Below, in pieces: positions 1 through 64,000 of a stretch of DNA of 64,000 bases. The DNA lies in NCBI GenBank assembly GCA_030603665.1, contig JAUVXJ010000005.1, positions 1-64,000 of the forward strand, in the 5' to 3' direction. Each line of letters begins with the position of its first letter. Position 1 is the first letter of the stretch. Source of the DNA: Chloroflexota bacterium. GTDB lineage: Bacteria > Chloroflexota > Anaerolineae > UBA7937 > B3-Chlor. The position numbers and the translations under genes are program-made. The notes beneath the pieces are model-generated. The model saw only the letters and a list, made by a program, of their open reading frames with translations. It did not search any database and was not told where the DNA came from.

Positions 1-733
1 GAGCGTTGAGGAACTCACTGCCGTTATCGGGATGGATTTCCAGCACCGGGAAGGGGACACGAGCCAAGATGCGGCGGAAGCCATCTTCCATGGCCCTGTA
101 ACTGCGGCCCAGCGTGGCCACCTGCTCGGCCCAGCCAGTAGCCACATCGACCATCTGGATGGTATGGACATAGTGACCGGAACTACTGATGCCACAGTGA
201 TGGACTGCGTCTACTTCGAAATGCCCTGGTTGTTGTTCGTTCCAAGGGATCCGTCTCATAGGGATCTCTCGGGCTACTCTATTGGCTTGGGCAGGGCCTT
301 TACGAGGCAGGCGGCGCTCATCTTGCCGAATGCGATTCAGGACCCGTCTCACCGTGGAGACGCTGATCCGGCTCAATTGATCCAAGAGGAGTTGTGAGAC
401 CTCGAGTTCACCATGGCGGGCCAGATGAGTGGCCATCCCGACCAGAGTGGGCTGGAGCCGTTCTGCGCAGATATAGTCAAGGCTCTCGGAGATGACCCGC
501 AACGGGTGATCAACTTCAGGACCATAAGTGCGTCCCCGCTGCCTATGGCGGGGTCTTCGCTCCAATCTACCCGACATGAGGCGGATCAGACTCTTGCGAT
601 GCAAGCCTGTCACGGCCGCCATCTCATCCAGCAAGCGCCCCCGCTCCAACTTGCTCGCTTTCAGATACCGCTTCTTGATCAGCCGCAGATACTTCCTACG
701 TTCGTCTCTCGTCATCTTCTCTTTGCTGGGCAT
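1..733 (-). CDS. DDE integrase-core transposase, N-terminal part (cut by window edge)
   Basis: The minus strand is open without a stop from an ATG at 733 to the left edge (244 codons), so only the C-terminal part is missing. The first 60 residues are basic and look like a helical DNA-binding start (MPSKEKMTRDERRKYL, then GRLLDEMAAVTG). The catalytic core begins near residue 165 with GHFEVDAVHHCG (first Asp) and reaches EIHPDNGSEF (second Asp) near the edge; the last acidic residue lies outside. The order D...HPDNG is that of integrase-core (rve) transposases of the IS481/ISNCY kind. It would cut and join the ends of its own element. Two plus-strand readings of the same DNA are shadows. Confidence 0.88.
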   Translation of the reverse strand, partial: MPSKEKMTRDERRKYLRLIKKRYLKASKLERGRLLDEMAAVTGLHRKSLIRLMSGRLERRPRHRQRGRTYGPEVDHPLRVISESLDYICAERLQPTLVGMATHLARHGELEVSQLLLDQLSRISVSTVRRVLNRIRQDERRLPRKGPAQANRVAREIPMRRIPWNEQQPGHFEVDAVHHCGISSSGHYVHTIQMVDVATGWAEQVATLGRSYRAMEDGFRRILARVPFPVLEIHPDNGSEFLNA

Positions 734-743
734 AGTCCCCTCA

Positions 744-800
744 GTAACATTATCATTTGAGTGAACTATACCACCTCGGTAACATTATAGGTGAGTGAAT
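744..800. repeat. Pair of direct repeats at the transposase end
   Basis: GTAACATTAT occurs at 744-753 and again at 779-788, exactly 35 bp apart, and each copy is followed by a related TGAGTGAA element (758-765 and 792-799). They sit just upstream of the transposase start. They probably form the end of the insertion sequence or transposase binding sites; the other end is outside the window. Confidence 0.6.
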
Positions 801-808
801 GCGTGCAC

Positions 809-837
809 TTGACGCCAACCCTGCACCGTGCTATACT
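809..837 (+). promoter_or_regulatory. Sigma-70 promoter of the carbamoylase-ubiD-lyase-hydantoinase operon
   Basis: TTGACG (809-814), a 17-nt spacer and TATACT (832-837). Transcription would start near 844, downstream of the ATG at 799, so that ATG cannot be the start of the first gene; the TTG at 907 is used instead. The promoter lies right behind the IS end repeats. Confidence 0.75.
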
Positions 838-906
838 CGCCCCAGCGCCGGGATAGCGACACCGTGTGCTGATCTGCCCCAAAGCCACTCTCGCAAGGAG
901 GCAAGG

Positions 907-2133
907 TTGATCGCTCCCCAATTGGGCGGCAAACGACTTCTCCAAGATCTGAAGTCCCTGGCCTCTATTGGAGCATCTGATGGAGGCGCCATCAATCGCG
1001 TAGCATTCAGTCCGGCGGACCAGCAGGCGAGGCGATGGGTGGAGGATCAGATGCGAGAGCTGGGCCTGGACGTGAGAACGGACCAGGCCGGAAACAGCAT
1101 CTGCTCCTATCCCGGTCAGATGCCTGAACTGCCCCCCATCGCTATGGGATCCCACACCGACACCGTGCCTGATGCCGGCCACTACGACGGTGCACTGGGG
1201 GTGGTGGCTGCAATGGCCTGTGCACGGTCATTGGCAGCTACCGGTATCCGCCTGCGCCACCCAATAGAGGTCATCAACTTCGCAGCAGAGGAAGCGACCA
1301 TGGGAGGCAGCATCGGCAGCAGGGCCATGGCTGGCTCCCTCGATCCGAAGATACTGACTAAGCCAGCGTGGGATGGCACTCTGGTAAGCGACCACCTGCG
1401 GGGAGGAGGACTGGATCCGGACACCCTGCTTCTGGCCCGCCGCGAGAAAGGCAGTCTGGCCTGCTTCCTGGAACTGCACGTCGAGCAAGGCGGGACCCTG
1501 GAGGCCTTGGGCCTACCTCTGGGCATAGTGGAGGGCATAGTGGGGCTTCGCCGCTACAAAGCCACCTTCGAGGGCCTCGCCAATCACGCTGGCACCACTC
1601 CCATGGCCGGGCGGCAGGACGCTCTTCTCATGGCCGCCCCTTTCATCATGGCCGTGCACGACACAGCGGTGGCCCATAGAATCGTGGGCACCGTGGGGAC
1701 GATCCGGGTGCTACCCGGCACGCCCAGCGTGATCCCGGGGTCAGCAGAACTGAGCGTGGAGACGAGAGGCCTCAACGAAGCTATCCTGGACGAGACCGAG
1801 GGTAGGCTCTCAGACTCGGCCAAAGAGTCAGGCGGCCAGTTCTCAGCGATATCGAAGAAACCGCCGGCCCAGTCAGATCCCCGTCTCCTCGACGCTCTGA
1901 CCTCGACATGCGAGGAACTGGGCGTGGCCTATCGGCTCATGCCCAGTGGTGCAGGCCACGATGCCCAGTGTATGGCCCACATCGCACCGCAGGCGATGCT
2001 CTTCGTGCCCAGTCGAGGGGGAATAAGCCACTCTCCTGATGAGTACACCGACCCCGAGAGCTGTGTGACCGGCGCCCGGGTGCTATTGAACGCCGTGCTC
2101 AAGATCGATACCATTCTTCACATGGAGGGATGA
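907..2133 (+). CDS. M20-family N-carbamoyl-L-amino-acid hydrolase / allantoate amidohydrolase
   Basis: A 408-residue metalloamidase of the hydantoinase/carbamoylase group, which removes the carbamoyl group from N-carbamoyl amino acids (or ureido acids) as NH3 and CO2. Metal-site motifs are in order: GSHTDTV, DGALGV, NFAAEEATMGGS, ELHVEQGG, then NHAGTTPM in the lid and GAGHDAQ and SHSPDEY near the C-terminus. The start is a TTG at 907, five bases behind AAGGAGG (895-901) and downstream of the promoter. It is first in an operon with ubiD, an ammonia-lyase and a hydantoinase, the natural upstream partner in hydantoin breakdown. The exact substrate cannot be read from sequence. Confidence 0.85.
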   Translation: MIAPQLGGKRLLQDLKSLASIGASDGGAINRVAFSPADQQARRWVEDQMRELGLDVRTDQAGNSICSYPGQMPELPPIAMGSHTDTVPDAGHYDGALGVVAAMACARSLAATGIRLRHPIEVINFAAEEATMGGSIGSRAMAGSLDPKILTKPAWDGTLVSDHLRGGGLDPDTLLLARREKGSLACFLELHVEQGGTLEALGLPLGIVEGIVGLRRYKATFEGLANHAGTTPMAGRQDALLMAAPFIMAVHDTAVAHRIVGTVGTIRVLPGTPSVIPGSAELSVETRGLNEAILDETEGRLSDSAKESGGQFSAISKKPPAQSDPRLLDALTSTCEELGVAYRLMPSGAGHDAQCMAHIAPQAMLFVPSRGGISHSPDEYTDPESCVTGARVLLNAVLKIDTILHMEG

Positions 2134-2203
2134 AGCTAAGCTGTTCCTCCGCCTTCCGGATTTGGGCCTCCATGGGCCAACAGACGCTTTCATCAGAAGA
2201 GTC

Positions 2204-3562
2204 ATGGAACAAAGCCTTCGAAGCACACTGCGGGATTGGGAAAGAATCGGTGATCTACACTTCGTCGACCGACCGGTAGACCCGCGCTACGAACTAGGCG
2301 CCGTGCTCTCTCTGAGGAAACACGGGCCGGCGCAGTTCTTCCGCCAGGTCAAAGGCTATGACATGCCCGTGGTCGGCAACGTACTCAACACCAGAGAGAA
2401 GATCGCCCGCGGGCTCGGTCTGGAAAGCTCGGAGTTGCAGCGCGCCTGCATTGCTGCCCTTGGCCACGGCATCGAGCCCGCGGTAGTGACCGAGGGCCCG
2501 GTCCAAGAAGCGGTCCGCCAGGGCCAGGTGGACATCCCCGCATTGCTTCCGGTGCCCACCTGGTTTGAGCGCGAGCGCGGACCGTACATCACGGCCGGCG
2601 TCATCGTGGCCAAAGACCCAGAATCGGGCAAACGCAACGTATCTATCGCCCGACTGCGGGTGGAGGGCGGAAATCGGGTCCTGGCCGGGATCGCACCAAA
2701 TCACCACCTCAGTGAGTTGTTGCGCCGGGCCCAGGCCCGCGGCCACCACTTGGAGATCGCCGTGGCCATCGGCAACCACCCTGCTGTGCTTATCGCCTCG
2801 CAGATGTACGTGGAGTTGGGCCATGACGAGTACCAGGTTGCCGGCGCCCTCCTGGCTGAGCCTCTGCGCCTGGTGCGTTGCCGAACCGTGGACCTGGAAG
2901 TGCCCGCCGAAGCCGAAATCGTCCTCGAAGGCACGCTCGATCCCAACGAGACCCTGGAGGAGGGACCTGTGTCCGAGTTTCCAGGCTTGTATGTCAACTA
3001 TGGGCCGGGACACATGGGGCGGGTCAGCGCCATCACCCGTCGTCAGGATGCGGTGTTCCAGGCCATTCTGCCGGGGTACGCTCCGGAGCATTGCCTTCTA
3101 GGCGGGGTGGCCATTGGCGCCACGACCTGCCGCGCATTACGGCACTTGATGCCCAACGTCGAGCGGGTCCTCATCACAGATGGCGGTATGGGCCGGCTGC
3201 ATGCCATCATCACCCTACACAACCCTCAATCTGGCCAGGGCAAGCGCGCCATCACGCTGGCCATGGGCCAGGTGAATCTGCTGAAGCTCGTCATCGTCGT
3301 AGATGACGATATAGACCCTGAGGACTGGACTCAGGTGGAATGGGCCCTGGCAACGCGCATGCGCTCCGAACGGGACATCGTGATCATCCCAGGAGCGAGC
3401 GCGGATCGCTGTGAGCCTCTTGAGGAGAACCAGACCGTGACCAAGGTAGGCATAGTGGCCACCACCCGGCCAAGGGATGTAGAACCAGGGGGTCGATTCG
3501 AGCTGGCGCGCGCGCCCCACGACGTTCTGGAACGCGTGCGACGGGAGCTTGACACGTACTGA
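2204..3562 (+). CDS. UbiD-family prenylated-FMN decarboxylase
   Basis: UbiD enzymes use prenylated FMN to (de)carboxylate alpha,beta-unsaturated or aromatic acids reversibly. The catalytic triad of the family is visible: Arg in NVSIARLRVEGG, and two Glu in EEGPVSEFPG. The following IAPNHHLSELLRRA and HPAVLIAS blocks are also typical. The ATG at 2204, behind AGAAGAG, gives 452 residues; the frame is open further upstream, with an alternative TTG at 2162. No UbiX flavin prenyltransferase is in the window, so the cofactor must come from elsewhere. The next gene makes an aryl-acrylate type product, exactly the class of acid that UbiD enzymes such as Fdc1 take, so the pairing is suggestive. Confidence 0.88.
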   Translation: MEQSLRSTLRDWERIGDLHFVDRPVDPRYELGAVLSLRKHGPAQFFRQVKGYDMPVVGNVLNTREKIARGLGLESSELQRACIAALGHGIEPAVVTEGPVQEAVRQGQVDIPALLPVPTWFERERGPYITAGVIVAKDPESGKRNVSIARLRVEGGNRVLAGIAPNHHLSELLRRAQARGHHLEIAVAIGNHPAVLIASQMYVELGHDEYQVAGALLAEPLRLVRCRTVDLEVPAEAEIVLEGTLDPNETLEEGPVSEFPGLYVNYGPGHMGRVSAITRRQDAVFQAILPGYAPEHCLLGGVAIGATTCRALRHLMPNVERVLITDGGMGRLHAIITLHNPQSGQGKRAITLAMGQVNLLKLVIVVDDDIDPEDWTQVEWALATRMRSERDIVIIPGASADRCEPLEENQTVTKVGIVATTRPRDVEPGGRFELARAPHDVLERVRRELDTY

Positions 3563-3587
3563 ACATGTCTCGTCAGGAGAGAAGAGG

Positions 3588-5216
3588 ATGAGTCTTGAGC
3601 TGGATGGAAAGAGCCTTACGGCCCCTGAGGTAGTCTCGGTGGCAACGTCCCGGGAGGGCCAGTGGCCTGAGGTGCATCTGTCGACGCAGTCTCGCACCAT
3701 GCTGGCGAAAGCGCGCCGCTACGTCGAGGATCACTGGCTGAAGCCGGATGCGCCTCCCATCTACGGCTTCAACACCGGCGTCGGCAAGTTGAAGGACTCG
3801 GCGATTCCACTGGAGCAGATCGATCTCTTCCAGGAGATGCTGATCAACTCTCATAGCTCCGGGATTGGCAAGCCGTTGCCGATGGATGTCGTGAGGGCCA
3901 CCCTCCTGCTCAGGGCCAACACCTTTGCGCGAGGTTGCTCAGGTATACGCCCCGAGGTCGTGGACCGCCTGTTGGCGATGCTCAATACTGGTGTGCATCC
4001 TGTGATTCCCGAACTCGGCTCCGTCGGGGCCAGCGGTGATCTGGCTCCCCTGGCTCATCTGGCTGGTGTCCTCGTTGGCCACCTCCAGGCTGAGGCCCTC
4101 TATCGAGGGGAGCGCATGCCAGCAGCAGACGCCCTGGACAGAGCCAGGATCGACCCGGTGCGGTTCAAACTGGAAGCCAAAGAGGGTCTCGCCCTGATCA
4201 ACGGCAGCACTGTTTCGCTGGGCATCGCCATACTGGCTGCACACGAGGCGCGTCGAACACTTGCTAACGCCGAAATCGCTCTGTCCCTGAGCCTGGAAGC
4301 CATGCGCGGTGAACTGGCCGCGTTCGACGCTCGCATCCAGGCTGCACGGCCGCACCCCGGCCAAGAGGAGACGGCAGCTATCGTGCGGCGTATCACAGGA
4401 GGTAGCCAACGCTGCGCCGAATCAGCACGTCAGGTAGCCCTCCCAGACGAGGGCCGCCTACCAGCACAAACCATTTCTGCGCGTGTGCAAGACGCCTACT
4501 CTCTTCGGTGCGCACCCCAGGTGCATGGCCCCGTGCGCGACGCCCTGGAGTACGTGGACCGGACTCTGGCTACAGAGATCAACTCCTCCACGGACAACCC
4601 ACTCGTGTTTGAGAACGACCAAGGGTATGAGGTCCTGAGTGGTGGCAACTTCCACGGCCAGTATCTGGCCCAGGTCATGGACTTACTGGCTATGGCGATC
4701 ACCGACTTGGGCAGCATCAGCGAGCGGCGAACCTACCGTATGCTCGATCCGACGATGAGCTACGGCCTACCCAGCAATCTGGTGGCACATCTCCCGGGAC
4801 TCAACACCGGCTACTCCATCGCTCATTGTTCCATGGCCGCGCTGGTAGCAGAGAACAAGACGCTCTCTGCGCCAGCTAGTGTGGACTCCATACCTACCAA
4901 GAGCAACCAGGAAGACCATGTCAGCAACAGCACCTGGTCTGCGCGAAAGGCGCGCACTGTAGTTGACAACGTGCAGCAGATCATTGCCACGGAAATGCTC
5001 GTCGCAGCACAGGCCATCAGCATTACAGAGCGGTGGCTGGGACGATTCGCTCTGGGCGAGGGCTCTGCCGCTGCACACGAGGCCATTCGTGATCGCATCC
5101 CGCCCGCACTGAAGAGCGACCGTTGGCTTCACGCGGACCTGCTTTCTGCCCTCGATCTGGTGCGCAGCGGTGCTGTCCTGAACGCCGTCGAGGACGTCGT
5201 CGGGCCGATCCACTAG
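3588..5216 (+). CDS. hutH: MIO-type ammonia-lyase of the histidine ammonia-lyase (HAL/PAL) family
   Basis: The enzyme eliminates ammonia from histidine or a related amino acid to give a trans-acrylate (urocanate from His). The Ala-Ser-Gly triad that forms the MIO cofactor is at about 148-150 (GSVGASGDLAPLAHLAG). The catalytic Tyr is in PIYGFNTGVG, and QDAYSLR, STDNPLVF, SGGNFHGQ, ENKTLSAPASVDS and NQEDHVSNS follow. The selectivity pair is Ser-His (INSHSSGIG), as in histidine lyases rather than tyrosine or phenylalanine lyases. I prefer the ATG at 3588 (542 residues, CAGGAG upstream) over the TTG at 3549 that overlaps ubiD. No hutU or hutI is near, so it is not an ordinary hut operon; a modified-histidine (ergothioneine-like) substrate is possible. 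Confidence 0.85.
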   Translation: MSLELDGKSLTAPEVVSVATSREGQWPEVHLSTQSRTMLAKARRYVEDHWLKPDAPPIYGFNTGVGKLKDSAIPLEQIDLFQEMLINSHSSGIGKPLPMDVVRATLLLRANTFARGCSGIRPEVVDRLLAMLNTGVHPVIPELGSVGASGDLAPLAHLAGVLVGHLQAEALYRGERMPAADALDRARIDPVRFKLEAKEGLALINGSTVSLGIAILAAHEARRTLANAEIALSLSLEAMRGELAAFDARIQAARPHPGQEETAAIVRRITGGSQRCAESARQVALPDEGRLPAQTISARVQDAYSLRCAPQVHGPVRDALEYVDRTLATEINSSTDNPLVFENDQGYEVLSGGNFHGQYLAQVMDLLAMAITDLGSISERRTYRMLDPTMSYGLPSNLVAHLPGLNTGYSIAHCSMAALVAENKTLSAPASVDSIPTKSNQEDHVSNSTWSARKARTVVDNVQQIIATEMLVAAQAISITERWLGRFALGEGSAAAHEAIRDRIPPALKSDRWLHADLLSALDLVRSGAVLNAVEDVVGPIH

Positions 5217-5353
5217 AGGCGCACAGGACTCAACCATACTAGCTCGTCGCCGCGGAGTGGAAGAAGGCACCGGTCATGGCCTTGTCGCTTGCCCACTATG
5301 TGATCGCAACGAAGCAGCGTCATGTTGGGACCACAGTCGGAGGAGGGATTCAC

Positions 5354-6727
5354 GTGGACCTGGCGATAACTGGCGGAGAGGTCGTCACCGAGCGCGGTCG
5401 TTTGCGCGCCGATGTGGGCATCGCAGAGGGACGAATCGCAGCGGTGGTGGCCCCTGGCCATCTCGGAGAGGCCGGCGAGACAATCGATGCCACCGCTATG
5501 CTGGTCCTCCCGGGAGGAGTTGACGCCCACTTCCACAGTCGCACCCCAGCGCACCCAGAACGCGGGGACTTCTACACGGAGACGCAGGCGGCAGCCGCAG
5601 GTGGGGTCACCACTGTGCTCGAGATGCCCATCTCCAACCCGGGCTGCGCGACCCCCGAGACCTTCCGCAACCGCCGCCGCCTGATCGAAGAGCAAGCCAT
5701 CATAGACGTCGCCCTCTATGGAGCTCCGGGGACTCTCAACCGGGCGGACGTGCATGGTATGGTCGAAGAAGGGGCCATCGCCTTCAAGATCTTCATGCAT
5801 CGCCCTGTCTTGGGCCGCGAAGACGAATTCATCGGCATTTGCCTCACCGAAGACGAGGAACTATACGAGACGCTCGCTTTGGTGAAGGAAACCGGAAAAC
5901 GCCTGGTCGTGCACTGCGAGAGCGATTCCATGCTGGAGGCAGGCCTGGCGCGCATCCAGGCAGAGGCGCGTAGCGACCTCCAGGCTCACATGGACTCCCG
6001 GCCACCCATTGTGGAAGCCGTCGCCGTCGCCAGCCTCCTCACCATGGCAGAAGACCTCCAGACATCTGTGCACGTGGCCCATGTAAGCTCGGCCCAGGCG
6101 CTCCAGGTCATTCGCCGCTATCAGCGGGATGGTGTAGACGTCTCCGCAGAGACTTGCCCCCACTATCTCTTCTTCACAGAAGAGGACTACCTGCGCCTCG
6201 GTCCGTACGCCAAGTACAATCCCCCCATTCGCAGCGCTCACGACCAGCAAGCCCTATGGCAAGCGCTCGCTGATGGCAGCATCACCATCGTCACCAGCGA
6301 CCATGGAACATACCTCGTGGAAGAGAAGGAGCGAAATCGGGACCAACCGTGGCTGATCCCCTCTGGCGGTCCCGGCGTCCAGACTCTGCTGCCCATGATG
6401 ATGACCGCCGCCCTCCAGGGCCGCCTCTCGGTGGAACAGGTGGTGGGCTTGGTCAGTGCGGAGCCAGCCCGCCTGTTTGGTTTGTGCGGGCGCAAAGGCA
6501 CCATCGCGCCAGGCGCTGACGCCGACATATGCATCTACGATCCGCGTCCCGAGATCCTGATGACTCGGGACCGGATGTTCAGCAAAGCAAGAGATGTGAA
6601 CAGGCTCTACGCGGACATACCCCTCAAAGGGGCGGTGGTGGTCACAATCTCCGCTGGCCGCATCGTCTTCAGGCAAGGCCAGATCCTCGAAGAGCGGGGG
6701 AGCGGCCGCTTCATCGCGCCAGCCTGA
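5354..6727 (+). CDS. Hydantoinase / dihydropyrimidinase / allantoinase-type cyclic amidohydrolase
   Basis: A 457-residue amidohydrolase that opens a cyclic ureide ring (hydantoin, dihydropyrimidine or allantoin) to an N-carbamoyl acid, which the first gene of the operon would then hydrolyse. Binuclear metal ligands are visible: HFH in GGVDAHFHSR, the carbamylated Lys in AIAFKIFMH, His in VVHCESD, His in HVAHVSS and Asp in VTSDHGTY. The start is GTG 5354 behind GGAGGAGGG; an in-frame ATG at 5276 has no ribosome site and would add an atypical N-terminus. Last gene of the operon. Confidence 0.85.
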   Translation: MDLAITGGEVVTERGRLRADVGIAEGRIAAVVAPGHLGEAGETIDATAMLVLPGGVDAHFHSRTPAHPERGDFYTETQAAAAGGVTTVLEMPISNPGCATPETFRNRRRLIEEQAIIDVALYGAPGTLNRADVHGMVEEGAIAFKIFMHRPVLGREDEFIGICLTEDEELYETLALVKETGKRLVVHCESDSMLEAGLARIQAEARSDLQAHMDSRPPIVEAVAVASLLTMAEDLQTSVHVAHVSSAQALQVIRRYQRDGVDVSAETCPHYLFFTEEDYLRLGPYAKYNPPIRSAHDQQALWQALADGSITIVTSDHGTYLVEEKERNRDQPWLIPSGGPGVQTLLPMMMTAALQGRLSVEQVVGLVSAEPARLFGLCGRKGTIAPGADADICIYDPRPEILMTRDRMFSKARDVNRLYADIPLKGAVVVTISAGRIVFRQGQILEERGSGRFIAPA

Positions 6728-6787
6728 CATGGTGACGTCGAGGAAGTCTCCTGACCTTGCCGTGCCGATGACGGAGAGCAGAGACGG

Positions 6788-8026
6788 ATGAACACACTGT
6801 CACACGGAGACGTGGTCGAACGCATAGCATCGGTCACAGCTAGCCGACCGCTTGCATCAGCCGTGCAGAGGTCGGTTGCTGCGGCAATCAGGTGCCCTTC
6901 TATTCGTCTTGTTGCCGATGGGACCGTCTGGGACGTATTCGAGACATCGCTGAACGCCGCTATACGGGACATCGCGGAACATCCACTAGGTAAGCTCTTT
7001 CGGCGCCTGATAAGATACGGCCCCCATGACCCAGACTTCCCTCAATCTCTGGTCAGTGACAATGAGACGACTCTCTCTGATCCTGAGTGTGCTTCGGCCC
7101 TTCAGTTCATCTTTTCCCATATGGTCAACCGATTCAAAGGTGAACTGTCTGAACTTCTCGCCATGGAACCCTGCACCGAGCTTGTCCATCTGTTGCGGCA
7201 GGAGGGGGATATACCTGCGGGAGCCACTCTGTACTGGGGTGACACGGTTGAAGAGCGTCGCAGAATCAGCAAGACAGGTCAAGGAGATGGTATGCGGTGG
7301 GGCAGCTTCACAAAGGGAGCTGACGGATTGATCGTGGAGCACATGCCAACCCCACGAGAGGAATTGGGAGTTTCGCTTGGGATACATGGGATTGTCGAAG
7401 TCAAGTCCATGCCGCTACCCAAGAAACGAGTGCTTGTTCAGATCAAGAATCACATGACTAGACTGGGCGGAGGGGTCAGACTGGCAGGGCAGGAGTTTCT
7501 TCGTGATGACATACGTATCAACAGTACGAGCGTGATTCGTATCATGGCATTGCCTTCTACCTGGAAGCTGAGTCGGGAATGGCGTAGAGAGGAGGGGGAA
7601 AGAGCAATAACGTTTCCGGAGCCCCCTGAGCCACCAGTCGAAACACGGATAGAGAAGATAGAACCCAATCTATGGAGAATCACACTTGCTTGGTCGAAGG
7701 AATCACTTGAACAAGCAGCCTATGAAATGACCTTTGGATATATGGCTCAAGTGGGGAGGCACGTATTCGCTGGAGAAGCCATGCCGAAAGAGTGGGAAGA
7801 CATGACGCCGGACGAAGCCGGACGCAATGCCATCAAAATGATGCTTTACTACATTCCTCTTCGCCCTATCTCCAAGCATCACGTGCGGCTTGCCACCAAA
7901 CTGTACAATATCTACTCTTTCGGCTATCCACTTGGAGCCGATAGCAGACAAATGCTGTGGCCAGAGGATTTTCCTGACGAGTATCTCGGTGCAGCAAGGA
8001 CAATCGACTTGACAGCGCGCTCGTGA
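6788..8026 (+). CDS. Uncharacterised protein with PD-(D/E)XK nuclease-like core (cassette gene 1)
   Basis: 412 residues, not recognised as a named family. The centre has a restriction-enzyme-like pattern: an Asp in GADGLIV (D179), then IVEVKS (E204, K206), then LVQIKNH (Q218, K220), with a preceding acidic helix FKGELSELL. This spacing is typical of the PD-(D/E)XK fold. The rest is mixed alpha/beta with no membrane segment. The start ATG follows GGAGAGCAGAGACGG. It is 78 bp upstream of a second nuclease-like gene on the same strand. Its base composition looks more A/T-rich than the metabolic operon before it, suggesting acquisition. DNA cleavage or binding is inferred only from the motif. Confidence 0.7.
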   Translation: MNTLSHGDVVERIASVTASRPLASAVQRSVAAAIRCPSIRLVADGTVWDVFETSLNAAIRDIAEHPLGKLFRRLIRYGPHDPDFPQSLVSDNETTLSDPECASALQFIFSHMVNRFKGELSELLAMEPCTELVHLLRQEGDIPAGATLYWGDTVEERRRISKTGQGDGMRWGSFTKGADGLIVEHMPTPREELGVSLGIHGIVEVKSMPLPKKRVLVQIKNHMTRLGGGVRLAGQEFLRDDIRINSTSVIRIMALPSTWKLSREWRREEGERAITFPEPPEPPVETRIEKIEPNLWRITLAWSKESLEQAAYEMTFGYMAQVGRHVFAGEAMPKEWEDMTPDEAGRNAIKMMLYYIPLRPISKHHVRLATKLYNIYSFGYPLGADSRQMLWPEDFPDEYLGAARTIDLTARS

Positions 8027-8104
8027 GGGCGGCCGCGCGGCACGTCTGATACGTCCTGGGCAGACAACTCTCGGCCGACGAGCAGAGACTGCGAGGTATG
8101 AACA

Positions 8105-10411
8105 GTGAGTAAGCGAGTTCGGGCAAAGCGCAAGGCACGGCTGCTGAAGGTAGCAGCCACACAAGCGAAACCGGCCACCGTATCGCTTCGACCGCTGCGG
8201 TTGGCGTTTCTCCTGCGCACCGATGCGTCGGGTGAAGCTGTCCTGACGTGTATCCGGCACAGCACTTCCGTGTGGGGAGGCGTTTTCAGCGCGCTAGTAC
8301 CCACAGATGGGCAAACACTTAGTGAAGACTGGTGGCAAGTGCTCCGTAACCACGACCCGGACATGATCGTCTGTTGTGGCTCGGTCAGCGGACGACTTCG
8401 AGGTCAAATCGGTGATCTCGTTCAGCCGTTTAACGTGGCGTCGTGGCCGGAGGACGATATGGACAGTCAGTCCTCGTCGCTCATACGTTCCGGCAGCCTA
8501 CCGATGGCGGGAGTTCTGCGGCACGTCTACGACGTGAATCGACCGATCGAGCAATCTAGGGTCCGTCTCGCCAAGGCGCCCGAGCACGCACCCCTGAGGT
8601 ATTGTGCCGCTGCTCAGTTCGGCCTGACGGGTGACGATCTTACGGAGATCTACACCGAGGCATTTCGCGCCGAGGTCATAGACCTTCGAGGTGGCGATTT
8701 CCGCGCGTACATGGCCGGGCTGTCCGTGTTCCGGGATCAGTTGTCGCCACTTGACATGACCAGATGGGGTATTAGCACTTCGGCCGAAGAGGGCCCTGCT
8801 CCCGCTGGACTAAGTCTAGTGTTCTTTGGCGCCGAGCGCTGGATCGAGGACTTGTGCGTCTTCTGGAACCTGAGAATGTGCCCGCACGTTGTGTACAAGG
8901 AGGTCATCGCCCTGCCTATCGATCTGCTCAGATCAAGGAGCAACCTGAACATCTTGGCTCGCTGGTGCAATGAAAACGTGCAAGGCGCCAACTACATTAA
9001 CCTCGTTTCGGCTACCGTCAGCAGACGTCGGCTGCTGGGACTGAGAAACAGGCTGAAACCCCTCTTGGGCGGTCGTATTCAGCTCGTGCACATCTGGCAC
9101 GATCGCTTCGGGATTGAGAGATTCCGCGCATTCGAGAGCGAGCATCCCAGGGAGGCGACTGCCGAAGACGGTGAGTTCAGGCTTGCAGTCCCCCGGCTCA
9201 AGTTGTCGGACGTCACCAGATCTGGCGACCAGTGGGTGCTGGACGTCGACTTCGCCGATCGCTTTCGTTCGAGGCTAGGGTATGTTCCGCCACGGTTCGG
9301 GGGGCTCAACCGCCTCCTTTTTGGGCAACCCTCCAACCTAGGGCTTCCGGCGCCTGACAACTCCCCCGCCCGACTCGCGCACAGTCGGCTGTCGTACCGC
9401 GTGCGGGACCGAACGGAGAACTTGCATGCATACCTCCCGGCTGCCGAGGCGCTTTTCGTCTCCCTGCTCGAGCGAAAGGGATATAGCTGCTCAACCACAG
9501 ACAAGTGCCGCTACATCACGGGTATCATCAACCTATTCGGAGGCTATTCCAAAGCCGACATGCTGCAGGACGGTAGCGTGCGACAGTTGTTGGAGCGCAT
9601 GTGCCGCTCCGGCGCTCACACAGCCGACGAGATGAGGCAGGTGTTGAGACCAGGGGACTCCGCAAGGGACGTGAGCGAACTCGTGCAAGACCTGGCGCGC
9701 GATGGCGTCTTCCTGCGTGGATACACAATCCAGTGCCCTGCCTGCGACCTGACTCAATGGTACCCCCTCCAGGCCCTATCAGAGGCCATGGCGTGCGCCG
9801 GGTGCCTCTCCGCCATCCAGCCGCCACCAGAGGCACCGTTCTCCTACAAACTGAATGAGTTAATGGTTCGCGGCATTCAGCAGGGCGCCATCCCGGTACT
9901 CTTGACCATTCTCGCCCTCTCGACGCTGGCCCGACGGAGCTTCCTACATGCCCCCGGCATCGAAGTGCGCCGTGGGGGCATCAGGACGGACCTAGACCTG
10001 CTGGCGTCCTGCGATGGTGAACTGCTGATGGCGGAATGCAAGGATTTGCGGCAAGGCTGTAGCCGCGAATCGGTACGGGAAATCGGCAGCACGCTAGAGG
10101 AGCTGGCACAGATTGCAGAGCATGTTGGAGCAAGGGTCATCTTCCTTAGCAGCCTCATGGAGGTCGCCCCGAAAGCTCTTGCGTCCCGCATCTGCCGTGT
10201 TGCCCGACGTCACGCGCACTTGGGGATACACATGATCTCGGGGCCAGACCTGACCCGAGGGTACCTCTGCGCCGCCGAAGCAGACACCCCCGCCTTGGGT
10301 CCTCCAGAAACCGATGTGAGGGCACATTTGCATGACTTTCTGCCAATGCCTCGTACCTCCGGTAGCGACGGCTGGTCGAGAGAATCCGGTCAATCGCGGG
10401 CGTATGCTTGA
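8105..10411 (+). CDS. Large uncharacterised protein: zinc ribbon plus C-terminal restriction-endonuclease-like domain (cassette gene 2)
   Basis: 768 residues. The basic N-terminus leads into an alpha/beta region with SVWGGVFSALVP and NHDPDMIVCCG. A long middle part carries no motif I can name. Near 544-567 two Cys pairs (CPAC...CAGC) form a probable zinc ribbon. Near 628-645 the pattern RTDLDLLA...LLMAECKDL is a PD-(D/E)XK active site (Asp, Glu-x-Lys), as in Mrr-type restriction domains. The start is GTG 8105 behind GAGGT. A zinc ribbon with a nuclease fold suggests a nucleic-acid sensor/effector. It lies between two other nuclease-like genes on the same strand. Function unknown; defence is inference. 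Confidence 0.7.
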   Translation: MSKRVRAKRKARLLKVAATQAKPATVSLRPLRLAFLLRTDASGEAVLTCIRHSTSVWGGVFSALVPTDGQTLSEDWWQVLRNHDPDMIVCCGSVSGRLRGQIGDLVQPFNVASWPEDDMDSQSSSLIRSGSLPMAGVLRHVYDVNRPIEQSRVRLAKAPEHAPLRYCAAAQFGLTGDDLTEIYTEAFRAEVIDLRGGDFRAYMAGLSVFRDQLSPLDMTRWGISTSAEEGPAPAGLSLVFFGAERWIEDLCVFWNLRMCPHVVYKEVIALPIDLLRSRSNLNILARWCNENVQGANYINLVSATVSRRRLLGLRNRLKPLLGGRIQLVHIWHDRFGIERFRAFESEHPREATAEDGEFRLAVPRLKLSDVTRSGDQWVLDVDFADRFRSRLGYVPPRFGGLNRLLFGQPSNLGLPAPDNSPARLAHSRLSYRVRDRTENLHAYLPAAEALFVSLLERKGYSCSTTDKCRYITGIINLFGGYSKADMLQDGSVRQLLERMCRSGAHTADEMRQVLRPGDSARDVSELVQDLARDGVFLRGYTIQCPACDLTQWYPLQALSEAMACAGCLSAIQPPPEAPFSYKLNELMVRGIQQGAIPVLLTILALSTLARRSFLHAPGIEVRRGGIRTDLDLLASCDGELLMAECKDLRQGCSRESVREIGSTLEELAQIAEHVGARVIFLSSLMEVAPKALASRICRVARRHAHLGIHMISGPDLTRGYLCAAEADTPALGPPETDVRAHLHDFLPMPRTSGSDGWSRESGQSRAYA

Positions 10412-10541
10412 TTCTCACTGGAGCCGTTGCCGGCGGATGGTCGACAATCGAACGATGAGATGACACGCATCTACCAGATCCGCGATTCTTAGCCCGGAGA
10501 ACCCTCACTGCATCAACACCATCGATGAAACTCGGGGCCAT

Positions 10542-11261
10542 GTGCCGCCCACTCCGCCAAGGAAAATGACTCCCCACAAGGCAGCTCTAGGCGACGCGCT
10601 CCAAAGCACAACCAGGGAGGCCATGTCATGTCTCGCTGGTTTGTTCAGGCAGGACCCGACTGCTTTCGTCGGAGACGCGGAACTGTGTTCCAGACTCTCA
10701 GCCCTTCTGGCAGGCCATTCCTCATTCACCGTGGAGACGCCCGACGGACCCGTGTCCCTGACCAGCCAGCAGTACCCCACTCCCTTCAAGTGCCAGATGG
10801 GCGATTTGAGATTCGAGGTGCTGGAGGACGGCGCACGTGCCGAGCGCGGGCGCTACGACCTTGTCATTCTCAATCCATGGTGGGTGGACAAGGTCTCTCC
10901 AGAGGCCACCAATAGCGACGATTTCGCCTTGTTCCGCCAGGAGATCAGAGACGCCGCAAAGCCGGAAGATCCCCCCCTGTGTCTCGTCGGTATCGAGATT
11001 CACCTGGTGCGATCCGAGCGGGCACGCCTGGCTGACTACAGTCGCATACGCCAGGGCTATCGCAAGCTGCTGCTGTCGGGCAGTCTACCCAACGGATGGC
11101 GATTCATGGACCACCGGTACATGCTCGTCTACAGCCAACACTCGCAGCCCCACGAGGCAAAGTGGAGAGAGCTGATGGAGACCGCGTGGGCCGGAGACGT
11201 CGACCCCAGGAACGTCCGGCTGGCCTGGACCTCTCCTCAGGGAACCAGATGGTCGGGTTGA
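10542..11261 (+). CDS. Uncharacterised protein with degenerate PD-(D/E)XK-like motif (cassette gene 3)
   Basis: 239 residues from GTG 10542; an in-frame ATG at 10566 behind AAGGA is an equally good start (231 residues). The core ERGRYDLVILNPWW (D106), followed by LCLVGIEIHLV (E152, with His at the usual Lys position), resembles the Asp...Glu-x-Lys array of restriction-like folds, in a possibly altered form. The C-terminal LADYSRIRQGYRKLL and MDHRYMLVYS look like ordinary helix/strand structure. It follows gene 2 after 130 bp and ends 76 bp before the acyl-CoA synthetase promoter, so it closes the cassette. No family assigned. Confidence 0.6.
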   Translation: MPPTPPRKMTPHKAALGDALQSTTREAMSCLAGLFRQDPTAFVGDAELCSRLSALLAGHSSFTVETPDGPVSLTSQQYPTPFKCQMGDLRFEVLEDGARAERGRYDLVILNPWWVDKVSPEATNSDDFALFRQEIRDAAKPEDPPLCLVGIEIHLVRSERARLADYSRIRQGYRKLLLSGSLPNGWRFMDHRYMLVYSQHSQPHEAKWRELMETAWAGDVDPRNVRLAWTSPQGTRWSG

Positions 11262-11336
11262 GCGTTCCAATCCTCACTCGCTCGTCCCTTCTCATGTAGC
11301 AGCGTGAGATGTGAGCCGAGGCCATCCTGCCCCGTA

Positions 11337-11365
11337 TTGATTCACCTCTCTCTCCATGCTATAAT
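11337..11365 (+). promoter_or_regulatory. Sigma-70 promoter of the acyl-CoA synthetase gene
   Basis: TTGATT (11337-11342), 17-nt spacer, TATAAT (11360-11365). Transcription from about 11372 leaves a leader of roughly 140 nt before the ATG at 11515. The leader can fold a stem between CCGGGCA and TGCCCGG near 11393-11418, so part of the control may be in the RNA. Confidence 0.75.
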
Positions 11366-11514
11366 CTCCATCGATGCCACAGGTAACGCCGGGCATCGCG
11401 CTCCTGTGCCCGGTTTGCCCTCGGGGAGCGTCCCTTCGGGTCGACCCCAGGGGCAATCGCAGATGTCTGGCCAAGACGTGGTCACACGACCGTCAGCCCC
11501 ACGAGGTGAAAGAT

Positions 11515-13413
11515 ATGGAACGCACCATGTTCGACTACTTCCATAGAACCGTGGAGCGATTCCCCGACAGGGACTTCCAGCGCATCAAGAAGGGCAAGTC
11601 CTTCTACGGAGTAACCTACCAGCAAGCCTATGAGAAAGTCCTCGAGACAGGCACCGGCCTGATCAGCTTTGGCGTCGGAAAGGGCGACTACGTCGGAGTG
11701 ATCTGCGACAATCGCCCAGAATGGATACTGATCAACCTGGCCCTCCAAGGGATCGGCGCACCCGACGTGCCCCGCGACTCGGCGGTTCCCCTGCCCGAAT
11801 TAAGGAGCATAATCGACGACTGCAAACCAAGATTCCTGATCGTCGAGGACGAGGAGGTACTGGATAGGATACTTCCCCTCATGGACACCTTCCCCTCCAT
11901 ATCGGGCCTATTCGTCATAGACGGCGCCTCCAGAGTGGGCGAGAACGTGTACTCCCTTGATGACGTGCTCACCGAAGGCAGAACTCAGCTGGAACGCGGT
12001 AGCAACGCACTGCTGGAAGCGGCCGAGCGGGTGTCGCCAGATGACGTATCAACCATCGTCTACACATCCGGCACTCAGGGTATCCCCAAGGGCACCATCA
12101 TCATGCACGCCAGTTTCTCCTACATCTTTGAGGTTGTACCACCGCTCCTGGACTTGACGGAGAATGACCGAGTTCTGAGCTTTCTGCCGCCCTGGCACCT
12201 CTTAGAGAGGGCCATAGATTACATCGTCTTCGCCCTGGGCGCGTCCATGTCCTACACCACCCCTAAAGACGTCCTGAGGGACATTGCGCTGGAGAAGCCG
12301 ACTTTCTTCGTCTCAGTGCCCAGAGTTTGGACCGCGGTTTACGAGCGGGCGCGCACGGAGATGAAGCGTCAAAGACCACCGCTCGACCGCCTGCTGCCTG
12401 GCCTGGTCGAAAAGGCCATCCTCTACAAGAAGGCCATCAACAGGAGAAAGGGGAGGTATCCATATCCGACGAAGGATGCGGGTGGTCGAGTCAGAGCCTG
12501 GAGGGATTCCGCATCCAATTTCGTGGCTTACAGGATCGCCGACCTTCTGGTCTTTTCTCGGTTGCGGAAAATGCTTGGAGGAGAACTGAGGGGGGCTGTG
12601 TTCGGCGGGGCTCACCTGCCTGAGCACGTAGAGGATTTTCTTGACGCCGCTGGGCTAGAGGTGGTGGAGGCTTACGGCATGACAGAAGCAGCCCCAGTCC
12701 TTACCGTCAGGCTCTTCGGGGGGACGTTGTACACCGCCGGCAAGCCCATCCCCGGGACCGAAATCCAGATCTTGGACGAATACCTCAATCCTGTGGAACC
12801 GGGTACAACGGGCGTCATCTACGCCAGAGGTCCCCAAGTGATGAAGGGATACACGAGTCAGGAACTCACAAGGAGGGTCCTGTCGCCGTCTTCGGACGGC
12901 CAATCACTGAAGTGGTACAACACCGGGGATTTCGGAGTGATGACTCCTACCGGTGACCTGAAGATCTTGGGCAGAGTTGGTGATGACTTCAAGCTAGTCA
13001 ATGGGGAATGGGTGATCCCACAACCCATAGAGGACATGATTCGCACCAGCCAGTTCATCCACGAGGTCATGCTGGTGGGCGCAGACAAGAAGTTCGTGGG
13101 CGCCCTGGTCTTCCCCGAGTGGGACAGCCTCGAACGATACGCCAGGGAACACAGCATCAACTATCCAACCGACGACAGGGAAGCCGGGCACATTGCGCTG
13201 TCAAGGAATGAGAAGCTGAGGGCACTGATCGCAGGGGAGATACGGGAAAGGGTATCCGCTGAGAAGGGCATCAGACCTTGGGAAGAGATCGTGAAGTTCG
13301 CCATTGTCCCGCAGGAGCTGCGTTCAGGGGTAGAACTGACGGCAACAATAAAGCTCAGAAGACACTTCATCAGGCAGGAGTACGCGCAACTAATAGACGA
13401 CCTGTATCAATAG
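11515..13413 (+). CDS. Long-chain fatty-acid-CoA ligase (AMP-binding)
   Basis: A 632-residue adenylating enzyme that makes acyl-CoA from a fatty acid, ATP and CoA. Seen in order: the FACS-type N-terminus (FDYFHRTVERFPD), P-loop YTSGTQGIPKGT, linker FVSVPRVW, the EAYGMTEAAPV adenine-site block, YNTGDFGVM with Asp, GRVGDDFKLVNGEWV, and the C-terminal catalytic Lys in LTATIKLRR. The P-loop has Gln where Thr is usual (SGTQG for SGTTG). I choose the ATG at 11515 (GAGGTG six bases upstream) because the extra 47 residues from 11374 do not look like the family. It has its own promoter; otsA follows after 158 bp. Confidence 0.88.
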   Translation: MERTMFDYFHRTVERFPDRDFQRIKKGKSFYGVTYQQAYEKVLETGTGLISFGVGKGDYVGVICDNRPEWILINLALQGIGAPDVPRDSAVPLPELRSIIDDCKPRFLIVEDEEVLDRILPLMDTFPSISGLFVIDGASRVGENVYSLDDVLTEGRTQLERGSNALLEAAERVSPDDVSTIVYTSGTQGIPKGTIIMHASFSYIFEVVPPLLDLTENDRVLSFLPPWHLLERAIDYIVFALGASMSYTTPKDVLRDIALEKPTFFVSVPRVWTAVYERARTEMKRQRPPLDRLLPGLVEKAILYKKAINRRKGRYPYPTKDAGGRVRAWRDSASNFVAYRIADLLVFSRLRKMLGGELRGAVFGGAHLPEHVEDFLDAAGLEVVEAYGMTEAAPVLTVRLFGGTLYTAGKPIPGTEIQILDEYLNPVEPGTTGVIYARGPQVMKGYTSQELTRRVLSPSSDGQSLKWYNTGDFGVMTPTGDLKILGRVGDDFKLVNGEWVIPQPIEDMIRTSQFIHEVMLVGADKKFVGALVFPEWDSLERYAREHSINYPTDDREAGHIALSRNEKLRALIAGEIRERVSAEKGIRPWEEIVKFAIVPQELRSGVELTATIKLRRHFIRQEYAQLIDDLYQ

Positions 13414-13571
13414 GTGGACGGGGGTGGCTTTCGGGCGCGATCATCGCGCCATCCCGCGGACTACCTGGATTCCATAGTACACCAGATGCCGTCTTAGACG
13501 GTGGGCAGGGTGCAGGCTCGGGGTTCCGCCGCGCCAGTCGATCCTGAGACACTTGTCGCCAGGGGTGAACC

Positions 13572-15110
13572 ATGAGCGAGTCACCAGTGAATCCGCCTAG
13601 CCTTCGAAGCCGCCGGGCGCGCCTGCGGCGATTGGTCCGCCAACTCTTCGCCGAGCGCTCTTTGATCATCGCCTCCAATCGCGGTCCTGTGACCTTCGAG
13701 AGGGCACGATCGGGCAGGGTGCGAGCCACCCGTGCCCCGGGTGGTATGGTAAGCGCCGTCAGCGCCATCAGTCGATATGCGAACCCCATCTGGATCTGTA
13801 GCCCCATGACATCTGTGGATCGGGAGATGGCGGAGGAGCATGCCGGTGAACTGATCCCCTATTCAACTAGAGACTACGACTTCCGCATCCGATTCGTGCT
13901 CACGGACGAGGAATCCTACCGTCAGTACTACTTGACAGTGAGCAACCCCCTGCTGTGGTTCTTGCAGCATTACATGTGGGACCTGGTGCGCGTGCCCACC
14001 TTCGACGCCGACGAGTGGTCGGCATGGCAGAGCTACCAGCAAGTCAATCAGGCCTTCGCAGACACTATCGCCGCGCAAGCCGCAAATGGCGGCAAGCCCA
14101 CCATTATCATACTGCAGGACTACCACCTGTACCTGTGCCCGGGAGCGCTAGCGCCCTTGCTGCCAGACGACTCACTGCTCTCCCAGTTCATTCATATCCC
14201 CTTTCCCGGCCCCGACTACTGGATGGTTCTTCCTCCCGCCATCCGTGAGCAGATACTGGCCAGCCTCTGCTGCAACCATGTGCTGGGCTTTCACACCAAG
14301 CGGTACGCCCTGAGCTTCCTGCGATCCTGCGAGAGCCTGCTGCCGGGTGCCAGAGTTGACTATTCGGAAATGGTCGTGCAGCGTGCTGGCAAGACATTGT
14401 TTGTCCGCACTTACCCCATTTCTGTAGATCTGAGATCCCTCCGCAGGTTGGCGAAAGCCCGCAAGACTTCCCAAGAACGCCAACACCTCCTTAGGCGCCT
14501 GGGAGAGCAAACCATAGTTAGAGTAGACCGTATTGACCCCAGCAAGAACATCGTCCGCGGCTTCAAGGCGCTGGATCTGCTGTTCAACCGCCATCCAGAA
14601 CACCTGGGCCGTGTACGGATGCTGGGGTTGTTGGTCCCCTCCCGGCTGGGTATTGAGGAGTACCGCAAGTACCTGGACGAGGTGATCGTGACAGCTCAGC
14701 GACTGAACCTCAAGTACGGAGACCGTGAGTGGGAGCCGGTGAAGCTGATCGTTGGAGAAGACCGAGCTCGCGCCATCGCCGCCATGCAGCTCTATGACGT
14801 CCTCCTGGTGAACCCCATCATCGACGGAATGAATCTAGTGGCCAAAGAGGGACCGGTAGTGAATGAACGGGACGGCGTGCTTGTCATATCCGAAGGTGCT
14901 GGAGCATCCGCGGAGTTGTCAGAGGCAGCTCTCGTGGTGTCACCCTATGATGTAGTGCAGACGGCGGAGGCCCTGCATCGAGCCCTCACCATGTCCCCTG
15001 AGGAGAGAGCCGAGCGGGCCACCAAGTTGCGCAGTAGCATGGAGCAGCGGACAGTGGGCGACTGGCTGTACGATCAACTCGTGGATCTGTCTCAGCTCCT
15101 GCCGGACTAG
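13572..15110 (+). CDS. otsA: Trehalose-6-phosphate synthase (GT20)
   Basis: 512 residues; transfers glucose from a nucleotide sugar to glucose-6-phosphate. Family blocks present: ASNRGPVTFE, PGGMVSAV, LQDYHLYLCP, HIPFPGPDYW, LGFHTKRYA, VDRIDPSKNIVRG (phosphate and nucleotide binding) and NPIIDGMNLVAKEG. The usual His before DYHL is Gln here. The gene ends 15 bp before the phosphatase otsB, so the two form the standard two-step trehalose pathway for osmotic or desiccation protection. Start ATG behind AGGGGTGAACC. Confidence 0.92.
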   Translation: MSESPVNPPSLRSRRARLRRLVRQLFAERSLIIASNRGPVTFERARSGRVRATRAPGGMVSAVSAISRYANPIWICSPMTSVDREMAEEHAGELIPYSTRDYDFRIRFVLTDEESYRQYYLTVSNPLLWFLQHYMWDLVRVPTFDADEWSAWQSYQQVNQAFADTIAAQAANGGKPTIIILQDYHLYLCPGALAPLLPDDSLLSQFIHIPFPGPDYWMVLPPAIREQILASLCCNHVLGFHTKRYALSFLRSCESLLPGARVDYSEMVVQRAGKTLFVRTYPISVDLRSLRRLAKARKTSQERQHLLRRLGEQTIVRVDRIDPSKNIVRGFKALDLLFNRHPEHLGRVRMLGLLVPSRLGIEEYRKYLDEVIVTAQRLNLKYGDREWEPVKLIVGEDRARAIAAMQLYDVLLVNPIIDGMNLVAKEGPVVNERDGVLVISEGAGASAELSEAALVVSPYDVVQTAEALHRALTMSPEERAERATKLRSSMEQRTVGDWLYDQLVDLSQLLPD

Positions 15111-15125
15111 AGAAACCAGCTCGGA

Positions 15126-15929
15126 ATGGATCGCGCCGAAGCCCTCGAATACCTCCTGAACACACAGCCTCTCGCCCTGGCCACCGACTTCGATGGCACC
15201 ATCAGCGAGATCGCTTCAACCCCTGAGCTGGCAGCGGTGGACCCCAGGTCCCGCGAGTTACTTACTAGGCTCGCCGACAGGCTACCCCTGGTGGCAGTCA
15301 TCTCCGGAAGAGGAGTGGAAGATGCGCGCCGCCTCGTAGGTTTGCCGGGGATTGTCTATCTGGGCAACCACGGGCTAGAGCGATGGGAAGACGGTGCCGC
15401 CCACGTTGAGCCCTTGGCATTGAGTTACCATGTCGCCCTGAGATCGATACTTGAAGCGGCGCGCCCGGCACTGAAGCTGCCCGGTTTGGTCATCGAAGAG
15501 AAGGAGACCGGGGCCTCAATTCACTACCGTCTGACATCTGACCCCGCCGTCGCCAGGGAGCAAGTGATCTCAGTGCTGCGAGACCTGACAGAAGACACAG
15601 GAATCCAACTGGTGGAGGGTCGTCGGGTAGTCGAGTTGAGGCCATCTCTCGACGTCAACAAGGGGACGGCCCTCTTTGACCTGCTCACGAGACACCCTGT
15701 CAGAGCTGCCGTCTATGCTGGGGACGACAGGACTGACCTGGATGCCTTCACAGGCTTGCGCCGCTGGGGGCAGCAGGAAGGTGGCAGATCGCTGGCCGTG
15801 GCGATCAGCTCCCCGGAGATGCCGGCTGGCCTCAGACAAGCGGCGGATGTCGTCGTGGAGGGAGTGGAGGGTTGGGCAGATCTCATGGACGCCCTCTTGA
15901 TCAGGCTCGATGCTGAGAATGAACTCTAG
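15126..15929 (+). CDS. otsB: Trehalose-6-phosphate phosphatase (HAD family)
   Basis: 267 residues; removes the phosphate from trehalose-6-phosphate. HAD motifs: ATDFDGTISE with the nucleophile Asp, VISGRG, LGNHGLE, the Lys in VNKGTALFDL, and YAGDDRTDLDAF for magnesium. Immediately downstream of otsA and co-oriented, so almost certainly co-transcribed. Confidence 0.92.
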   Translation: MDRAEALEYLLNTQPLALATDFDGTISEIASTPELAAVDPRSRELLTRLADRLPLVAVISGRGVEDARRLVGLPGIVYLGNHGLERWEDGAAHVEPLALSYHVALRSILEAARPALKLPGLVIEEKETGASIHYRLTSDPAVAREQVISVLRDLTEDTGIQLVEGRRVVELRPSLDVNKGTALFDLLTRHPVRAAVYAGDDRTDLDAFTGLRRWGQQEGGRSLAVAISSPEMPAGLRQAADVVVEGVEGWADLMDALLIRLDAENEL

Positions 15930-15997
15930 TCCCACTTGCTCCCATTCTCCACAGAGAGTATCACTCTGACATAGAATCGAGCGACGGAGAGATCACG

Positions 15998-16483
15998 ATG
16001 AGAGCCAGAGCACTATATCTGATCACCTTGGCCTGCCTTGCCTCGGTGCTTGCCGGCTGCGATTTGCTGCCCCCGAGCATATCAAACCGACTCCTGGCCC
16101 AGGTCGCCCAGCAGGAGCAGGAATGGCTCGAAAAGGACATCGACAGCTATCACATCGTGGTCTTACACGTCAGCAGCGTGTGGCACGCGCAGACACACGA
16201 GATCACAGTCAGAGCCGGCGAGGTAGTCGACCAATCAGCATCTTGCATCCCGGCCCCGACTGAAAACGGCAAATGCGAGGTGCGGGCCTTCGATGCCGAG
16301 GAGTATACCGTCCCGGGCCTCTTCGAACGTGCTCGATCGCTAGCCCAGTTTGACGACGGGGAGTGGACCGAGATTGAGTTCGATCCAATCCATGGCTATC
16401 CAACCGGCATATGGTACGACCATCCTGAGATACTGGATGAGGACTCGTACTGGGGAGTGCGGTCGTTCGAGATTCTGGACTAG
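15998..16483 (+). CDS. Small lipoprotein, DUF6174-like
   Basis: 161 residues with a lipoprotein signal (hydrophobic LYLITLACLASVLAGC, lipobox Cys near residue 21). The mature part contains YHIVVLHVSSVWHAQTHEITVRAGEVV and a C-terminal EIEFDPIHGYPTGIWYDHPE block. That pattern of a short beta-rich repeat ending in a GYPT...D motif is like DUF6174 lipoproteins. Role unknown; it would sit on the outer face of the membrane. Start ATG behind GGAGAGATCACG. Confidence 0.75.
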   Translation: MRARALYLITLACLASVLAGCDLLPPSISNRLLAQVAQQEQEWLEKDIDSYHIVVLHVSSVWHAQTHEITVRAGEVVDQSASCIPAPTENGKCEVRAFDAEEYTVPGLFERARSLAQFDDGEWTEIEFDPIHGYPTGIWYDHPEILDEDSYWGVRSFEILD

Positions 16484-16612
16484 GTTGCAGCGTGTGCCCT
16501 GGAGTGCACAGACATCAGCAGCTGCCCGGTCTGGGCGACATTCACATGTCCGGCGCGAGTAAGCATAGACAATTCATCTCACACCCGCACGCGTGAGAAG
16601 GAGCACAAACAC

Positions 16613-17356
16613 ATGGGAAGGCGATTCAACTGGCAGATAGCTCTAGGTATATCCCTCGTTGCGCTCTCCGCCCTCGTTTACTTTGTACACTTTCTGATCT
16701 TCCGAGATGCACACCACATCTTCATCTACATGATCGGGGACATAGCGTTCGTGTTCATCGAAGTCCTGATGGTCACGCTGATCATTCATGGTGTCCTGAG
16801 TCTGAGAGAGAAGCGCGCCATCATGGACAAGCTGAACATGGTCATTGGCGCCTTCTTCAGCGAGGTGGGCACTAACCTGTTGAAGGTCTTCTCCAACATG
16901 GATCCGGAATCTTTCAGAGTGAGACGTGGCCTGATCCTCACCGCTGGCGCCTCCCAGAGCGATTTCTCCTCGCTAAGGCGGAATCTCGAGGCCCATGACT
17001 ATTTGGTGAGCACGGACCTCGACGCTCTGGAGGAGCTCCAATCGTTTCTGGTGGGCAGACGCAATTTCCTGCTCAGACTGCTGGAGAACCCCAACCTGCT
17101 CGAACACGAGTCTTTCTCGGATCTGCTCTGGGCAGTTTTCCATCTCACTGACGAACTCGCCCACCGACGGGATGTGCGAACACTGCCGGAGACTGACTAT
17201 GAGCATCTCTCAGATGACGTGGCAAGGGTGTATGAGCTGCTGGCCGCGGAGTGGCTGGCCTACATGAAGCACCTGCGCGACAACTACCCGTACCTCTTCT
17301 CCCTGGCCATAAGAACCAACCCCTTCGACCCCGACGCATCACCGGAAGTAGTTTGA
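16613..17356 (+). CDS. Hypothetical membrane protein with two N-terminal TM helices
   Basis: 247 residues. Two hydrophobic helices (about 8-30 and 40-65) are followed by a soluble, largely helical domain rich in charged residues (REKRAIMDKLNMVIGAFFSEVGTNLLKVFSNMD, then paired helices to the C-terminus). I do not recognise a family. It lies 32 bp upstream of the PspC gene on the same strand, so a membrane-stress role is possible but only by context. Start ATG behind GAAGGAGCAC. Confidence 0.75.
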   Translation: MGRRFNWQIALGISLVALSALVYFVHFLIFRDAHHIFIYMIGDIAFVFIEVLMVTLIIHGVLSLREKRAIMDKLNMVIGAFFSEVGTNLLKVFSNMDPESFRVRRGLILTAGASQSDFSSLRRNLEAHDYLVSTDLDALEELQSFLVGRRNFLLRLLENPNLLEHESFSDLLWAVFHLTDELAHRRDVRTLPETDYEHLSDDVARVYELLAAEWLAYMKHLRDNYPYLFSLAIRTNPFDPDASPEVV

Positions 17357-17387
17357 AGACTCATCTCAGCAAACCAAGGAGGCATCT

Positions 17388-17588
17388 ATGAAACGACTCT
17401 ATCGCTCCAGCGAGGACAGAATGATATCGGGCGTCTGTGGGGGCATCGGCGAGGTATACGGGATTGACCCCACCTTGCTCAGGCTAGGGCTCGTCCTTCT
17501 TGGGCTGGTCACGGCAATCCTGCCGATGCTGGTGGTCTACATCTTGGCGACAATCATCATACCCGTGGGGCCCCTGCCGGAGGAGTAG
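17388..17588 (+). CDS. PspC-domain membrane protein
   Basis: 66 residues, the full length of a stand-alone PspC domain: KRLYRSSEDRMISGVCGGIGEVYGIDP followed by LRLGLVLLGLV and a second hydrophobic stretch ending IIIPVGP. PspC proteins sit in the cytoplasmic membrane and take part in envelope-stress responses. Good ribosome site (AAGGAGG) eight bases before the ATG. No pspA or pspB is nearby. Confidence 0.92.
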   Translation: MKRLYRSSEDRMISGVCGGIGEVYGIDPTLLRLGLVLLGLVTAILPMLVVYILATIIIPVGPLPEE

Positions 17589-17623
17589 CTAGACGAGGGC
17601 AGACCCTCGGGGTCAGGACGCCT

Positions 17624-17914
17624 TTATGTAGCGGTGGCGCAGCCCGCTTCGCAGCACTCAGTCTGGAGACAAGGCTTCCGCCTCTCGCCGGCGGGCATTG
17701 GGCCAGATCTCCCCTGAGCGTTCGCTCCTCGCCCACCGGGGATCGCCAGCCACAGGGCAGCGAGAGACCGCAGCGGACCCGTTTCGTTGATCCGGGCGCC
17801 GCGACTGCGTTGTCGCGCCAGCATCACCTCCCGGGCCAGTTGAGCATCTCTCGGCTCGGCCTGCATCTCCACATGCCTGCTACGATGTGCGATGATCTGA
17901 CTGAGCCTGAACAT
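17624..17914 (-). CDS. Small basic hypothetical protein downstream of arsM
   Basis: The ATG at 17914 has a strong site (GGAGGAGATCTACC) and gives 96 residues: FRLSQIIAHRSRHVEMQAEP, then an Arg-rich helix and a Cys-containing C-terminus (CLQTECCEAGC). The longer reading to 17998 lacks a ribosome site. No family recognised. It is the third gene on this strand after marR and arsM, 120 bp downstream of arsM; the CxxxCCxxxC-like tail may bind metal, but this is a guess. Confidence 0.45.
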   Translation of the reverse strand: MFRLSQIIAHRSRHVEMQAEPRDAQLAREVMLARQRSRGARINETGPLRSLAALWLAIPGGRGANAQGRSGPMPAGERRKPCLQTECCEAGCATAT

Positions 17915-18034
17915 GGTAGATCTCCTCCGAGACCGGGTCTCAGCCCGGCCGCTCGGTTCCAGAATCCGCGTCAGACGAGCTAGAGCCTCGCGTCTCACAC
18001 AAACTGCTTTACCTGTGCTCGACTCCCGGGACAG

Positions 18035-18844
18035 CTAACCGCTGGTTGTCTTGGTCGCACTGACCCTGATACTTTCGATTTTCGGGCCGTTTGTCGCATC
18101 CGGAGCTGGGCCACAGCAAGTGCTCCCCAACAGGGCGGCCGAGGCATCGAATCTATCCACCACACCGACCTCGTCAAAGCCCGCGCTCCTCATCAGACCA
18201 AGATACTCCGCCTCCTCGACGGTACCTCCCAGGCACTGCGCCCACGAGGTGAGGTCTTTCTTCACCTCCTCCGGGAGGTCAGAGGACACGAGGTCTGAGA
18301 TCACCATCTTTCCACCAGGCTTGAGCACGCGATAGGCCTCTTGAAACACCCTCTCCTTGTCAGGGGACAGGTTGACGACGCAGTTGGAGACAATCCAGTC
18401 GACGCTTTCGTTGTCCACCGGCATCTCTTCCATCTCGCCCAACCGGAACTCCGCGATGTGCTCTACCCCGGCCCGCTCAGCGTTCTTCTTCGCCTTGTCG
18501 ATCATCTCTGGGGTCAAGTCCAGCCCAATGACCTTTCCGCTCTCGCCAACCATCTGAGCAGCGAGAATGGCCTCCATGCCGAACCCTGAGCCCAGGTCAA
18601 GAACCACCTGGCCCTCCTGGAACTCGACGAAGGCCAAAGGATCGCCACATCCAAGGGAACTCACTGTCCCCGCGTCAGCGCAGCACCGAGAATCCGTCTC
18701 AGTCGCCGCGGCCGCCTCCACTTCCACGTTTGCCTCGCCACAGCAAGGCTCTGGGCTACAACAGGAAGGCACCACCTCCGCAGCTCGCGCTCCGTAGTAG
18801 GCTTTCACAGCCCCTTTTATCTGCTCATCTCGGGACTCGTCCAC
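18035..18844 (-). CDS. arsM: Arsenite S-adenosylmethionine methyltransferase
   Basis: 269 residues; methylates As(III) with SAM. SAM motif LDLGSGFGMEA, post-motif GLDLTPEMIDKA, and the three conserved arsenic-binding Cys in SLGCGDPL, IVSNCVVNLSPDK and WAQCLGG. Unusual extra Cys pairs occur in the N-terminal part (PSCCSPEPCCGE, SRCCADAG) and near the C-terminus (STCCGP), probably also binding arsenic. Start GTG 18844 behind AAGGAGG, which overlaps the stop of the MarR gene, so the two are translationally coupled. Confidence 0.9.
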   Translation of the reverse strand: MDESRDEQIKGAVKAYYGARAAEVVPSCCSPEPCCGEANVEVEAAAATETDSRCCADAGTVSSLGCGDPLAFVEFQEGQVVLDLGSGFGMEAILAAQMVGESGKVIGLDLTPEMIDKAKKNAERAGVEHIAEFRLGEMEEMPVDNESVDWIVSNCVVNLSPDKERVFQEAYRVLKPGGKMVISDLVSSDLPEEVKKDLTSWAQCLGGTVEEAEYLGLMRSAGFDEVGVVDRFDASAALLGSTCCGPAPDATNGPKIESIRVSATKTTSG

Positions 18845-18856
18845 GTCGCTACCTCC

Positions 18857-19321
18857 TTATGCTCCTGGCAATGTGTCGTTCAGTCTTCCGAGTAACTCAC
18901 TGAGCTGTCGCAACTCGCTACGCGACAGCCCCTCGCAACAACCGTCAAGGATTAGCTCCAGGCCAGGTGTCGCCTGCTCCATAGACCTGCCCATCTCAGT
19001 CAGCCGCACGAGAAGGCTTCTGCGATCCTGGGGGTTCGCCTCACGAGTGACCAAACCCTTTCCCTCGAGGGTATCCACCACCCCCGTGATCGTCGAAGGC
19101 GCACAGCAGCAGGAAGAGGCCACTTCATTGAACTGTCGTCCGTCCCTCTGCCACAGCAACCGCAAGACGGAATACTGGGCTGGAGTGAGTTCAATGCTGC
19201 CTATCTGCTGCCTCTGCACCCGGGTCAACTTCTTTGCGACCAGATCCACCAGCCGATAGACCTCCACTACAGATCCCGCCTCATTCCCTGCCTCTGGCAG
19301 CGCGCATTCTTGTCCGTTCAC
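18857..19321 (-). CDS. MarR-family regulator with Cys cluster in the HTH, probable arsenite sensor
   Basis: 154 residues with a MarR winged helix: IELTPAQYSVLRLLWQRDG, the HTH, then VVDTLEGKGLVTREANPQDRRSLLVRLTEMG for the wing. Where ordinary MarR proteins have a plain helix turn, this one has NEVASSCCCAPSTITG, three adjacent Cys in the DNA-reading part, plus GCCEG in the C-terminal dimer helix. Together with the arsM gene 12 bp downstream this suggests As(III) binding releases it from DNA, as ArsR does with Cys, but on a MarR scaffold. Start GTG 19321 behind GGAGG; an ATG at 19329 is followed by a stop after three codons. Confidence 0.8.
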   Translation of the reverse strand: MNGQECALPEAGNEAGSVVEVYRLVDLVAKKLTRVQRQQIGSIELTPAQYSVLRLLWQRDGRQFNEVASSCCCAPSTITGVVDTLEGKGLVTREANPQDRRSLLVRLTEMGRSMEQATPGLELILDGCCEGLSRSELRQLSELLGRLNDTLPGA

Positions 19322-19372
19322 CTGGCCATATCCTCCAACCGCCGTAGTACGCTTCGGTTACCAACCGTATCT

Positions 19373-19410
19373 TTCCTAATCTTCAGCTTCCTAATCATTG
19401 CTATCCTAAT
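19373..19410 (-). promoter_or_regulatory. Three 15-bp-phased repeats, probable MarR operator
   Basis: On the minus strand ATTAGGA(A/T) occurs three times, at 19403-19410, 19388-19395 and 19373-19380, with a period of exactly 15 bp. The first copy overlaps the -10 box and the others lie over the expected start and early leader, the place for a repressor. Probable autoregulatory site for the marR-arsM operon. Confidence 0.6.
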
Positions 19411-19437
19411 GATACTGGAATCCCGGCTTCTTGTCAA
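19409..19437 (-). promoter_or_regulatory. Sigma-70 promoter of marR-arsM
   Basis: Minus strand: TTGACA (19437-19432), 17-nt spacer, TATCAT (19414-19409). Transcription starts near 19402, about 80 nt before the marR GTG. Confidence 0.78.
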
Positions 19438-19763
19438 GTACCCTGAATGATCGAGACGCTGTACTAAGGCGTCATGCCGCGGTTGTGTTCGCGTTTTGCT
19501 CGCTTTTCCGCACTTTTCCGCCCTCTCAAGGCCCGAAGATGCGCTGCTGAGCGGCCTGTCCTCCCCGGGCGACCGGCAGCGGTCTGCTTGCTTGGGCTCA
19601 GCGCAGGGAAAGACCCCGTGCTGAGGAGCACACTGCTCAACAGATGAGGGGTCCAGATTGTTGGGAATGGGAGACTCACGCGCGCGGACTTGTCCCACGC
19701 ACTTGTGTGCAGGAACGTACTGCCGCTGCGTTACGGATCAGTCAAGTATCCGCCACCGGGACG
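19438..19763. other. Intergenic stretch without a supported gene
   Basis: Between the marR promoter and the end of fabF. Open readings here have no ribosome site and no recognisable protein; no clear terminator or RNA fold seen. Confidence 0.5.
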
Positions 19764-21017
19764 CTACTCGTAGCGCCCCACGACCAGGCAGGCGTTCTGC
19801 CCACCGAAGCCGAAGGAATTCTTGAGGGCGATGTCCACCTTGGCCTCACGGGCCACATTGGGCACACAGTCCAGATCACAGTCTGGGTCTGGGGTCTCCC
19901 AATTGATGGTCGGATGCAGAATACCCTCGTTGATAGTCATGATCGTCGCTATCGTCTCCACCGCGCCCGCCGCCCCCATGAGATGTCCAACCATGGACTT
20001 GGCGGCGTTGACTGGTATCTGATAGGCATGATCTCCCATGACGCCCTTGATTGCCGCAACCTCCGCGGGATCACCTATCGGTGTCGCCGTGGCATGAGCG
20101 CTGATGTGCTCAATATCCTCGGGCCTCAAACCGGCATCGTCTATAGCCCTGCGCATAGCCAGCGCAGAACCTTTCCCCTCGGGATCGGGAGCGCTCACGT
20201 GGTACGCATCGGAAGTCACTGCGTACCCCAGCAACTCAGCCTTGATTCGCGCTCCCCGAGCGAGTGCGAACTCCAGGTCTTCCAGCACAAGCATTCCGGA
20301 GCCCTCGGCAGACACAAAGCCGTCACGCTCGGCATCAAAGGGACGTGAGGCTTTCTCAGGCTCATCATTACGTCTGGAGACCGCCCGCATGGCGCAAATC
20401 CCCGCCAGCCCCAGCTCACAGACGCTGGATTCCGAGCCCCCGGCCAGCACCACCTTTGCCGAGCCGTCTCGTATGGCTCTCACTCCCTCTCCGATCGCCT
20501 GAGTGCCAGACGCACACGCCGCTATCACGGTCGACGTGTATCCCTTGACGCCAAATGCGACGCCCACGTGATGAGCCCCGGCGTTGGGCATCAAGTTGGG
20601 TATGAAAAGCGGCGGCACCCGCCGCACTCCCTTGTTCTGTAGAATGAGGTGCGCCTTCTCTGTTTCCACGAGCGCGCCACCTATTCCGGTGCCCAGGATC
20701 ACCCCCACATCTTCGGCAAGGCTCTCGTCCACCTCGAGACCAGCGTCTTCGACAGCCATCTTCGCGGCAGCCACGGCGAGTTGGCTGAAGCGACCCATTC
20801 GCTTAGCCTCCTTCTCGCCCATGTACTCCCCTGGGTCGAATCCTTTCACCGTACCCATGATCTGAACAGGGTATGGTGAAGGGTCGAACTGCGTTATGCG
20901 GCTGATACCGGAGCGTCCTTCCACCAACCCTTGCCACAACTCCTCGACACTCAACCCCAAGGGCGTGATAGCTCCCATACCAGTGACCACCACCCTTGTC
21001 CGGTTCTGCCTTGTCAT
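19764..21017 (-). CDS. fabF: Beta-ketoacyl-ACP synthase II
   Basis: 417 residues; condenses malonyl-ACP with acyl-ACP in fatty-acid elongation. The Cys-His-His triad is intact: ACASGTQAIGEGV, HATATPIGDPAE and KSMVGHLMGAAGA, with the C-terminal FGFGGQNA loop. The start is ATG 21017 (VVVTGMGAITPLG follows at residue 8), behind GGAGGAAAAGGG; 75 upstream codons in the same frame are not part of the protein. No acpP or other fab gene is adjacent. Confidence 0.93.
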   Translation of the reverse strand: MTRQNRTRVVVTGMGAITPLGLSVEELWQGLVEGRSGISRITQFDPSPYPVQIMGTVKGFDPGEYMGEKEAKRMGRFSQLAVAAAKMAVEDAGLEVDESLAEDVGVILGTGIGGALVETEKAHLILQNKGVRRVPPLFIPNLMPNAGAHHVGVAFGVKGYTSTVIAACASGTQAIGEGVRAIRDGSAKVVLAGGSESSVCELGLAGICAMRAVSRRNDEPEKASRPFDAERDGFVSAEGSGMLVLEDLEFALARGARIKAELLGYAVTSDAYHVSAPDPEGKGSALAMRRAIDDAGLRPEDIEHISAHATATPIGDPAEVAAIKGVMGDHAYQIPVNAAKSMVGHLMGAAGAVETIATIMTINEGILHPTINWETPDPDCDLDCVPNVAREAKVDIALKNSFGFGGQNACLVVGRYE

Positions 21018-21198
21018 ACCCTTTTCCTCCTGCAAACACCAATCACACGAGCACACGTCCGTCATCGACCCTAGGGCCGCAGTGGCTGCGCAGGCCCCTC
21101 GTTCCGAGCTGCCCGCCTCCCCACCGTGGCATGGCCAGCATAGTTGGCAATTGAGTTCTGGTGGAAGGTGTCTTCGCTTGGACGCGCCGCTCAAGCCG

Positions 21199-22353
21199 CT
21201 ACTTGACTGCCAAGAATATGGGGACAAACATGTCTCGCTCAAGGAGGTGGCCGTGATTCCCTTGTCGACCCTCCTCGTTCACCTGGTGCATCCCGTGGTC
21301 CGCGAAGATGAGGATCAGCGTATGCTCCGGCAGCGACTCCATTATCCGCCCCACGGCTGCGTCCACCTCCTGTATGGCAGCGCGCTCCTCGGGCGCACCG
21401 GGGCCATAGGTGTGACCGGCATCGTCGATACCGTGGAAGTGTACGAAGAAGATATCCGGCGCCCCTCCGCTCAGGACCGCTAGCGCATTCGCCAGGACAT
21501 TGTCGTCGGTAGTGCCATTTCCATCTAGGTCAGCAGACAGCTGGAGTTCCGCGCCTCGTAGTTCGAAAGCGAGACTCTCTCCCTCGACAGCCACGACCTC
21601 CAATCCGGCGGATGCCGCCACGTCGAATACCGTTTCCGTCTCTGTCTTGCGAATCCCTCGTTGGTCGACGCCGTGCACTTCTGACCCTGCACCGGTCAGG
21701 ACCGAGGCCGTGGCTACCGAGGTAATGGGAGGATAGGCCGTTACAGCAACCAATGGCTCTCCCAAAGACTCGAGGCTGGGTATCAAACCCTCGGCAAGAG
21801 CCTCCGTGTACCTCACGTATCCAAACCCATCGAGGAGGATCAGCACCACTTGATCGGCCGCTGGCGCATCCAGCGGTCGGCCCGTAGCCTGATCGGGCAA
21901 GCCGATACTCAGCGCAGTGCTAACCGTGGGCGCGATGTCCGTGATGGCCGCCTCGGCATGCTCGAGCAGCGGTGACGGTGCGACTTCCAGATGTGAGGCC
22001 AGCACCCGCTTGCCGCCCATAAGGAGACTTCCGTCATACAGCCACCAAGCGCCATCAGCCGCTGAAGCCCATTCAAAGCTCTGGACTTCCTCAGCCTCCT
22101 TGGCGGAGACCACCAGCTCATCAACGACACTGTGGCCTGCAGCGACGAGCACGCGCTCCACCGGTATGGCTTGCTTGCCCTCCACTTTCTCTGAGAAATC
22201 GTCCAACCCATGGAGTACCTCGGCGTCTACGAGAAAGAGGTTTCCATCTGGTTGAGACACCGTGACCTGCCACGAGGCAGTGCACGCCGCCAAGCTCACG
22301 GCTAGCGCCAGGAGGATGGCCACCCTAGCTGTAGATCTAGCCACTCTGTGCAA
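21199..22353 (-). CDS. Lipoprotein of the alkaline phosphatase / type I phosphodiesterase superfamily
   Basis: 384 residues from a TTG at 22353, behind AGAGGAAA. A lipoprotein signal (ARVAILLALAVSLAAC) is followed by a 130-residue N-terminal part with no clear domain. The metal-dependent phosphodiesterase core then starts at VVLILLDGFGYVRYT and continues with AYPPITSVATASVLTG (nucleophile Thr/Ser region), FHGIDDAGHTYGP and FADHGMHQVNEEGRQGNHGH. These Asp/His blocks are the zinc ligands of the superfamily. It would act outside the cell, membrane-tethered; the substrate is unknown. Confidence 0.85.
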   Translation of the reverse strand: MHRVARSTARVAILLALAVSLAACTASWQVTVSQPDGNLFLVDAEVLHGLDDFSEKVEGKQAIPVERVLVAAGHSVVDELVVSAKEAEEVQSFEWASAADGAWWLYDGSLLMGGKRVLASHLEVAPSPLLEHAEAAITDIAPTVSTALSIGLPDQATGRPLDAPAADQVVLILLDGFGYVRYTEALAEGLIPSLESLGEPLVAVTAYPPITSVATASVLTGAGSEVHGVDQRGIRKTETETVFDVAASAGLEVVAVEGESLAFELRGAELQLSADLDGNGTTDDNVLANALAVLSGGAPDIFFVHFHGIDDAGHTYGPGAPEERAAIQEVDAAVGRIMESLPEHTLILIFADHGMHQVNEEGRQGNHGHLLERDMFVPIFLAVK

Positions 22354-22490
22354 CTGTTTCCTCTGGTAGCATGCCCGGCAGCCGCAGAACGACGCAAGGC
22401 GCCTTCTCGCCGAACAGCCCTCGTCGTCCCAGACGCCGGCGGTCGCGACGATTCTACGGTGCCACTGCTCGCTCGTGTGGTCTAACAAAA

Positions 22491-22515
22491 GCCTGCGGGC
22501 TCATCGCCCGCAGGC
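22491..22515 (-). terminator. Rho-independent terminator of the NifU-like gene
   Basis: Perfect 10-bp stem GCCTGCGGGC / GCCCGCAGGC with a 5-nt loop; on the minus strand it is followed by TTTTGTT. It lies 40 bp past the stop of the NifU-like gene. Confidence 0.85.
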
Positions 22516-22554
22516 CGCAGAAGTCGATCTCTCTTACCTGGACCCGCAATCGTG

Positions 22555-22800
22555 CTAGGCAGTCAACGCGGCGACGTTCTCCACCTTGGTCACTCCAGGA
22601 ACCTCTTCCATGAGGGTCTTCTCCACGCGCATTTGCACGGTCTGGGCCGAGAATGGGCATCCCGCACAGGCACCCAAGAGCTTGACCTGCACTACTCCAT
22701 CATCGCTCACATCGACCAACTCGATGTCGCCGCCGTCCATCCTCAGAAACTCTCTGATCTTCTCCAGAGCCTTCTCAACCTCTTGACGCATGAGTCTCAT
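22555..22800 (-). CDS. NifU-like (NFU) iron-sulfur scaffold protein
   Basis: About 80 residues, a single NFU domain: VEKALEKIREFLRMDGGDIELVDV, then LLGACAGCPFSAQT with the CxxC that holds a [4Fe-4S] cluster, and VEKTLMEEVPGVTKVE. It carries Fe-S clusters to target proteins. Start ATG 22800 or 22791 (both after GAGAGG; the second has better spacing). Single-gene unit with its own promoter and terminator. Confidence 0.9.
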   Translation of the reverse strand: MRLMRQEVEKALEKIREFLRMDGGDIELVDVSDDGVVQVKLLGACAGCPFSAQTVQMRVEKTLMEEVPGVTKVENVAALTA

Positions 22801-22845
22801 ACCTCTCAGTCTGCTGGTCTCCGACCAACATATATACACTGTCTC

Positions 22846-22873
22846 ATTGTATTATACCATATACTCCTGTCAA
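22846..22873 (-). promoter_or_regulatory. Sigma-70 promoter of the NifU-like gene
   Basis: Minus strand: TTGACA (22873-22868), 16-nt spacer, TACAAT (22851-22846). The -35 box overlaps the end of the EamA gene upstream. Confidence 0.65.
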
Positions 22874-23802
22874 TCGCCACTCCTCCCCGCACCCTGACTC
22901 CGGCGAACTTGGACCACGACCGTCCCCAGGCCTGCAAGCACCAAACCCATTACTTGTTGCCAGCTGAGATTCTCGCCCAGGAAAACCCAGGCCAGGATAG
23001 GAATCTGCACCAGCATCGTGCCGTTGATGATGCTTGACTCCACGGCCGTGAGCGTCCGCAGGGTGTGATTCCATAGTGTGAAAGCGAATGCCGTATTCAC
23101 GACCGCCAACCAGCCGATGATGGCCCAGTCCATCATTCGCAGCGGCGGCAGTCCCTGGGCAAAGAGCCCTGTCGCCAGCAGAGCGCATGCGCCGACACCC
23201 ATGCTCACCACAGTCACCACCAGCGGATCGAGGTCGCCTCTGCGGTTGACGCCGCGCCCCAGAATCGACGATGCCGCGTTGGCTAGAACACCCACCGCGG
23301 CAACGACCAGACCCACAACTTGGGTACTGGGGAGCGCGGCCGGCCAGAAGTAGACCAGCACCCCGACCAGGTTCAGGGCAACGCCACCCCACTGCAAGAC
23401 GGCCAGTGGTTCGGCCAAGACCAAGATACCAAGGAGAGCCACTGTTATGGTGGTGAGATTCCAGAGCAGACTGACCGCCACCGCTGGCATGTAGGCAAGA
23501 CTCACGAAGATAGCGCCTTGAGTGACGGCATAGAACAGCAGCCCTAGCAGAACCAGCTCGGCCCATCTCCGGCGGGGCAGGCCCCGAACGGCCTTCCACC
23601 GGGAGGAACGCAGCAGGAGGGGCAGCAGGCACAGGAACGCGAGAGCGTACCGCAGCCCCGCGAAGGTCAGAGCAGGGATGTCTTGCAACCCCACCTTGAT
23701 CAACACCCAGGATGTTGACCAAAGGAACGTCACCAAGAGGGCCTGGAGAATGGCACGCCCGTGTGGGAAGGCGGTGTGGAACTCGTCAGCAGATCGAGAC
23801 AT
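22870..23802 (-). CDS. EamA/DMT-family transporter
   Basis: About 310 residues with ten hydrophobic segments in two EamA repeats. The first begins LQALLVTFLWSTSWVLIKVG and the second ANAASSILGRGVNRRGDLDPLVV, each ending in a SSIINGTMLVQIPILAWVFLGE-type helix. A drug/metabolite exporter of unknown substrate. The ATG at 23802 opens the family's N-terminus; upstream codons to 23955 are probably leader because the promoter lies over them. No strong ribosome site. Confidence 0.85.
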   Translation of the reverse strand: MSRSADEFHTAFPHGRAILQALLVTFLWSTSWVLIKVGLQDIPALTFAGLRYALAFLCLLPLLLRSSRWKAVRGLPRRRWAELVLLGLLFYAVTQGAIFVSLAYMPAVAVSLLWNLTTITVALLGILVLAEPLAVLQWGGVALNLVGVLVYFWPAALPSTQVVGLVVAAVGVLANAASSILGRGVNRRGDLDPLVVTVVSMGVGACALLATGLFAQGLPPLRMMDWAIIGWLAVVNTAFAFTLWNHTLRTLTAVESSIINGTMLVQIPILAWVFLGENLSWQQVMGLVLAGLGTVVVQVRRSQGAGRSGD

Positions 23803-23955
23803 GGAGAAATCAGTTCCCTCCCGACCAGGAGGTCCCGGGGCAGTCCTGTCCAGGCTTTGCTGCCGATGGACTCGAGGCTGCCCTGCCGCCCGTCGACCCC
23901 TGGCCTTGCCGTCGATTCTGCGCGTGCGGCCAACGCCCCCAGACCCCGCCCGCAC

Positions 23956-23984
23956 ATTATACGCGACGCCCCTCCCCGGGCCAA
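23956..23984 (-). promoter_or_regulatory. Probable promoter of the EamA transporter
   Basis: Minus strand: TTGGCC (23984-23979), 17-nt spacer, TATAAT (23961-23956). Leader of about 145 nt to the start at 23802. It overlaps the N-terminal extension of the longer open frame, which argues against that extension. Confidence 0.6.
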
Positions 23985-24043
23985 CGACCAGATCGAACCG
24001 TCAGGCCTTGAGAGGTGAGCGAGTCGCGAAGGCACGTCCGGCG

Positions 24044-24052
24044 TGATATAAT
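24044..24052 (+). promoter_or_regulatory. Extended -10 promoter upstream of the ATL-MFS pair
   Basis: TG-A-TATAAT (24044-24052) is an extended -10 box; no good -35 is visible. Transcription from about 24059 would leave a leader near 220 nt before the ATG at 24283. I see no protein in that leader with a ribosome site, and no riboswitch that I can name. Confidence 0.5.
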
Positions 24053-24282
24053 GGAGCGTTGTCCTGAACGCGTGCGGCTGGGCAGGAGCGGCATCCGGGC
24101 TTTCCATCAGTCCTGCCATCACGATGGAAGGGCCATGAGAGATGCTTGTGCGGCTGCGAAGAAGCCTGGAGTGAGAGGCAACTCGGGCGGTGCCCAATTG
24201 ACAAGCGATTTCTGGCGTTGAGGGCGTCACAGAGGCGTCTCCATCACGGCGCGGCGCCGGTCGCCGCGGAGCGAGACAGAGA

Positions 24283-24600
24283 ATGAGTAACAGTTTCTTC
24301 AAAGAGGTGTACCGAGTTGTGTCCATGATTCCTCCAGGGAGAGTCGCGACCTATGGGCAGATCGCTGCCTACCTGGGGAACCCTCGAGCTGCCCGCACGG
24401 TAGGGTGGGCCCTGAGCTCCCTGCCCGGGGGAATGGATGTGCCGTGGCATCGGGTCATCAACTCCCAGGGGCGGATCAGCGGCCCTCCGAATGGACGCCG
24501 CGCTGGCGAACAGAGAGCCATACTCAAGGAGGAAGGTGTCGCCTTCGACGACGATGGACGTATCGATCTCGACGGCTCCGGTTGGACAATGCCTAGATGA
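24283..24600 (+). CDS. Alkyltransferase-like protein (ATL)
   Basis: 105 residues, the C-terminal DNA-binding fold of O6-methylguanine-DNA methyltransferase: IPPGRVATYGQIAAYLGNPRAARTVGWALSSLP. The reactive Cys of the PCHRV motif is Trp here (PWHRVINSQGRIS), the mark of ATL proteins, which bind O6-alkylguanine and hand it to nucleotide excision repair without removing the alkyl group. The stop overlaps the start of the MFS gene by 4 bp. Confidence 0.9.
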   Translation: MSNSFFKEVYRVVSMIPPGRVATYGQIAAYLGNPRAARTVGWALSSLPGGMDVPWHRVINSQGRISGPPNGRRAGEQRAILKEEGVAFDDDGRIDLDGSGWTMPR

Positions 24601-25859
24601 ATGACCGGTACCCCGACTATCGCCGCAACTTCGTCTCCCTGGTCGGCGATTGGATCTTCTTCGTCACCGGCATGGCGTTCATCAGCTATACTACTGTTAT
24701 TCCATCATTCGTCAACCAGTTGACGGACTTTGCACCCATCATCGGACTGGCGACGACGATACCCAGCGGCGCATGGCTCCTACCACAGCTCGTTGCCGCC
24801 AACTACATCGGCAGCAAACAGAGGAAGAAGCCGTGGGTCATCAGACTCTCTCTCATAGGCCGGCCCGTCTACTTCCTCGCTGCGCTGATCATGTTCGTGG
24901 CCGGCGCAAGGTATCCAGGGCTTCTGCTGTCCGTCTTCTTCCTCGCGGAAATCGTGTTCTCCATGACTGACGGCTTGTCGATGCCCGCCTGGTTCGACAT
25001 CATGGGCAAAGCCATCCCGTCGCGCAGACGAGGCCGCTTCTACACTACCGCACAGGTGCTGACCGGATTGCTCTCTATGGCTGTAGGTGCCGCCGTAGCG
25101 CGAGTACTAGGTCCCGGCGGGCCCCCCTTTCCACAGAACTACGCACTGCTGTTTGGCTCATGCTCTGCCCTTCTCATGGTGTCGCTTGCTTTCTTCACCA
25201 GAGTGAAGGAGCCGATCCAGCAAGCGGAGTTGGAGAGAGAGCCCTGGGGCGCCTACCTGCCCAGGCTGCTCCGTCTGTTACGGGAGGATCGACAGTTCCG
25301 GTTGATCAACATTGTGCGCATGCTCTCGGGAATTGGAGGGTTGGCGTTGCCCTTCTACGTTGTTCACGCGACAGACGTGCTGGACGTAGGGGATGCGAGT
25401 ATAGGCCTGTTTGTCTCCGCCCAAGTGCTAGGAGGCCTGGTCACCAGTCTGGCCATGGGGTACCTGAACGAGAGGTCCGGCAGCAGGATTGTCGCGCAAC
25501 TGACCGCATTCCAGAGCCTGATCGTTCCCCTGATCGCGCTGGGTATTCACTACTTCTCCCCGCCTGGAGCTGTCGCAGCCTACGCCTACGCTCTGGCCTT
25601 CTTCTGCATCGGTGGGATCTTCTCTGGCTACATACAGGGCTTCACGAACTTCGTTCTCGATATCGCCCCGCCCACGCAAAGGCCCGCCTATGTGGGCCTG
25701 TTCAACACTCTCGGGGGCACGGTCATCTTCATCGCACCATTGCTTGGAGGATGGGTCTTGCAGAGCACTTCATACCCCGTTCTCTTCTCCTCGGCCGCAC
25801 TCGGGACGTTTGCTGGCCTCGTTCTCTCGCTGAGGCTGGTCGACCCGCCGCGGCGCTAA
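24597..25859 (+). CDS. MFS transporter
   Basis: 420 residues with about twelve hydrophobic segments in two halves joined by a charged loop near 200-230 (VKEPIQQAELEREPW). The first half has GSKQRKKPWVIRLSLIGRP, a variant of the loop after helix 2, and the second half GYLNERSGSRIV after helix 8. Substrate unknown. It starts inside the stop of the ATL gene (ATGA), so the two are translationally coupled, an odd pairing of DNA-damage recognition and export. Confidence 0.85.
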   Translation: MNDRYPDYRRNFVSLVGDWIFFVTGMAFISYTTVIPSFVNQLTDFAPIIGLATTIPSGAWLLPQLVAANYIGSKQRKKPWVIRLSLIGRPVYFLAALIMFVAGARYPGLLLSVFFLAEIVFSMTDGLSMPAWFDIMGKAIPSRRRGRFYTTAQVLTGLLSMAVGAAVARVLGPGGPPFPQNYALLFGSCSALLMVSLAFFTRVKEPIQQAELEREPWGAYLPRLLRLLREDRQFRLINIVRMLSGIGGLALPFYVVHATDVLDVGDASIGLFVSAQVLGGLVTSLAMGYLNERSGSRIVAQLTAFQSLIVPLIALGIHYFSPPGAVAAYAYALAFFCIGGIFSGYIQGFTNFVLDIAPPTQRPAYVGLFNTLGGTVIFIAPLLGGWVLQSTSYPVLFSSAALGTFAGLVLSLRLVDPPRR

Positions 25860-25877
25860 GCCGCAGACAGCCAGGGA

Positions 25878-25906
25878 TTGTCCACACCTGCCAGTCAAGG
25901 TATAAT
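25878..25906 (+). promoter_or_regulatory. Sigma-70 promoter of rph
   Basis: TTGTCC (25878-25883), 17-nt spacer, TATAAT (25901-25906); start near 25913, a 22-nt leader with GGAGGG before the rph ATG. Confidence 0.7.
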
Positions 25907-25935
25907 CTTGCCGAGCCTCATCGGAGGGACAAACC

Positions 25936-26646
25936 ATGAGATTCGACGGACGAGCAGTGGACCAGATGCGCCCCGTGGTTATCACACCGGGCTATCTCGA
26001 CCATCCGGAGGGGTCTGCATTGATCGAAGTGGGCCGCACGCGCGTGATCTGCGCGGCCACCGTGGAGGAGAGGGTTCCCCGCTGGCTTCGCGATCAGAAC
26101 CAGGGTTGGGTCACCGCCGAGTATGCAATGCTGCCGCGCTCTACCCATCAGCGTACATCGCGCGAGACCAGGGGTCCCCGAGATCGCACGCAGGAGATCA
26201 GGCGCGTCATAGGACGGTCTCTCAGGGGAGGCGTGGACCTTACTTTGCTGGGCGAGCGGACAGTTACAGTCGACTGTGACGTGATACAGGCGGACGGTGG
26301 CACGCGCACCGCATCCATCACGGGTGGATATGTAGCCCTCGCCATCGCGCTTCGCAAGCTAATCAAGGGAGGTCTGTTGGCTCCCGGCGTGCTTGGAGCG
26401 CCAATTGCGGCCGTGAGTGTTGGTGTGGTCCAGAACGAGTTGCTGCTAGATCTGAACTACGATGAAGATTCCCAAGCTCAGGTGGACTTCAACGTAGTGA
26501 TGAACGGTGCTGGCAAGTTTGTGGAGATTCAGGGGACCGCCGAGCATGGTGCGTTCTCACGCGAGGAGCTGGTCCGGCTGCTCGGACTGGCAGAAGATGG
26601 GCTTGTGGAGCTGTTCAAGCTCCAGAGGGAAGCCTACACTGGGTAG
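25936..26646 (+). CDS. rph: Ribonuclease PH
   Basis: 236 residues, the normal length for this phosphorolytic 3'-exoribonuclease that trims tRNA ends. Motifs: [66 protein letters not shown] with the phosphate-binding Arg, and [21 protein letters not shown]. Own promoter; converges on the ligase pair, with an 11-bp gap. Confidence 0.94.
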
Positions 26647-26656
26647 CTGCCCCAAC

Positions 26657-27742
26657 CTAGGCTAGCGGCCCCTTCTTGCGGGCGTGAGCCTCCAGCGACA
26701 GCTCAATGATCTTGTCTAGGAACTCCATGGGGATCAGGCCTGCCTCGGCCGCCTCGTGGAAGATGCAGGTAGAGGGGGTCATGCCGGGCAAGGTGTTGGG
26801 CTCGGTAACGATCACCTCGCCGTCGATCACAAACCCGTCCATACGGGCATACGCCTTCAGGCCTAGCACTCTGTAGGCCTGCACCATCACGTCTTGCACC
26901 TTCTGGATTGCCTCTTGGGGCAACCTGGCCGGAGTGATGTTCTCACCCTCGCCTGGCAAGAACTTCTCTTCGACTGTGAGGAAGTCCCCCTTGCGAATGG
27001 TCTCCGTGGGCGGAAGGGCCATCAACTCCCGGTTCCCTATCACACCGCAGGTGATCTCCATACCCACCAGCGCCTCCTCGACGAGCGCTGTGGAATCCCA
27101 CCTGAAGGCATTCTCCAGCGCGGCTCCCATCGCGTCCGGTTCCTGCGCCACTGATAACCCTGTGCTGCAACCCTCGCGCGTTGGCTTGACCACACAAGGA
27201 TAGCCCAGGTAGTCCTCTATGCGGCCCAGTATCTCCTCGGGGTCTTCTCCCCATTCCCTCTCCGATACCGCTACATACTTGGGCACTTTGAACCCCGCGG
27301 CTGAGAGCAGCTTCCGCTGCATGTGTTTGTCCATGCCTATGGCCGAGGCCATCAGGCCAGAACCGGTGTATGGTATGCCCAGTAGCTCCAGAAGCCCCTG
27401 AAGGCATCCATCCTCCCCGTATTTGCCATGCAGACCGATATACATGAAATCCGCGACGGTTTTCAGGTCCTCGTAGGCGATTCGAGTGGCCTCCGATTCG
27501 AGACGCTCAGCGATGTCAACGGTCGTGTTCTGTACCAGCAACTGAAGCGGGATTTGCCAGAAACCACCTTGGGCATCCAGGAAGATCGGTATCCCTTCAT
27601 GCTTCTCGGGGTTGAGGTTGAAGAATATGTTGCGACCGCTCTCCAGGGAAATCTCCCTCTCGGAAGACATGCCTCCCAGGATGACACCTACTCTCAGCTT
27701 CGTTCCCCTACCTTGCTCACTCATCTGTCCCATGCCCGTCAC
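26657..27742 (-). CDS. D-Ala-D-Ala ligase paralogue with Phe at the Tyr216 position (possible D-Ala-D-Lac ligase)
   Basis: About 360 residues with the Ddl fold: GGMSSEREISLESG (catalytic Glu), GKYGEDGCLQGLLELLGIPYTGSG, VVKPTREGCSTGLSV, RMDGFVIDGEVIVTEPNTLPGMTPSTCIFHEAAEAG. Two active-site blocks differ from the neighbouring ligase. The omega-loop reads VEEKFLPG, with Phe where E. coli DdlB has Tyr216 (EAKY), and the Ser-Ser loop reads EGCSTG instead of EGSSIG. Tyr-to-Phe at this position is the known change in depsipeptide ligases of Leuconostoc and Lactobacillus. The start is unclear (GTG 27742, ATG 27733 or 27724). Seven bp behind the first ligase. Confidence 0.85.
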   Translation of the reverse strand: MTGMGQMSEQGRGTKLRVGVILGGMSSEREISLESGRNIFFNLNPEKHEGIPIFLDAQGGFWQIPLQLLVQNTTVDIAERLESEATRIAYEDLKTVADFMYIGLHGKYGEDGCLQGLLELLGIPYTGSGLMASAIGMDKHMQRKLLSAAGFKVPKYVAVSEREWGEDPEEILGRIEDYLGYPCVVKPTREGCSTGLSVAQEPDAMGAALENAFRWDSTALVEEALVGMEITCGVIGNRELMALPPTETIRKGDFLTVEEKFLPGEGENITPARLPQEAIQKVQDVMVQAYRVLGLKAYARMDGFVIDGEVIVTEPNTLPGMTPSTCIFHEAAEAGLIPMEFLDKIIELSLEAHARKKGPLA

Positions 27743-27749
27743 TGCCGCC

Positions 27750-28799
27750 CTACAGCGGCCCTCTCTTGGCAGCGTGTGCTTCCAGGGCCAAGTCTATCAT
27801 GCGGTCGAAAAGCATCGCCGGAGTCATCCCCATGTCTGCTGCTTGGTGGAACAAGAAGGAAGAGGGGCTCATGCCGGAGGACGTGTTGGGATCGGTGATC
27901 AGCACCCGATCTCCATCCACCAAGAACCCATCAATCCTGCCGTAGTTCATCATACCCAATGCTCGATAGGCCTTCATGACCTCTTGCTGAATCTTCTCCA
28001 ACAATTCCTTGCTCACCCTGGCCGGGGTGATCTTCTGCGACTGACCCGGCATATACTTGTCCTCGTAGGTCAGATACTCGTTGGTGGTCGCCGTCTCAGT
28101 GGGCATCATGGGCTGGAGTTCGTCGTTGCCCAGTACGATGCACGAGAACTCCAGGCCTTGGAGAAGCTCCTCCACCAGAGCCAGATTGTCCCAGGAGAAG
28201 GCCTCTCTCAACGCATCTTCGATCTGGCTTTCCTCATTGACAACGGAGACCCCAATGCTGGAACCCTCCCGGTCTGGCTTGATCACGCAGGGCAAGCCCA
28301 CCAACTCCACTACCTGCTGGCGAACCCCCTCCGGATCCTCTTCCCAATCCAGATCCTCTACCAACAGCTCCCGCGCCACCTCGACCCCTGCCTGCTTCAG
28401 CACCCTGTGCGCCATGTGCTTGTCCATGCACACCGCAGAGGCCAGAACCCCGGATCCTGTGTAGGGAAGGCCCAACATCTCCAGCGCGCCCTGCACGCAG
28501 CCATCGTCTCCATACTTACCATGAAGAGCGATGAATGCAAAGTCGATCAAAGAAGGCAACTCCTCATAATACATTCTCTTCGCCTCGCCCTCGAGCCGTG
28601 CGATGATGTCTGTCGTGGTGTTCTGGATCAGCAACTTGTGTGGAATGTGCCATATTCGCCCGTCCGGATCCATGAACAGGGGGATTGTCTCATGCTTCTG
28701 AGGGTTGAGATGTACGCACACTTGCCTGCCGCTGGCCAGAGACGCCTCCCTCTCAGCAGAGATCCCACCCAAGAGAACACCAACGCGCAATACAGACAT
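27750..28799 (-). CDS. ddl: D-alanine-D-alanine ligase (canonical copy)
   Basis: 349 residues; joins two D-alanines for peptidoglycan precursors. The catalytic Glu is in GGISAEREASLASG, the serine loop is VIKPDREGSSIGVSV, the omega-loop YEDKYMPG has the DdlB-type Tyr, and the metal site is GRIDGFLVDGDRVLITDPNTSSGMSPSSFLFHQAA. The ATG at 28799 is preferred over the one at 28811. Upstream partner of the divergent paralogue; both share an unusual C-terminal tail (LEAHA.K.GPL), so they arose by duplication. Confidence 0.9.
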   Translation of the reverse strand: MSVLRVGVLLGGISAEREASLASGRQVCVHLNPQKHETIPLFMDPDGRIWHIPHKLLIQNTTTDIIARLEGEAKRMYYEELPSLIDFAFIALHGKYGDDGCVQGALEMLGLPYTGSGVLASAVCMDKHMAHRVLKQAGVEVARELLVEDLDWEEDPEGVRQQVVELVGLPCVIKPDREGSSIGVSVVNEESQIEDALREAFSWDNLALVEELLQGLEFSCIVLGNDELQPMMPTETATTNEYLTYEDKYMPGQSQKITPARVSKELLEKIQQEVMKAYRALGMMNYGRIDGFLVDGDRVLITDPNTSSGMSPSSFLFHQAADMGMTPAMLFDRMIDLALEAHAAKRGPL

Positions 28800-28834
28800 G
28801 ATTCCATCCAAGAAACGACCGTCAAGTCTACCCC

Positions 28835-28863
28835 ATTATAACAACTGCGAGAGGCTCGAGCAA
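28835..28863 (-). promoter_or_regulatory. Promoter of the ddl pair
   Basis: Minus strand: TTGCTC (28863-28858), 17-nt spacer, TATAAT (28840-28835); start near 28828, about 30 nt before the first ligase. Confidence 0.65.
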
Positions 28864-28904
28864 GAAGGAGGGGCACAGAGAAGGCAAGGCGGGGGGTGCG
28901 AAGG

Positions 28905-29330
28905 TCAGCTCTCGTATTCTCTAGCGGCGCGACGCAGCGTCTGGGGAACCGACGCCGGTCGACGGGTGGCCTTATCCACGTTCACGGCCACTATGTAACC
29001 CGTGCCAACCAGCTGATCTGGGTCCTGTTTGTGGATGGAGAACTCGAAGGTAATGCTGCTGTGGCCGATGTTCCCCACACGCACATGCACGTTGAGCACA
29101 TCATCGAAATGGGCCGCCGCATGGTGCTGGCACCGCGACTCCACATAGAGAAGATCCATTCCGTCATCCAAGAGGTCCTGGTAACTGTACCCGATGGCCC
29201 TCAAGTACTCCAGCAACCCCTCGTCGAAATAGATGTAGTAGTTCCCGAAAAACACGTGCCCCTGGGCATCGGTCTCCGCGTATCTAACCTTCAGAGCGTG
29301 GGCGAACTTGAACTTCTCGGCCATTGGCAT
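28905..29330 (-). CDS. YbgC/4-hydroxybenzoyl-CoA-type thioesterase (hotdog fold)
   Basis: 141 residues; hydrolyses an acyl-CoA. The active-site block YAETDAQGHVFFGNYYIYFDEG carries the catalytic Asp of the family, followed by the helix with LLEYLRAIGYSYQDL and strands VESRCQHHAAAHFDDVLNVHVRV and ITFEFSIHKQD. Acyl group unknown. It lies between the ligase pair and pcm on the same strand. Confidence 0.88.
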   Translation of the reverse strand: MPMAEKFKFAHALKVRYAETDAQGHVFFGNYYIYFDEGLLEYLRAIGYSYQDLLDDGMDLLYVESRCQHHAAAHFDDVLNVHVRVGNIGHSSITFEFSIHKQDPDQLVGTGYIVAVNVDKATRRPASVPQTLRRAAREYES

Positions 29331-29374
29331 ACTAGACCCTGTGACCCCCGATCTCGGCTGTGGAGGGGCCCACC

Positions 29375-30184
29375 TCAGTGTTCTCCGGTGAAGGGGACGA
29401 ACTGAACCCCTCCCTTGTTATGGTACTGTGCCTCTCCATCCTCCTTGCTGATCAGCCACAACGTCTGATACCAGCCCACGGGACCAACCGGTATCACCAT
29501 ACGACCGCCTTCCTTCAGTTGTTGCACGAGAGGCTGTGGCACGTGATCGGGCGCCGCGGTCACGATTATGGCATCGTACGGAGCGTGTTCCTCCCATCCA
29601 TAGTACCCGTCAGCGTTCACAGAGTGTACGCGCCCATACCCGAGCCTATCTAGCAGTCCCCGGGCGGAATCGGCCAATTCGGGGATGATCTCCATGGTGT
29701 ACACCTCGTCCACCAGCTCAGCCAGAATGGCTGCCTGGTAACCCGACCCCGTCCCGATCTCCAGTACCTTGTCACCCGGATCCAGCTCCAACAACTCCGT
29801 CATCAGAGCGACGATGTAGGGTTGTGATATCGTCTGACCGTAGCCGATGGGCAAAGGTCCATCGCCATAGGCCGACTGCAAATACTCCTCCGGCACAAAC
29901 TCATGGCGTGGGACTGTCTCCATCGCCTCCAAGACATGGGCGTCTCCCACTCCTCGAGCCCGGATCTGGTACTCCACCATGCGCCTCCTTGCCTCTGCCT
30001 GACTGCCCTCAAGGGCCTCCGTTGCGAGTGCAGGGACTTGGGCTGTCCTCGTAGGAGCCGGTGTCGGCTCCCGGTGGTCTGCATCCGGCACCTGATTCCA
30101 GTTTCGCCAGACGAGGAACAGGAACGCGGCGAGAACAATGCCCGCAGCCACACCTACCAACAGTTGGCCTTTCCTCTCCCCCAT
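29375..30184 (-). CDS. pcm: Membrane-anchored protein-L-isoaspartate O-methyltransferase
   Basis: 269 residues. The catalytic part (from about residue 68) is a normal PIMT: RRRMVEYQIRARGV, RHEFVPEEYLQSAYGDGPLPIGYGQTISQPYIVALM, then SAM motif VLEIGTGSGYQAA and VNADGYYGWEEHAPYDAIIV. It repairs isoaspartyl residues using SAM. The addition is an N-terminal hydrophobic helix (LLVGVAAGIVLAAFLFLVW) and a Pro/Thr linker, so the enzyme is anchored in the membrane, possibly facing outward, which is strange for a SAM enzyme. A TTGATG-17-TAGAAT promoter lies upstream. Confidence 0.88.
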   Translation of the reverse strand: MGERKGQLLVGVAAGIVLAAFLFLVWRNWNQVPDADHREPTPAPTRTAQVPALATEALEGSQAEARRRMVEYQIRARGVGDAHVLEAMETVPRHEFVPEEYLQSAYGDGPLPIGYGQTISQPYIVALMTELLELDPGDKVLEIGTGSGYQAAILAELVDEVYTMEIIPELADSARGLLDRLGYGRVHSVNADGYYGWEEHAPYDAIIVTAAPDHVPQPLVQQLKEGGRMVIPVGPVGWYQTLWLISKEDGEAQYHNKGGVQFVPFTGEH

Positions 30185-30222
30185 CCCTGTCTCTCTCCGA
30201 GAGCCGGCAGCCTACCATGGGC

Positions 30223-30251
30223 ATTCTACCATCATCGCGTCGGCGCATCAA
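30223..30251 (-). promoter_or_regulatory. Promoter of pcm
   Basis: Minus strand: TTGATG (30251-30246), 17-nt spacer, TAGAAT (30228-30223). Divergent from tdh, whose own promoter may be TTGACG (30264-30269) with a long 19-nt spacer and TAGAAT (30289-30294); that one is weak. Confidence 0.55.
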
Positions 30252-30337
30252 GTCGAGTGCATCCTTGACGGCATGTACGGGGCGGTGATAGAATGGGCCT
30301 TGCAGCACTTGGGCAATATGGAGGAAAGAAGGCAGGA

Positions 30338-31378
30338 ATGCCAGACACGATGAGAGCAGTGGTGAAGCAGACGGCAGCGCCCGGCGCGGAAATGGCCAGG
30401 GTTGCTGTCCCGAAAGTGCGCCCTGAACAGGTTCTGGTCAAGGTGCTGGCGACATCTATCTGCGGCACGGACCTCCATATCTACCAATGGGATCCCTGGG
30501 CCGCGAGCCGTGTCAAGCCGCCGCTCATCTTCGGACACGAGTTCGCCGGCGAGGTAGTGGAACTGGGTGAAGGGACAAGCCATCTCAAGGTGGGAGACCA
30601 CATCTCTGCCGAGACCCACATTGTTTGCGGTGTCTGCCATCAGTGCCGGTCAGGTCAGAGGCACATCTGCCAAGATGTCTCCATCATCGGAGTGGATCAG
30701 CCTGGCTGCTTTGCCGAGTATGCAACGGTACCGGAAAGCAATGCCTGGCTGAACCCAGCTGACATGCCCGCCGATGTGGCCTCCGTCCAGGAGCCCTTCG
30801 GAAACGCGGTACACACAGCTCTCTCCACAGAGCTCGTAGCCAAGAGTGTTCTGGTCACAGGCTGCGGGCCCATCGGTCTGATGGCCGTTGGCATCGCCAA
30901 GGCCGCGGGAGCGACGCTGGTAATCGGCACGGAAGTCGTTCCCTACCGATTGGAGTTGGCCCGTACCTTGGGTGCCGACCTTGTGATCAATCCCCTTGAG
31001 ACAGACGTGGTAACAGAGATCACAGCGTGTACGAATGGCACAGGCGTTGACGTCCTGTTGGAGATGTCAGGCAACCCCTCGGCGATAGCCGAGGGGTTTT
31101 CTGTTCTTCGTTGTGGAGGCTACGCCGCCCTGCTGGGCATACCTTCCAGACCGATTGAGCTCGATCTGGCCAATGATGTGGTCTTCAAGGGCGCCACTGT
31201 GTACGGCGTGACCGGTCGCCGCGTTTGGGAAACCTGGTACCAGACGAGAGCCCTCCTGGACTCGGGCGCGGTAGACGTGGGGCCTATCATCACGCACAGG
31301 CTCCCTCTGGAGGAGTTCGAGAAGGGCATAGAGTTGATGAGAACTGGCCAATGTGGGAAGGTTGTGCTCCTCCCCTGA
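30338..31378 (+). CDS. tdh: L-threonine 3-dehydrogenase (zinc, NAD)
   Basis: 346 residues; oxidises threonine to 2-amino-3-ketobutyrate. Catalytic zinc site SICGTDLHIYQWDPWA (the IYQWDPW block is typical of Tdh) and GHEFAGEVV, four-Cys structural zinc loop CGVCHQCRSGQRHIC, and Rossmann motif TGCGPIGLMAVG. The ATG at 30338, behind AGAAGGCAGG, is preferred to the ATG at 30293, whose 15 extra residues precede the family N-terminus. Followed 30 bp later by kbl, the second step. Confidence 0.92.
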   Translation: MPDTMRAVVKQTAAPGAEMARVAVPKVRPEQVLVKVLATSICGTDLHIYQWDPWAASRVKPPLIFGHEFAGEVVELGEGTSHLKVGDHISAETHIVCGVCHQCRSGQRHICQDVSIIGVDQPGCFAEYATVPESNAWLNPADMPADVASVQEPFGNAVHTALSTELVAKSVLVTGCGPIGLMAVGIAKAAGATLVIGTEVVPYRLELARTLGADLVINPLETDVVTEITACTNGTGVDVLLEMSGNPSAIAEGFSVLRCGGYAALLGIPSRPIELDLANDVVFKGATVYGVTGRRVWETWYQTRALLDSGAVDVGPIITHRLPLEEFEKGIELMRTGQCGKVVLLP

Positions 31379-31408
31379 ACTACCTCTGTGAGAAAGGAAC
31401 GAGGCGAA

Positions 31409-32590
31409 ATGGTGCAAGACAGAATAGAGTTCATCAGAGAGGACATCCAGGCTCTCCAAGACCAGGGGCTCTACATCACCATCCGTACCATCGGTTCTCC
31501 TCAAGAAGGATGGGTGACGGTTGACGGCCAGCGCGTACTCAACTTCTGCTCCAACAACTACCTGGGTTTGGCCAACCACCCCAGAATGAAAGAGGCGGCG
31601 AAGAAGGCCATCGATGACCTTGGTGTCGGACCCGGCGCCGTCCGCTCTATTGCGGGGACGATGAGCATACACCTGGAGCTCGAGAAACGCCTGGCGGAGT
31701 TCAAGCAGGTCGAAGGCGCTATCTCTTTCCAGTCGGGTTTCAGCGCCAACCTGGCGGTCATCCCGGCACTGGTGGGTCGGGGTGACATCATCTTCTCCGA
31801 TGAACTCAACCATGCGAGCATCATAGACGGTTCCCGCCTATCTCGGGCCAAGATCGTCCGGTACGAGCACTGCAATCCCGGCTCCTTGCGGGAGGTCATC
31901 GAGCAGGAGACGGAGTTCAGGAGGCGATTGATCATCAGCGACGGTGTCTTTTCCATGGATGGAGACATCGCCCCTATGGACAAGCTGGCAGACATCGCCG
32001 ATGAGTACGGGATCCCGGTGATGACCGACGACGCACACGGAGAAGGTGTCCTGGGTCGAGGCGGTCGAGGCATTGTCGACCACTTCGACGTTCACGGCCG
32101 GGTGGATGTCGAGGTGGGCACCCTCTCCAAGGCTTTTGGCGTCATGGGAGGTTACGTGGCAGGAAGGAAAGAAGTGGTGGAATGGCTGCGCCAACAAGGG
32201 CGTCCTTTCCTCTTCTCCAGCGCGTCAACCCCTGCCGATGTAGCTGCCTGCATCGCCGCCGTGGACCTGCTGGAAGAATCCACTGAGTTGGTGGGCCGGC
32301 TGTGGGACAACACCCGCTACTTCAAGACAGAGATGAAGAATCTGGGGTTCGACACCGGCCAAAGCGAAACCCCTATCACTCCCATCATGCTCGGCGAGGC
32401 ATCACTGGCCTTCGCTTTCTCCAAGAAGCTCTTCGAGGAGGGTCTCTTCGCCATGGCCTTGGGTTTCCCAACGGTGCCCAGAGGCAAGGCCCGGATCAGA
32501 GTGATGCTCTCCGCGATGCACAGCCGGGAAGATCTAGACACGGCGTTGGGCATTTTCAAGAAGGTGGGACGGGAATTGGACGTAGTCTAG
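31409..32590 (+). CDS. kbl: Glycine C-acetyltransferase (2-amino-3-ketobutyrate CoA ligase)
   Basis: 393 residues; PLP enzyme that splits 2-amino-3-ketobutyrate with CoA into glycine and acetyl-CoA. Alpha-oxoamine synthase blocks: [30 protein letters not shown], the PLP Asp/His in [11 protein letters not shown], and the PLP lysine in [14 protein letters not shown]. Start ATG 31409; the codon at 31388 is an upstream extension. Together with tdh this is the two-step threonine-to-glycine pathway. Confidence 0.93.
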
Positions 32591-32603
32591 ATGGGGTGAT
32601 GCA

Positions 32604-33746
32604 TCATCCCGTGTTGTCCTTGAGCGCGATCGAGGAGACAACCATCATGATGGCGATCATGGCGGCCGAGGCCAGAAACGGCAGATCTGGGCGAGAGGTG
32701 TACAGCCACGCAGCCAGGAAGGGAGCCACGACCCACGAGACACTGGAGGCGGTATTGAACAGCCCATAGGCGAGGCCAGTACCGGCCTCGCCTAGCACTT
32801 TCCCCGGCTGAGCCAGTGCCAGTGCCCGACACGCGTTGAAAGCACCCCTCAGGAAGAACGAGACCATTAACAGGGGAATGGCCTGGAATCTGATAAAGAC
32901 CAGCAAGGATATGAGCACCAAGCCTTGACCCAAGATGAATCCGCCTATACCCTCTGATATCCTACCCAGCGCCACCCCAAGCACAGTCGCCCCCAAAGCG
33001 TGAACCGATCCCAGGAAGCCGATCCAGAACAGATCGACGCCCACCACCTCCTGTAGATAGTTGGGGGCGAATGGCTGTCCAAGGAAGAGCGCCACGAAGA
33101 CGAAGAGGTTGACCGTGCAGATGACCAGGAGACGTCTGTTGGAGAGCACCTCCTTGAAGCCGAAGCCCTTCACCGGCGGCCCGATAGGCTGCTCCGCGAT
33201 GAACAAGACCGCCAAAGTGGACAGAGCGTAGAAGACAGCAGCCATGCTCAAAACCGCGCGATAACCCATCGCTCCCGCCATCCAGCCCCCCACAGTGGGG
33301 AAGAAGATCAGGCCCACGGAGAAAGACGCGTACAGCAGGCTGAAGGTCCGATTGAGACTCTTCCCCGAGGACGCGTGAGCAACATAAGCGTGGATGGCCG
33401 GCAAGCTGCAGGCCGCGCCGAAGTAGAGCAGGAAGCCAATGATGGACTGCCGCCAATCAGTAGCCAGGGACAGCGATAGAGCGGCCACCGTGCCTAGGCA
33501 GGTGCCAGCGACGATGATCTTCTTTCGCCCGTACCGATCAGCCAGTATTCCCGTAGGAATGAACCCCACGACCATCAACACGGGCGCCACAGATAGCACA
33601 AGCCCGATCTGCATGGAGTCGGCCCCCAGGCTCTTGATGTAGAGAGGCTGGATGTATAGCCAGAGCCCCTCGCCGCACCCCCAGAAGAGCATGGAGAGCA
33701 TAATCAGGCGGTTGTCACGGCCAAGGCCTAGCAGAGGTCGTCTCAT
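32604..33746 (-). CDS. MFS transporter
   Basis: 380 residues with about twelve hydrophobic segments. The MFS motif-A loop after helix 2 is GILADRYGRKK. Other blocks are LLYASFSVGLIFFPTVGGW and a charged centre loop (IAEQPIGPPVKGFGFKEVLSNRR). Possibly drug or solute efflux; substrate unknown. Converges on kbl with a 13-bp gap. Its start lies 340 bp downstream of the next minus gene. Confidence 0.86.
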   Translation of the reverse strand: MRRPLLGLGRDNRLIMLSMLFWGCGEGLWLYIQPLYIKSLGADSMQIGLVLSVAPVLMVVGFIPTGILADRYGRKKIIVAGTCLGTVAALSLSLATDWRQSIIGFLLYFGAACSLPAIHAYVAHASSGKSLNRTFSLLYASFSVGLIFFPTVGGWMAGAMGYRAVLSMAAVFYALSTLAVLFIAEQPIGPPVKGFGFKEVLSNRRLLVICTVNLFVFVALFLGQPFAPNYLQEVVGVDLFWIGFLGSVHALGATVLGVALGRISEGIGGFILGQGLVLISLLVFIRFQAIPLLMVSFFLRGAFNACRALALAQPGKVLGEAGTGLAYGLFNTASSVSWVVAPFLAAWLYTSRPDLPFLASAAMIAIMMVVSSIALKDNTG

Positions 33747-34089
33747 GGATCAAACCACACCGTGAGAGCAGCACCGCAGCCAGTCACTGCGGTGCCGCCG
33801 ACTGCGTGAGCGAAACAGGAGCGGCCACGCCCCAGGATCTCTCGGAGCAAGGAAGGAAGAACGAACCTGGCTAGTCACAGCGGGGCACACAGGGAGGCAC
33901 AAGATCCTGTCCGAAACGGGAGAAGGCGAAGAGACCTGGATGAGCTTGGCGCAGAGGCTGCAAACTCGCAAGGTCTCCTTCGACCGACACGCGGCGCCAG
34001 CAAAGGTCACGCGCTGGCCCCTGAGTGAATGGCTGGGATCCATTGCCAGGGCCCGGCGGCACTCGTGGAGGACGAGACGCGCGGAGTGG
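33747..34089. other. Intergenic stretch with a stable hairpin
   Basis: No gene seen. A perfect 9-bp inverted repeat, GCACCGCAG / CTGCGGTGC with a 7-nt loop (33771-33795), lies 25 bp upstream of the MFS start. Without a T-run it is more likely an operator or leader hairpin than a terminator. Confidence 0.5.
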
Positions 34090-34707
34090 CTACGATCGCT
34101 CCGTCTCCAGAATCACCACTTCTCCGGACCATAGTTCCTTGAACCGCTCCGCATCGGCGCGCGAGCCAACGATGCTGCCATAGTGCATGGGAATCACCAG
34201 CTTCGGTCTGATCTTGTTGGCGGCTTCCACCGCTTCGTCGGCCGTCGCCACATAGACACCACTCACAGGGAGCATGGCGATGTCCACCTCCAATCCCTCC
34301 ATCTCAGGGATGGGATCGCTGTCGCCGGCGTGGTAGATCGTCGTGCCATCCACGGTCAGCACGTAGCCCACACCTCCGGCCTCCTTGGGATGGAACTGCT
34401 TATTGACGTTGTAGGCGGAGATGACCTCGATGGTCAAGTCGTCTAGGGCCACCGTGTCCCCAGCCTTGACGTACCGAACGTCGCCTTCCAGCATCCCTCG
34501 GCAGTTCTCGGCAGCCACGACGACCGTGTCCTCGCGCTGTATCTTGGCCACGTCTTCTGGGCTACAGTGGTCGTGGTGCTCGTGAGTGATGAAGATCACA
34601 TCGGCCGGTTCCAGTTCACCGGCCAGCTCAAAGGGATCCAAGTAGATGAGCTTGGATGCGGCTATCTTGAACGCATCATGCCCCAGCCAGGTGATGTTCT
34701 CCAGCAT
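34090..34707 (-). CDS. Metallo-beta-lactamase-fold hydrolase (UPF0173-like)
   Basis: 205 residues: WLGHDAFKI, then the metal motif THEHHDHCSPED (HxHxDH), NVNKQFHPKEAGGVGYVL, TIYHAGDSD and PMHYGS. The length and the short N-terminal WLGHS/A-type block are those of small UPF0173-type hydrolases, whose substrates are not settled. Start ATG 34707 behind AGGAGGAGATCC. It is 41 bp downstream of pdxT on the same strand but has no known link to PLP synthesis. Confidence 0.88.
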   Translation of the reverse strand: MLENITWLGHDAFKIAASKLIYLDPFELAGELEPADVIFITHEHHDHCSPEDVAKIQREDTVVVAAENCRGMLEGDVRYVKAGDTVALDDLTIEVISAYNVNKQFHPKEAGGVGYVLTVDGTTIYHAGDSDPIPEMEGLEVDIAMLPVSGVYVATADEAVEAANKIRPKLVIPMHYGSIVGSRADAERFKELWSGEVVILETERS

Positions 34708-34748
34708 GGATCTCCTCCTCAACAGCAGGGTACGGCGAGATTTGCGCT

Positions 34749-35363
34749 CTACGGCGTTGCCTGACCTTGCGCGATCATCGCCAGGAAATAGCGATGAAAT
34801 CTCGTGTCTGAGGTCAGCTCTGGGTGGAAGGCCGTGACCAGCAAGTTGCCCTGGCGGGCAGCGACTATACCTCCGTTGTCCAGACGGGACAGCACCGACA
34901 CCCCGTCGCCAGCGGCCGTGATCAGTGGGGCTCGAATGAAGATGGCATGGAAGGGACGGCCTCTCTCGTCCGGCTGGCTCACCGCATCCAGGGCCGGGAC
35001 CGAAATCTCCGCCTCGAAGCTCTCTAGCTGGCGTCCGAAGGCGTTGCGGGCAACCGCCAGGTCCATCACCCCGAGCAGCGGCTGCTCGATGCCTTGGACC
35101 CTCCGAGCGAGGAAGATCAGTCCGGCACAGGTTCCCCAGACAGGCTTGCCTCCGCTAGCCATCTCCTTGATCGGCTCCACCAGTCCGTAGGTGATGGCCA
35201 GTTTCCCGACGGTCGTGCTCTCACCGCCAGGAATGATCAAGCCGCTGAGGTTCTCCAGTTCGTGGGGCAGGCGCACTTCCACGGCGTCCACACCCAGGCT
35301 GCGTAGCGTCTTGATATGTTCAATGAAGGCGCCCTGCAGCGCCAGTATCCCGATCCTGTCCAT
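34749..35363 (-). CDS. pdxT: Pyridoxal 5'-phosphate synthase glutaminase subunit
   Basis: 204 residues; class-I glutamine amidotransferase that feeds ammonia to PdxS. N-terminus IGILALQGAFIEH, GGESTTVGKL, the nucleophile Cys in VWGTCAGLIFLA and the His-Glu pair in VTAFHPELTSD are all present. Located 26 bp behind pdxS, the usual order for this ribose-5-phosphate-dependent PLP pathway. Confidence 0.94.
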   Translation of the reverse strand: MDRIGILALQGAFIEHIKTLRSLGVDAVEVRLPHELENLSGLIIPGGESTTVGKLAITYGLVEPIKEMASGGKPVWGTCAGLIFLARRVQGIEQPLLGVMDLAVARNAFGRQLESFEAEISVPALDAVSQPDERGRPFHAIFIRAPLITAAGDGVSVLSRLDNGGIVAARQGNLLVTAFHPELTSDTRFHRYFLAMIAQGQATP

Positions 35364-35389
35364 CCGTGCCCAGCTCTAGCGAGAACGAG

Positions 35390-36283
35390 CTACCACCCTC
35401 GCTGAGCCAGCAGCTCCGACTCGGGAATCGCGGACATCTCCAGCCCAGGCATGGCCTCGCCCAACCCCTTGCTGATCTCCGCGAGGATGCCGGGATCGTT
35501 GTAGTGGGTCACCGCCTCCACGATGGCCTTGGCCCTGGGTGGAGGATCTGCCGCCTTGAAGATGCCGCTGCCCACGAAGACGCCGTCTACCCCCAACTGC
35601 ATCATCAGAGCCGCGTCGGCAGGCGTGGCCACGCCTCCCGCGGCGAAGTTGACCACGGGCAGCCGCCCTAACTGCGCGGTCTCCACCACCAGTTCGTAGG
35701 GAGCGCCCATCTCCTTCGCAGCAGCCATCATCTCCTCGGGGGCCATGTGCTGCAGCCGCCGGATGTTACCCATCACCGATCGTGCATGGCGAACTGCCTC
35801 AACCACGTTCCCCGTGCCCGCTTCGCCCTTGGTTCGAATCATGGCCGCACCCTCGCCGATCCTCCGCAGTGCCTCGCCCAGATTGCGACAACCACACACG
35901 AAAGGCACTTTGAACCCATGCTTTTCGATGTGGTGCTCCTCATCCGCGGGAGTGAGGACTTCGCTCTCGTCGATGTAGTCAACGCCGAGGGACTCCAAGA
36001 TCTGGGCTTCCACGAAATGGCCAATCCTGCACTTGGCCATGACCGGAATGGTGACGGTATCCATGATCTTAACGATGAGTTCAGGATCACTCATGCGGGC
36101 CACGCCACCATCGGCCCGAATGTCAGCGGGCACACGCTCGAGGGCCATCACAGCGCAGGCGCCCGCATCTTCCGCTATCCTGGCATGCTCGGGGGTGACC
36201 ACGTCCATGATCACTCCCCCCTTCAGCATCTGGGCCAGGCCCCTCTTCACCGCATCCGTTCCCGTTTCCTTGTCCATACCCAT
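35390..36283 (-). CDS. pdxS: Pyridoxal 5'-phosphate synthase lyase subunit
   Basis: 297 residues; makes PLP from ribose 5-phosphate, glyceraldehyde 3-phosphate and ammonia. Blocks: [41 protein letters not shown], the two active-site Lys in [13 protein letters not shown] and [15 protein letters not shown], and the phosphate loop [14 protein letters not shown]. The start is ATG 36283, five bases behind GGAGG; the GTG at 36295 overlaps that site. Confidence 0.94.
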
Positions 36284-36328
36284 TCCAACCTCCACAAGAC
36301 CGCTAATAGATCTCTATTCTCTATTCTC

Positions 36329-36358
36329 ATTATAGCCCAAACGAGGGTCCTCTAGCAA
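36329..36358 (-). promoter_or_regulatory. Promoter of pdxST
   Basis: Minus strand: TTGCTA (36358-36353), 18-nt spacer, TATAAT (36334-36329), start near 36322. The leader holds short repeats of the kind AGAATAGAG; no known PLP riboswitch is recognised. Confidence 0.55.
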
Positions 36359-36432
36359 ACATTTGCGGTGCCACAAATCCCCCGTGCGGGGGCCGCCGCG
36401 AGGGTAGCGTCCTGCCCAGGACGCCGTCGGAC

Positions 36433-36461
36433 TTGAAAAGACTCTACCGGAGTCCTATAAT
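36433..36461 (+). promoter_or_regulatory. Promoter of the activase operon
   Basis: TTGAAA (36433-36438), 17-nt spacer, TATAAT (36456-36461). The spacer contains the inverted repeat GACTC-taccg-GAGTC (36440-36454), a possible operator. Confidence 0.68.
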
Positions 36462-36503
36462 CGCGAGATAAGGGTTGTTTGCCAAACTGATGGTGGAGCC
36501 CAG

Positions 36504-37391
36504 ATGAAGATCGGCATACCGAGAAGCCTGTACTACTACAAGCATCCCCGCCTCTGGACAACTTTCTTCAGTCAACTCGACCAGGAGGTAGTCCTTTCAC
36601 CCCCTACGAACAGACCAATCCTGGAGGCCGCGGTCCGATACGGCGAGGATGAGAGTTGTCTGGCGGTCAAGCTCGTCTTCGGGCACATCTGGTATCTGGC
36701 AGACAAGTGCGACGAGATCTTCGCACCGGCCTACTATGGATTGGAGCCTGATCGCCACAGTTGCCCGAAGTTCCTCGGTGTGCCCGACATCAGCAAGAGT
36801 ATCTTCGGCCCAGACGTAAGGTTCCTGCGCTGTGAGGTAGACGACGGTATGTTCGAACCCGGAATGCTTGAGCTGGGCAGAGCGCTCTCCGCGAATGGTC
36901 GCACGCTGCAACGGGCAGTGTCAGAGGCTTTGATGGCTCGAAAGCGATACAAACAGGAACTTCACGAAGGATACCGTCGCCAACTTTCCTCTGAGAAAGC
37001 CAAAATCGTGGTCGTAGGACACCACTACGTGATCCACGACTCCTATGCGAACCTGAGTCTTCTGGCCAAGCTCGAAGAGAGAGGCATGGAAGCCATCACC
37101 ATCGACAGCGTCCCCTTCACTCCCATTGAGTCCTTCCTGAGGTGGGACTTTGCTTTCGAGACCATGGCTCAACTGGAGGAGGTGCTCAACCACGACATCG
37201 CTGGGGTTATCGTGCTGAGTAACTTCAACTGTGGCGTGGACGCCATCACCGTGCCCTTCGTCGAGGACAAAGTCGAGCAGTACGACATCCCCTGCATGCA
37301 CCTCATCCTAGACGAGCACACTGGAGAGGCGGGCCTCATAACCAGAGTCGACACCTTCGTGGACACGATGAAGATGAGGAGAGTAGGGTGA
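36504..37391 (+). CDS. 2-hydroxyacyl-CoA dehydratase / activase-related protein (DUF2229 type), subunit 1
   Basis: 295 residues. N-terminus MKIGIPRSLYYYKHPRLW, then VVLSPPTNRPILEAAVRYGEDESCLAVKLVFGHIWYL and HSCPKFLGVPDI are the DUF2229 pattern of dehydratase-activase family proteins. The Cys in ESCLAVK and SCPKF are candidates for Fe-S ligands. The C-terminal part (DSYANLSLLAKLEERG, FEDKVEQYDIPCMHLILDEHTGEAG) matches the dehydratase subunit fold. Proteins of this set usually drive low-potential, ATP-dependent electron transfer. Its stop overlaps the next start by 4 bp. Confidence 0.82.
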   Translation: MKIGIPRSLYYYKHPRLWTTFFSQLDQEVVLSPPTNRPILEAAVRYGEDESCLAVKLVFGHIWYLADKCDEIFAPAYYGLEPDRHSCPKFLGVPDISKSIFGPDVRFLRCEVDDGMFEPGMLELGRALSANGRTLQRAVSEALMARKRYKQELHEGYRRQLSSEKAKIVVVGHHYVIHDSYANLSLLAKLEERGMEAITIDSVPFTPIESFLRWDFAFETMAQLEEVLNHDIAGVIVLSNFNCGVDAITVPFVEDKVEQYDIPCMHLILDEHTGEAGLITRVDTFVDTMKMRRVG

Positions 37392-38548
37392 GGGAGAGGG
37401 TCTTCACGCTGCCCCTCTGCGGCAACGCTTGGATACCTTTCAAGACCGCGGCCCAACAGTTGGGCCTCGAGGTGGTGATCCCTCCTCCCGTCACCAACGA
37501 GACTATCGCTCTCGGGGCGCGCTATAGCCCGGAAGGTATGTGTCTACCCTTCAAGATCAACATCGGGAACTACCTCCAGGCCCTGGAGAAGGGGGCTAAC
37601 TGCGTGGTCTTCTACACCAATAGCCGGGCTGGCGACAAGAAGCACGGAGGCGGGGGAGGTGGCATGTGCCGTTTCAGGCACTACGGCCACCTTCAGCAGC
37701 TGGTGATGAAGAAGACTGGCGCCGACATCGAATTCTTCATTCTGGGGGAGGGCGGCGGACTCATCGACCAACTCAGAGAGATCACAGGCAAGGGAACCTG
37801 GGAGGTCATCCGCGCACTCAGAGTGCTCTTCAAGAAACTCCGCGTCATCGAGCTGCTGGAGGAACTGTCCTGGCGGTACCGCGCGGTGGAGAAGCGAAGC
37901 GGCGACACTACCAAGGCTATGAACAAGGCGCTGGAGTATCTGGAGAGCGTCCAGGACTTCGGGACTCTGGATAGATTGGATCCCGAGTCCTTCTTCGCCA
38001 GCGTCGAGACATTCGATCGACAACCGCTGCGCATAGGTGTCGTCGGGGAGTTCTACCTGTTGGTGGAACCAGCGAGCAACTGCCACGTTATCGAGATGCT
38101 CGGCGAACTGGGTGTTGAAGTACACAGGCATCTGAGTCTGGGAGAGGCCGTTCTGCGCTATCCACCCAGCTTCATCTTGGGAAAACTGATGGCGAGGTGG
38201 CTGAACATGAGTATTCCGCCTCGCTCTGAGATCGCCGAGATCGCACGGCCTTACCTGAGTTGTTCCGTGGGTGGCCACGGAAGAGAATCGGTGGCCGACA
38301 CCATCAGGTTCCACGACGCCGGATGCGATGGGGTTCTCCACCTGCTGCCTATGGGCTGCATGCCCGAGGTGACGGTACGGCCCATCTTGCGCAAAGTCAG
38401 CGAGGACTACAACTTTCCGGTGCTCACTCTGAGCTTCGACGAGTTGATCAGCGAAGGCGCGATCAGGACCAGAATCGAGACCTTCGTGGACATCATTCGC
38501 CTAAGAAGAGAGCGAAGGGAGGAACGCCATGCATTACCTGGGAGTTGA
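37388..38548 (+). CDS. 2-hydroxyacyl-CoA dehydratase / activase-related protein, subunit 2
   Basis: 386 residues from GTG 37388. The pattern VVIPPPVTNETIALGARYSPEGMCLPFKINIGNYLQALEKGANCVVF and GGGGGGMCRFRHYGHLQQLV, with Cys in EGMCLPF and GMCRF, marks an Fe-S-binding relative of the dehydratase subunits. LSCSVGGHGRESVADTIRFHDAGCDGVLHLLPMGCMPEV carries further Cys. It overlaps both neighbours, so the three proteins are surely made together and probably form one complex. Confidence 0.82.
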   Translation: MRERVFTLPLCGNAWIPFKTAAQQLGLEVVIPPPVTNETIALGARYSPEGMCLPFKINIGNYLQALEKGANCVVFYTNSRAGDKKHGGGGGGMCRFRHYGHLQQLVMKKTGADIEFFILGEGGGLIDQLREITGKGTWEVIRALRVLFKKLRVIELLEELSWRYRAVEKRSGDTTKAMNKALEYLESVQDFGTLDRLDPESFFASVETFDRQPLRIGVVGEFYLLVEPASNCHVIEMLGELGVEVHRHLSLGEAVLRYPPSFILGKLMARWLNMSIPPRSEIAEIARPYLSCSVGGHGRESVADTIRFHDAGCDGVLHLLPMGCMPEVTVRPILRKVSEDYNFPVLTLSFDELISEGAIRTRIETFVDIIRLRRERREERHALPGS

Positions 38549-39464
38549 CGTAGGTAGTGTGTCGGTCAAATTCGCCCTCATAGACGAGAAGAAAAACGTC
38601 GTCGACACGCTCTACATGCGAAACCATGGCGTCATCCCCACGGTGAAGAAAGGGCTTGCGGACTTCCAGGCGCAACTCTCCAACGGCGCCAAGGTTTCCG
38701 GTGTCGGGGTAACCGGAAGCGGCGCCGGCTTCTCCAAGGTGCTCATCGGCGCCGACGTGCACAAGACCGAGATCCTGGCCCATGCCATAGGCACTCTCCA
38801 TTTCGTCCCAAAGGTCAGCGTCATCTTCGAGATCGGCGGTGAGGACTCCAAGGTCATTTTCCTCAGGGATGGCATCATCACCGGCTTTGAGATGAACAGG
38901 ATCTGCTCGGGCGGGGCGGGCGCATTCCTGGACTCCCTGGCAGGAAGACTCGACATACCCATCAGCGAGGTGGGCAGACTGGCGTTGCACCGAGAGAACG
39001 AGGTCAACATCGCCTCCCGCTGTACGGTTTTTGCCACCACCGACGCCATCCACAAGCTCAACACCGGCTACAAGCTCGAGGATGTCCTCATGGGTGTGTG
39101 CAACGGCCTGGTACGCAACTATCTGGCCATGCTCTACCGCAAGGTCAGCCCGCCCCCGTACACCTTCCAAGGTGCTACGAGCAAGAACGTAGCTCTCAAG
39201 CACGCCCTGGAGCAGCAACTGGGAGCGGAGGTCATCGTACCTCCCCACGCACCGTGCCTTGGCGCCATCGGGGCTGCTATCCTGGCGCTGGAGAATCCGC
39301 CCCAGCAGACCCAGTTCAAGGGCTTTGAGCTCGCCAAGTTTGACTATCATATCAGTTCATTCGTTTGCCCAGACTGCGAGAACCACTGCGAGATCACTCA
39401 GATCATGCAGAGCGGTGAGCCCATCGCCAGCAACGGCTCTCGTTGCGGGAAGCTCAACTTCTAG
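38529..39464 (+). CDS. BadF/BadG/BcrA/BcrD-type ATPase, 2-hydroxyacyl-CoA dehydratase activator
   Basis: 311 residues; ASKHA-fold ATPase that pushes an electron from its [4Fe-4S] cluster to a dehydratase-type partner. ATP-site blocks: LGVDVGSVSVKFALID, GVGVTGSG, FEIGGEDSKVIFLRDG, FEMNRICSGGAGAFLDSLAGRLDI (cluster Cys) and IASRCTVFATTD (second cluster Cys). The C-terminal CPDCENHCEI...RCGKLNF adds four more Cys. Start ATG 38529 behind GGGAGG, inside the previous gene. No dehydratase substrate gene is near, so the target is unknown. Confidence 0.9.
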   Translation: MHYLGVDVGSVSVKFALIDEKKNVVDTLYMRNHGVIPTVKKGLADFQAQLSNGAKVSGVGVTGSGAGFSKVLIGADVHKTEILAHAIGTLHFVPKVSVIFEIGGEDSKVIFLRDGIITGFEMNRICSGGAGAFLDSLAGRLDIPISEVGRLALHRENEVNIASRCTVFATTDAIHKLNTGYKLEDVLMGVCNGLVRNYLAMLYRKVSPPPYTFQGATSKNVALKHALEQQLGAEVIVPPHAPCLGAIGAAILALENPPQQTQFKGFELAKFDYHISSFVCPDCENHCEITQIMQSGEPIASNGSRCGKLNF

Positions 39465-39568
39465 GATCGGCTCCTAGCTGGACGTGTGTCTCTCTTGCAT
39501 GACCCTCGGGTCGCTTCACGCCGCGCCTGACAACCCCCAACGCGTGGGAAACCCTTAGGAAAGTAGAA

Positions 39569-39604
39569 GAGGCGGCCTCCTCGCAGCAAGCAAGGGGCCG
39601 CCTC
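39569..39604. terminator. Bidirectional hairpin between converging genes
   Basis: Perfect 9-bp stem GAGGCGGCC / GGCCGCCTC with an 18-nt loop, lying between the stops of the activase and radical SAM genes. T-runs on both sides are weak. Confidence 0.6.
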
Positions 39605-39626
39605 GAATCTCATTAGAGACGGGAAC

Positions 39627-40502
39627 TCACAACCCGCGCATGTACTCCGGCCTCAGAATCGATTCACCCTCAGCCAGCGCACGATCGATGGTCGCCAGCA
39701 ATCGCTCCTTGTCCTCAGGCAGCGTCCCTGCCAGAGGGAGATAGTTGGAGGCATGATTGGTCCTGAAGACGCAGTTGGACACGCCCTCGATGTGTTCGAT
39801 GGTCACCCGCACCTCCCTCAGCATCTCCAGCGGCTCAGGGACGACAAACTCACCGGCGCTGACCAGCCGGTGTAGCTCGGTGCCAGACACCACCATCAGA
39901 GTCAAGAGAGAGAAATACGCGGGGTCCATGGCGCCGACGACCCGCCCTGTGTCCACCGCGTGCTCCCGCCACATCTCCACACCGCCCAAGCCCAGGATGG
40001 CGATGACAGACACAGTGAGACCCGCAGCCTGCGCCTTCCTGACACCATCGATCATCTCCTGCGCGGTGACACCCTTCTTGGCCCGCCTCAGCACCTCGTC
40101 GTTGCCGCTCTCCATGCCCAGGTAGATAATGGAGAGCTTTCGCTCCAGCAACTCTTTCAACTCCGCGTCCGACTTGCGCAGGATATCGTGGGCGTTCCCA
40201 TAGATGCCCACTCTCTCCAAGTGGGGGAAGGCCTGCGCGAGAGCATCCAGGATGGGAATCAACCGCTTGTTGCTGAGGACCAACGCGTTGCCATCGGCCA
40301 GGAATACGCGCCGCGCGTCTGGCATGTCTTCTGCGGCCATCCTGATGTCTTCCATCACCTCGGCAGCAGGCCGCACCTCGAAGGGCTTGTCCAGATAGGT
40401 GCAGCAGAAGATGCAGTCGTTGTGGGAGCACCCGTAGGTGATCTGAAGTATGTAGCTGCCGGCTTCGCTCGGCGGCCGGACGACGTTGCCGTAGTATCGC
40501 AT
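39627..40502 (-). CDS. Radical SAM protein of unknown substrate
   Basis: 291 residues. The cluster motif near residues 25-33 is CSHNDCIFC (CX4CX2C rather than CX3CX2C), a spacing known in part of the superfamily, with an extra Cys next to it. The rest is a barrel: ARRVFLADGNALV, GIYGNAHDIL, LSIIYLGMESGNDEVLRRAKKG, VSVIAILGLGG. The N-terminus RYYGNVVRPPSEAGSYILQITYGCSHN is like stand-alone COG1032/1031-type enzymes. No cobalamin or SPASM domain. It is expressed from a leader that holds a small peptide gene and a terminator-like hairpin. Confidence 0.88.
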   Translation of the reverse strand: MRYYGNVVRPPSEAGSYILQITYGCSHNDCIFCCTYLDKPFEVRPAAEVMEDIRMAAEDMPDARRVFLADGNALVLSNKRLIPILDALAQAFPHLERVGIYGNAHDILRKSDAELKELLERKLSIIYLGMESGNDEVLRRAKKGVTAQEMIDGVRKAQAAGLTVSVIAILGLGGVEMWREHAVDTGRVVGAMDPAYFSLLTLMVVSGTELHRLVSAGEFVVPEPLEMLREVRVTIEHIEGVSNCVFRTNHASNYLPLAGTLPEDKERLLATIDRALAEGESILRPEYMRGL

Positions 40503-40524
40503 TCTCCCTATCCTCTGGAAAGCA

Positions 40525-40548
40525 AAGAGCCCCTGGATAGGGGCTCTT
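40525..40548 (-). terminator. Terminator-like hairpin in the radical SAM leader
   Basis: Perfect 10-bp stem AAGAGCCCCT / AGGGGCTCTT with a 4-nt loop; on the minus strand followed by TGCTTTCC. It lies between the 17-residue peptide gene and the radical SAM start, 22 bp from that start, so it can act as an attenuator. Confidence 0.7.
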
Positions 40549-40559
40549 CGCTCCGCACC

Positions 40560-40613
40560 CTAGCTAGCACCACGGAGGTGAGCCAGGGTGCTACTACTTC
40601 TACTGTCGTCCAT
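40560..40613 (-). CDS. 17-residue serine-rich leader peptide
   Basis: Minus strand: a perfect ribosome site AAGGAGGTG, eight bases, then ATG and MDDSRSSSTLAHLRGAS, stop TAG. Five of 17 residues are Ser, four of them clustered (AGT, AGT, AGT, AGC). The start site can be hidden by pairing of GGAGGTG (40620-40626) with CACCTCC inside the peptide (40574-40580). The peptide region can also form two other mutually exclusive stems (40565-40571 with 40587-40593, and 40555-40561 with 40585-40591) just before the terminator. It looks like an attenuation leader; a peptide substrate of the radical SAM enzyme is the alternative. Confidence 0.6.
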   Translation of the reverse strand: MDDSRSSSTLAHLRGAS

Positions 40614-40708
40614 TGGCACCACCTCCTTCTACATAAAATGGCTATTTCGAAAGCGGAGCGGGGAGCGCTCATCAGAGCGCTGCAGCCTCCGGTAAGATAC
40701 CCGGTCAC

Positions 40709-40737
40709 ATTATGCACCAAAATCCACATCTTGTCAA
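40709..40737 (-). promoter_or_regulatory. Promoter of the radical SAM leader
   Basis: Minus strand: TTGACA (40737-40732), 17-nt spacer, CATAAT (40714-40709), start near 40702. The transcript then carries a stem AGCGCTC/GAGCGCT (40664-40681) before the peptide gene. Confidence 0.72.
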
Positions 40738-40894
40738 GTACCCCTCTTGGCCAGAACCAGCGATCCAACGCTCATCTGCCTCATCAACTGATCTCAGAAC
40801 GTTGGCTTTGGACACAAGGCCCTGGGCCCGTCCGACCGTCAGTTCTGCGCTCTACTTCGGCAACCACCACTGCAAACGGTCGCCAAGACCGAAC

Positions 40895-40923
40895 TTGACA
40901 CGCGTCCAGCGATGTCGTATAAT
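40895..40923 (+). promoter_or_regulatory. Consensus sigma-70 promoter of phasin-phaR
   Basis: TTGACA (40895-40900), 17-nt spacer, TATAAT (40918-40923), a full consensus promoter, which implies strong transcription held back by a repressor. Confidence 0.85.
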
Positions 40924-40950
40924 GGAGTATGACGCACTGCGTCATACTCC
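40924..40950 (+). promoter_or_regulatory. 27-bp palindromic operator at the phasin promoter
   Basis: Arms GGAGTATGACGCA and TGCGTCATACTCC are perfect over 13 bp, with one central base. It touches the -10 box and covers the start site, so a bound protein would block RNA polymerase. The PhaR-type regulator two genes on is the likely binder. Confidence 0.8.
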
Positions 40951-40984
40951 AGCATTATGCACTAGCCGTGAGGAGGTCACGAGA

Positions 40985-41338
40985 ATGGCCAAGAAGAAAG
41001 AAGAAGCCGCAAACGAAGCGGAGAAGAAGGCAAGCCCGGTGTTCGCGCCTCTGAGGAAGGTGGTCCTGGCCAGCATAGGGGCGGTGGCCGTGGCCCAGGA
41101 GGAGGCCGAGGACCTGATCAACAAGCTGGTGGAAAGGGGCGAGATCGCTCGCGAGGAAGGCCGCAGCCTCATGGATGACATGGTGGCCAAGCGGAGGGAG
41201 AAGACCCAGGCCCAGTTTGACGCCAGGGTCGAGGCCGCCCTGGACAAGATGAATGTCCCCACCAAGGCAGATCTCAAGGCCGTGGAGAAGAAGCTGGACG
41301 AGCTGAACAGCAAGCTGGACAAACTGGTCAAGAGCTAG
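40985..41338 (+). CDS. Phasin-family protein (polyhydroxyalkanoate granule-associated)
   Basis: 117 residues, mostly one long helix with heptads. An Ala/Glu/Lys-rich start is followed by FAPLRKVVLASIGAVAVAQEEAEDLINKLVERGEIAREEG, then LDKMNVPTKADLKAVEKKLDELNSKLDKL, the coiled-coil ending typical of PhaI/PhaF-like phasins. Phasins coat PHA granules. The ATG at 40985 has GAGGAGG upstream; the longer frame begins upstream of the promoter. No phaC synthase is in the window. One base separates its stop from the regulator's ATG. Confidence 0.85.
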   Translation: MAKKKEEAANEAEKKASPVFAPLRKVVLASIGAVAVAQEEAEDLINKLVERGEIAREEGRSLMDDMVAKRREKTQAQFDARVEAALDKMNVPTKADLKAVEKKLDELNSKLDKLVKS

Positions 41339-41339
41339 G

Positions 41340-41972
41340 ATGCCACTGCATGAGGGCCTGGGCGTGAGTCCCTCACCCAAAGGGCCCTCAGAAAGGGCTG
41401 CCTTGCACCAGATCAAGAAGTACGCCAACCGCAAGCTGTACGACGCTGACGAAAAGCGGTACATCTCCCTGCCCGGCATCGCCTCTCTGGTGAGAGAGGG
41501 AGAGAACATCCATGTCGTGGACAACGAGACCGGAGACGACATCACCGGCCTGGTCCTGTCCCAGATCCTGCGCGAACAGGAGAGACAAGGCCGCGTCCTG
41601 CCCCAGACACTGCTCACGGCACTGGTCAGAAGAGGAACCGGAGGGCTGAAGCAGCTGCGCGGGTCCTTCCAGGCCTCCTTGAAAGCGCTGGAAGCACTCG
41701 AGGACGAGATACAGGAGCGGGTGGATAGCATGGCGGAACGCGGTGAGATCACGTTGACCGAGGCCCAGGAGCTTCGTGAGGAGCTGCTGGATCGTGCCCG
41801 TGAGAGACAGAGTAGTGTGGAAGACAGCATACTGGAGGAGATCGAAGACTCGCTGGTGCGCCTAGGAGTACCTACTCGATCATATGTCGAAGGACTGCAC
41901 AGCCAGCTCGACGACATAGGGGCTAAGGTAGACTCACTCGTCGCACTTGGGGGTCAGGACACATCCTACTGA
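41340..41972 (+). CDS. phaR: PhaR-type polyhydroxyalkanoate synthesis regulator with phasin-like tail
   Basis: 210 residues. Residues 20-85 are the PHA regulator DNA-binding domain (IKKYANRKLYDADEKRYISLPGIASLVREGENIHVVDNETGDDIT). The C-terminal half is a long helix ending SLVRLGVPTRSYVEGLHSQLDDIGAKVDSL, which looks like the tail of the neighbouring phasin, so a DNA-binding part and a granule-binding part are fused. It may leave DNA when granules form and so switch on the phasin. Start ATG 41340, one base behind the phasin stop. Confidence 0.87.
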   Translation: MPLHEGLGVSPSPKGPSERAALHQIKKYANRKLYDADEKRYISLPGIASLVREGENIHVVDNETGDDITGLVLSQILREQERQGRVLPQTLLTALVRRGTGGLKQLRGSFQASLKALEALEDEIQERVDSMAERGEITLTEAQELREELLDRARERQSSVEDSILEEIEDSLVRLGVPTRSYVEGLHSQLDDIGAKVDSLVALGGQDTSY

Positions 41973-42027
41973 TACCCACTCCTGCGCGTCGTGCAGCCGG
42001 GGCGGTCTCCCGCGTCTTGGGGGTAAC

Positions 42028-43725
42028 ATGGAAGGAAAAGACTGCGCGCTGCGTTGCAGCCGGCTATGTCTCGGCCTAGCAGTTGCTCTTCTGCTAGCGA
42101 CTTGCGGCACCCCACAGGTAGCGCGGGACTCCATCCCCACTGACTCCGCACCCACACCCAAGACCACCGTGGCGCCAGCGCCCCTCCTGGTGCGCTCAGA
42201 GGGCAAGTCCGACAACGAGTGCGCCACACTTGAGGAGGCTATCGAGCTTGCGCCGCATGGGGCCACAGTCGTGCTGGGCCAGGGCGCCTACAAACTGGCA
42301 CGGCCCCTCAACATAGACAAGCCACTCAGCCTTGAGGGGGCTGGGATGGACGAGACGGAGATCGTCGGCTCTGCTGAGGAGTTCGTGATACACATCGGAG
42401 CAGGCGTCAGCTTCGCTGCTCGGGACATCACCTTTCGCCACACCGGGGAATCGGCAGCTGACGTGCTGGTGGTGGACGGAGGGGAGGTGGATCTCTTGCG
42501 TTGCCGCTTCACAGGAGCGCTCCACATCGTGGGGGCCGAAGAAAGCAACGCAGGCCTGCGAGTCAGCGGCGACGCTGTAGGGATCGTGCAAGACTGCACC
42601 TTTGAGGAAAACGATGTTGGCATCATTGTGGAGGGGCAAGCGATGCCCAACCTGCAAGCCAACGTCTGCAGAAGCAACTGGGATGGGATTGCTTACTACG
42701 GGACTGCCGGGGGCACGGCTCGGCTGAATCAATGCACCGAGAACGACAGGGGGCTCGTTGTTGCGGATGAGGCCCAGCCGACGCTGGAGAGCAATACCTG
42801 CAGCAACAACAGGCAGTCGGGCATTGTCTATATGGGCGACGCGAGCGGCAGCGCGTCAGGCAATGAGTGCTCGAACAACGGCCAACAAGGAATCATGGTT
42901 GGCACGACCGCCAACCCAACGCTCGAGCAAAACATCTGTAGCGGGAACGGGCAATACGGAATCCGTTACTTTGGCGAGGCCAGCGGCCTGGCCAGGCGAA
43001 ACGAGTGCTCCGGGAACTGGAGCGGCATCCACGTTGGAGAGCAGTCAGTTCCTACTCTCGAGGCCAACGTTTGCACGGGCAACGAGTGGGGAGGCATCAC
43101 CTATTCCGGGTCCGCGGGCGGTTTGGCCCTGAGCAATGACTGCTCCAGGAACCATATCGACGGCATATACCTCTTCGACAGGGCAGAACCGGAGCTGGAA
43201 GCCAACTTGTGTACGAACAACAGGCACTACGGCATCCGCTACAGTGACGGCACCGCCGGGGTGGCTCGCGGGAACGACTGTTCGTTCAACGAGAGAGGCA
43301 TCATTGTCTCCGACGAGGCCAGTCCGCTGCTTCAGGGCAACCTGTGCTCGGACAATTCAGAGTACGGGATTTCCGTTGCCGGAGACGCTCAACCCACCCT
43401 CGAGGGCAACGTCTGCACGGACAACGTGTGCAATGGCATCTCCTACTACGGAGATGCTGGGGGAGCAGCCCGCAGCAACGAGTGCTCGAGAAATGGTGTG
43501 GGCATTGAGCTTGGGATGCGGGCGGCGCCAACACTTGAGGGCAACGTCTGCACGGAGAACTATTTTGGCATTGCATATCTCGACGAGTCCGCCGGCGTGG
43601 GAAGGCAAAACGAATGCACGAGGAATGAAGTTGGCATCCTTGTTGAGGAAACTGCTAAGCCTGAGCTCATCGACAATCTCTGTCACGGCAACCGCGCGCT
43701 CGACTTTGATGACCGACGTCCCTAA
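42028..43725 (+). CDS. Lipoprotein with right-handed parallel beta-helix (NosD-like)
   Basis: 565 residues. Signal with lipobox (LCLGLAVALLLATC), Pro/Thr linker, then a domain of about 20 coils from residue 60 to the end. Each double coil of about 46 residues alternates N-x-C-(S/T)-x-N-x-x-G-I with an Asn-Glu/Asp-Cys ladder (ARLNQCTEND, SGNECSNN, ARRNECSGN). The Cys and Asn line up along one face. Such proteins bind or cut surface polysaccharides or metals; here no catalytic residues are identified. Start ATG 42028 behind GGGGGTAAC. Confidence 0.85.
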   Translation: MEGKDCALRCSRLCLGLAVALLLATCGTPQVARDSIPTDSAPTPKTTVAPAPLLVRSEGKSDNECATLEEAIELAPHGATVVLGQGAYKLARPLNIDKPLSLEGAGMDETEIVGSAEEFVIHIGAGVSFAARDITFRHTGESAADVLVVDGGEVDLLRCRFTGALHIVGAEESNAGLRVSGDAVGIVQDCTFEENDVGIIVEGQAMPNLQANVCRSNWDGIAYYGTAGGTARLNQCTENDRGLVVADEAQPTLESNTCSNNRQSGIVYMGDASGSASGNECSNNGQQGIMVGTTANPTLEQNICSGNGQYGIRYFGEASGLARRNECSGNWSGIHVGEQSVPTLEANVCTGNEWGGITYSGSAGGLALSNDCSRNHIDGIYLFDRAEPELEANLCTNNRHYGIRYSDGTAGVARGNDCSFNERGIIVSDEASPLLQGNLCSDNSEYGISVAGDAQPTLEGNVCTDNVCNGISYYGDAGGAARSNECSRNGVGIELGMRAAPTLEGNVCTENYFGIAYLDESAGVGRQNECTRNEVGILVEETAKPELIDNLCHGNRALDFDDRRP

Positions 43726-43852
43726 GATCCTCGGGTGCGGCTTTGCGCCCTCAACGCGCGGGTCCGATGCCAGCCGTGCGCCCGAGCTCATCGCCCGTTT
43801 GCACCCGGACCGTCAGTGGTAGATTTCGTCAAGACCAACCAGAGAAGAACTA

Positions 43853-44569
43853 CTAATCCGCCTCGAGTTGATGAAACAGATCCCTCTCGCACCCGAAGAT
43901 GGCAAAGCCCTGGCCTGGATACGACCACATATGATAGAAGAAGAGCTCCCCGGAGGAATCAGTCCGAACGTTGACCACAAGCTTCCCCGTCACATGCACC
44001 GCTTCGTCCGTAACGGGGTCATAGAAGCGGCCGGGGAAGGGATCGAAGGGATCGTCGACGCCCTCCTCTTCCGCGACTCTGAGTCCATCCGGGTAGTACC
44101 GCGCTCCTTGGAGGTGAACAAGTATCCTCCCGTCGGCCAGCCGCTCCACCCACCACTCGTTCCAGCCGCTCTCAAACACATATCCAGCTGTGTGGTGGTC
44201 AACATAGACCTGTTCGAAAGTCCCATCCCCCCTTAGCACCAACCTGTCCACGCTGCGCCCATAGTGAGCTTCCCAGATCCCTACGAGATCGGACTCCCGA
44301 AGTGTAGTCGGTGGGTGCTGATACGGCGCCTCCAGGCAATTGCCCATAGCCGACCTAAGCTGGATGAGGACAAGCACGACCCCTAATATCCAGAGTCCTA
44401 TTGCAGTCGGTATGACAACGCGAGGCCTCAGCGCGGGCCTCGTACCTGCCCCGCGTATCAAACGGACAGCCATTTGCGAGGCGACGACAATGCCCACTGC
44501 CAGCCCAAACAGTATATACAGAAACCCTATGCCGAGGACACCAATACAGCAGCAACCCGATCCTTCCAC
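43853..44569 (-). CDS. Hypothetical membrane-anchored protein
   Basis: 238 residues. Two hydrophobic helices at the N-terminus (GVLGIGFLYILFGLAVGIVVASQMA and VIPTAIGLWILGVVLVLIQL) are followed by a soluble beta-rich domain of about 155 residues (SDLVGIWEAHYGRSVDRLVLRGDGTFEQVYVDHH) that resembles a lipocalin-like stress or META-type barrel, but I cannot assign it. Converges on the beta-helix gene. Confidence 0.7.
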   Translation of the reverse strand: MEGSGCCCIGVLGIGFLYILFGLAVGIVVASQMAVRLIRGAGTRPALRPRVVIPTAIGLWILGVVLVLIQLRSAMGNCLEAPYQHPPTTLRESDLVGIWEAHYGRSVDRLVLRGDGTFEQVYVDHHTAGYVFESGWNEWWVERLADGRILVHLQGARYYPDGLRVAEEEGVDDPFDPFPGRFYDPVTDEAVHVTGKLVVNVRTDSSGELFFYHMWSYPGQGFAIFGCERDLFHQLEAD

Positions 44570-45009
44570 TGGCTACAACCCGCCTTGCGCCACATTCGCG
44601 TGATTACAGCATCCGGTATAGCTAAAGCGAGGCCTGCTCGGGGCGGCACGGCGAGATCAATTAGACCGCATCACGACTCAGAAGACAAGTGTTTCTGGTT
44701 GGAGTGTCTCCAACCGACCGAGGACTCCGTGGATACAGGGCAGCATGGATCGCAAATCCAGCTCGCCGGCGGGTCGATCATCGGGATCCCGACATGGGTC
44801 TGGCAAACGGGTCAGTTGTCGCGAACGAGGAAAGTCACGCCCGTCGGCTATTGCCCAGTCACCCGCCTATCCCAGAGATCCTCACCTGCCGACGTTTGAC
44901 GACGCCATGCGATCATCGGTTGCGGGACCTAGCCAATTCTCGCAGTGGCAGTCCGATTCAGAGTCAACGCGGAAACGGATCCCGTGACCGCACTGCGCTG
45001 CGTTCTCGC
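44570..45009. other. Intergenic stretch without a supported gene
   Basis: Nothing coding is convincing. One inverted repeat, GGTTGGAG-tgt-CTCCAACC (44697-44715), may be a terminator hairpin or an operator. Confidence 0.45.
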
Positions 45010-45645
45010 TCAGGGATCGTAGAAGTGCGGAGTCCATTGCGGAGGATACGGCATCCGAATCTGCATCCGTTCGCGGACGTACTTCCACCGCACCGGGGAG
45101 ATCAGCCTCGGCCCGCCTCGCGCCGTCTCGGCGTGGTCCGGGTACACGTAAGTCGCAACCGAGTCCGCCCAGTCCTCCAAGGAGTTGAGAGGAGGTTTCC
45201 TTCCCTTCAGCCAAGACTCTCCGGGATCGTACTCGAAGGGAATCGGCAACTGCCACCTCAGTCTGCCCAGGCGGCTGCCCGTCGCACCCATTAATCGCCT
45301 GGATAACCCGTAGAAGGAATGGATGTCCCACACGTGGGCCAGCTCGTGCACCGTCTGCCACAAGAACTCAGACGGGTCGCCCCAGCTGGCCCCCTTGAAG
45401 TACACCACGTCCACCAACGGCGCAGCCATCGCGGCCATAGAGGTACGGAAAGGCGCCCTCCACATCAACACCCTCCCCAGTTCTCGCCGGAACTTGCCAG
45501 CGCCCCCCATCAAGCCGGCCAGGTCCTCCACGCCCTGGATGAGAAGGCGAAGTTCGTCGTCAGGCCACGAGGCGTGCCTGAAGACGTGCGCTCCGTATTC
45601 GTTCTGCAGCGTCCGCGCCAGCTCACTGCTTCCGCTCTCGTCCAT
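45010..45645 (-). CDS. Putative zinc metallopeptidase-like protein (HExxH)
   Basis: 211 residues. The motif QTVHELAHVWD (near residue 97) is an HExxH zinc site; EDWADSVATYVYPD some 80 residues later may hold the third ligand. No signal peptide or membrane segment. The short length and the FRTSMAAMAAPLVDVVYFKGASW block before the motif do not fit a named peptidase that I recognise; the substrate is unknown. Same strand as the TPR gene but separated by 177 bp. Confidence 0.7.
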   Translation of the reverse strand: MDESGSSELARTLQNEYGAHVFRHASWPDDELRLLIQGVEDLAGLMGGAGKFRRELGRVLMWRAPFRTSMAAMAAPLVDVVYFKGASWGDPSEFLWQTVHELAHVWDIHSFYGLSRRLMGATGSRLGRLRWQLPIPFEYDPGESWLKGRKPPLNSLEDWADSVATYVYPDHAETARGGPRLISPVRWKYVRERMQIRMPYPPQWTPHFYDP

Positions 45646-45822
45646 GTTTGATCGGGTGGCATCACCGCAGACTCGCGGGTCGCTCCAGAGTGTGCCGTAC
45701 CTCTCCCACCTTGCTCCGGGAGTTGGGCGTACCTCAATCAGTGCGCCCGCCGAGGGCGCTCACCTCTGCTCCCTTGCTGATGTCAGGAGCACACTGTGCC
45801 ACAAGGGCGCCGCGATCATAGC

Positions 45823-47118
45823 TCAGTTCTCGGAGGCGCTGTTCGCTGACTCGTCACTCGCCCGTTTCTCACTGACGTATTCGCGGGCCTCCGATATCTG
45901 GTCCTCCTCGTCCGGTGGCGCGAGGGTCAGATAGGCCTCGAAATCCGCGCCAGCCTTTTGCTGCTCACCCAGTGCACGGTGGGCCCTGCCGCGATCGAAG
46001 TACGCCTGCACGTAGTCCGGGTCCAGATCAAGGGCTCGGGTGAAGTCGGCCACAGCCTGCTCGTACTCCTCGCGGTCGCAGAGTATGGCTCCCCTGCTCC
46101 AATAGGCCGCAACGTTCGCGGGATCCGTCCGGATGGCCTCGCTGAAGTTTGCCATCGCCTCGCTGTAGCGCTCCGTATCGTCGTAGACCACGCCTCGATC
46201 ATAGTACGCGTCCCCGAAATCCTCGTCGAGCCGGATGGCCGCAGTGAAATCCTCGAGGGCTTCCTCGTACCGTTCCAGGCGGTAGTAGGCAAGCCCTCGG
46301 CCGTGGAACGCCTCCGCGTAGTCGGGATCCAACCCAATGGCGCGGGTGCAGTCCTCGCCGGCGCCCTCGTAGTCGCCGGCCGCGCTGCGGGTAAGGCCCA
46401 GCTCACAGTACGCCTCAGCGAAATCGGGCCAGAGGCGAATGGCCTCCAGAAGGTCCGCGATGGATTGCTCGTACTGGCCAAGTGCGCGATGGGCGACCCC
46501 GCGACCATGGAAGGCCAACAAGAACTCCGGATCCAATTCAAGGGCCGCAGTGAAATCGGCCACGCCTTTCCCCGGCTCCCCGGCATCGGTGTGTGCCCAT
46601 CCCCGATCACAGTAGAGCGTGGCGTCGCCACCCTTGAGGTTGATGGTCTCGGTCAGTTGCGCGATCAACTCCTCATCGTCATCACCCCGCAGTCGTCTGC
46701 GCAAGCGCTGACCGCAGAAGCTCCCGATCACGCCAAGGGCGGTTGCGATTAGCAGTGGACTGAAAGTGGCCACCAAGTCAGGCATGGGCGCAGGGGACCC
46801 GAACCCCGTGGAGGAATACCATTGCGGTTCCCAAGAGAGACGAAGCGCACGAATCCAATAGATCAGAACACCCGGCCCCTGCATGCACAGCCCACCGATC
46901 AAACCAACCAGCCAAGACCTCTCGCGGGCGAACCACCCGATGAGTACGGCGGCAACCAGAAGGGCCAGATACCAACCGAGACGCTTGAAGAAGAAGGGTC
47001 CCACGGGGAACAGCCCAAAGCTCAGCCAGCGACCGAGCAGGGTGTACACACCGATGGCCAACAAGAGCAACAGAACCGTGCGTCTGGCGCCTACTGGTCG
47101 ATAGCTGCCGACCTGCAT
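45823..47118 (-). CDS. Membrane TPR protein
   Basis: 431 residues. Four hydrophobic helices at the N-terminus end in GSFCGQRLRRRLRGDD; then about seven TPR repeats of 34 residues (YCDRGWAHTDAGEPGKGVADFTAALELDPE, FHGRGVAHRALGQYEQSIADL and so on), and a short polar tail. TPR arrays bind partner proteins; the membrane part fixes it in place with the TPRs in the cytoplasm. Its membrane part resembles that of the next upstream gene, which also ends GGFCGERLRLHR. Confidence 0.85.
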   Translation of the reverse strand: MQVGSYRPVGARRTVLLLLLAIGVYTLLGRWLSFGLFPVGPFFFKRLGWYLALLVAAVLIGWFARERSWLVGLIGGLCMQGPGVLIYWIRALRLSWEPQWYSSTGFGSPAPMPDLVATFSPLLIATALGVIGSFCGQRLRRRLRGDDDEELIAQLTETINLKGGDATLYCDRGWAHTDAGEPGKGVADFTAALELDPEFLLAFHGRGVAHRALGQYEQSIADLLEAIRLWPDFAEAYCELGLTRSAAGDYEGAGEDCTRAIGLDPDYAEAFHGRGLAYYRLERYEEALEDFTAAIRLDEDFGDAYYDRGVVYDDTERYSEAMANFSEAIRTDPANVAAYWSRGAILCDREEYEQAVADFTRALDLDPDYVQAYFDRGRAHRALGEQQKAGADFEAYLTLAPPDEEDQISEAREYVSEKRASDESANSASEN

Positions 47119-47236
47119 CCTTTTCCTGTCTCCCTATCTGTACATGGGGCCAGCACGCCTGCTCTCTGAACCATTGCAGCAGCTCCAACTCTATGACCAG
47201 ACAAGCCGTGACAAAGCACCGGCACGCGCCCGGGCT

Positions 47237-47794
47237 TCAGGTCTTGCTCTCCTTGGCTCGATGAAGCCGCAGACGTTCCCCGCAGAAACCTCCGAACGCG
47301 CTGACCAGCAGCAGGGCGAATGAAGGTAGAAGACAAAGCGCAGGGACGCACCACGCCGGCGGGCTTAATGGAAGTGACGCCCATGGCCAGCCAGCCAATT
47401 GACCTCCAAAGTCACCCAACGAGTCAAGTGGGACCAGAGTCAGAGATCGAAGAGCCAATGCGCTCTGGGGAAAGGACACGCACAGGGCCGTGAGCAGTCC
47501 ATACAACCACCCCCTCCTTCCCGAGAGCCAGCCCGCGAACATAGGCGCGATGAAGAACCCAGGAAGAGCCGTAGAGAGCCCGCCAGCCACATACATGACC
47601 ACGTCAATCGCAGACGGATCAGGGGGATCAAAGTGAAGTGGCCCAAAAAGTGCGGTAACGATGCTGAGTGCATCTGCTACCAAGACATACAAGCCGACAC
47701 CCGCGAGAACTGCGCCGACCTTCGGGCCGATGGACGTGCGCACCGTTTCGCGCCATCCGACCGCCTTGTGCATGGGATCTCGTTCTAGCGCCAT
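47237..47794 (-). CDS. Hypothetical four-TM membrane protein
   Basis: 185 residues with about four hydrophobic segments (GAVLAGVGLYVLVADALSIV, MYVAGGLSTALPGFFIAPMFAGW, a third, and LLPSFALLLVSAFGGF), ending in a basic tail FCGERLRLHRAKES. No family known. The shared ending with the TPR protein, and the adjacency, suggest duplication of one membrane module, here without TPRs. Confidence 0.7.
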   Translation of the reverse strand: MALERDPMHKAVGWRETVRTSIGPKVGAVLAGVGLYVLVADALSIVTALFGPLHFDPPDPSAIDVVMYVAGGLSTALPGFFIAPMFAGWLSGRRGWLYGLLTALCVSFPQSALALRSLTLVPLDSLGDFGGQLAGWPWASLPLSPPAWCVPALCLLPSFALLLVSAFGGFCGERLRLHRAKESKT

Positions 47795-48083
47795 CGTGTT
47801 CCGGGTCGACCGATCCTCGTGACTCTCTTCCTCCGCCCTCGAGGCTCACCTCGCTCAGGATTGCCGTCGACGCCCGTTGCCCTATCTGGCACCAGCGCAC
47901 GCCGATAACCGCCTGTCGTCTGCCTTCCAGGAGATTACACCACAAGAGGAGCCAAAGGGCAAGTTCCTTTGGCAGCGGGCCTTTGCCGCCGACCCCGGCA
48001 ACAGCCAGCTCCCGACTGCCATGATCCATTCACCCTCCACTCTCAAACCGCTCTCGCCCCCGTACCACACCCACGTTTCCACC
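47795..48083. other. Intergenic stretch with a hairpin
   Basis: No supported gene. A perfect 8-bp inverted repeat, GCCAAAGG / CCTTTGGC with a 7-nt loop (47951-47973), lies between two divergent genes; its role is unclear. Confidence 0.45.
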
Positions 48084-48112
48084 TTGACAGGATTCTGGTA
48101 CTATTGTATAAT
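48084..48112 (+). promoter_or_regulatory. Consensus promoter of the exporter array (first TetR)
   Basis: TTGACA (48084-48089), 17-nt spacer, TATAAT (48107-48112). It drives the first tetR and probably the permease pair behind it. Confidence 0.85.
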
Positions 48113-48129
48113 GAGTGAGCGCTCACTCA
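48112..48129 (+). promoter_or_regulatory. Palindromic TetR operator 1
   Basis: Perfect 18-bp palindrome TGAGTGAGCGCTCACTCA starting on the last base of the -10 box and covering the start site. This is the arrangement of TetR self-repression. Confidence 0.85.
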
Positions 48130-48156
48130 ATCCTGAGCGCAAGGAGGTGTGGTGCC

Positions 48157-48783
48157 ATGTCAAACCAGAACGGCAAGGGGGCCAAGCGGCTCACCAAGGC
48201 GGAGCGAGAAGCCCAGATCCTGGACGCCGCAACCAAAGTCTTCGCCAGCAAGGGCTTCCGCGCTGCCACCACCAGGGAGATTGCAGCCGAGGCAGGTGTC
48301 TCCGAAGGCACCATCTACAACTACTTCGACAGCAAGTACGACCTGCTCATCGCCATGTCCCAGCGCCTGGCGTTGGAGTCTTTGCAGCAACTGGACGACC
48401 TGCCGCCGGAGGAGGACGTCCGGGCCTACATCACCGCCTTGGTCACTGACCGCTTTGACATGCTCGCGAAGCACATGGATCTGATCCGCGCGTTGATGCC
48501 CGAGGTCCTCGTAGACGACGACTTGCGCCAGGCGTACGTGGAGCAGGTGCTCACGCCTGCCCTCTCCTATCTTGGGCAGTATATCGAAAGCAGAACCAAA
48601 GCGGGCGTCTTCCGCGAGATGAAGGCCGACATCGTGGGCCGAGCCATGATCGGCGCGGTGATGTCTTTCGGATACCTCTGGCTTCGCGAGCCTTCAGAAC
48701 TGGACCAGCGCTCCCAGGAGGAGCTGGTCACGGAGGTAGTCGGGCTCTTTCTGGACGGGCTGCGAGTGCGGCCAACGGAGTAG
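48157..48783 (+). CDS. TetR-family repressor 1
   Basis: 208 residues with the TetR HTH at about 21-66: ILDAATKVFASKGFRAATTREIAAEAGVSEGTIYNYFDSK. The C-terminal ligand domain is all helix. Start ATG 48157 behind AAGGAGGTG; the ATG at 48115 lies inside the operator. The adjacent consensus promoter with an 18-bp palindrome, and the ABC-2 genes 14 bp downstream, make it a drug- or lipid-sensing repressor of the exporter. Confidence 0.92.
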   Translation: MSNQNGKGAKRLTKAEREAQILDAATKVFASKGFRAATTREIAAEAGVSEGTIYNYFDSKYDLLIAMSQRLALESLQQLDDLPPEEDVRAYITALVTDRFDMLAKHMDLIRALMPEVLVDDDLRQAYVEQVLTPALSYLGQYIESRTKAGVFREMKADIVGRAMIGAVMSFGYLWLREPSELDQRSQEELVTEVVGLFLDGLRVRPTE

Positions 48784-48797
48784 AGGCTCCAGTTCAC

Positions 48798-49916
48798 ATG
48801 CTCAGGCGTATTCTAGCCATCACACGCAAGGAGATCATCCACATCATCCGGGACCCCAGGTCTCTGAGCATCATGTTCATGATGCCCGTGATCCAGCTCA
48901 TCCTCCTGGGCTACACAGCCACGACAGACGTCGAGCACCTTTCCACGGCGGTCCTGGACCAGGACCAGTCGCCACAGAGCCGAGAACTCGTAGACGCCTA
49001 CCGCGCGTCCAACTACTTCGACGTCCGATTCTACGTGAGCAGCGAAGGAGAGCTGGGCCGCTTGATCGACGCGGGAGAGGCCAAGGCAGGCATCATCATC
49101 CCCGCAGGATACGGCAGGAACCTCACGGGAGACCACGAAGCGTCCATCGCATTCGTCATCGACGGCTCCATACCCAGCGTAGCGGCCACCGCCTTCAGCG
49201 CCGCACAGACGGTGGCTCAGGCCCAGTCGACGGTGCTCATCGAGCAACTCTACGGCATCGACGTGGAGCAACAGGGAGGCATCGATGTGCGGCCCCGCGT
49301 GTGGTACAACCCCGACATGAAGAGCGCCAACTTCATGATCCCTGGACTCATCGCCATGATCTTGCAGATCCAGTCCACCCTCTTCACCGCCCTCTCCATC
49401 GCCCGGGAGAAGGAGGAGGGCACCATCGAGCAACTGATCGTTACCCCTCTCAAATCAATAGAACTGATTGTGGGCAAGGTCATGCCCTATGTCGCGGTCA
49501 GCCTCTTCAACCTCGTAGAGGTGCTGATCATCGGGGTGCTCTGGTTCGGCATACCCGTTCAGGGCAGCGTACTGCTGCTCCTGGCCCTGGGGGTTATTGC
49601 GCTCCTGTCCTCCCTGGGAATCGGCCTTTTGGCCTCCACCATAGCCCACACACAGCAGGAGGCCATTTTCCTCATCTTCTTCCTGATGCTGCCCTTCATG
49701 TTCCTCTCAGGTTTCTTCTTCCCCCTGGAGGCCATGCCCAGGGTGTTGCAGTGGATAAGCTATCTCATTCCTCTCAGGTATCTACTGGTCATCGTCAGAG
49801 GCATCATCCTCAAGGGAGCAGGACTCAGTATCTTGTGGGAGCAGGTTCTGGCCCTGCTGCTCTTCGCCTCAGCCACGCTGGTATTGGCGGCCTCACGCTT
49901 CAGGAAGCGGTTATGA
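48798..49916 (+). CDS. ABC-2 type permease 1
   Basis: 372 residues: one N-terminal TM helix, a large extracytoplasmic domain of about 140 residues (AVLDQDQSPQSRELVDAYRAS, VRPRVWYNPDMKSANFMIPG), then five TM helices with the ABC-2 block SIAREKEEGTIEQLIVTPLKSIELIVGKVMPYV. This is the YhhJ/YbhS/YbhR kind of permease that works with a HlyD adaptor. Its stop overlaps the next start by 4 bp. Confidence 0.9.
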   Translation: MLRRILAITRKEIIHIIRDPRSLSIMFMMPVIQLILLGYTATTDVEHLSTAVLDQDQSPQSRELVDAYRASNYFDVRFYVSSEGELGRLIDAGEAKAGIIIPAGYGRNLTGDHEASIAFVIDGSIPSVAATAFSAAQTVAQAQSTVLIEQLYGIDVEQQGGIDVRPRVWYNPDMKSANFMIPGLIAMILQIQSTLFTALSIAREKEEGTIEQLIVTPLKSIELIVGKVMPYVAVSLFNLVEVLIIGVLWFGIPVQGSVLLLLALGVIALLSSLGIGLLASTIAHTQQEAIFLIFFLMLPFMFLSGFFFPLEAMPRVLQWISYLIPLRYLLVIVRGIILKGAGLSILWEQVLALLLFASATLVLAASRFRKRL

Positions 49917-51034
49917 GCAGTCGTATCTTCTACGTGATCTACAAGGAATTCATCCACATCGTGCGCGACCGTCGCACGCTGGCTGTGATGTTTCTGATTC
50001 CCATCATGCAGCTCATGCTGCTGGGCTACGCCATGACCACCGATGTGGACCACATCCCCACCGTGGTCCTGGACCAGGACCTCACGTCTCAAAGTCGCGA
50101 TCTCATCAAGGCCTACCAGGCCTCCACCTACTTCGACGTCACCCACTACGCTACCACCGAAGAGGAACTGCGTCGCCTGATAGACAAGGGGAACGCCCGC
50201 GTAGGTCTGATCATCCCTTACGGCTACGGCCACGACCTGGCGAAGCACCAGAGCGCTCAGGTGTCCTTCGTGATAGATGGATCGGACCCCACGGTGGCCA
50301 GGACAGCCTTTGCCGCTGCCCAGACTGTGGCCCAGGCGAAGTCGATTCAGTTGGCGGGGGAGAAGATCGGCCTCACCCTGGAGACCCTGCCCGGCGTGAG
50401 CGTCCACCCTCGCGTGTGGTACAACCCCAACATGAAGAGCATCAACTTCATGATTCCAGGACTGACCGCCCTCATCTTGCAGTTTCAGACCACACTCTTC
50501 ACGGCCCTATCCATCGTACGAGAGCGTGAACAGGGCACCATCGAGCAGTTGATGGTCACTCCCATCAGGCCGCCGGAGTTGATACTGGGCAAGATCCTGC
50601 CCTACGTGGCCATCGCCTTCCTCAACCTGGCGGAGGTATTGATCATCGGTGTCTTCTGGTTTGGCGTGCCCATCAGGGGAAGCGTGACTTTGCTCCTGGC
50701 TATCTCCACGCTGTTCCTCCTGACCACCCTTGGACTGGGCATCCTTATCTCCACCATAGCCAGGACGCAGCAAGAGGCGATGTATCTCAGCTTCTTCACG
50801 CTCCTGCCCTCCATGTTCCTGGCCGGGTTTCTCTTCCCCGTGGAGGCCATGCCCACAGCGCTACAGGTGATCAGCTACGTCATACCGCTACGTTACATGC
50901 TGACCGTCGCCAGCGGCATCATACTGAAGGGCGTCGGGCTGCGTATCCTATGGCCTGAAGTGCTCGCCATCGCCATCTTCGGGGTTGTCATCTTCGGTGT
51001 GGCTGTCAGGCGCTTCCGGAAACGGCTGGAGTGA
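49913..51034 (+). CDS. ABC-2 type permease 2
   Basis: 373 residues, a close paralogue of permease 1: VVLDQDLTSQSRDLIKAYQAS, VHPRVWYNPNMKSINFMIPG, REREQGTIEQLMVTPIRPPELILGKILPYVA. Starts at the ATG inside the previous stop. The two may form the heterodimer of one exporter, as YbhR and YbhS do; no ATPase follows directly. Confidence 0.9.
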   Translation: MSSRIFYVIYKEFIHIVRDRRTLAVMFLIPIMQLMLLGYAMTTDVDHIPTVVLDQDLTSQSRDLIKAYQASTYFDVTHYATTEEELRRLIDKGNARVGLIIPYGYGHDLAKHQSAQVSFVIDGSDPTVARTAFAAAQTVAQAKSIQLAGEKIGLTLETLPGVSVHPRVWYNPNMKSINFMIPGLTALILQFQTTLFTALSIVREREQGTIEQLMVTPIRPPELILGKILPYVAIAFLNLAEVLIIGVFWFGVPIRGSVTLLLAISTLFLLTTLGLGILISTIARTQQEAMYLSFFTLLPSMFLAGFLFPVEAMPTALQVISYVIPLRYMLTVASGIILKGVGLRILWPEVLAIAIFGVVIFGVAVRRFRKRLE

Positions 51035-51087
51035 GAATGCACGGTAGTCAGGCCAGTGAGGGGAACCTCCAGGCGATGAGAACAGTC

Positions 51088-51116
51088 TTGACAACGATCC
51101 AACATCGCAGTATACT
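51088..51116 (+). promoter_or_regulatory. Consensus promoter of the second TetR unit
   Basis: TTGACA (51088-51093), 17-nt spacer, TATACT (51111-51116). Confidence 0.82.
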
Positions 51117-51138
51117 TTGGTTGGACGGCCAACCAAAG
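51115..51138 (+). promoter_or_regulatory. Palindromic TetR operator 2
   Basis: Arms CTTTGGTTGG and CCAACCAAAG, perfect over 10 bp with the 4-bp centre ACGG, overlapping the -10 box. The sequence is unlike operator 1, so the two TetR proteins see different sites. Confidence 0.82.
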
Positions 51139-51153
51139 AACCCAGGAGCGACT

Positions 51154-51756
51154 ATGTGTGCACGACCGCGTTCGGACGAGAAGGCCCAGGCGATCCTCAA
51201 GGCCGCCCGTGCCTGCCTTGGTGAGCGCGGCTACGCTGCCACCACCATCGCTGAGATCGCCACGCAAGCGGGAGTCAGCCGTGGCCTGTTACACTACTAC
51301 TTCAAGAGCAAGGAGGAGCTGCTCGCGCAGGTGGTACGGGCCGGTACCGATGCCCATGCGGAGCTATTGGAACCCATGTTCGCCAGAAGCGAGAGTGCCG
51401 ACGATCTGGCAGAGGGGCTCGTCGGGGCAGTCCGGGCCATTGTCGAGAGCGACCCTACCTTTGTCAACCTGAGCATGGAGTGCTGGACCCTGGCACACGA
51501 AAGCTCTTTGGTGGCCCGTGAACTGGAGGATCTCTACCGCCAGCTCAGAGACGCGGTTTGCGAAGGACTGCAAGAAGCCAGAGGCCGAGGTATCATACAG
51601 CCGGCGATTCCTCTGGACGCTCTGGCAGCCCTGCTGCTGGCCCTCACCGACGGCCTCGTGATGCAGTTTCTCATTCACCCGGAGTTGGCAGCCGACGAGA
51701 CCATATGGGCCGGCTTGGAGATGGCAGCGCGCTCCTTGCTGGGGGACGGAGCGTGA
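51154..51756 (+). CDS. TetR-family repressor 2
   Basis: 200 residues; HTH at about 15-60 (ILKAARACLGERGYAATTIAEIATQAGVSRGLLHYYFKSKEEL), then a helical ligand domain. Start ATG 51154 behind AGGAG; the upstream codons in the same frame lie over the promoter. It has its own promoter and palindrome and sits between the first permease pair and the rest of the array, so it probably controls the second part. Confidence 0.92.
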   Translation: MCARPRSDEKAQAILKAARACLGERGYAATTIAEIATQAGVSRGLLHYYFKSKEELLAQVVRAGTDAHAELLEPMFARSESADDLAEGLVGAVRAIVESDPTFVNLSMECWTLAHESSLVARELEDLYRQLRDAVCEGLQEARGRGIIQPAIPLDALAALLLALTDGLVMQFLIHPELAADETIWAGLEMAARSLLGDGA

Positions 51757-51871
51757 TGGGCTGGATCTGGCGCCCCTTGCGGTGCGGCCGATCTGCGAGT
51801 GACCCTCGACGACCGTTGAGGCAGGCGCTCCGTGGTTGGTCTCTAGAGAGCGGAAGAAGGAGGTAGGTAGT

Positions 51872-52147
51872 ATGCTTGGTAACCTGGTCGTAGCCGTCAT
51901 CTTGCTCGTCGTGGGAGTCTTGACTGGCTGGGGGATTCCTCTGGCTGCCAAGAGTTCACGGCCCTACAGCCTGCTCGGCGACCTCCTGGCCAGCGCATTG
52001 ACCATGTTGGTGCTCGGTCTGGCGGAGTGGGTATTCATCCTGCCAGCGCTTGGTATCACGGGTTGGATGGCGATGGCGATCGCCATCGGCGAGCCGTGGT
52101 TCTTAGCCTTGATCGTCCTGTGGCTTATGCGCCGAGTCAAGAGCTAG
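51872..52147 (+). CDS. Small three-TM membrane protein in the exporter array
   Basis: 91 residues, ATG 51872 behind AGGAGGTAGGTAGT. Three hydrophobic helices: NLVVAVILLVVGVLTGWGI, LLASALTMLVLGLAEWVFILPAL and a last one (AMAIAIGEPWFLALIVLWLM) ending RRVKS. No family recognised. It lies between tetR-2 and permease 3 on the same strand with short gaps, so it is likely a small accessory subunit of the exporter. Confidence 0.7.
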   Translation: MLGNLVVAVILLVVGVLTGWGIPLAAKSSRPYSLLGDLLASALTMLVLGLAEWVFILPALGITGWMAMAIAIGEPWFLALIVLWLMRRVKS

Positions 52148-52180
52148 CAGCCTCATCCTGGCCCGCAGAGCGAACGGACT

Positions 52181-53314
52181 ATGGACCTGAGAAGAACTCT
52201 CTCCATCATGCGCAAGGAGATGCGGCACATCCTCCGCGATCGCAGGACCTTCCTCCTGGTCACTGTGTCGCCGGTCTTCCTCATGCTGGTGTTCGCCTAC
52301 TCCATGTCGGTGGAGATCCGGAACGTGTCCATCGCCGTCCTGGACTGCGATCAGAGCACCCTCTCTCGCCGGTATCGAGATGGTCTGGCTAGCACTGGAG
52401 ACATCATCATCCGCTACTCCCCCCGCGACTATGCCGAAATGCAGAGCAGGCTGGAACGCCGGCAGGCCAAGGCCGCGGTAGTCATCCCTTCCGGCTTCGA
52501 GAGAGATCTCCTTAGCGGTCGTGAGACGAGCCTCCAAGTCATCATCGACGGAACCGATCCCAGCACAGCCAATCACACCATGACCCACATCGCGGGATAC
52601 ACCCAGGGGCTGGCCCTGGAGATTCTAGGCGAGGCCCTGGAGCGCCAGGGGCTAGACGCCAGCCTGTTGGCCCCCGTGGAATTGCGCATGAGAACCTGGT
52701 ACAACCCCACCCTGAGACCCATCATCGGCTGGGTACCCGGTCTCATCGCCATCGTGATGGGCATGCCGGCTGTGGCAGCCACGCTGGCCCTGACTGCCGA
52801 GAAGGAGAAGGGAACGCTGGAGGCGCTGATCACCACGCCGGTGAGGCGATCAGAACTCCTTGTCGGAAAACTGATTCCCTATGTCCTGAGCGGGTTGGCG
52901 AGCGCCGTGCTCTGCGCCCTGGTCGCCGTCTACCTGCTGGGCATCCCCTTCCGCGGCAGCCCACTTCTGTACCTCTTGCTCTCGGCCGACTTCTTCCTGG
53001 CCGCCCTTGGCATCTCGTTGCTCATCTCCGTCTTCGTTCCCAGCCAGCAAGCGGCCATGGCGCTTTCATTGCTCATTTTCCTCTTTCCAGGCTTCTTCAT
53101 GTCCGGGCTGTTCTATCCCATAGCCAGCATGCCGGCGGAGATGAAGATGGAAGCCTATCTGATGCCCACCACGCACTACCTGATCATCACCCGGGGCTTG
53201 TTTCTCAAGGGCCTGGACTTGTCCACGCTGTGGCCCTTCGCACTGGCGCTCTTACTCATGGGGGTGGTGGTGACCGGCGCGTCCATCATGATCTTCAAGA
53301 AGAGACTGGGATAG
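52181..53314 (+). CDS. ABC-2 type permease 3
   Basis: 377 residues of the NatB/YhhJ kind: N-terminal MRKEMRHILRDRRTFLLV with TM1, external domain with AVLDCDQSTLSRRYRDGL and RMRTWYNPTLRPIIGWVPG, then TAEKEKGTLEALITTPVRRSELLVGKLIPYVLSG and four further TM helices. Forms one of two duplicated pairs with permease 4; its closest relative in the array is permease 5. Confidence 0.9.
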   Translation: MDLRRTLSIMRKEMRHILRDRRTFLLVTVSPVFLMLVFAYSMSVEIRNVSIAVLDCDQSTLSRRYRDGLASTGDIIIRYSPRDYAEMQSRLERRQAKAAVVIPSGFERDLLSGRETSLQVIIDGTDPSTANHTMTHIAGYTQGLALEILGEALERQGLDASLLAPVELRMRTWYNPTLRPIIGWVPGLIAIVMGMPAVAATLALTAEKEKGTLEALITTPVRRSELLVGKLIPYVLSGLASAVLCALVAVYLLGIPFRGSPLLYLLLSADFFLAALGISLLISVFVPSQQAAMALSLLIFLFPGFFMSGLFYPIASMPAEMKMEAYLMPTTHYLIITRGLFLKGLDLSTLWPFALALLLMGVVVTGASIMIFKKRLG

Positions 53315-53319
53315 CTACG

Positions 53320-54450
53320 ATGCTCCGTCGCATATGGCACATCGCCACCAAAGAGCTGATCCATCTACGGCGTGATATCCTCCTGGTCTCGTTTCTGGTC
53401 TTGGGGCCAGTATCCGAGTTGGTGTTCATCGCCTGGGCCACATCGTCGCCCATCGAACACTTGCCTACGGCCATCGTGGACCGCGACCGCACTGAAGCAA
53501 GCCGGGGACTGGTCGTCGCCCTGGAGAACTCGGAGACCTTTGATGCGATATTCTACCCGGAAAACGACGACGAGTTGATCAGACTTCTCGACGCCGGATC
53601 GGTCTCGGCGGGCGTTGTCATCCCGCCCGGGTTCGGGGAGGGCCTGACGTCATCTGCCTCCGAACAGGCTCAAGTCCAGGTCATCCTGGATGGGTCGGAC
53701 CCCACTGCGGCGCGGACTGCCGAGATGAGCGCCCGGGGGGTGATAGACAGCTACGCCTACGACAGGTTGCTACAGGAGTGGGGCCAGGTCGCCGGTCAGT
53801 CCGGTGAGGTCATCAGCACCGACGTGCGCGTGTGGTTCAACGAGGAGTTGTCGGAAGCCAACTACACTGTGCCTTCGGAGATGGGGTTCATGCTGGCAAT
53901 GGTGGCCTTGATGGTAGCCGCGATCAGCATCGCCAGAGAGCGCGAGCTGGGCACTTTTGAACAGCTGATGGTCACGCCCATCCGCAGCTGGGAGCTGATC
54001 ATCGGCAAGGCGATACCTGCCGTCGTCATCTCCTACCTCGATTTCCTGATTATGTTGGGCATCACCATCTTCGTTTTCGGGGTACCGATGAAGGGTTCCC
54101 TCCCTCTCCTGCTGGTACTGGCCTTGTTCTATATCTTCGTGGAGTTGGGCTGGGGGCTGCTGATCTCCGGCATCTCTCGCACGCAGCTCCAGGCCTTGCT
54201 GCTAGTGATGGTCATCGCCATGGTCAGCATGGTCTTCTCCGGCTATGCGTTCCCGGTGGACACCATGCCCCCACTGATGCAGATGGCCGCCAACCTGGTG
54301 CCCATCAAGCACTGGCTGCTCATCATGCGGGACATTATGCTCAAGGGCGCGGGGATCAGAGTGTTCTGGAGGGAGTTGGTGGCCCTGGCCGTCCTGGGTC
54401 TCATCATCAACGCGTTTACATTGACCGTGTTGCGGAAACGACTGGACTAG
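53320..54450 (+). CDS. ABC-2 type permease 4
   Basis: 376 residues from ATG 53320. External domain with LPTAIVDRDRTEASRGLVVALENSETFD and DVRVWFNEELSEANYTVPSEMG, then ARERELGTFEQLMVTPIRSWELIIGKAIPAVVISY. The IVDRDRT block is shared with permease 6, so permeases 3+4 and 5+6 are two copies of one pair. Confidence 0.9.
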   Translation: MLRRIWHIATKELIHLRRDILLVSFLVLGPVSELVFIAWATSSPIEHLPTAIVDRDRTEASRGLVVALENSETFDAIFYPENDDELIRLLDAGSVSAGVVIPPGFGEGLTSSASEQAQVQVILDGSDPTAARTAEMSARGVIDSYAYDRLLQEWGQVAGQSGEVISTDVRVWFNEELSEANYTVPSEMGFMLAMVALMVAAISIARERELGTFEQLMVTPIRSWELIIGKAIPAVVISYLDFLIMLGITIFVFGVPMKGSLPLLLVLALFYIFVELGWGLLISGISRTQLQALLLVMVIAMVSMVFSGYAFPVDTMPPLMQMAANLVPIKHWLLIMRDIMLKGAGIRVFWRELVALAVLGLIINAFTLTVLRKRLD

Positions 54451-54467
54451 CACCTTAACAAAGGAAT

Positions 54468-55652
54468 ATGTCACAGACCATGAAGGGCAAGAAGAACACG
54501 CGCTCAGATCGCTGGGTGACAGCCGGAGGTGGGACACTGCACCGTGTGAGATCCATCGCCAATAAGGAGCTACTCCACATCGTGCGGGATGGCAGGACCT
54601 TCTTCATGGTGTTCATCGCACCCGCCTTCACACTGGTCATGCTGTCCTATCTGTTCAGTTGGGACATCGAGCGGTTCGCGCTGGGCGTCTTCGATGGAGA
54701 TAGGTCATCCCTATCTCGCCAGTACGTCGCTGCTCTCACCGAGGATGGCACCATCACTTTGCAGGAGGACGTGGCCAGCAAAGACAGGGCCGATGAACTC
54801 CTCGCCACCGACCGCGTTCAAGGCGTTCTGGTCGTCCCACCTGGGCTGATGGAGCAAGTCAACGAGGGGCAGGCTGGAGAGATTCAGATCATCCTCGATG
54901 GCACCAACCCAGGCCTGGCCGCTCAGATGCTAGCCCACATCCGAGGGCGGACAGAGCGTTTTGCAGCCGCACTATCCGCGCTCCCCGAAGAAGCTCTGGC
55001 TCAGCTGGCGCCCATAGACACTCGCACACGCGTGTGGTACAACCCGAACCTCAAAGTGCTGGACAGCATGGTACCGGGTCTCATCGCCGTGGTGATGTGC
55101 ATGCCAGCTTTCTCCATCGCGACCTCCTTGGCCCGCGAGAAGGAGCTGGGCACCATGGAAGGCCTCTACGCGACCCCGGTGGGAGGAGGCGATCTGCTGG
55201 TCGGCAAGCTAACGGCATACCTTTCGTGCGGTCTGGCGAGTGTTGTGCCGGTGGTGATGGTGGCGACGCTGTGGTTTGGGGTACCGTTCCGTGGGAGCTT
55301 TGTGCTCTTTCTGTTGCTGACCGCCGATTTCCTCCTGGGCATAATGTGTCTGAGCCTCTTCCTCGCCAACTTCCTGTCCAGTCAGCAGGCAGCCATGGTA
55401 TTGATGTTTCTTGTGCTCTTCATACCGTCCATGTTCCTATCCGGCCTCATAGATCCGGTGGACAGGACATCTATCGGTGCCCAGCTACAGGCCAACTTCC
55501 TGCCGACTACCCACTATATCGCCATTTGCAGAGGCATCTTTCTCAAAGGTGTCGGGATAGGAGCGCTGTGGCGACCAGCGCTGATGCTGGCCACAACGGG
55601 AATGGCATACCTTGTGCTCACCATCAAGCTGTTCAAGAAGAAGCTGAGATGA
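54468..55652 (+). CDS. ABC-2 type permease 5
   Basis: 394 residues with a hydrophilic N-terminal extension of about 25 residues before RSIANKELLHIVRDGRTFFMVF. External domain with GVFDGDRSSLSRQYVAAL and RTRVWYNPNLKVLDSMVPG; ABC-2 block AREKELGTMEGLYATPVGGGDLLVGKLTAYLSCG. Close to permease 3. Stop overlaps the next start by 4 bp. Confidence 0.9.
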   Translation: MSQTMKGKKNTRSDRWVTAGGGTLHRVRSIANKELLHIVRDGRTFFMVFIAPAFTLVMLSYLFSWDIERFALGVFDGDRSSLSRQYVAALTEDGTITLQEDVASKDRADELLATDRVQGVLVVPPGLMEQVNEGQAGEIQIILDGTNPGLAAQMLAHIRGRTERFAAALSALPEEALAQLAPIDTRTRVWYNPNLKVLDSMVPGLIAVVMCMPAFSIATSLAREKELGTMEGLYATPVGGGDLLVGKLTAYLSCGLASVVPVVMVATLWFGVPFRGSFVLFLLLTADFLLGIMCLSLFLANFLSSQQAAMVLMFLVLFIPSMFLSGLIDPVDRTSIGAQLQANFLPTTHYIAICRGIFLKGVGIGALWRPALMLATTGMAYLVLTIKLFKKKLR

Positions 55653-56791
55653 CAGGCATGTGGCGTCGCATCGGCAGTGTTGTGGTGAAGGATTTCCAGC
55701 AGTTTCTGAGGGACAGGCTACTGCTCATCTTCATCTTCGTCGGCCCTGCCCTGCAACTGGTGATGATAGGTCAGGCCACCGCCTCGGACATCAAACATCT
55801 GCCGACCGCCATCGTGGACAGGGATCGCACCAGCGATAGCAGAGCACTGATGGCAACCCTGGACAACCTTGACGAACTGGATGTCACACACTACCTGGAC
55901 AGCGCAGCAGAGGTTGGCCCCCTGATGGATAGCGGAGAGATCAGCGTCGCCCTGCTCATCCCACCGGGATTCGCGGCTGCCCTGGCCTCCCCGCAGGACA
56001 GAGCAACGGTGCAGCTATCGGTCGACGGGTCCAACATCCTGGGCGCATACGCGGCGCTCGGTGCCGCTGAAGGCGTGATCGCTACCATGGGCGGCGAGAT
56101 AGCCGCCGAGCGCAGACAGTCGATGGGGGCGGACAGCTCCGGAATCGTGGTGCTCGACCTGCGGCCCACGGCTCGTTTCAACCCAGAGTTGACGCATAGC
56201 TACTACCTGTTACCATCACAGATTGGTGTAATCGTTCTTATTGTCACCCTGCTGGTCTCCTCCGTGGGTATTGTGAGGGAGCGGGAGACGGGGACTCTGG
56301 AGCAACTGATGGTCACACCCTTGCGAAGGGCCGAGTTAATCGTGGCCAAGGCCACTCTGCCCGCGCTTGTGGCCTTCGTCAGCTTTCTGGCCATGTTGGC
56401 TATCACCGTGTGGGTGTTCGGGCTGCCCATCAGGGGCTCCCTTGCTCTCATGGTTGTTGTAACGCTGCTGTTCATCGTGGCGCAACTGACCTGGGGTCTG
56501 GCGATCTCCGGCGTGTCCGCCACACAGCAGCAGGCCGTTCTCCTGGTCTTCATGACGGCGATTCTCAGTGTGGCCTTCTCTGGCTATTTGGTGGCGGTAG
56601 AGAACATGCCCATGGTCATGCGGTGGGCGTCTCAGTTGTTTCCCATCAGCCACTACCTGAGGATACTCCGTGCTATCATGCTCAAGGGAGCTACGCTCGC
56701 ACAAGTCCGAACCCAATTGTCAGCGCTCCTCGTGCTGGGCGTCGTCAGCCTAGCGATCAGTGTTCGTAGCTTCCGGAAGCGGTTGGAGTGA
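55649..56791 (+). CDS. ABC-2 type permease 6
   Basis: 380 residues, start inside the previous stop (ATGA). VVKDFQQFLRDRLLLIFIF, LPTAIVDRDRTSDSRALMATLDN, then DLRPTARFNPELTHSYYLLPSQIG and VREREтype block REТ is best read as RERETGTLEQLMVTPLRRAEL. Paralogue of permease 4. The two ATPase genes follow at once, so the energy units probably serve all six permeases. Confidence 0.9.
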   Translation: MTGMWRRIGSVVVKDFQQFLRDRLLLIFIFVGPALQLVMIGQATASDIKHLPTAIVDRDRTSDSRALMATLDNLDELDVTHYLDSAAEVGPLMDSGEISVALLIPPGFAAALASPQDRATVQLSVDGSNILGAYAALGAAEGVIATMGGEIAAERRQSMGADSSGIVVLDLRPTARFNPELTHSYYLLPSQIGVIVLIVTLLVSSVGIVRERETGTLEQLMVTPLRRAELIVAKATLPALVAFVSFLAMLAITVWVFGLPIRGSLALMVVVTLLFIVAQLTWGLAISGVSATQQQAVLLVFMTAILSVAFSGYLVAVENMPMVMRWASQLFPISHYLRILRAIMLKGATLAQVRTQLSALLVLGVVSLAISVRSFRKRLE

Positions 56792-56818
56792 TAGACAGTA
56801 CAGTACGAGGTACAAGTG

Positions 56819-57796
56819 ATGTCGAAGGACAATGACTTCGCAATAGAAACCCACGACCTATCGCGCGCCTTCAAAAACGTCGTGGCCGTTGACAAGCTGA
56901 GTCTGGACATAGAACGCGGCGAGATATTCGGGCTGGTTGGGCCTGACGGCGCCGGCAAGACCACCACCATCCGGCTGCTGTGTGCCATTATGAACCCTAC
57001 GAGCGGCGCAGCAAAGGTGGCAGGCTTCGACACGTTGAAGGATGCCGAGGAGATCAAGAAGCGAATCGGCTACATGGCCCAGCGCTTCAATCTCTACGGT
57101 GACTTGTCCGTCATCGAGAATCTGAACTTCTTCGCTGACATCTTCGCCGTGAGCGGTGACGTGAGAGAGGAGAGGGTGGCCCAGTTGCTGTCCTTTGCCC
57201 GGCTCACAGAGTTCAAAGATAGAAGAGCGGCTCAGCTCTCGGGAGGGATGCAGAAGAAGCTAGCCCTGGCCTGTACGCTCATCCATGAGCCGGAGATCCT
57301 GTTTCTTGACGAACCAACTACCGGGGTGGACCCAGTCTCCCGGCGGGAGTTCTGGGACATACTCTCAGATCTGCACCTCCGTGGGGTCACCCTCTTCGTC
57401 AGCACACCTTACATGGACGAGGCCGAGCGGTGTTCGCGAGTGGGGTTGATGTTCGAGGGAGACATGATCGTCTGCGACGAGCCAGAGAAGGTGAAGGACC
57501 TGATCTCAGGGGAACTGATCGAACTCCGGCCCGACAATCTTAGGAAGGCCAGAAAGATCGTTGAAGCTCTGGACGGCGTTCTCGAGACACAGACCTACGG
57601 TGACCTGCTGCACATCTTCGTGGACAACACAGAAAAGAGGATACCCGAACTGGAGAATCTCCTCGAGTCGCAGGGCATAGAGGTGACGGGCCTGCGCCAG
57701 ACCAAGCCTCGTATGGAAGAGGCTTTCATCTCCCTCATTCGCAAGCGAATCGCCGAAGGGCGAGCCAACAACCCGGTAGTGTCCGAGAAGGATTAG
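56819..57796 (+). CDS. ABC transporter ATPase 1
   Basis: 325 residues. Walker A GPDGAGKTTT, Q-loop YMAQRFNLYGDLS, signature LSGGMQKKLALA, Walker B LFLDEPTTGVDP. The H-loop His is missing: the site reads FVSTPYMDEAE, with Pro where His is expected. The GPDGAGK form of Walker A is that of the N-terminal half of YbhF/RbbA fused ATPases, so this is probably that half as a separate gene. Start ATG 56819 (GTG 56816 is next to it). Confidence 0.92.
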   Translation: MSKDNDFAIETHDLSRAFKNVVAVDKLSLDIERGEIFGLVGPDGAGKTTTIRLLCAIMNPTSGAAKVAGFDTLKDAEEIKKRIGYMAQRFNLYGDLSVIENLNFFADIFAVSGDVREERVAQLLSFARLTEFKDRRAAQLSGGMQKKLALACTLIHEPEILFLDEPTTGVDPVSRREFWDILSDLHLRGVTLFVSTPYMDEAERCSRVGLMFEGDMIVCDEPEKVKDLISGELIELRPDNLRKARKIVEALDGVLETQTYGDLLHIFVDNTEKRIPELENLLESQGIEVTGLRQTKPRMEEAFISLIRKRIAEGRANNPVVSEKD

Positions 57797-57856
57797 TTCA
57801 GCGAGATTCGTGTCCAGCTTGCCAAAGACCGCACCGACCAACAAGGAGTCAACCTC

Positions 57857-58816
57857 ATGCAAAACGAGTACTCTGTGGTCGCCGAGGAGCTTGCCAAGAC
57901 CTTCGGAGATTTCACGGCCGTTGACCACGTCAGCTTCCAAATCAGGACGGGCGAGATCTTCGGCTTCCTGGGGCCCAACGGATCCGGCAAGACCACCACT
58001 ATTCGTATGTTGCTGGGACTGCTGAGCCCCACTGAGGGGACTGGCACTGTGCTGGGCTACGACATAGTGAAGCAGTCAGAGAAGATCCGCAAAAGAATAG
58101 GGTACATGTCCCAGCAGTTCAGCCTCTACAACGACTTGACGGTATCCGAGAATCTGAACTTCTACGGTGGCACCTACGGCGTAGGTGGACAGAGGCTTCG
58201 CGAGCGCAAGCAATACATCCTGGAGATGGCCAATCTCAAAGGGCGAGAACGAGAGATGACCAAGAACTTGTCTGGTGGTTGGAAGCAGCGCCTGGCTCTG
58301 GGAACGGCCATCCTCCACGAACCGGAGATGCTGTTCCTTGACGAGCCTACCGCGGGAGTAGATCCCATCTCACGACGCGCATTCTGGGACCTGCTCTACG
58401 AACTGTCACACCAGGGAACCACCATCTTCGTCACCACACACTACTTGGACGAGGCAGAACACTGCCAGAGCCTGGCCTTCATTCACCTGGGCAGGATCGT
58501 CGCTCGCGGGACGCCGCAAGAGATCAAAGAGACGATCATGAAGGGTGAGGTCATGGAGATCGACTGTGCCGATCCCGACGTGGCACTGAGCACCCTGCGG
58601 GACTCATCCCTCTTCGATGAGGTGGCACTCTACGGGGCCCTCATCCACGTGGTGGGACAAGACCTGGAAACCCATCGATCTACCATTGGGCAGCTGCTTA
58701 GAGAACAAGCGTTAGAGGTCCGTAGCATGGACATCATTGCTCCCTCGTTGGAGGACGTCTTCATCTCCAGCATCAAGGAGGAGGACAGGAAAGTACGTGA
58801 GGAGAAAGCAAGCTAG
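57857..58816 (+). CDS. ABC transporter ATPase 2
   Basis: 319 residues. Walker A GPNGSGKTTT, Q-loop YMSQQFSLYNDL, signature LSGGWKQRLALG, Walker B LFLDEPTAGVDP and an intact H-loop (VTTHYLDEAE). It corresponds to the C-terminal half of YbhF-type double ATPases and probably pairs with ATPase 1 in a dimer with one complete and one weak site. Forty bp before the first adaptor. Confidence 0.93.
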   Translation: MQNEYSVVAEELAKTFGDFTAVDHVSFQIRTGEIFGFLGPNGSGKTTTIRMLLGLLSPTEGTGTVLGYDIVKQSEKIRKRIGYMSQQFSLYNDLTVSENLNFYGGTYGVGGQRLRERKQYILEMANLKGREREMTKNLSGGWKQRLALGTAILHEPEMLFLDEPTAGVDPISRRAFWDLLYELSHQGTTIFVTTHYLDEAEHCQSLAFIHLGRIVARGTPQEIKETIMKGEVMEIDCADPDVALSTLRDSSLFDEVALYGALIHVVGQDLETHRSTIGQLLREQALEVRSMDIIAPSLEDVFISSIKEEDRKVREEKAS

Positions 58817-58855
58817 CATCCGGCAAGTGACGAAATAGTCAGAGGAGAACAGGCA

Positions 58856-60250
58856 ATGAGGAAAAGGAACTTGATCATTCTGGTTGTGGCGCTGGTCCTC
58901 ATTGGCGCTGCGGCTGGGGTATGGTACTTGAGCTCCCAGCCCGACGTTTGGGATCAGCTGCTGGCCGATCTCGGCCTCCAAACCGAGGCCACGGCTGCGG
59001 GGGCCCTCGCTGCTTCCGGGATCATCGAAGCAGAGGAGGTATCTGTGACCACGGAGACGGGTGGGCGCGTGGCAGAGATACTGGCGGACGAGGGAGACTC
59101 TGTTCAAGATGGCGACGTCGTGATCCGTCTCGATGACGCCCTCGTGCAGGCCCAGATCGCTCAGGCCGAAACGGCGTTGGAGGCAGCGCAGGCTATGCTA
59201 GCCCAGATAGAGGCTGGTGCTTCCGACGCGGATGTCCACCAGGCCGACACCGTTCGTCGCCAGGCAGAGGTGGCCCGCGACGGCGCGCTACAGGCTCTCC
59301 AAGATGCAAAGACCGCTCGCGCACAGCCCCAAGAACTGGAAGCGCGCATAGACGCCGCACGGACTCAGCTGGCCATTGCCGAGCTGACCGTCGAGCAGGC
59401 CATAGCCAACATGCGCTCCACCGAGAACCAGCAGGAGTTCTTCCAGAGAACCTACGCCCAACTTGAGGAAGGCTTTGACGTAGAGATCGCGGTCCCGGGT
59501 CTACCGGTAGAGCTGAAAAGACACATCAACGTAGGAGAGGCTGTCCTCAGCGAGGTCCGGCGACAGGGCAACCTGTCCAACCAGCAAGCGTGGATGGCCT
59601 GGGAAGGGTTGTTTGCAGCTGAGGCGGTTCGCGACGGGGCCCGAGTTAACCTGGACAACCTGCTGGCCATGCGCCACAACCCTTTGGAGGCAAACGTGAT
59701 GGTCAGCGCCGCCGAGGCCCAATACGAAATCGCTGAGGCCAACGTTGACGTGGCCCGTGCCCAACTGGAAGCGCTTCAGTCAGGCGCAACCCAACAGGAG
59801 GTGGGCGTCGCCGAATCGCAAGTTGAGCAAGCGGAAGCGGCGTTGGCGACCCTCCACGTGCATCTCGACAAGATGACCCTCAGGGCACCCAGAACAGGCA
59901 TCGCGGTGGAACGAACCGTCAACGTAGGCGAGATCGCACCACCGAACTTCTCGTTGCTCACGTTGGCCGATCTCGATCAGGTGACGCTGACGGTCTATGT
60001 CCCCGAGAACCAGATAGGCTTGGTGAAGGTCAGGCAAGATGTACAGGTCAGGGTTGACTCCTACCCCGAGCGAACGTTTGACGCTGAGGTGGTCCACATC
60101 GCCTCGCGGGCTGAGTTCACGCCCAAGAACGTTCAGACCAAAGAGGAAAGGGTCAGCACCGTCTTCGCCGTCAAGATAGAGATCCCCAACGCGGACCATG
60201 CTCTGAAACCTGGCATGCCCGCGGATGCCGAGATCCTGGTAGAGCCATAG
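58856..60250 (+). CDS. HlyD-family adaptor 1 (TM-anchored)
   Basis: 464 residues: N-terminal TM helix (LIILVVALVLIGAAAGVWYL), lipoyl half SGIIEAEEVSVTTETGGRVAEILADEGDSVQDGDVVIRLD, a long coiled coil of about 250 residues, second lipoyl half LRAPRTGIAVERTVNVGEI, and a beta-barrel VTLTVYVPENQIGLVKVRQDVQVRVDSYPERTF. Periplasmic-type adaptor for an ABC exporter. Start ATG behind AGAGGAGAAC. Confidence 0.92.
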   Translation: MRKRNLIILVVALVLIGAAAGVWYLSSQPDVWDQLLADLGLQTEATAAGALAASGIIEAEEVSVTTETGGRVAEILADEGDSVQDGDVVIRLDDALVQAQIAQAETALEAAQAMLAQIEAGASDADVHQADTVRRQAEVARDGALQALQDAKTARAQPQELEARIDAARTQLAIAELTVEQAIANMRSTENQQEFFQRTYAQLEEGFDVEIAVPGLPVELKRHINVGEAVLSEVRRQGNLSNQQAWMAWEGLFAAEAVRDGARVNLDNLLAMRHNPLEANVMVSAAEAQYEIAEANVDVARAQLEALQSGATQQEVGVAESQVEQAEAALATLHVHLDKMTLRAPRTGIAVERTVNVGEIAPPNFSLLTLADLDQVTLTVYVPENQIGLVKVRQDVQVRVDSYPERTFDAEVVHIASRAEFTPKNVQTKEERVSTVFAVKIEIPNADHALKPGMPADAEILVEP

Positions 60251-60264
60251 AGGGAGGTCAACTG

Positions 60265-61521
60265 ATGTTTTTCCAAAGAACAAGAACGGCCTTTGTTCTC
60301 CTGCTGATAGCAGCTTGCGCCCTCGTTCTCTCGAGCTCCGGCTGTCAGGAGGCGAGCGTCGCCGGGGTCATTGAAGCTTCGGGAACAATCGAAGCGGAGG
60401 AGGTCGTGGTGGCCTCGGAGTTCGGCGGACGGGTGGAAGACATCCTGGCCGGCGAAGGTGACGATGTGGAGGCGGATCAGGTCCTCGTTGTCCTGGACAC
60501 CGCCCTTCTCGAGGCACAGATTGGCGAGGCGGAGGCAGCAGTGGGCGCGGCCCAGGCAAACCTGGAGCGCGTGGAGGCAGGAGCCCGCCCCGGAGAGACC
60601 GCCACGGCAGAGGCTCTGCTCGATCAAGCCATCGCGGCTCGCGACGGCGCAGAAGGAGCATGGCAGGATGCGGTAGCCTTGCGAGACAATCCTCAGCAAC
60701 TGAACGCCCAGATAGACGAAGCGCGTACCCAGGTGGAAGTGGCCGAGCGGGGAGTTGCCCAGGCTGAGGCTCAACTGGAAACGGCGATCATACAGAGAGA
60801 TGCCCACGCAAACGCTGGCGACGATGAGAGCAAGACCAAGTACGCAACGTTTGATCAGCAGGTGCGTGCAGCGGAGGCAATCGTAGCCATTGCAGAAGAA
60901 GCGCTGGAGGGTGCGCAGGTCCAAATGGAGAATCTGCTGGCCATGCGCGCCAATCCAGTCGCCTTGAACACGGCGGTAAACCAGGCCAAGGCGCAGTACG
61001 ATGAGGCGTCAGCGGCGGTGGTGGTGGCACAGGCCGCTGTGGATGCGCTGTTGTCCAAGCCCACCGCTCAGGAAGTCGACGTGGCCCAAGCGCAGGTGAG
61101 TCAGGCTGAGGCCGCCCTGGGGATCCTCCAGGTTCAGCGAGAGAAGATGACTCTGTACTCCCCACTGAGCGGCCTGGTCAGCAACCGCTCCATCCACGTT
61201 GGAGAGACGGCGTCTCCGGGGGCCACCTTGATGACTGTGGCCAACCTTGACGAGGTGAAGCTCACCGTCTATATTCCTGAGAATCGCTACGGGCGCATTC
61301 GGTTAGGGCAGCGGGTGACGGCCGAGGTCGACTCCTTCCCTGGCAAGACATACGAGGGTGAAGTGATCTACATCTCGTCGGAGGCGGAGTTCACACCGAG
61401 AAATGTCCAGACCAAGGAAGAGCGGGTGAACACCGTTTTCGCGGTGAAGATCCTCATCCCCAACCCGGAACATGAGTTGAAGCCAGGGATGCCCGCTGAC
61501 GCCACGATAGCCGTAGAGTAG
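60265..61521 (+). CDS. HlyD-family adaptor 2 (lipoprotein)
   Basis: 418 residues with the same domain order as adaptor 1: ASGTIEAEEVVVASEFGGRVEDILAGEGD, coiled coil, LYSPLSGLVSNRSIHVGET, VKLTVYIPENRYGRIRLGQRVTAEVDSFPGKTYEGEVIYIS. It differs at the N-terminus, where a signal with lipobox (LVLSSSGC) makes it a lipoprotein. The C-terminal third is close to adaptor 1 (EFTP.NVQTKEERV.TVFAVKI), so the pair arose by duplication. Last gene of the array. Confidence 0.92.
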   Translation: MFFQRTRTAFVLLLIAACALVLSSSGCQEASVAGVIEASGTIEAEEVVVASEFGGRVEDILAGEGDDVEADQVLVVLDTALLEAQIGEAEAAVGAAQANLERVEAGARPGETATAEALLDQAIAARDGAEGAWQDAVALRDNPQQLNAQIDEARTQVEVAERGVAQAEAQLETAIIQRDAHANAGDDESKTKYATFDQQVRAAEAIVAIAEEALEGAQVQMENLLAMRANPVALNTAVNQAKAQYDEASAAVVVAQAAVDALLSKPTAQEVDVAQAQVSQAEAALGILQVQREKMTLYSPLSGLVSNRSIHVGETASPGATLMTVANLDEVKLTVYIPENRYGRIRLGQRVTAEVDSFPGKTYEGEVIYISSEAEFTPRNVQTKEERVNTVFAVKILIPNPEHELKPGMPADATIAVE

Positions 61522-61655
61522 ACAAAGAGCAAGCTAGAGCACACTGCGCCGGGGCCGCTAGCTCAGCGACGGTCACGGTTGCGCGACCGAAGCAGCGAGC
61601 CAGCAAGGACCAGTGGGGGCACGACCCACGACCCCAACACGTCACAGGAGAAGGG

Positions 61656-61892
61656 ATGATCCCCATGTCCGACCAACAAGACGTGAAGCTAGAAAAGGTA
61701 TACACCGCAGCGGGCCAGATCGAGGCCCATATCATCAAGGGCAAACTGGAAAGCGAGGGCATCCCCGCCGCCTTGCAGTACGAGAGCGAGGTCTTCGCAC
61801 TCACGGTGGACGGCATGGGAGCGGTGCGCATCCTGGTTCCTGAGCCCCTGGCCCAGAAAGCCAGAGAGGTCATCGCCCGCACTGAATCCTGA
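61656..61892 (+). CDS. DUF2007-like small protein
   Basis: 78 residues: KLEKVYTAAGQIEAHIIKGKLESEGIPAALQYESEVFALTVDGMGAVRILVPEPLAQKAREVI, the whole of a DUF2007-type signal-transduction domain (found also as the C-terminal part of other proteins). Function unknown. Start ATG 61656 behind AGGAG; an ATG at 61665 is possible. Confidence 0.85.
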   Translation: MIPMSDQQDVKLEKVYTAAGQIEAHIIKGKLESEGIPAALQYESEVFALTVDGMGAVRILVPEPLAQKAREVIARTES

Positions 61893-62006
61893 CTCAGCTA
61901 CCCATGCAGCGCCTCGCGGCCTGTGTAGCCGACAGTATCTGAAGACGGTCAGGGGCCACGCTCATCAGCAGCCTCTGGCCCTTTCCGGAGCCTCGAGCAT
62001 CGGACC

Positions 62007-63065
62007 ATGACCGAAGTCGCCCGCGAATACATTGGCAGCATTCACCTGCACACCACCTCCTCCGACGGCGCTGCCAGCCACCTGGAGGTAGCCGGTGTCG
62101 CTGCCCAGGCTGGGCTTGATTTCCTCATCGTGACGGACCACAACGCGTTTGCCAACGGACTGGATGGATGGTACGGCGACGTGTTGCTCCTGGTGGGGGA
62201 GGAGATCAACGATAGCAGACTGGATCCCGCGGCCAATCACTACCTGGCCCTGGACATTAACCGACACGTTCCCGGCGACAGCGCCAGTTCCCAGGAAATC
62301 ATCGATGCCGTCAGCGCCCAGGGGGGCTTCGGGTTCATTGCTCATCCCTTCGAGCACAGCCCGCCCTTCACCAAGGAACCAGAGCTTCCCTGGATCGACT
62401 GGCAGGTCACGGGCTACACCGGCCTCGAGATCTGGAACTACATGTCCGAGTTCAAGAGCTACCTCCGAGACTTGCCCCGAGCGTTGTCGTTCATCTTGTT
62501 CCCTCAGGCTGCGATCACGGGTCCCTTCCCAGAGACACTGGCCAAGTGGGACGAACTGCTCTTGCGCCAAAGGACGGCGGCCATCTCGGGCACCGACGCG
62601 CACGGAAACATCTACAGACTAGGACCTCTCCGCCGAGCCCTCCTCCCATATGAACACTGCTTCAAGGCTTTGCGGACGCACATTCTCGCGTCGGAGCCAC
62701 TCAACCGAGACTTGGAGCACGACCGGGAGGTGGTTCACGCTGCTCTGAAGGGTGGCAGGTCCTTCGTGGCTTACGATGCTATCGGAGACGCCACAGGCTT
62801 CCGTTTCCAGGGTCGTAATGACCAGACCACGGCCACGGTGGGAGGGGAGATCTCACTTGCAGGCGAGGTTGACTTCGAGATTGAGGCCCCCTTGAGGGCC
62901 GATCTTCGGCTGCTCAGGGACGGACTCGTGGTCGCTCAACAGAGGGGAAAGTCGCTGCGCCACACGGCCCGCGAGGCCGGCGTCTACCGGGTCGAGGCCC
63001 ACCGCAGATGCCTGCTCAAGAGCCGGGGCTGGGTGTTCACCAACCCTATCTACGTACGTCTTTGA
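62007..63065 (+). CDS. PHP-domain metal-dependent hydrolase
   Basis: 352 residues. PHP motifs: HLHTTSSDG, IVTDHNAF, GEEIND, AHPFEH and GTDAHG hold three metals for phosphoester hydrolysis. A C-terminal extension of about 90 residues (RFQGRNDQTTATVGGEISLAGEVDFEIEAPLRADLRLLRDG) is a small beta-domain. Substrate unknown. The end overlaps the minus-strand surface protein gene by 16 bp. Confidence 0.88.
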   Translation: MTEVAREYIGSIHLHTTSSDGAASHLEVAGVAAQAGLDFLIVTDHNAFANGLDGWYGDVLLLVGEEINDSRLDPAANHYLALDINRHVPGDSASSQEIIDAVSAQGGFGFIAHPFEHSPPFTKEPELPWIDWQVTGYTGLEIWNYMSEFKSYLRDLPRALSFILFPQAAITGPFPETLAKWDELLLRQRTAAISGTDAHGNIYRLGPLRRALLPYEHCFKALRTHILASEPLNRDLEHDREVVHAALKGGRSFVAYDAIGDATGFRFQGRNDQTTATVGGEISLAGEVDFEIEAPLRADLRLLRDGLVVAQQRGKSLRHTAREAGVYRVEAHRRCLLKSRGWVFTNPIYVRL

Positions 63066-64000
63066 GAAAGCCACAGCAGGAGCGCCACCACGCCCAGCAC
63101 CCCCGCTCCCCCGAAAGAGATCGCAGCGACCGCCAACAGGATCTTCGGCGCCCGGTCCGGACTATCGGGCTGCGCTGCGGGCACAGGTGTAGCCGTGGCC
63201 GCCGAGATCGTGGCCGTGGGTGCCGAAGCGACGTTGGGAGCGGCCGCCTCCGCAGCAATCTCAGTCGCCTCGGGTATCTCCGTAGAAATTACAGTCGGCG
63301 CCGGAGTTTCCGTGGGCACGGGCGTATCGGTGGGCGGTGTGGTTGCCGTGGCGGTGGGCAGCGGTGTGTCGGTCGGCAAAGGCGTCTCAGTGGGCGGCAA
63401 AGGGGTCGAGGTGGCCGTGGGTGGCGGCGACGTGGGTGTGGGACTTGGAGGCACCGGCGTGGGCGTAGCGGCGGGCTGATTGGGATCCACGCTCAGAGTA
63501 ACGGCATCGAACCACACTTTGTCGTTGCCATGGGACTGGGGGTTATTCGCCCTCACGAATACTGTGATTGCTCCCCCCTGCGCCACTGCCGAGACCCGCA
63601 GCTGGGGGAAGATGCCTCCCAGTTCATCCCAGACCTCTGGGCTCCAGACGATGTTGGGCGACGTAGGATCGGTGTCGCCGGAGGGATCTATCCCCACCTT
63701 ACGTCCGATGAACTGGCCCGAGTTCCTCTCGCCCCCCTCACCAAACGATGCGTAGGCTGCCCACCCAACGGCCGCCACGTATGCGAGGCCGGGAGTGACC
63801 TCTACCTGCTGGAGTATGCCCGCCGTGAAGGGAAGCCACCCGCTGAAGATCTCCTGCGCGGGCGCCACGGGAGTCTCTCCAGCGGAGTTGAAGGCCGGTG
63901 TCTCCACCGCGAACTCTACGAACGCAGTCCAGCCAGTGGCCACGGCGCCGTAGGGGGGAACGTAGTCAAAGGTGTCAAACTGGCAATTGAAAGTCAAGTT
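63050..64000 (-). CDS. TM-anchored surface protein with Pro/Thr stalk, C-terminal part (cut by window edge)
   Basis: The frame is open to the right edge; the internal TTG at 63997 is not necessarily the start. About 170 residues of a beta-rich domain (FSGWLPFTAGILQQVEVTPGLAYVAAVGWAAYASFG, KVWFDAVTLSVDP) are followed by a stalk of some 100 residues built from TPxPP/TPTPTxT repeats, and a C-terminal TM helix (ILLAVAAISFGGAGVLGVVALLLWL) ending SQRRT. This is a cell-surface protein fixed by its C-terminus, common in Chloroflexota. Confidence 0.8.
   Translation of the reverse strand, partial: NLTFNCQFDTFDYVPPYGAVATGWTAFVEFAVETPAFNSAGETPVAPAQEIFSGWLPFTAGILQQVEVTPGLAYVAAVGWAAYASFGEGGERNSGQFIGRKVGIDPSGDTDPTSPNIVWSPEVWDELGGIFPQLRVSAVAQGGAITVFVRANNPQSHGNDKVWFDAVTLSVDPNQPAATPTPVPPSPTPTSPPPTATSTPLPPTETPLPTDTPLPTATATTPPTDTPVPTETPAPTVISTEIPEATEIAAEAAAPNVASAPTATISAATATPVPAAQPDSPDRAPKILLAVAAISFGGAGVLGVVALLLWLSQRRT

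What the first reader, a model, noticed from the sequence alone, without database searches (positions are those of the whole stretch)
6788..11261. Three-gene cassette of uncharacterised PD-(D/E)XK-like proteins: candidate new defence or restriction system
Three consecutive plus-strand genes (412, 768 and 239 residues) match no family I can name, yet each shows an Asp...Glu-x-(Lys/His) array: D179/E204-x-K206; D about 628 and E about 643-x-Lys; D106/E152-x-H154. Gene 2 also has a zinc ribbon (Cys pairs at about 544-567). The cassette interrupts a run of metabolic genes a few kb from a transposase. Three nuclease-fold proteins side by side suggest a nucleic-acid targeting system; that part is inference.
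Basis: partly seen in the sequence, partly recalled or inferred. Interest (0 to 1): 0.78.

Follow-up and report, generated by a model that had tools for sequence, protein, structure and literature searches.

The report
Mix-and-match nuclease defence cassette
Three neighbouring genes with no match in the family libraries searched encode what are likely two DNA-cutting enzymes and a related protein that lacks the expected catalytic lysine; they probably form an anti-virus defence module, because relatives of the first two turn up, without the other two genes of the trio, among defence genes or on plasmids of unrelated bacteria.

Summary
In detail: three plus-strand ORFs of 412, 768 and 239 residues (g1, g2, g3) have no significant match in Pfam, NCBIfam, PADLOC, PHROGs or PDB sequences. 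The motif alone is weak evidence (26 of 33 ordinary window proteins contain it), but its conservation is strong. g1 keeps E119, D179 and E204-x-K206 in 121 of 121 sequences. g2 keeps four zinc-ribbon Cys, D631, E644 and K646, even in plasmid-borne kin of about 20% identity. g3 keeps D106 and E152, but position 154 is Lys in 0 of 70, so g3 is likely degenerate; a diverged paralog in the same genome has E-F-K. The g1 family is patchy across phyla: at least 8 of 11 genome loci lie among defence genes, twice directly after a Septu PtuA/PtuB pair. The trio is rare. All 11 of those genomes lack g2 and g3; all three genes are seen together only here and, by equal contig lengths, on one close relative's contig, while pairs g1-g3 and g2-g3 recur. 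Another genus of the family keeps only a 5'-truncated g3. Best reading: a modular, horizontally exchanged nuclease defence cassette.

The parts
6788..8026 (+). g1: 412-aa predicted PD-(D/E)XK nuclease of an unnamed, widely scattered family
   Evidence: ORF; 507 homologs, best 120 listed; invariant E119, G177/D179/G180, E204, K206 and S207 in 121 of 121 rows; no significant family or PDB match. G+C 0.52 at 7001-8000 against about 0.58-0.64 upstream and in g2-g3.
7322..7405 (+). g1 motif stretch D179 ... E204-x-K206
8105..10411 (+). g2: 768-aa protein: N-terminal region of unknown fold, zinc ribbon, C-terminal predicted PD-(D/E)XK domain
   Evidence: nine full-length relatives besides itself at 40-86% identity and one remote hit, P0011; conserved columns.
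9734..9805 (+). g2 zinc ribbon, C544/C547/C564/C567
   Evidence: 11 of 11 rows keep the four Cys; kept in 11 of 12 rows of the remote alignment, the twelfth (L022) being a fragment without this region. Weak zinc-ribbon Pfam hits in remote kin, below cut-off.
9989..10042 (+). g2 catalytic motif stretch D629/D631 ... E644-x-K646
   Evidence: 11 of 11 rows; D631, E644 and K646 kept in remote kin.
10542..11261 (+). g3: 239-aa PD-(D/E)XK-like protein, predicted catalytically degenerate (possible ATG start at 10566)
   Evidence: 69 homologs; D106 in 65 of 70 and E152 in 69 of 70, position 154 never K; remote kin L028, L030 have E-F-K and L031 N-L-K; relationship E 1e-10, profile-profile probability 99%.
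10857..11003 (+). g3 motif stretch D106 ... E152-x-H154
11374..13413 (+). Downstream neighbour (acyl-CoA-synthetase-like by reading), not part of the cassette; used as synteny anchor
   Evidence: Orthologs at 69% identity in G403 and G531; sigma-70-like site 11337-11365 just upstream.

Best explanation
The cassette most likely encodes a modular defence system against foreign DNA, made of two predicted PD-(D/E)XK nucleases (g1 and g2) and one PD-(D/E)XK-like protein (g3) that lacks the catalytic lysine. Shown: the three ORFs, the conserved residues in g1 and g2, the absence of Lys at the third motif position of g3, the defence neighbourhoods of g1 relatives, and the plasmid location of remote g2 relatives. 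Inferred: g3 would act as a non-cutting recognition or control subunit; g2 would read nucleic acid through its zinc ribbon and unknown N-terminal region and cut with its C-terminal domain; g1 would be a second, exchangeable cutter. g3 pairs in different genomes with g1, with g2 or with both, so g3 is the likely hub. With no methylase or ATPase seen in the cassette, self-protection would have to come from recognising a feature of invading DNA or from activation during infection.
For: g1 residues invariant in 121 of 121 and g2 residues in 11 of 11 rows. At least 8 of 11 g1 loci from genome contigs hold defence genes nearby: L002 dCTPase, PDC-S58 and type IIG; L003 methylase and HerA; L009 HsdS and PDC-S02; L007 type I methylase; L008 PtuA+PtuB and type I REase; L010 PtuA+PtuB; L011 NsnA-like; L004 TIR-nSTAND1. 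In L008 and L010 g1 follows PtuB on the same strand by 94 and 78 bases. g1 is patchy: WOR-3, Bacteroidota, Zixibacteria, Nitrospirae, Herpetosiphon, Acidobacteriota, Syntrophaceae, Phycisphaerae and others. Remote g2 kin lie on plasmids beside tyrosine recombinases (L033-L035), toxin-antitoxin genes (L080) or transposases (L081). Remote g3 kin lie by AAA ATPases and HSDR_N (L028) and by a PLD-helicase, DUF559 and Eco57I (L030). Equal longest-contig lengths link g1-g2-g3 (5333), g1-g3 (24721, 25757) and g2-g3 (3602).
Against: All 11 g1-bearing genomes lack g2 and g3. g2 relatives on contigs of 13403, 9708 and 8977 bases have no g1 or g3 of equal contig length in the lists (only 120 of 507 g1 hits listed). 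Profile comparison of the three families with each other and with four known nuclease domains gave nothing (single-sequence references, low power). A crude strand/helix propensity test was inconclusive. The window flanks of the cassette are metabolic genes by reading, not a defence island. PADLOC also hits some ordinary control ORFs.
Confidence: 0.5

Rival explanations
1. The genes are independent passengers in a variable spot: g1 is a solitary defence nuclease, g2 another, and g3 has its own partners; they do not form one system.
For: 11 of 11 other g1 genomes lack g2 and g3; g3 occurs without g1 or g2 in G403; g1 has lower G+C than g2 and g3; gaps of 78 and 130 bases between the ORFs.
Against: Equal contig lengths link g1-g3 on two contigs over 24 kb and g2-g3 on one contig besides the trio contig; the g1 proteins on the two long contigs group with the window's g1 (97/93 support); same strand and order.
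Confidence: 0.27
2. The cassette is a DNA repair or genome-maintenance module of a few lineages, not a defence system.
For: PD-(D/E)XK proteins also act in repair (established knowledge); flanks are metabolic by reading; no phage or viral contig carries a close relative.
Against: Very patchy distribution (g1 in 1 of 396 class genomes, the window's own), at least 8 of 11 g1 loci among defence genes, g2 kin on plasmids.
Confidence: 0.1
3. g3 is an active nuclease of a variant kind, in which His, Tyr or Cys replaces Lys, so the cassette holds three active nucleases.
For: D106 kept in 65 of 70 and E152 in 69 of 70 rows, so metal binding may remain; variants of the third motif residue exist in the superfamily (recalled).
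Against: The third position scatters over H, Y, C, R and Q, unlike a catalytic residue; remote kin have E-F-K, or N-L-K in L031.
Confidence: 0.08

Closest known systems
PD-(D/E)XK nuclease superfamily (Mrr-, Cas4- and restriction-type)
   Same: D ... E-x-K invariant in g1 and g2. One g1 homolog, P0127, is extended by a C-terminal stretch carrying Pfam PF04471 (the name Mrr_cat is recalled).
   Different: No Pfam, NCBIfam, PADLOC or PDB match of g1, g2 or g3; fold not tested.
Septu (PtuA ATPase + PtuB HNH)
   Same: g1 homologs lie directly downstream of PtuA+PtuB in L008 and L010.
   Different: No ATPase and no HNH protein is seen in the window's cassette.
Orc/CDC6 - inactive REase - active REase - HerA/FtsK systems (PMC10853773, section 22 read)
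   Same: They pair an inactive with an active restriction-nuclease fold; the g3 paralog L028 lies beside AAA_16 and ATPase_2 proteins, and L003 g1 lies two genes from a HerA-like ATPase.
   Different: The cassette shows no Orc/CDC6 or HerA/FtsK gene; the iREase there is inserted in the ATPase, whereas g3 is a separate protein.
Type IV / Mrr-like restriction without own methylase
   Same: Nucleases with no methylase seen beside them.
   Different: Two nuclease-type genes plus a degenerate third one; target unknown.

Membership tests
PD-(D/E)XK nuclease, g1 | Conserved Asp and Glu-x-Lys | tested here: met
   D179, E204 and K206 in 121 of 121 rows.
PD-(D/E)XK nuclease, g1 | Alpha-beta core fold | not testable with these tools
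PD-(D/E)XK nuclease, g1 | Match to a known nuclease family profile | tested here: not met
PD-(D/E)XK nuclease, g2 | Conserved Asp and Glu-x-Lys | tested here: met
   D629/D631, E644 and K646 in 11 of 11 rows, two of them the window's own protein; D631, E644 and K646 kept in remote kin.
PD-(D/E)XK nuclease, g2 | Match to a known nuclease family profile | tested here: not met
Active PD-(D/E)XK nuclease, g3 | Catalytic Lys at the third motif position | tested here: not met
   0 Lys in 70 rows.
Active PD-(D/E)XK nuclease, g3 | Conserved acidic pair | tested here: met
   D106 65 of 70, E152 69 of 70.
Septu | PtuA ATPase and PtuB HNH in the operon | tested here: not met
   g1, g2 and g3 have no PtuA/PtuB match; the other window genes were only read, not scanned.
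Restriction-modification | Methyltransferase beside the nuclease | tested here: inconclusive
   None of g1-g3 matches a methylase significantly (g3 has one PADLOC MTase_II hit at E 0.049); flanking genes read as metabolic, not scanned.
Orc/CDC6 - iREase - REase systems | Orc/CDC6 AAA ATPase in the operon | tested here: not met
   No ATPase family match in g1-g3; no such ORF seen at 6788-11261.
Defence system in general | Protects cells from phage or plasmid | not testable with these tools
   Needs a bench assay.

The most novel reading that the evidence does not exclude
A new kind of modular restriction system built only from nuclease-fold proteins, with no ATPase and no methylase: a dead PD-(D/E)XK protein (g3) is the exchangeable sensor or licence that alternately partners two unrelated nucleases (g1 and g2), while g1 is a general add-on cutter that Septu, TIR-STAND and HerA defence operons have also taken up.
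Probability: 0.2. Interest if true: 0.75.

Novelty: new variant of a known kind. Interest (0 to 1): 0.52.

Why it matters
If true, it adds a widespread, unnamed nuclease family (g1, 507 protein clusters found) to bacterial defence, including as a possible third gene of some Septu operons. It would also give a compact case in which a dead nuclease fold controls live ones, a theme proposed for other systems (PMC10853773, section 22). g2 would be a second unnamed family spread on plasmids across several genera.

Tried and rejected
Motif as evidence: rejected by itself, since 26 of 33 ordinary proteins have it. Viral origin: scans of viral contigs found no relatives of g1, g3 or g2 (33, 25 and 13 pattern stretches, none confirmed); g1 and g2 had no match in phages; g3 was not searched in phages. 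Plasmids: no match for g1 or g3 or for the g3 paralog. Promoter/terminator scan: near chance (promoters 3 found against 1.5 expected, sd 1.2; terminators 4 against 2.8, sd 1.5). Flanking repeats: only short, weak ones, no element ends. Profile-profile search for a shared nuclease fold: nothing; one search ran in an unsuitable global mode and was dropped. Propensity test: inconclusive. Wider search for g3 kin in 400 phylum genomes: only the own genome and one weak hit. A conserved small gene before plasmid g2 kin: not found. Papers: search listings showed no title describing these families; text search cannot find a sequence, so absence from print is not claimed.

Rows dropped before counts: for, 99 of 100 ORFs were given (a 2686-aa one left out); for, 68 of 71 (three at contig edges left out). 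The control came from 8 of 11 stretches, because three gave no ORF of 150 aa or more; its stretches are contig starts, 132 kb against 178 kb, and not matched for composition. P0002 is the window's own protein, so g2 has nine other full-length relatives.

Full report
What is there. Three ORFs on the + strand at 6788-8026, 8105-10411 and 10542-11261 have no significant match in Pfam, PADLOC, NCBIfam, PHROGs or PDB. Gaps between them are 78 and 130 bases; g3 may start at the ATG at 10566. The flanking genes read as metabolic (amidase-, UbiD-, aromatic-lyase- and hydantoinase-like upstream, acyl-CoA-synthetase-like and trehalose genes downstream); these names come from reading, not from a scan. 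An rve-type transposase ORF cut by the contig end lies at 2-733.

Is the motif more than chance? The pattern alone is not: 26 of 33 ordinary window proteins have D-x(10,50)-E-x-[KH], 20 of 33 with E-x-K. Conservation is. In g1, E119, G177, D179, G180, E204, K206 and S207 are the same in 121 of 121 rows, and Q218 in 120 (the window and the 120 listed of 507 homologs). In g2, the four Cys, D629, D631, E644 and K646 are kept in 11 of 11 rows, two being the window's own protein. In an alignment with remote kin of roughly 19-30% identity, the Cys, D631, E644 and K646 stay nearly invariant, the exception being a fragment that lacks the region. In g3, D106 is kept in 65 of 70 rows and E152 in 69 of 70, but position 154 is H 39, Y 22, C 6, R 1, Q 1, gap 1. 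A paralog in the same genome (L028; 27% identity, E 1e-10; profile probability 99%) and L030 have E-F-K, and L031 has N-L-K. So g3 most likely lost the catalytic Lys within the superfamily.

Where the relatives live, g1. The genome-contig scan gave 11 loci, from WOR-3, Bacteroidota (3), Zixibacteria, Nitrospirae, Herpetosiphon, an unclassified bacterium, Acidobacteriota, Syntrophaceae and Phycisphaerae. At 8 of 11 I found defence genes near g1: L002, L003 and L009, L007, L008, L010 and L011, and L004 by Pfam TIR_2 and nSTAND1, with no PADLOC hit. L011 is the weakest (NsnA-like, PD-T4-2_A and a UvrD-type helicase). For these calls I chose the ORFs myself: 20 proteins from these 8 loci. L005, L006 and L012 were only in the pooled scan, which shows 25 of 192 families, and partly. 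L005 has 174 bases before g1, L012 is 3.4 kb long, and L006 carries an Endonuclease_NS gene next to g1. In L008 and L010 g1 follows PtuA+PtuB on the same strand after 94 and 78 bases. Control: of 68 ORFs from other contigs of the same genomes, PADLOC at the same threshold listed 67 families, the 25 shown each from one ORF and named GajB, RTasHel, PD-T4-6, mad6, a kinase and PDC-S05, against 192 families led by PtuA, PtuB, type I specificity and type I methylase for 99 neighbourhood ORFs. So PADLOC is not silent on ordinary ORFs; I read the control hits as UvrD helicases and kinases, which is inference, since the call does not say which ORF matched.

g2 and g3. Remote g2 kin lie on plasmids of Rhodococcus and Burkholderia, Piscirickettsia and Streptomyces, with partial matches in Mycobacterium and Hoyosella. 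They sit beside two or three tyrosine recombinases, HTH and PIN genes, toxin-antitoxin genes or IS transposases. g1 and g3 have no match among the 72,556 plasmid records. Chromosomal remote g2 kin in 4 other genomes of a 400-genome phylum sample are partial matches. Two of three remote g3 kin have restriction-type neighbours: L028 (AAA_16, ATPase_2, HSDR_N) and L030 (PLD-helicase, DUF559, Eco57I); L031 has none recognised.

Linkage. All 11 g1 genomes lack g2 and g3 (E 0.001). In class samples g1 is in 1 of 396 genomes (own) and g3 in 4 of 396 (own, G403 and two remote). In the protein lists, equal longest-contig lengths join g1-g2-g3 (5333: P0013, P0001, P0132), g1-g3 (25757: P0015, P0167; 24721: P0016, P0164, each pair with equal contig counts and sources) and g2-g3 (3602: P0004, P0185). 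This is inference from lengths, as the contigs could not be fetched. The g2 lists show no 25757 or 24721, so those contigs may hold g1-g3 without g2; conversely g2 relatives on contigs of 13403, 9708 and 8977 bases show no g1 or g3 of equal length. The g1 proteins of the two long contigs group with the window's g1 (97/93; 3 of 14 inner branches well supported). g3 is thus the common partner.

History. G403, another genus of the family, has g3 alone: profile match from position 35 only and no similar DNA before it. It lies between phosphate-transport-like genes (by reading) and an aminotransferase, followed by the ortholog of the window's downstream gene (69%). G531 has the same transporter, a broken-looking aminotransferase and the synthetase ortholog but no g3 (for G403, 55, 65). 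In the window g1-g2-g3 stand directly before that gene. This fits gain, loss and decay of the cassette at one place. g1 has lower G+C (0.52) than its surroundings.

Mechanism. I commit to defence against foreign DNA by two nucleases with a non-cutting nuclease-fold partner. Shown: residues, contexts, distribution. Inferred: fold, cutting, target and the role of g3. Precedent for pairing an inactive with an active restriction fold: Orc/CDC6 systems (PMC10853773; passages, section 22); membership there fails, as no ATPase is in the cassette. The main rival is that the three are independent passengers.

Noticed in passing
L008:7803-11173 and L010:6958-11194: A g1 homolog follows a Septu PtuA+PtuB pair on the same strand, 94 and 78 bases downstream, in a Herpetosiphon and an Acidobacteriota genome; possibly an unreported third gene of some Septu operons.
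   Followed up: partly
L028:8871-16541 (own genome, contig C25): A diverged g3 paralog with an intact E-F-K lies by an AAA_16 ATPase, a 1267-aa ATPase_2 protein and an HSDR_N protein: a second possible defence locus in the same genome.
   Followed up: partly
P0127: A 566-aa g1 homolog carries a C-terminal extension with Pfam PF04471 and thus two nuclease-like domains in one protein.
   Followed up: no
L002:6995-7906 and L006:11449-12576: A DNA/RNA non-specific endonuclease (Endonuclease_NS) gene lies near g1 in two unrelated genomes.
   Followed up: no
window 2-733 (minus strand): Integrase-core (rve) transposase ORF cut by the contig end; pieces of the element recur in the genome, mostly at contig ends, so it probably broke the assembly.
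   Followed up: partly
L033:9201-12753: On a Rhodococcus plasmid a g2 relative follows an HTH gene and a PIN-domain gene, a toxin-antitoxin-like pair, next to two recombinases.
   Followed up: partly
window 26657-28811 (minus strand): Two neighbouring paralogous genes that read as D-Ala-D-Ala-ligase-like ATP-grasp proteins.
   Followed up: no
window 48798-61521: A long run that reads as ABC-2 permeases, two ABC ATPases and two HlyD-like membrane-fusion proteins.
   Followed up: no
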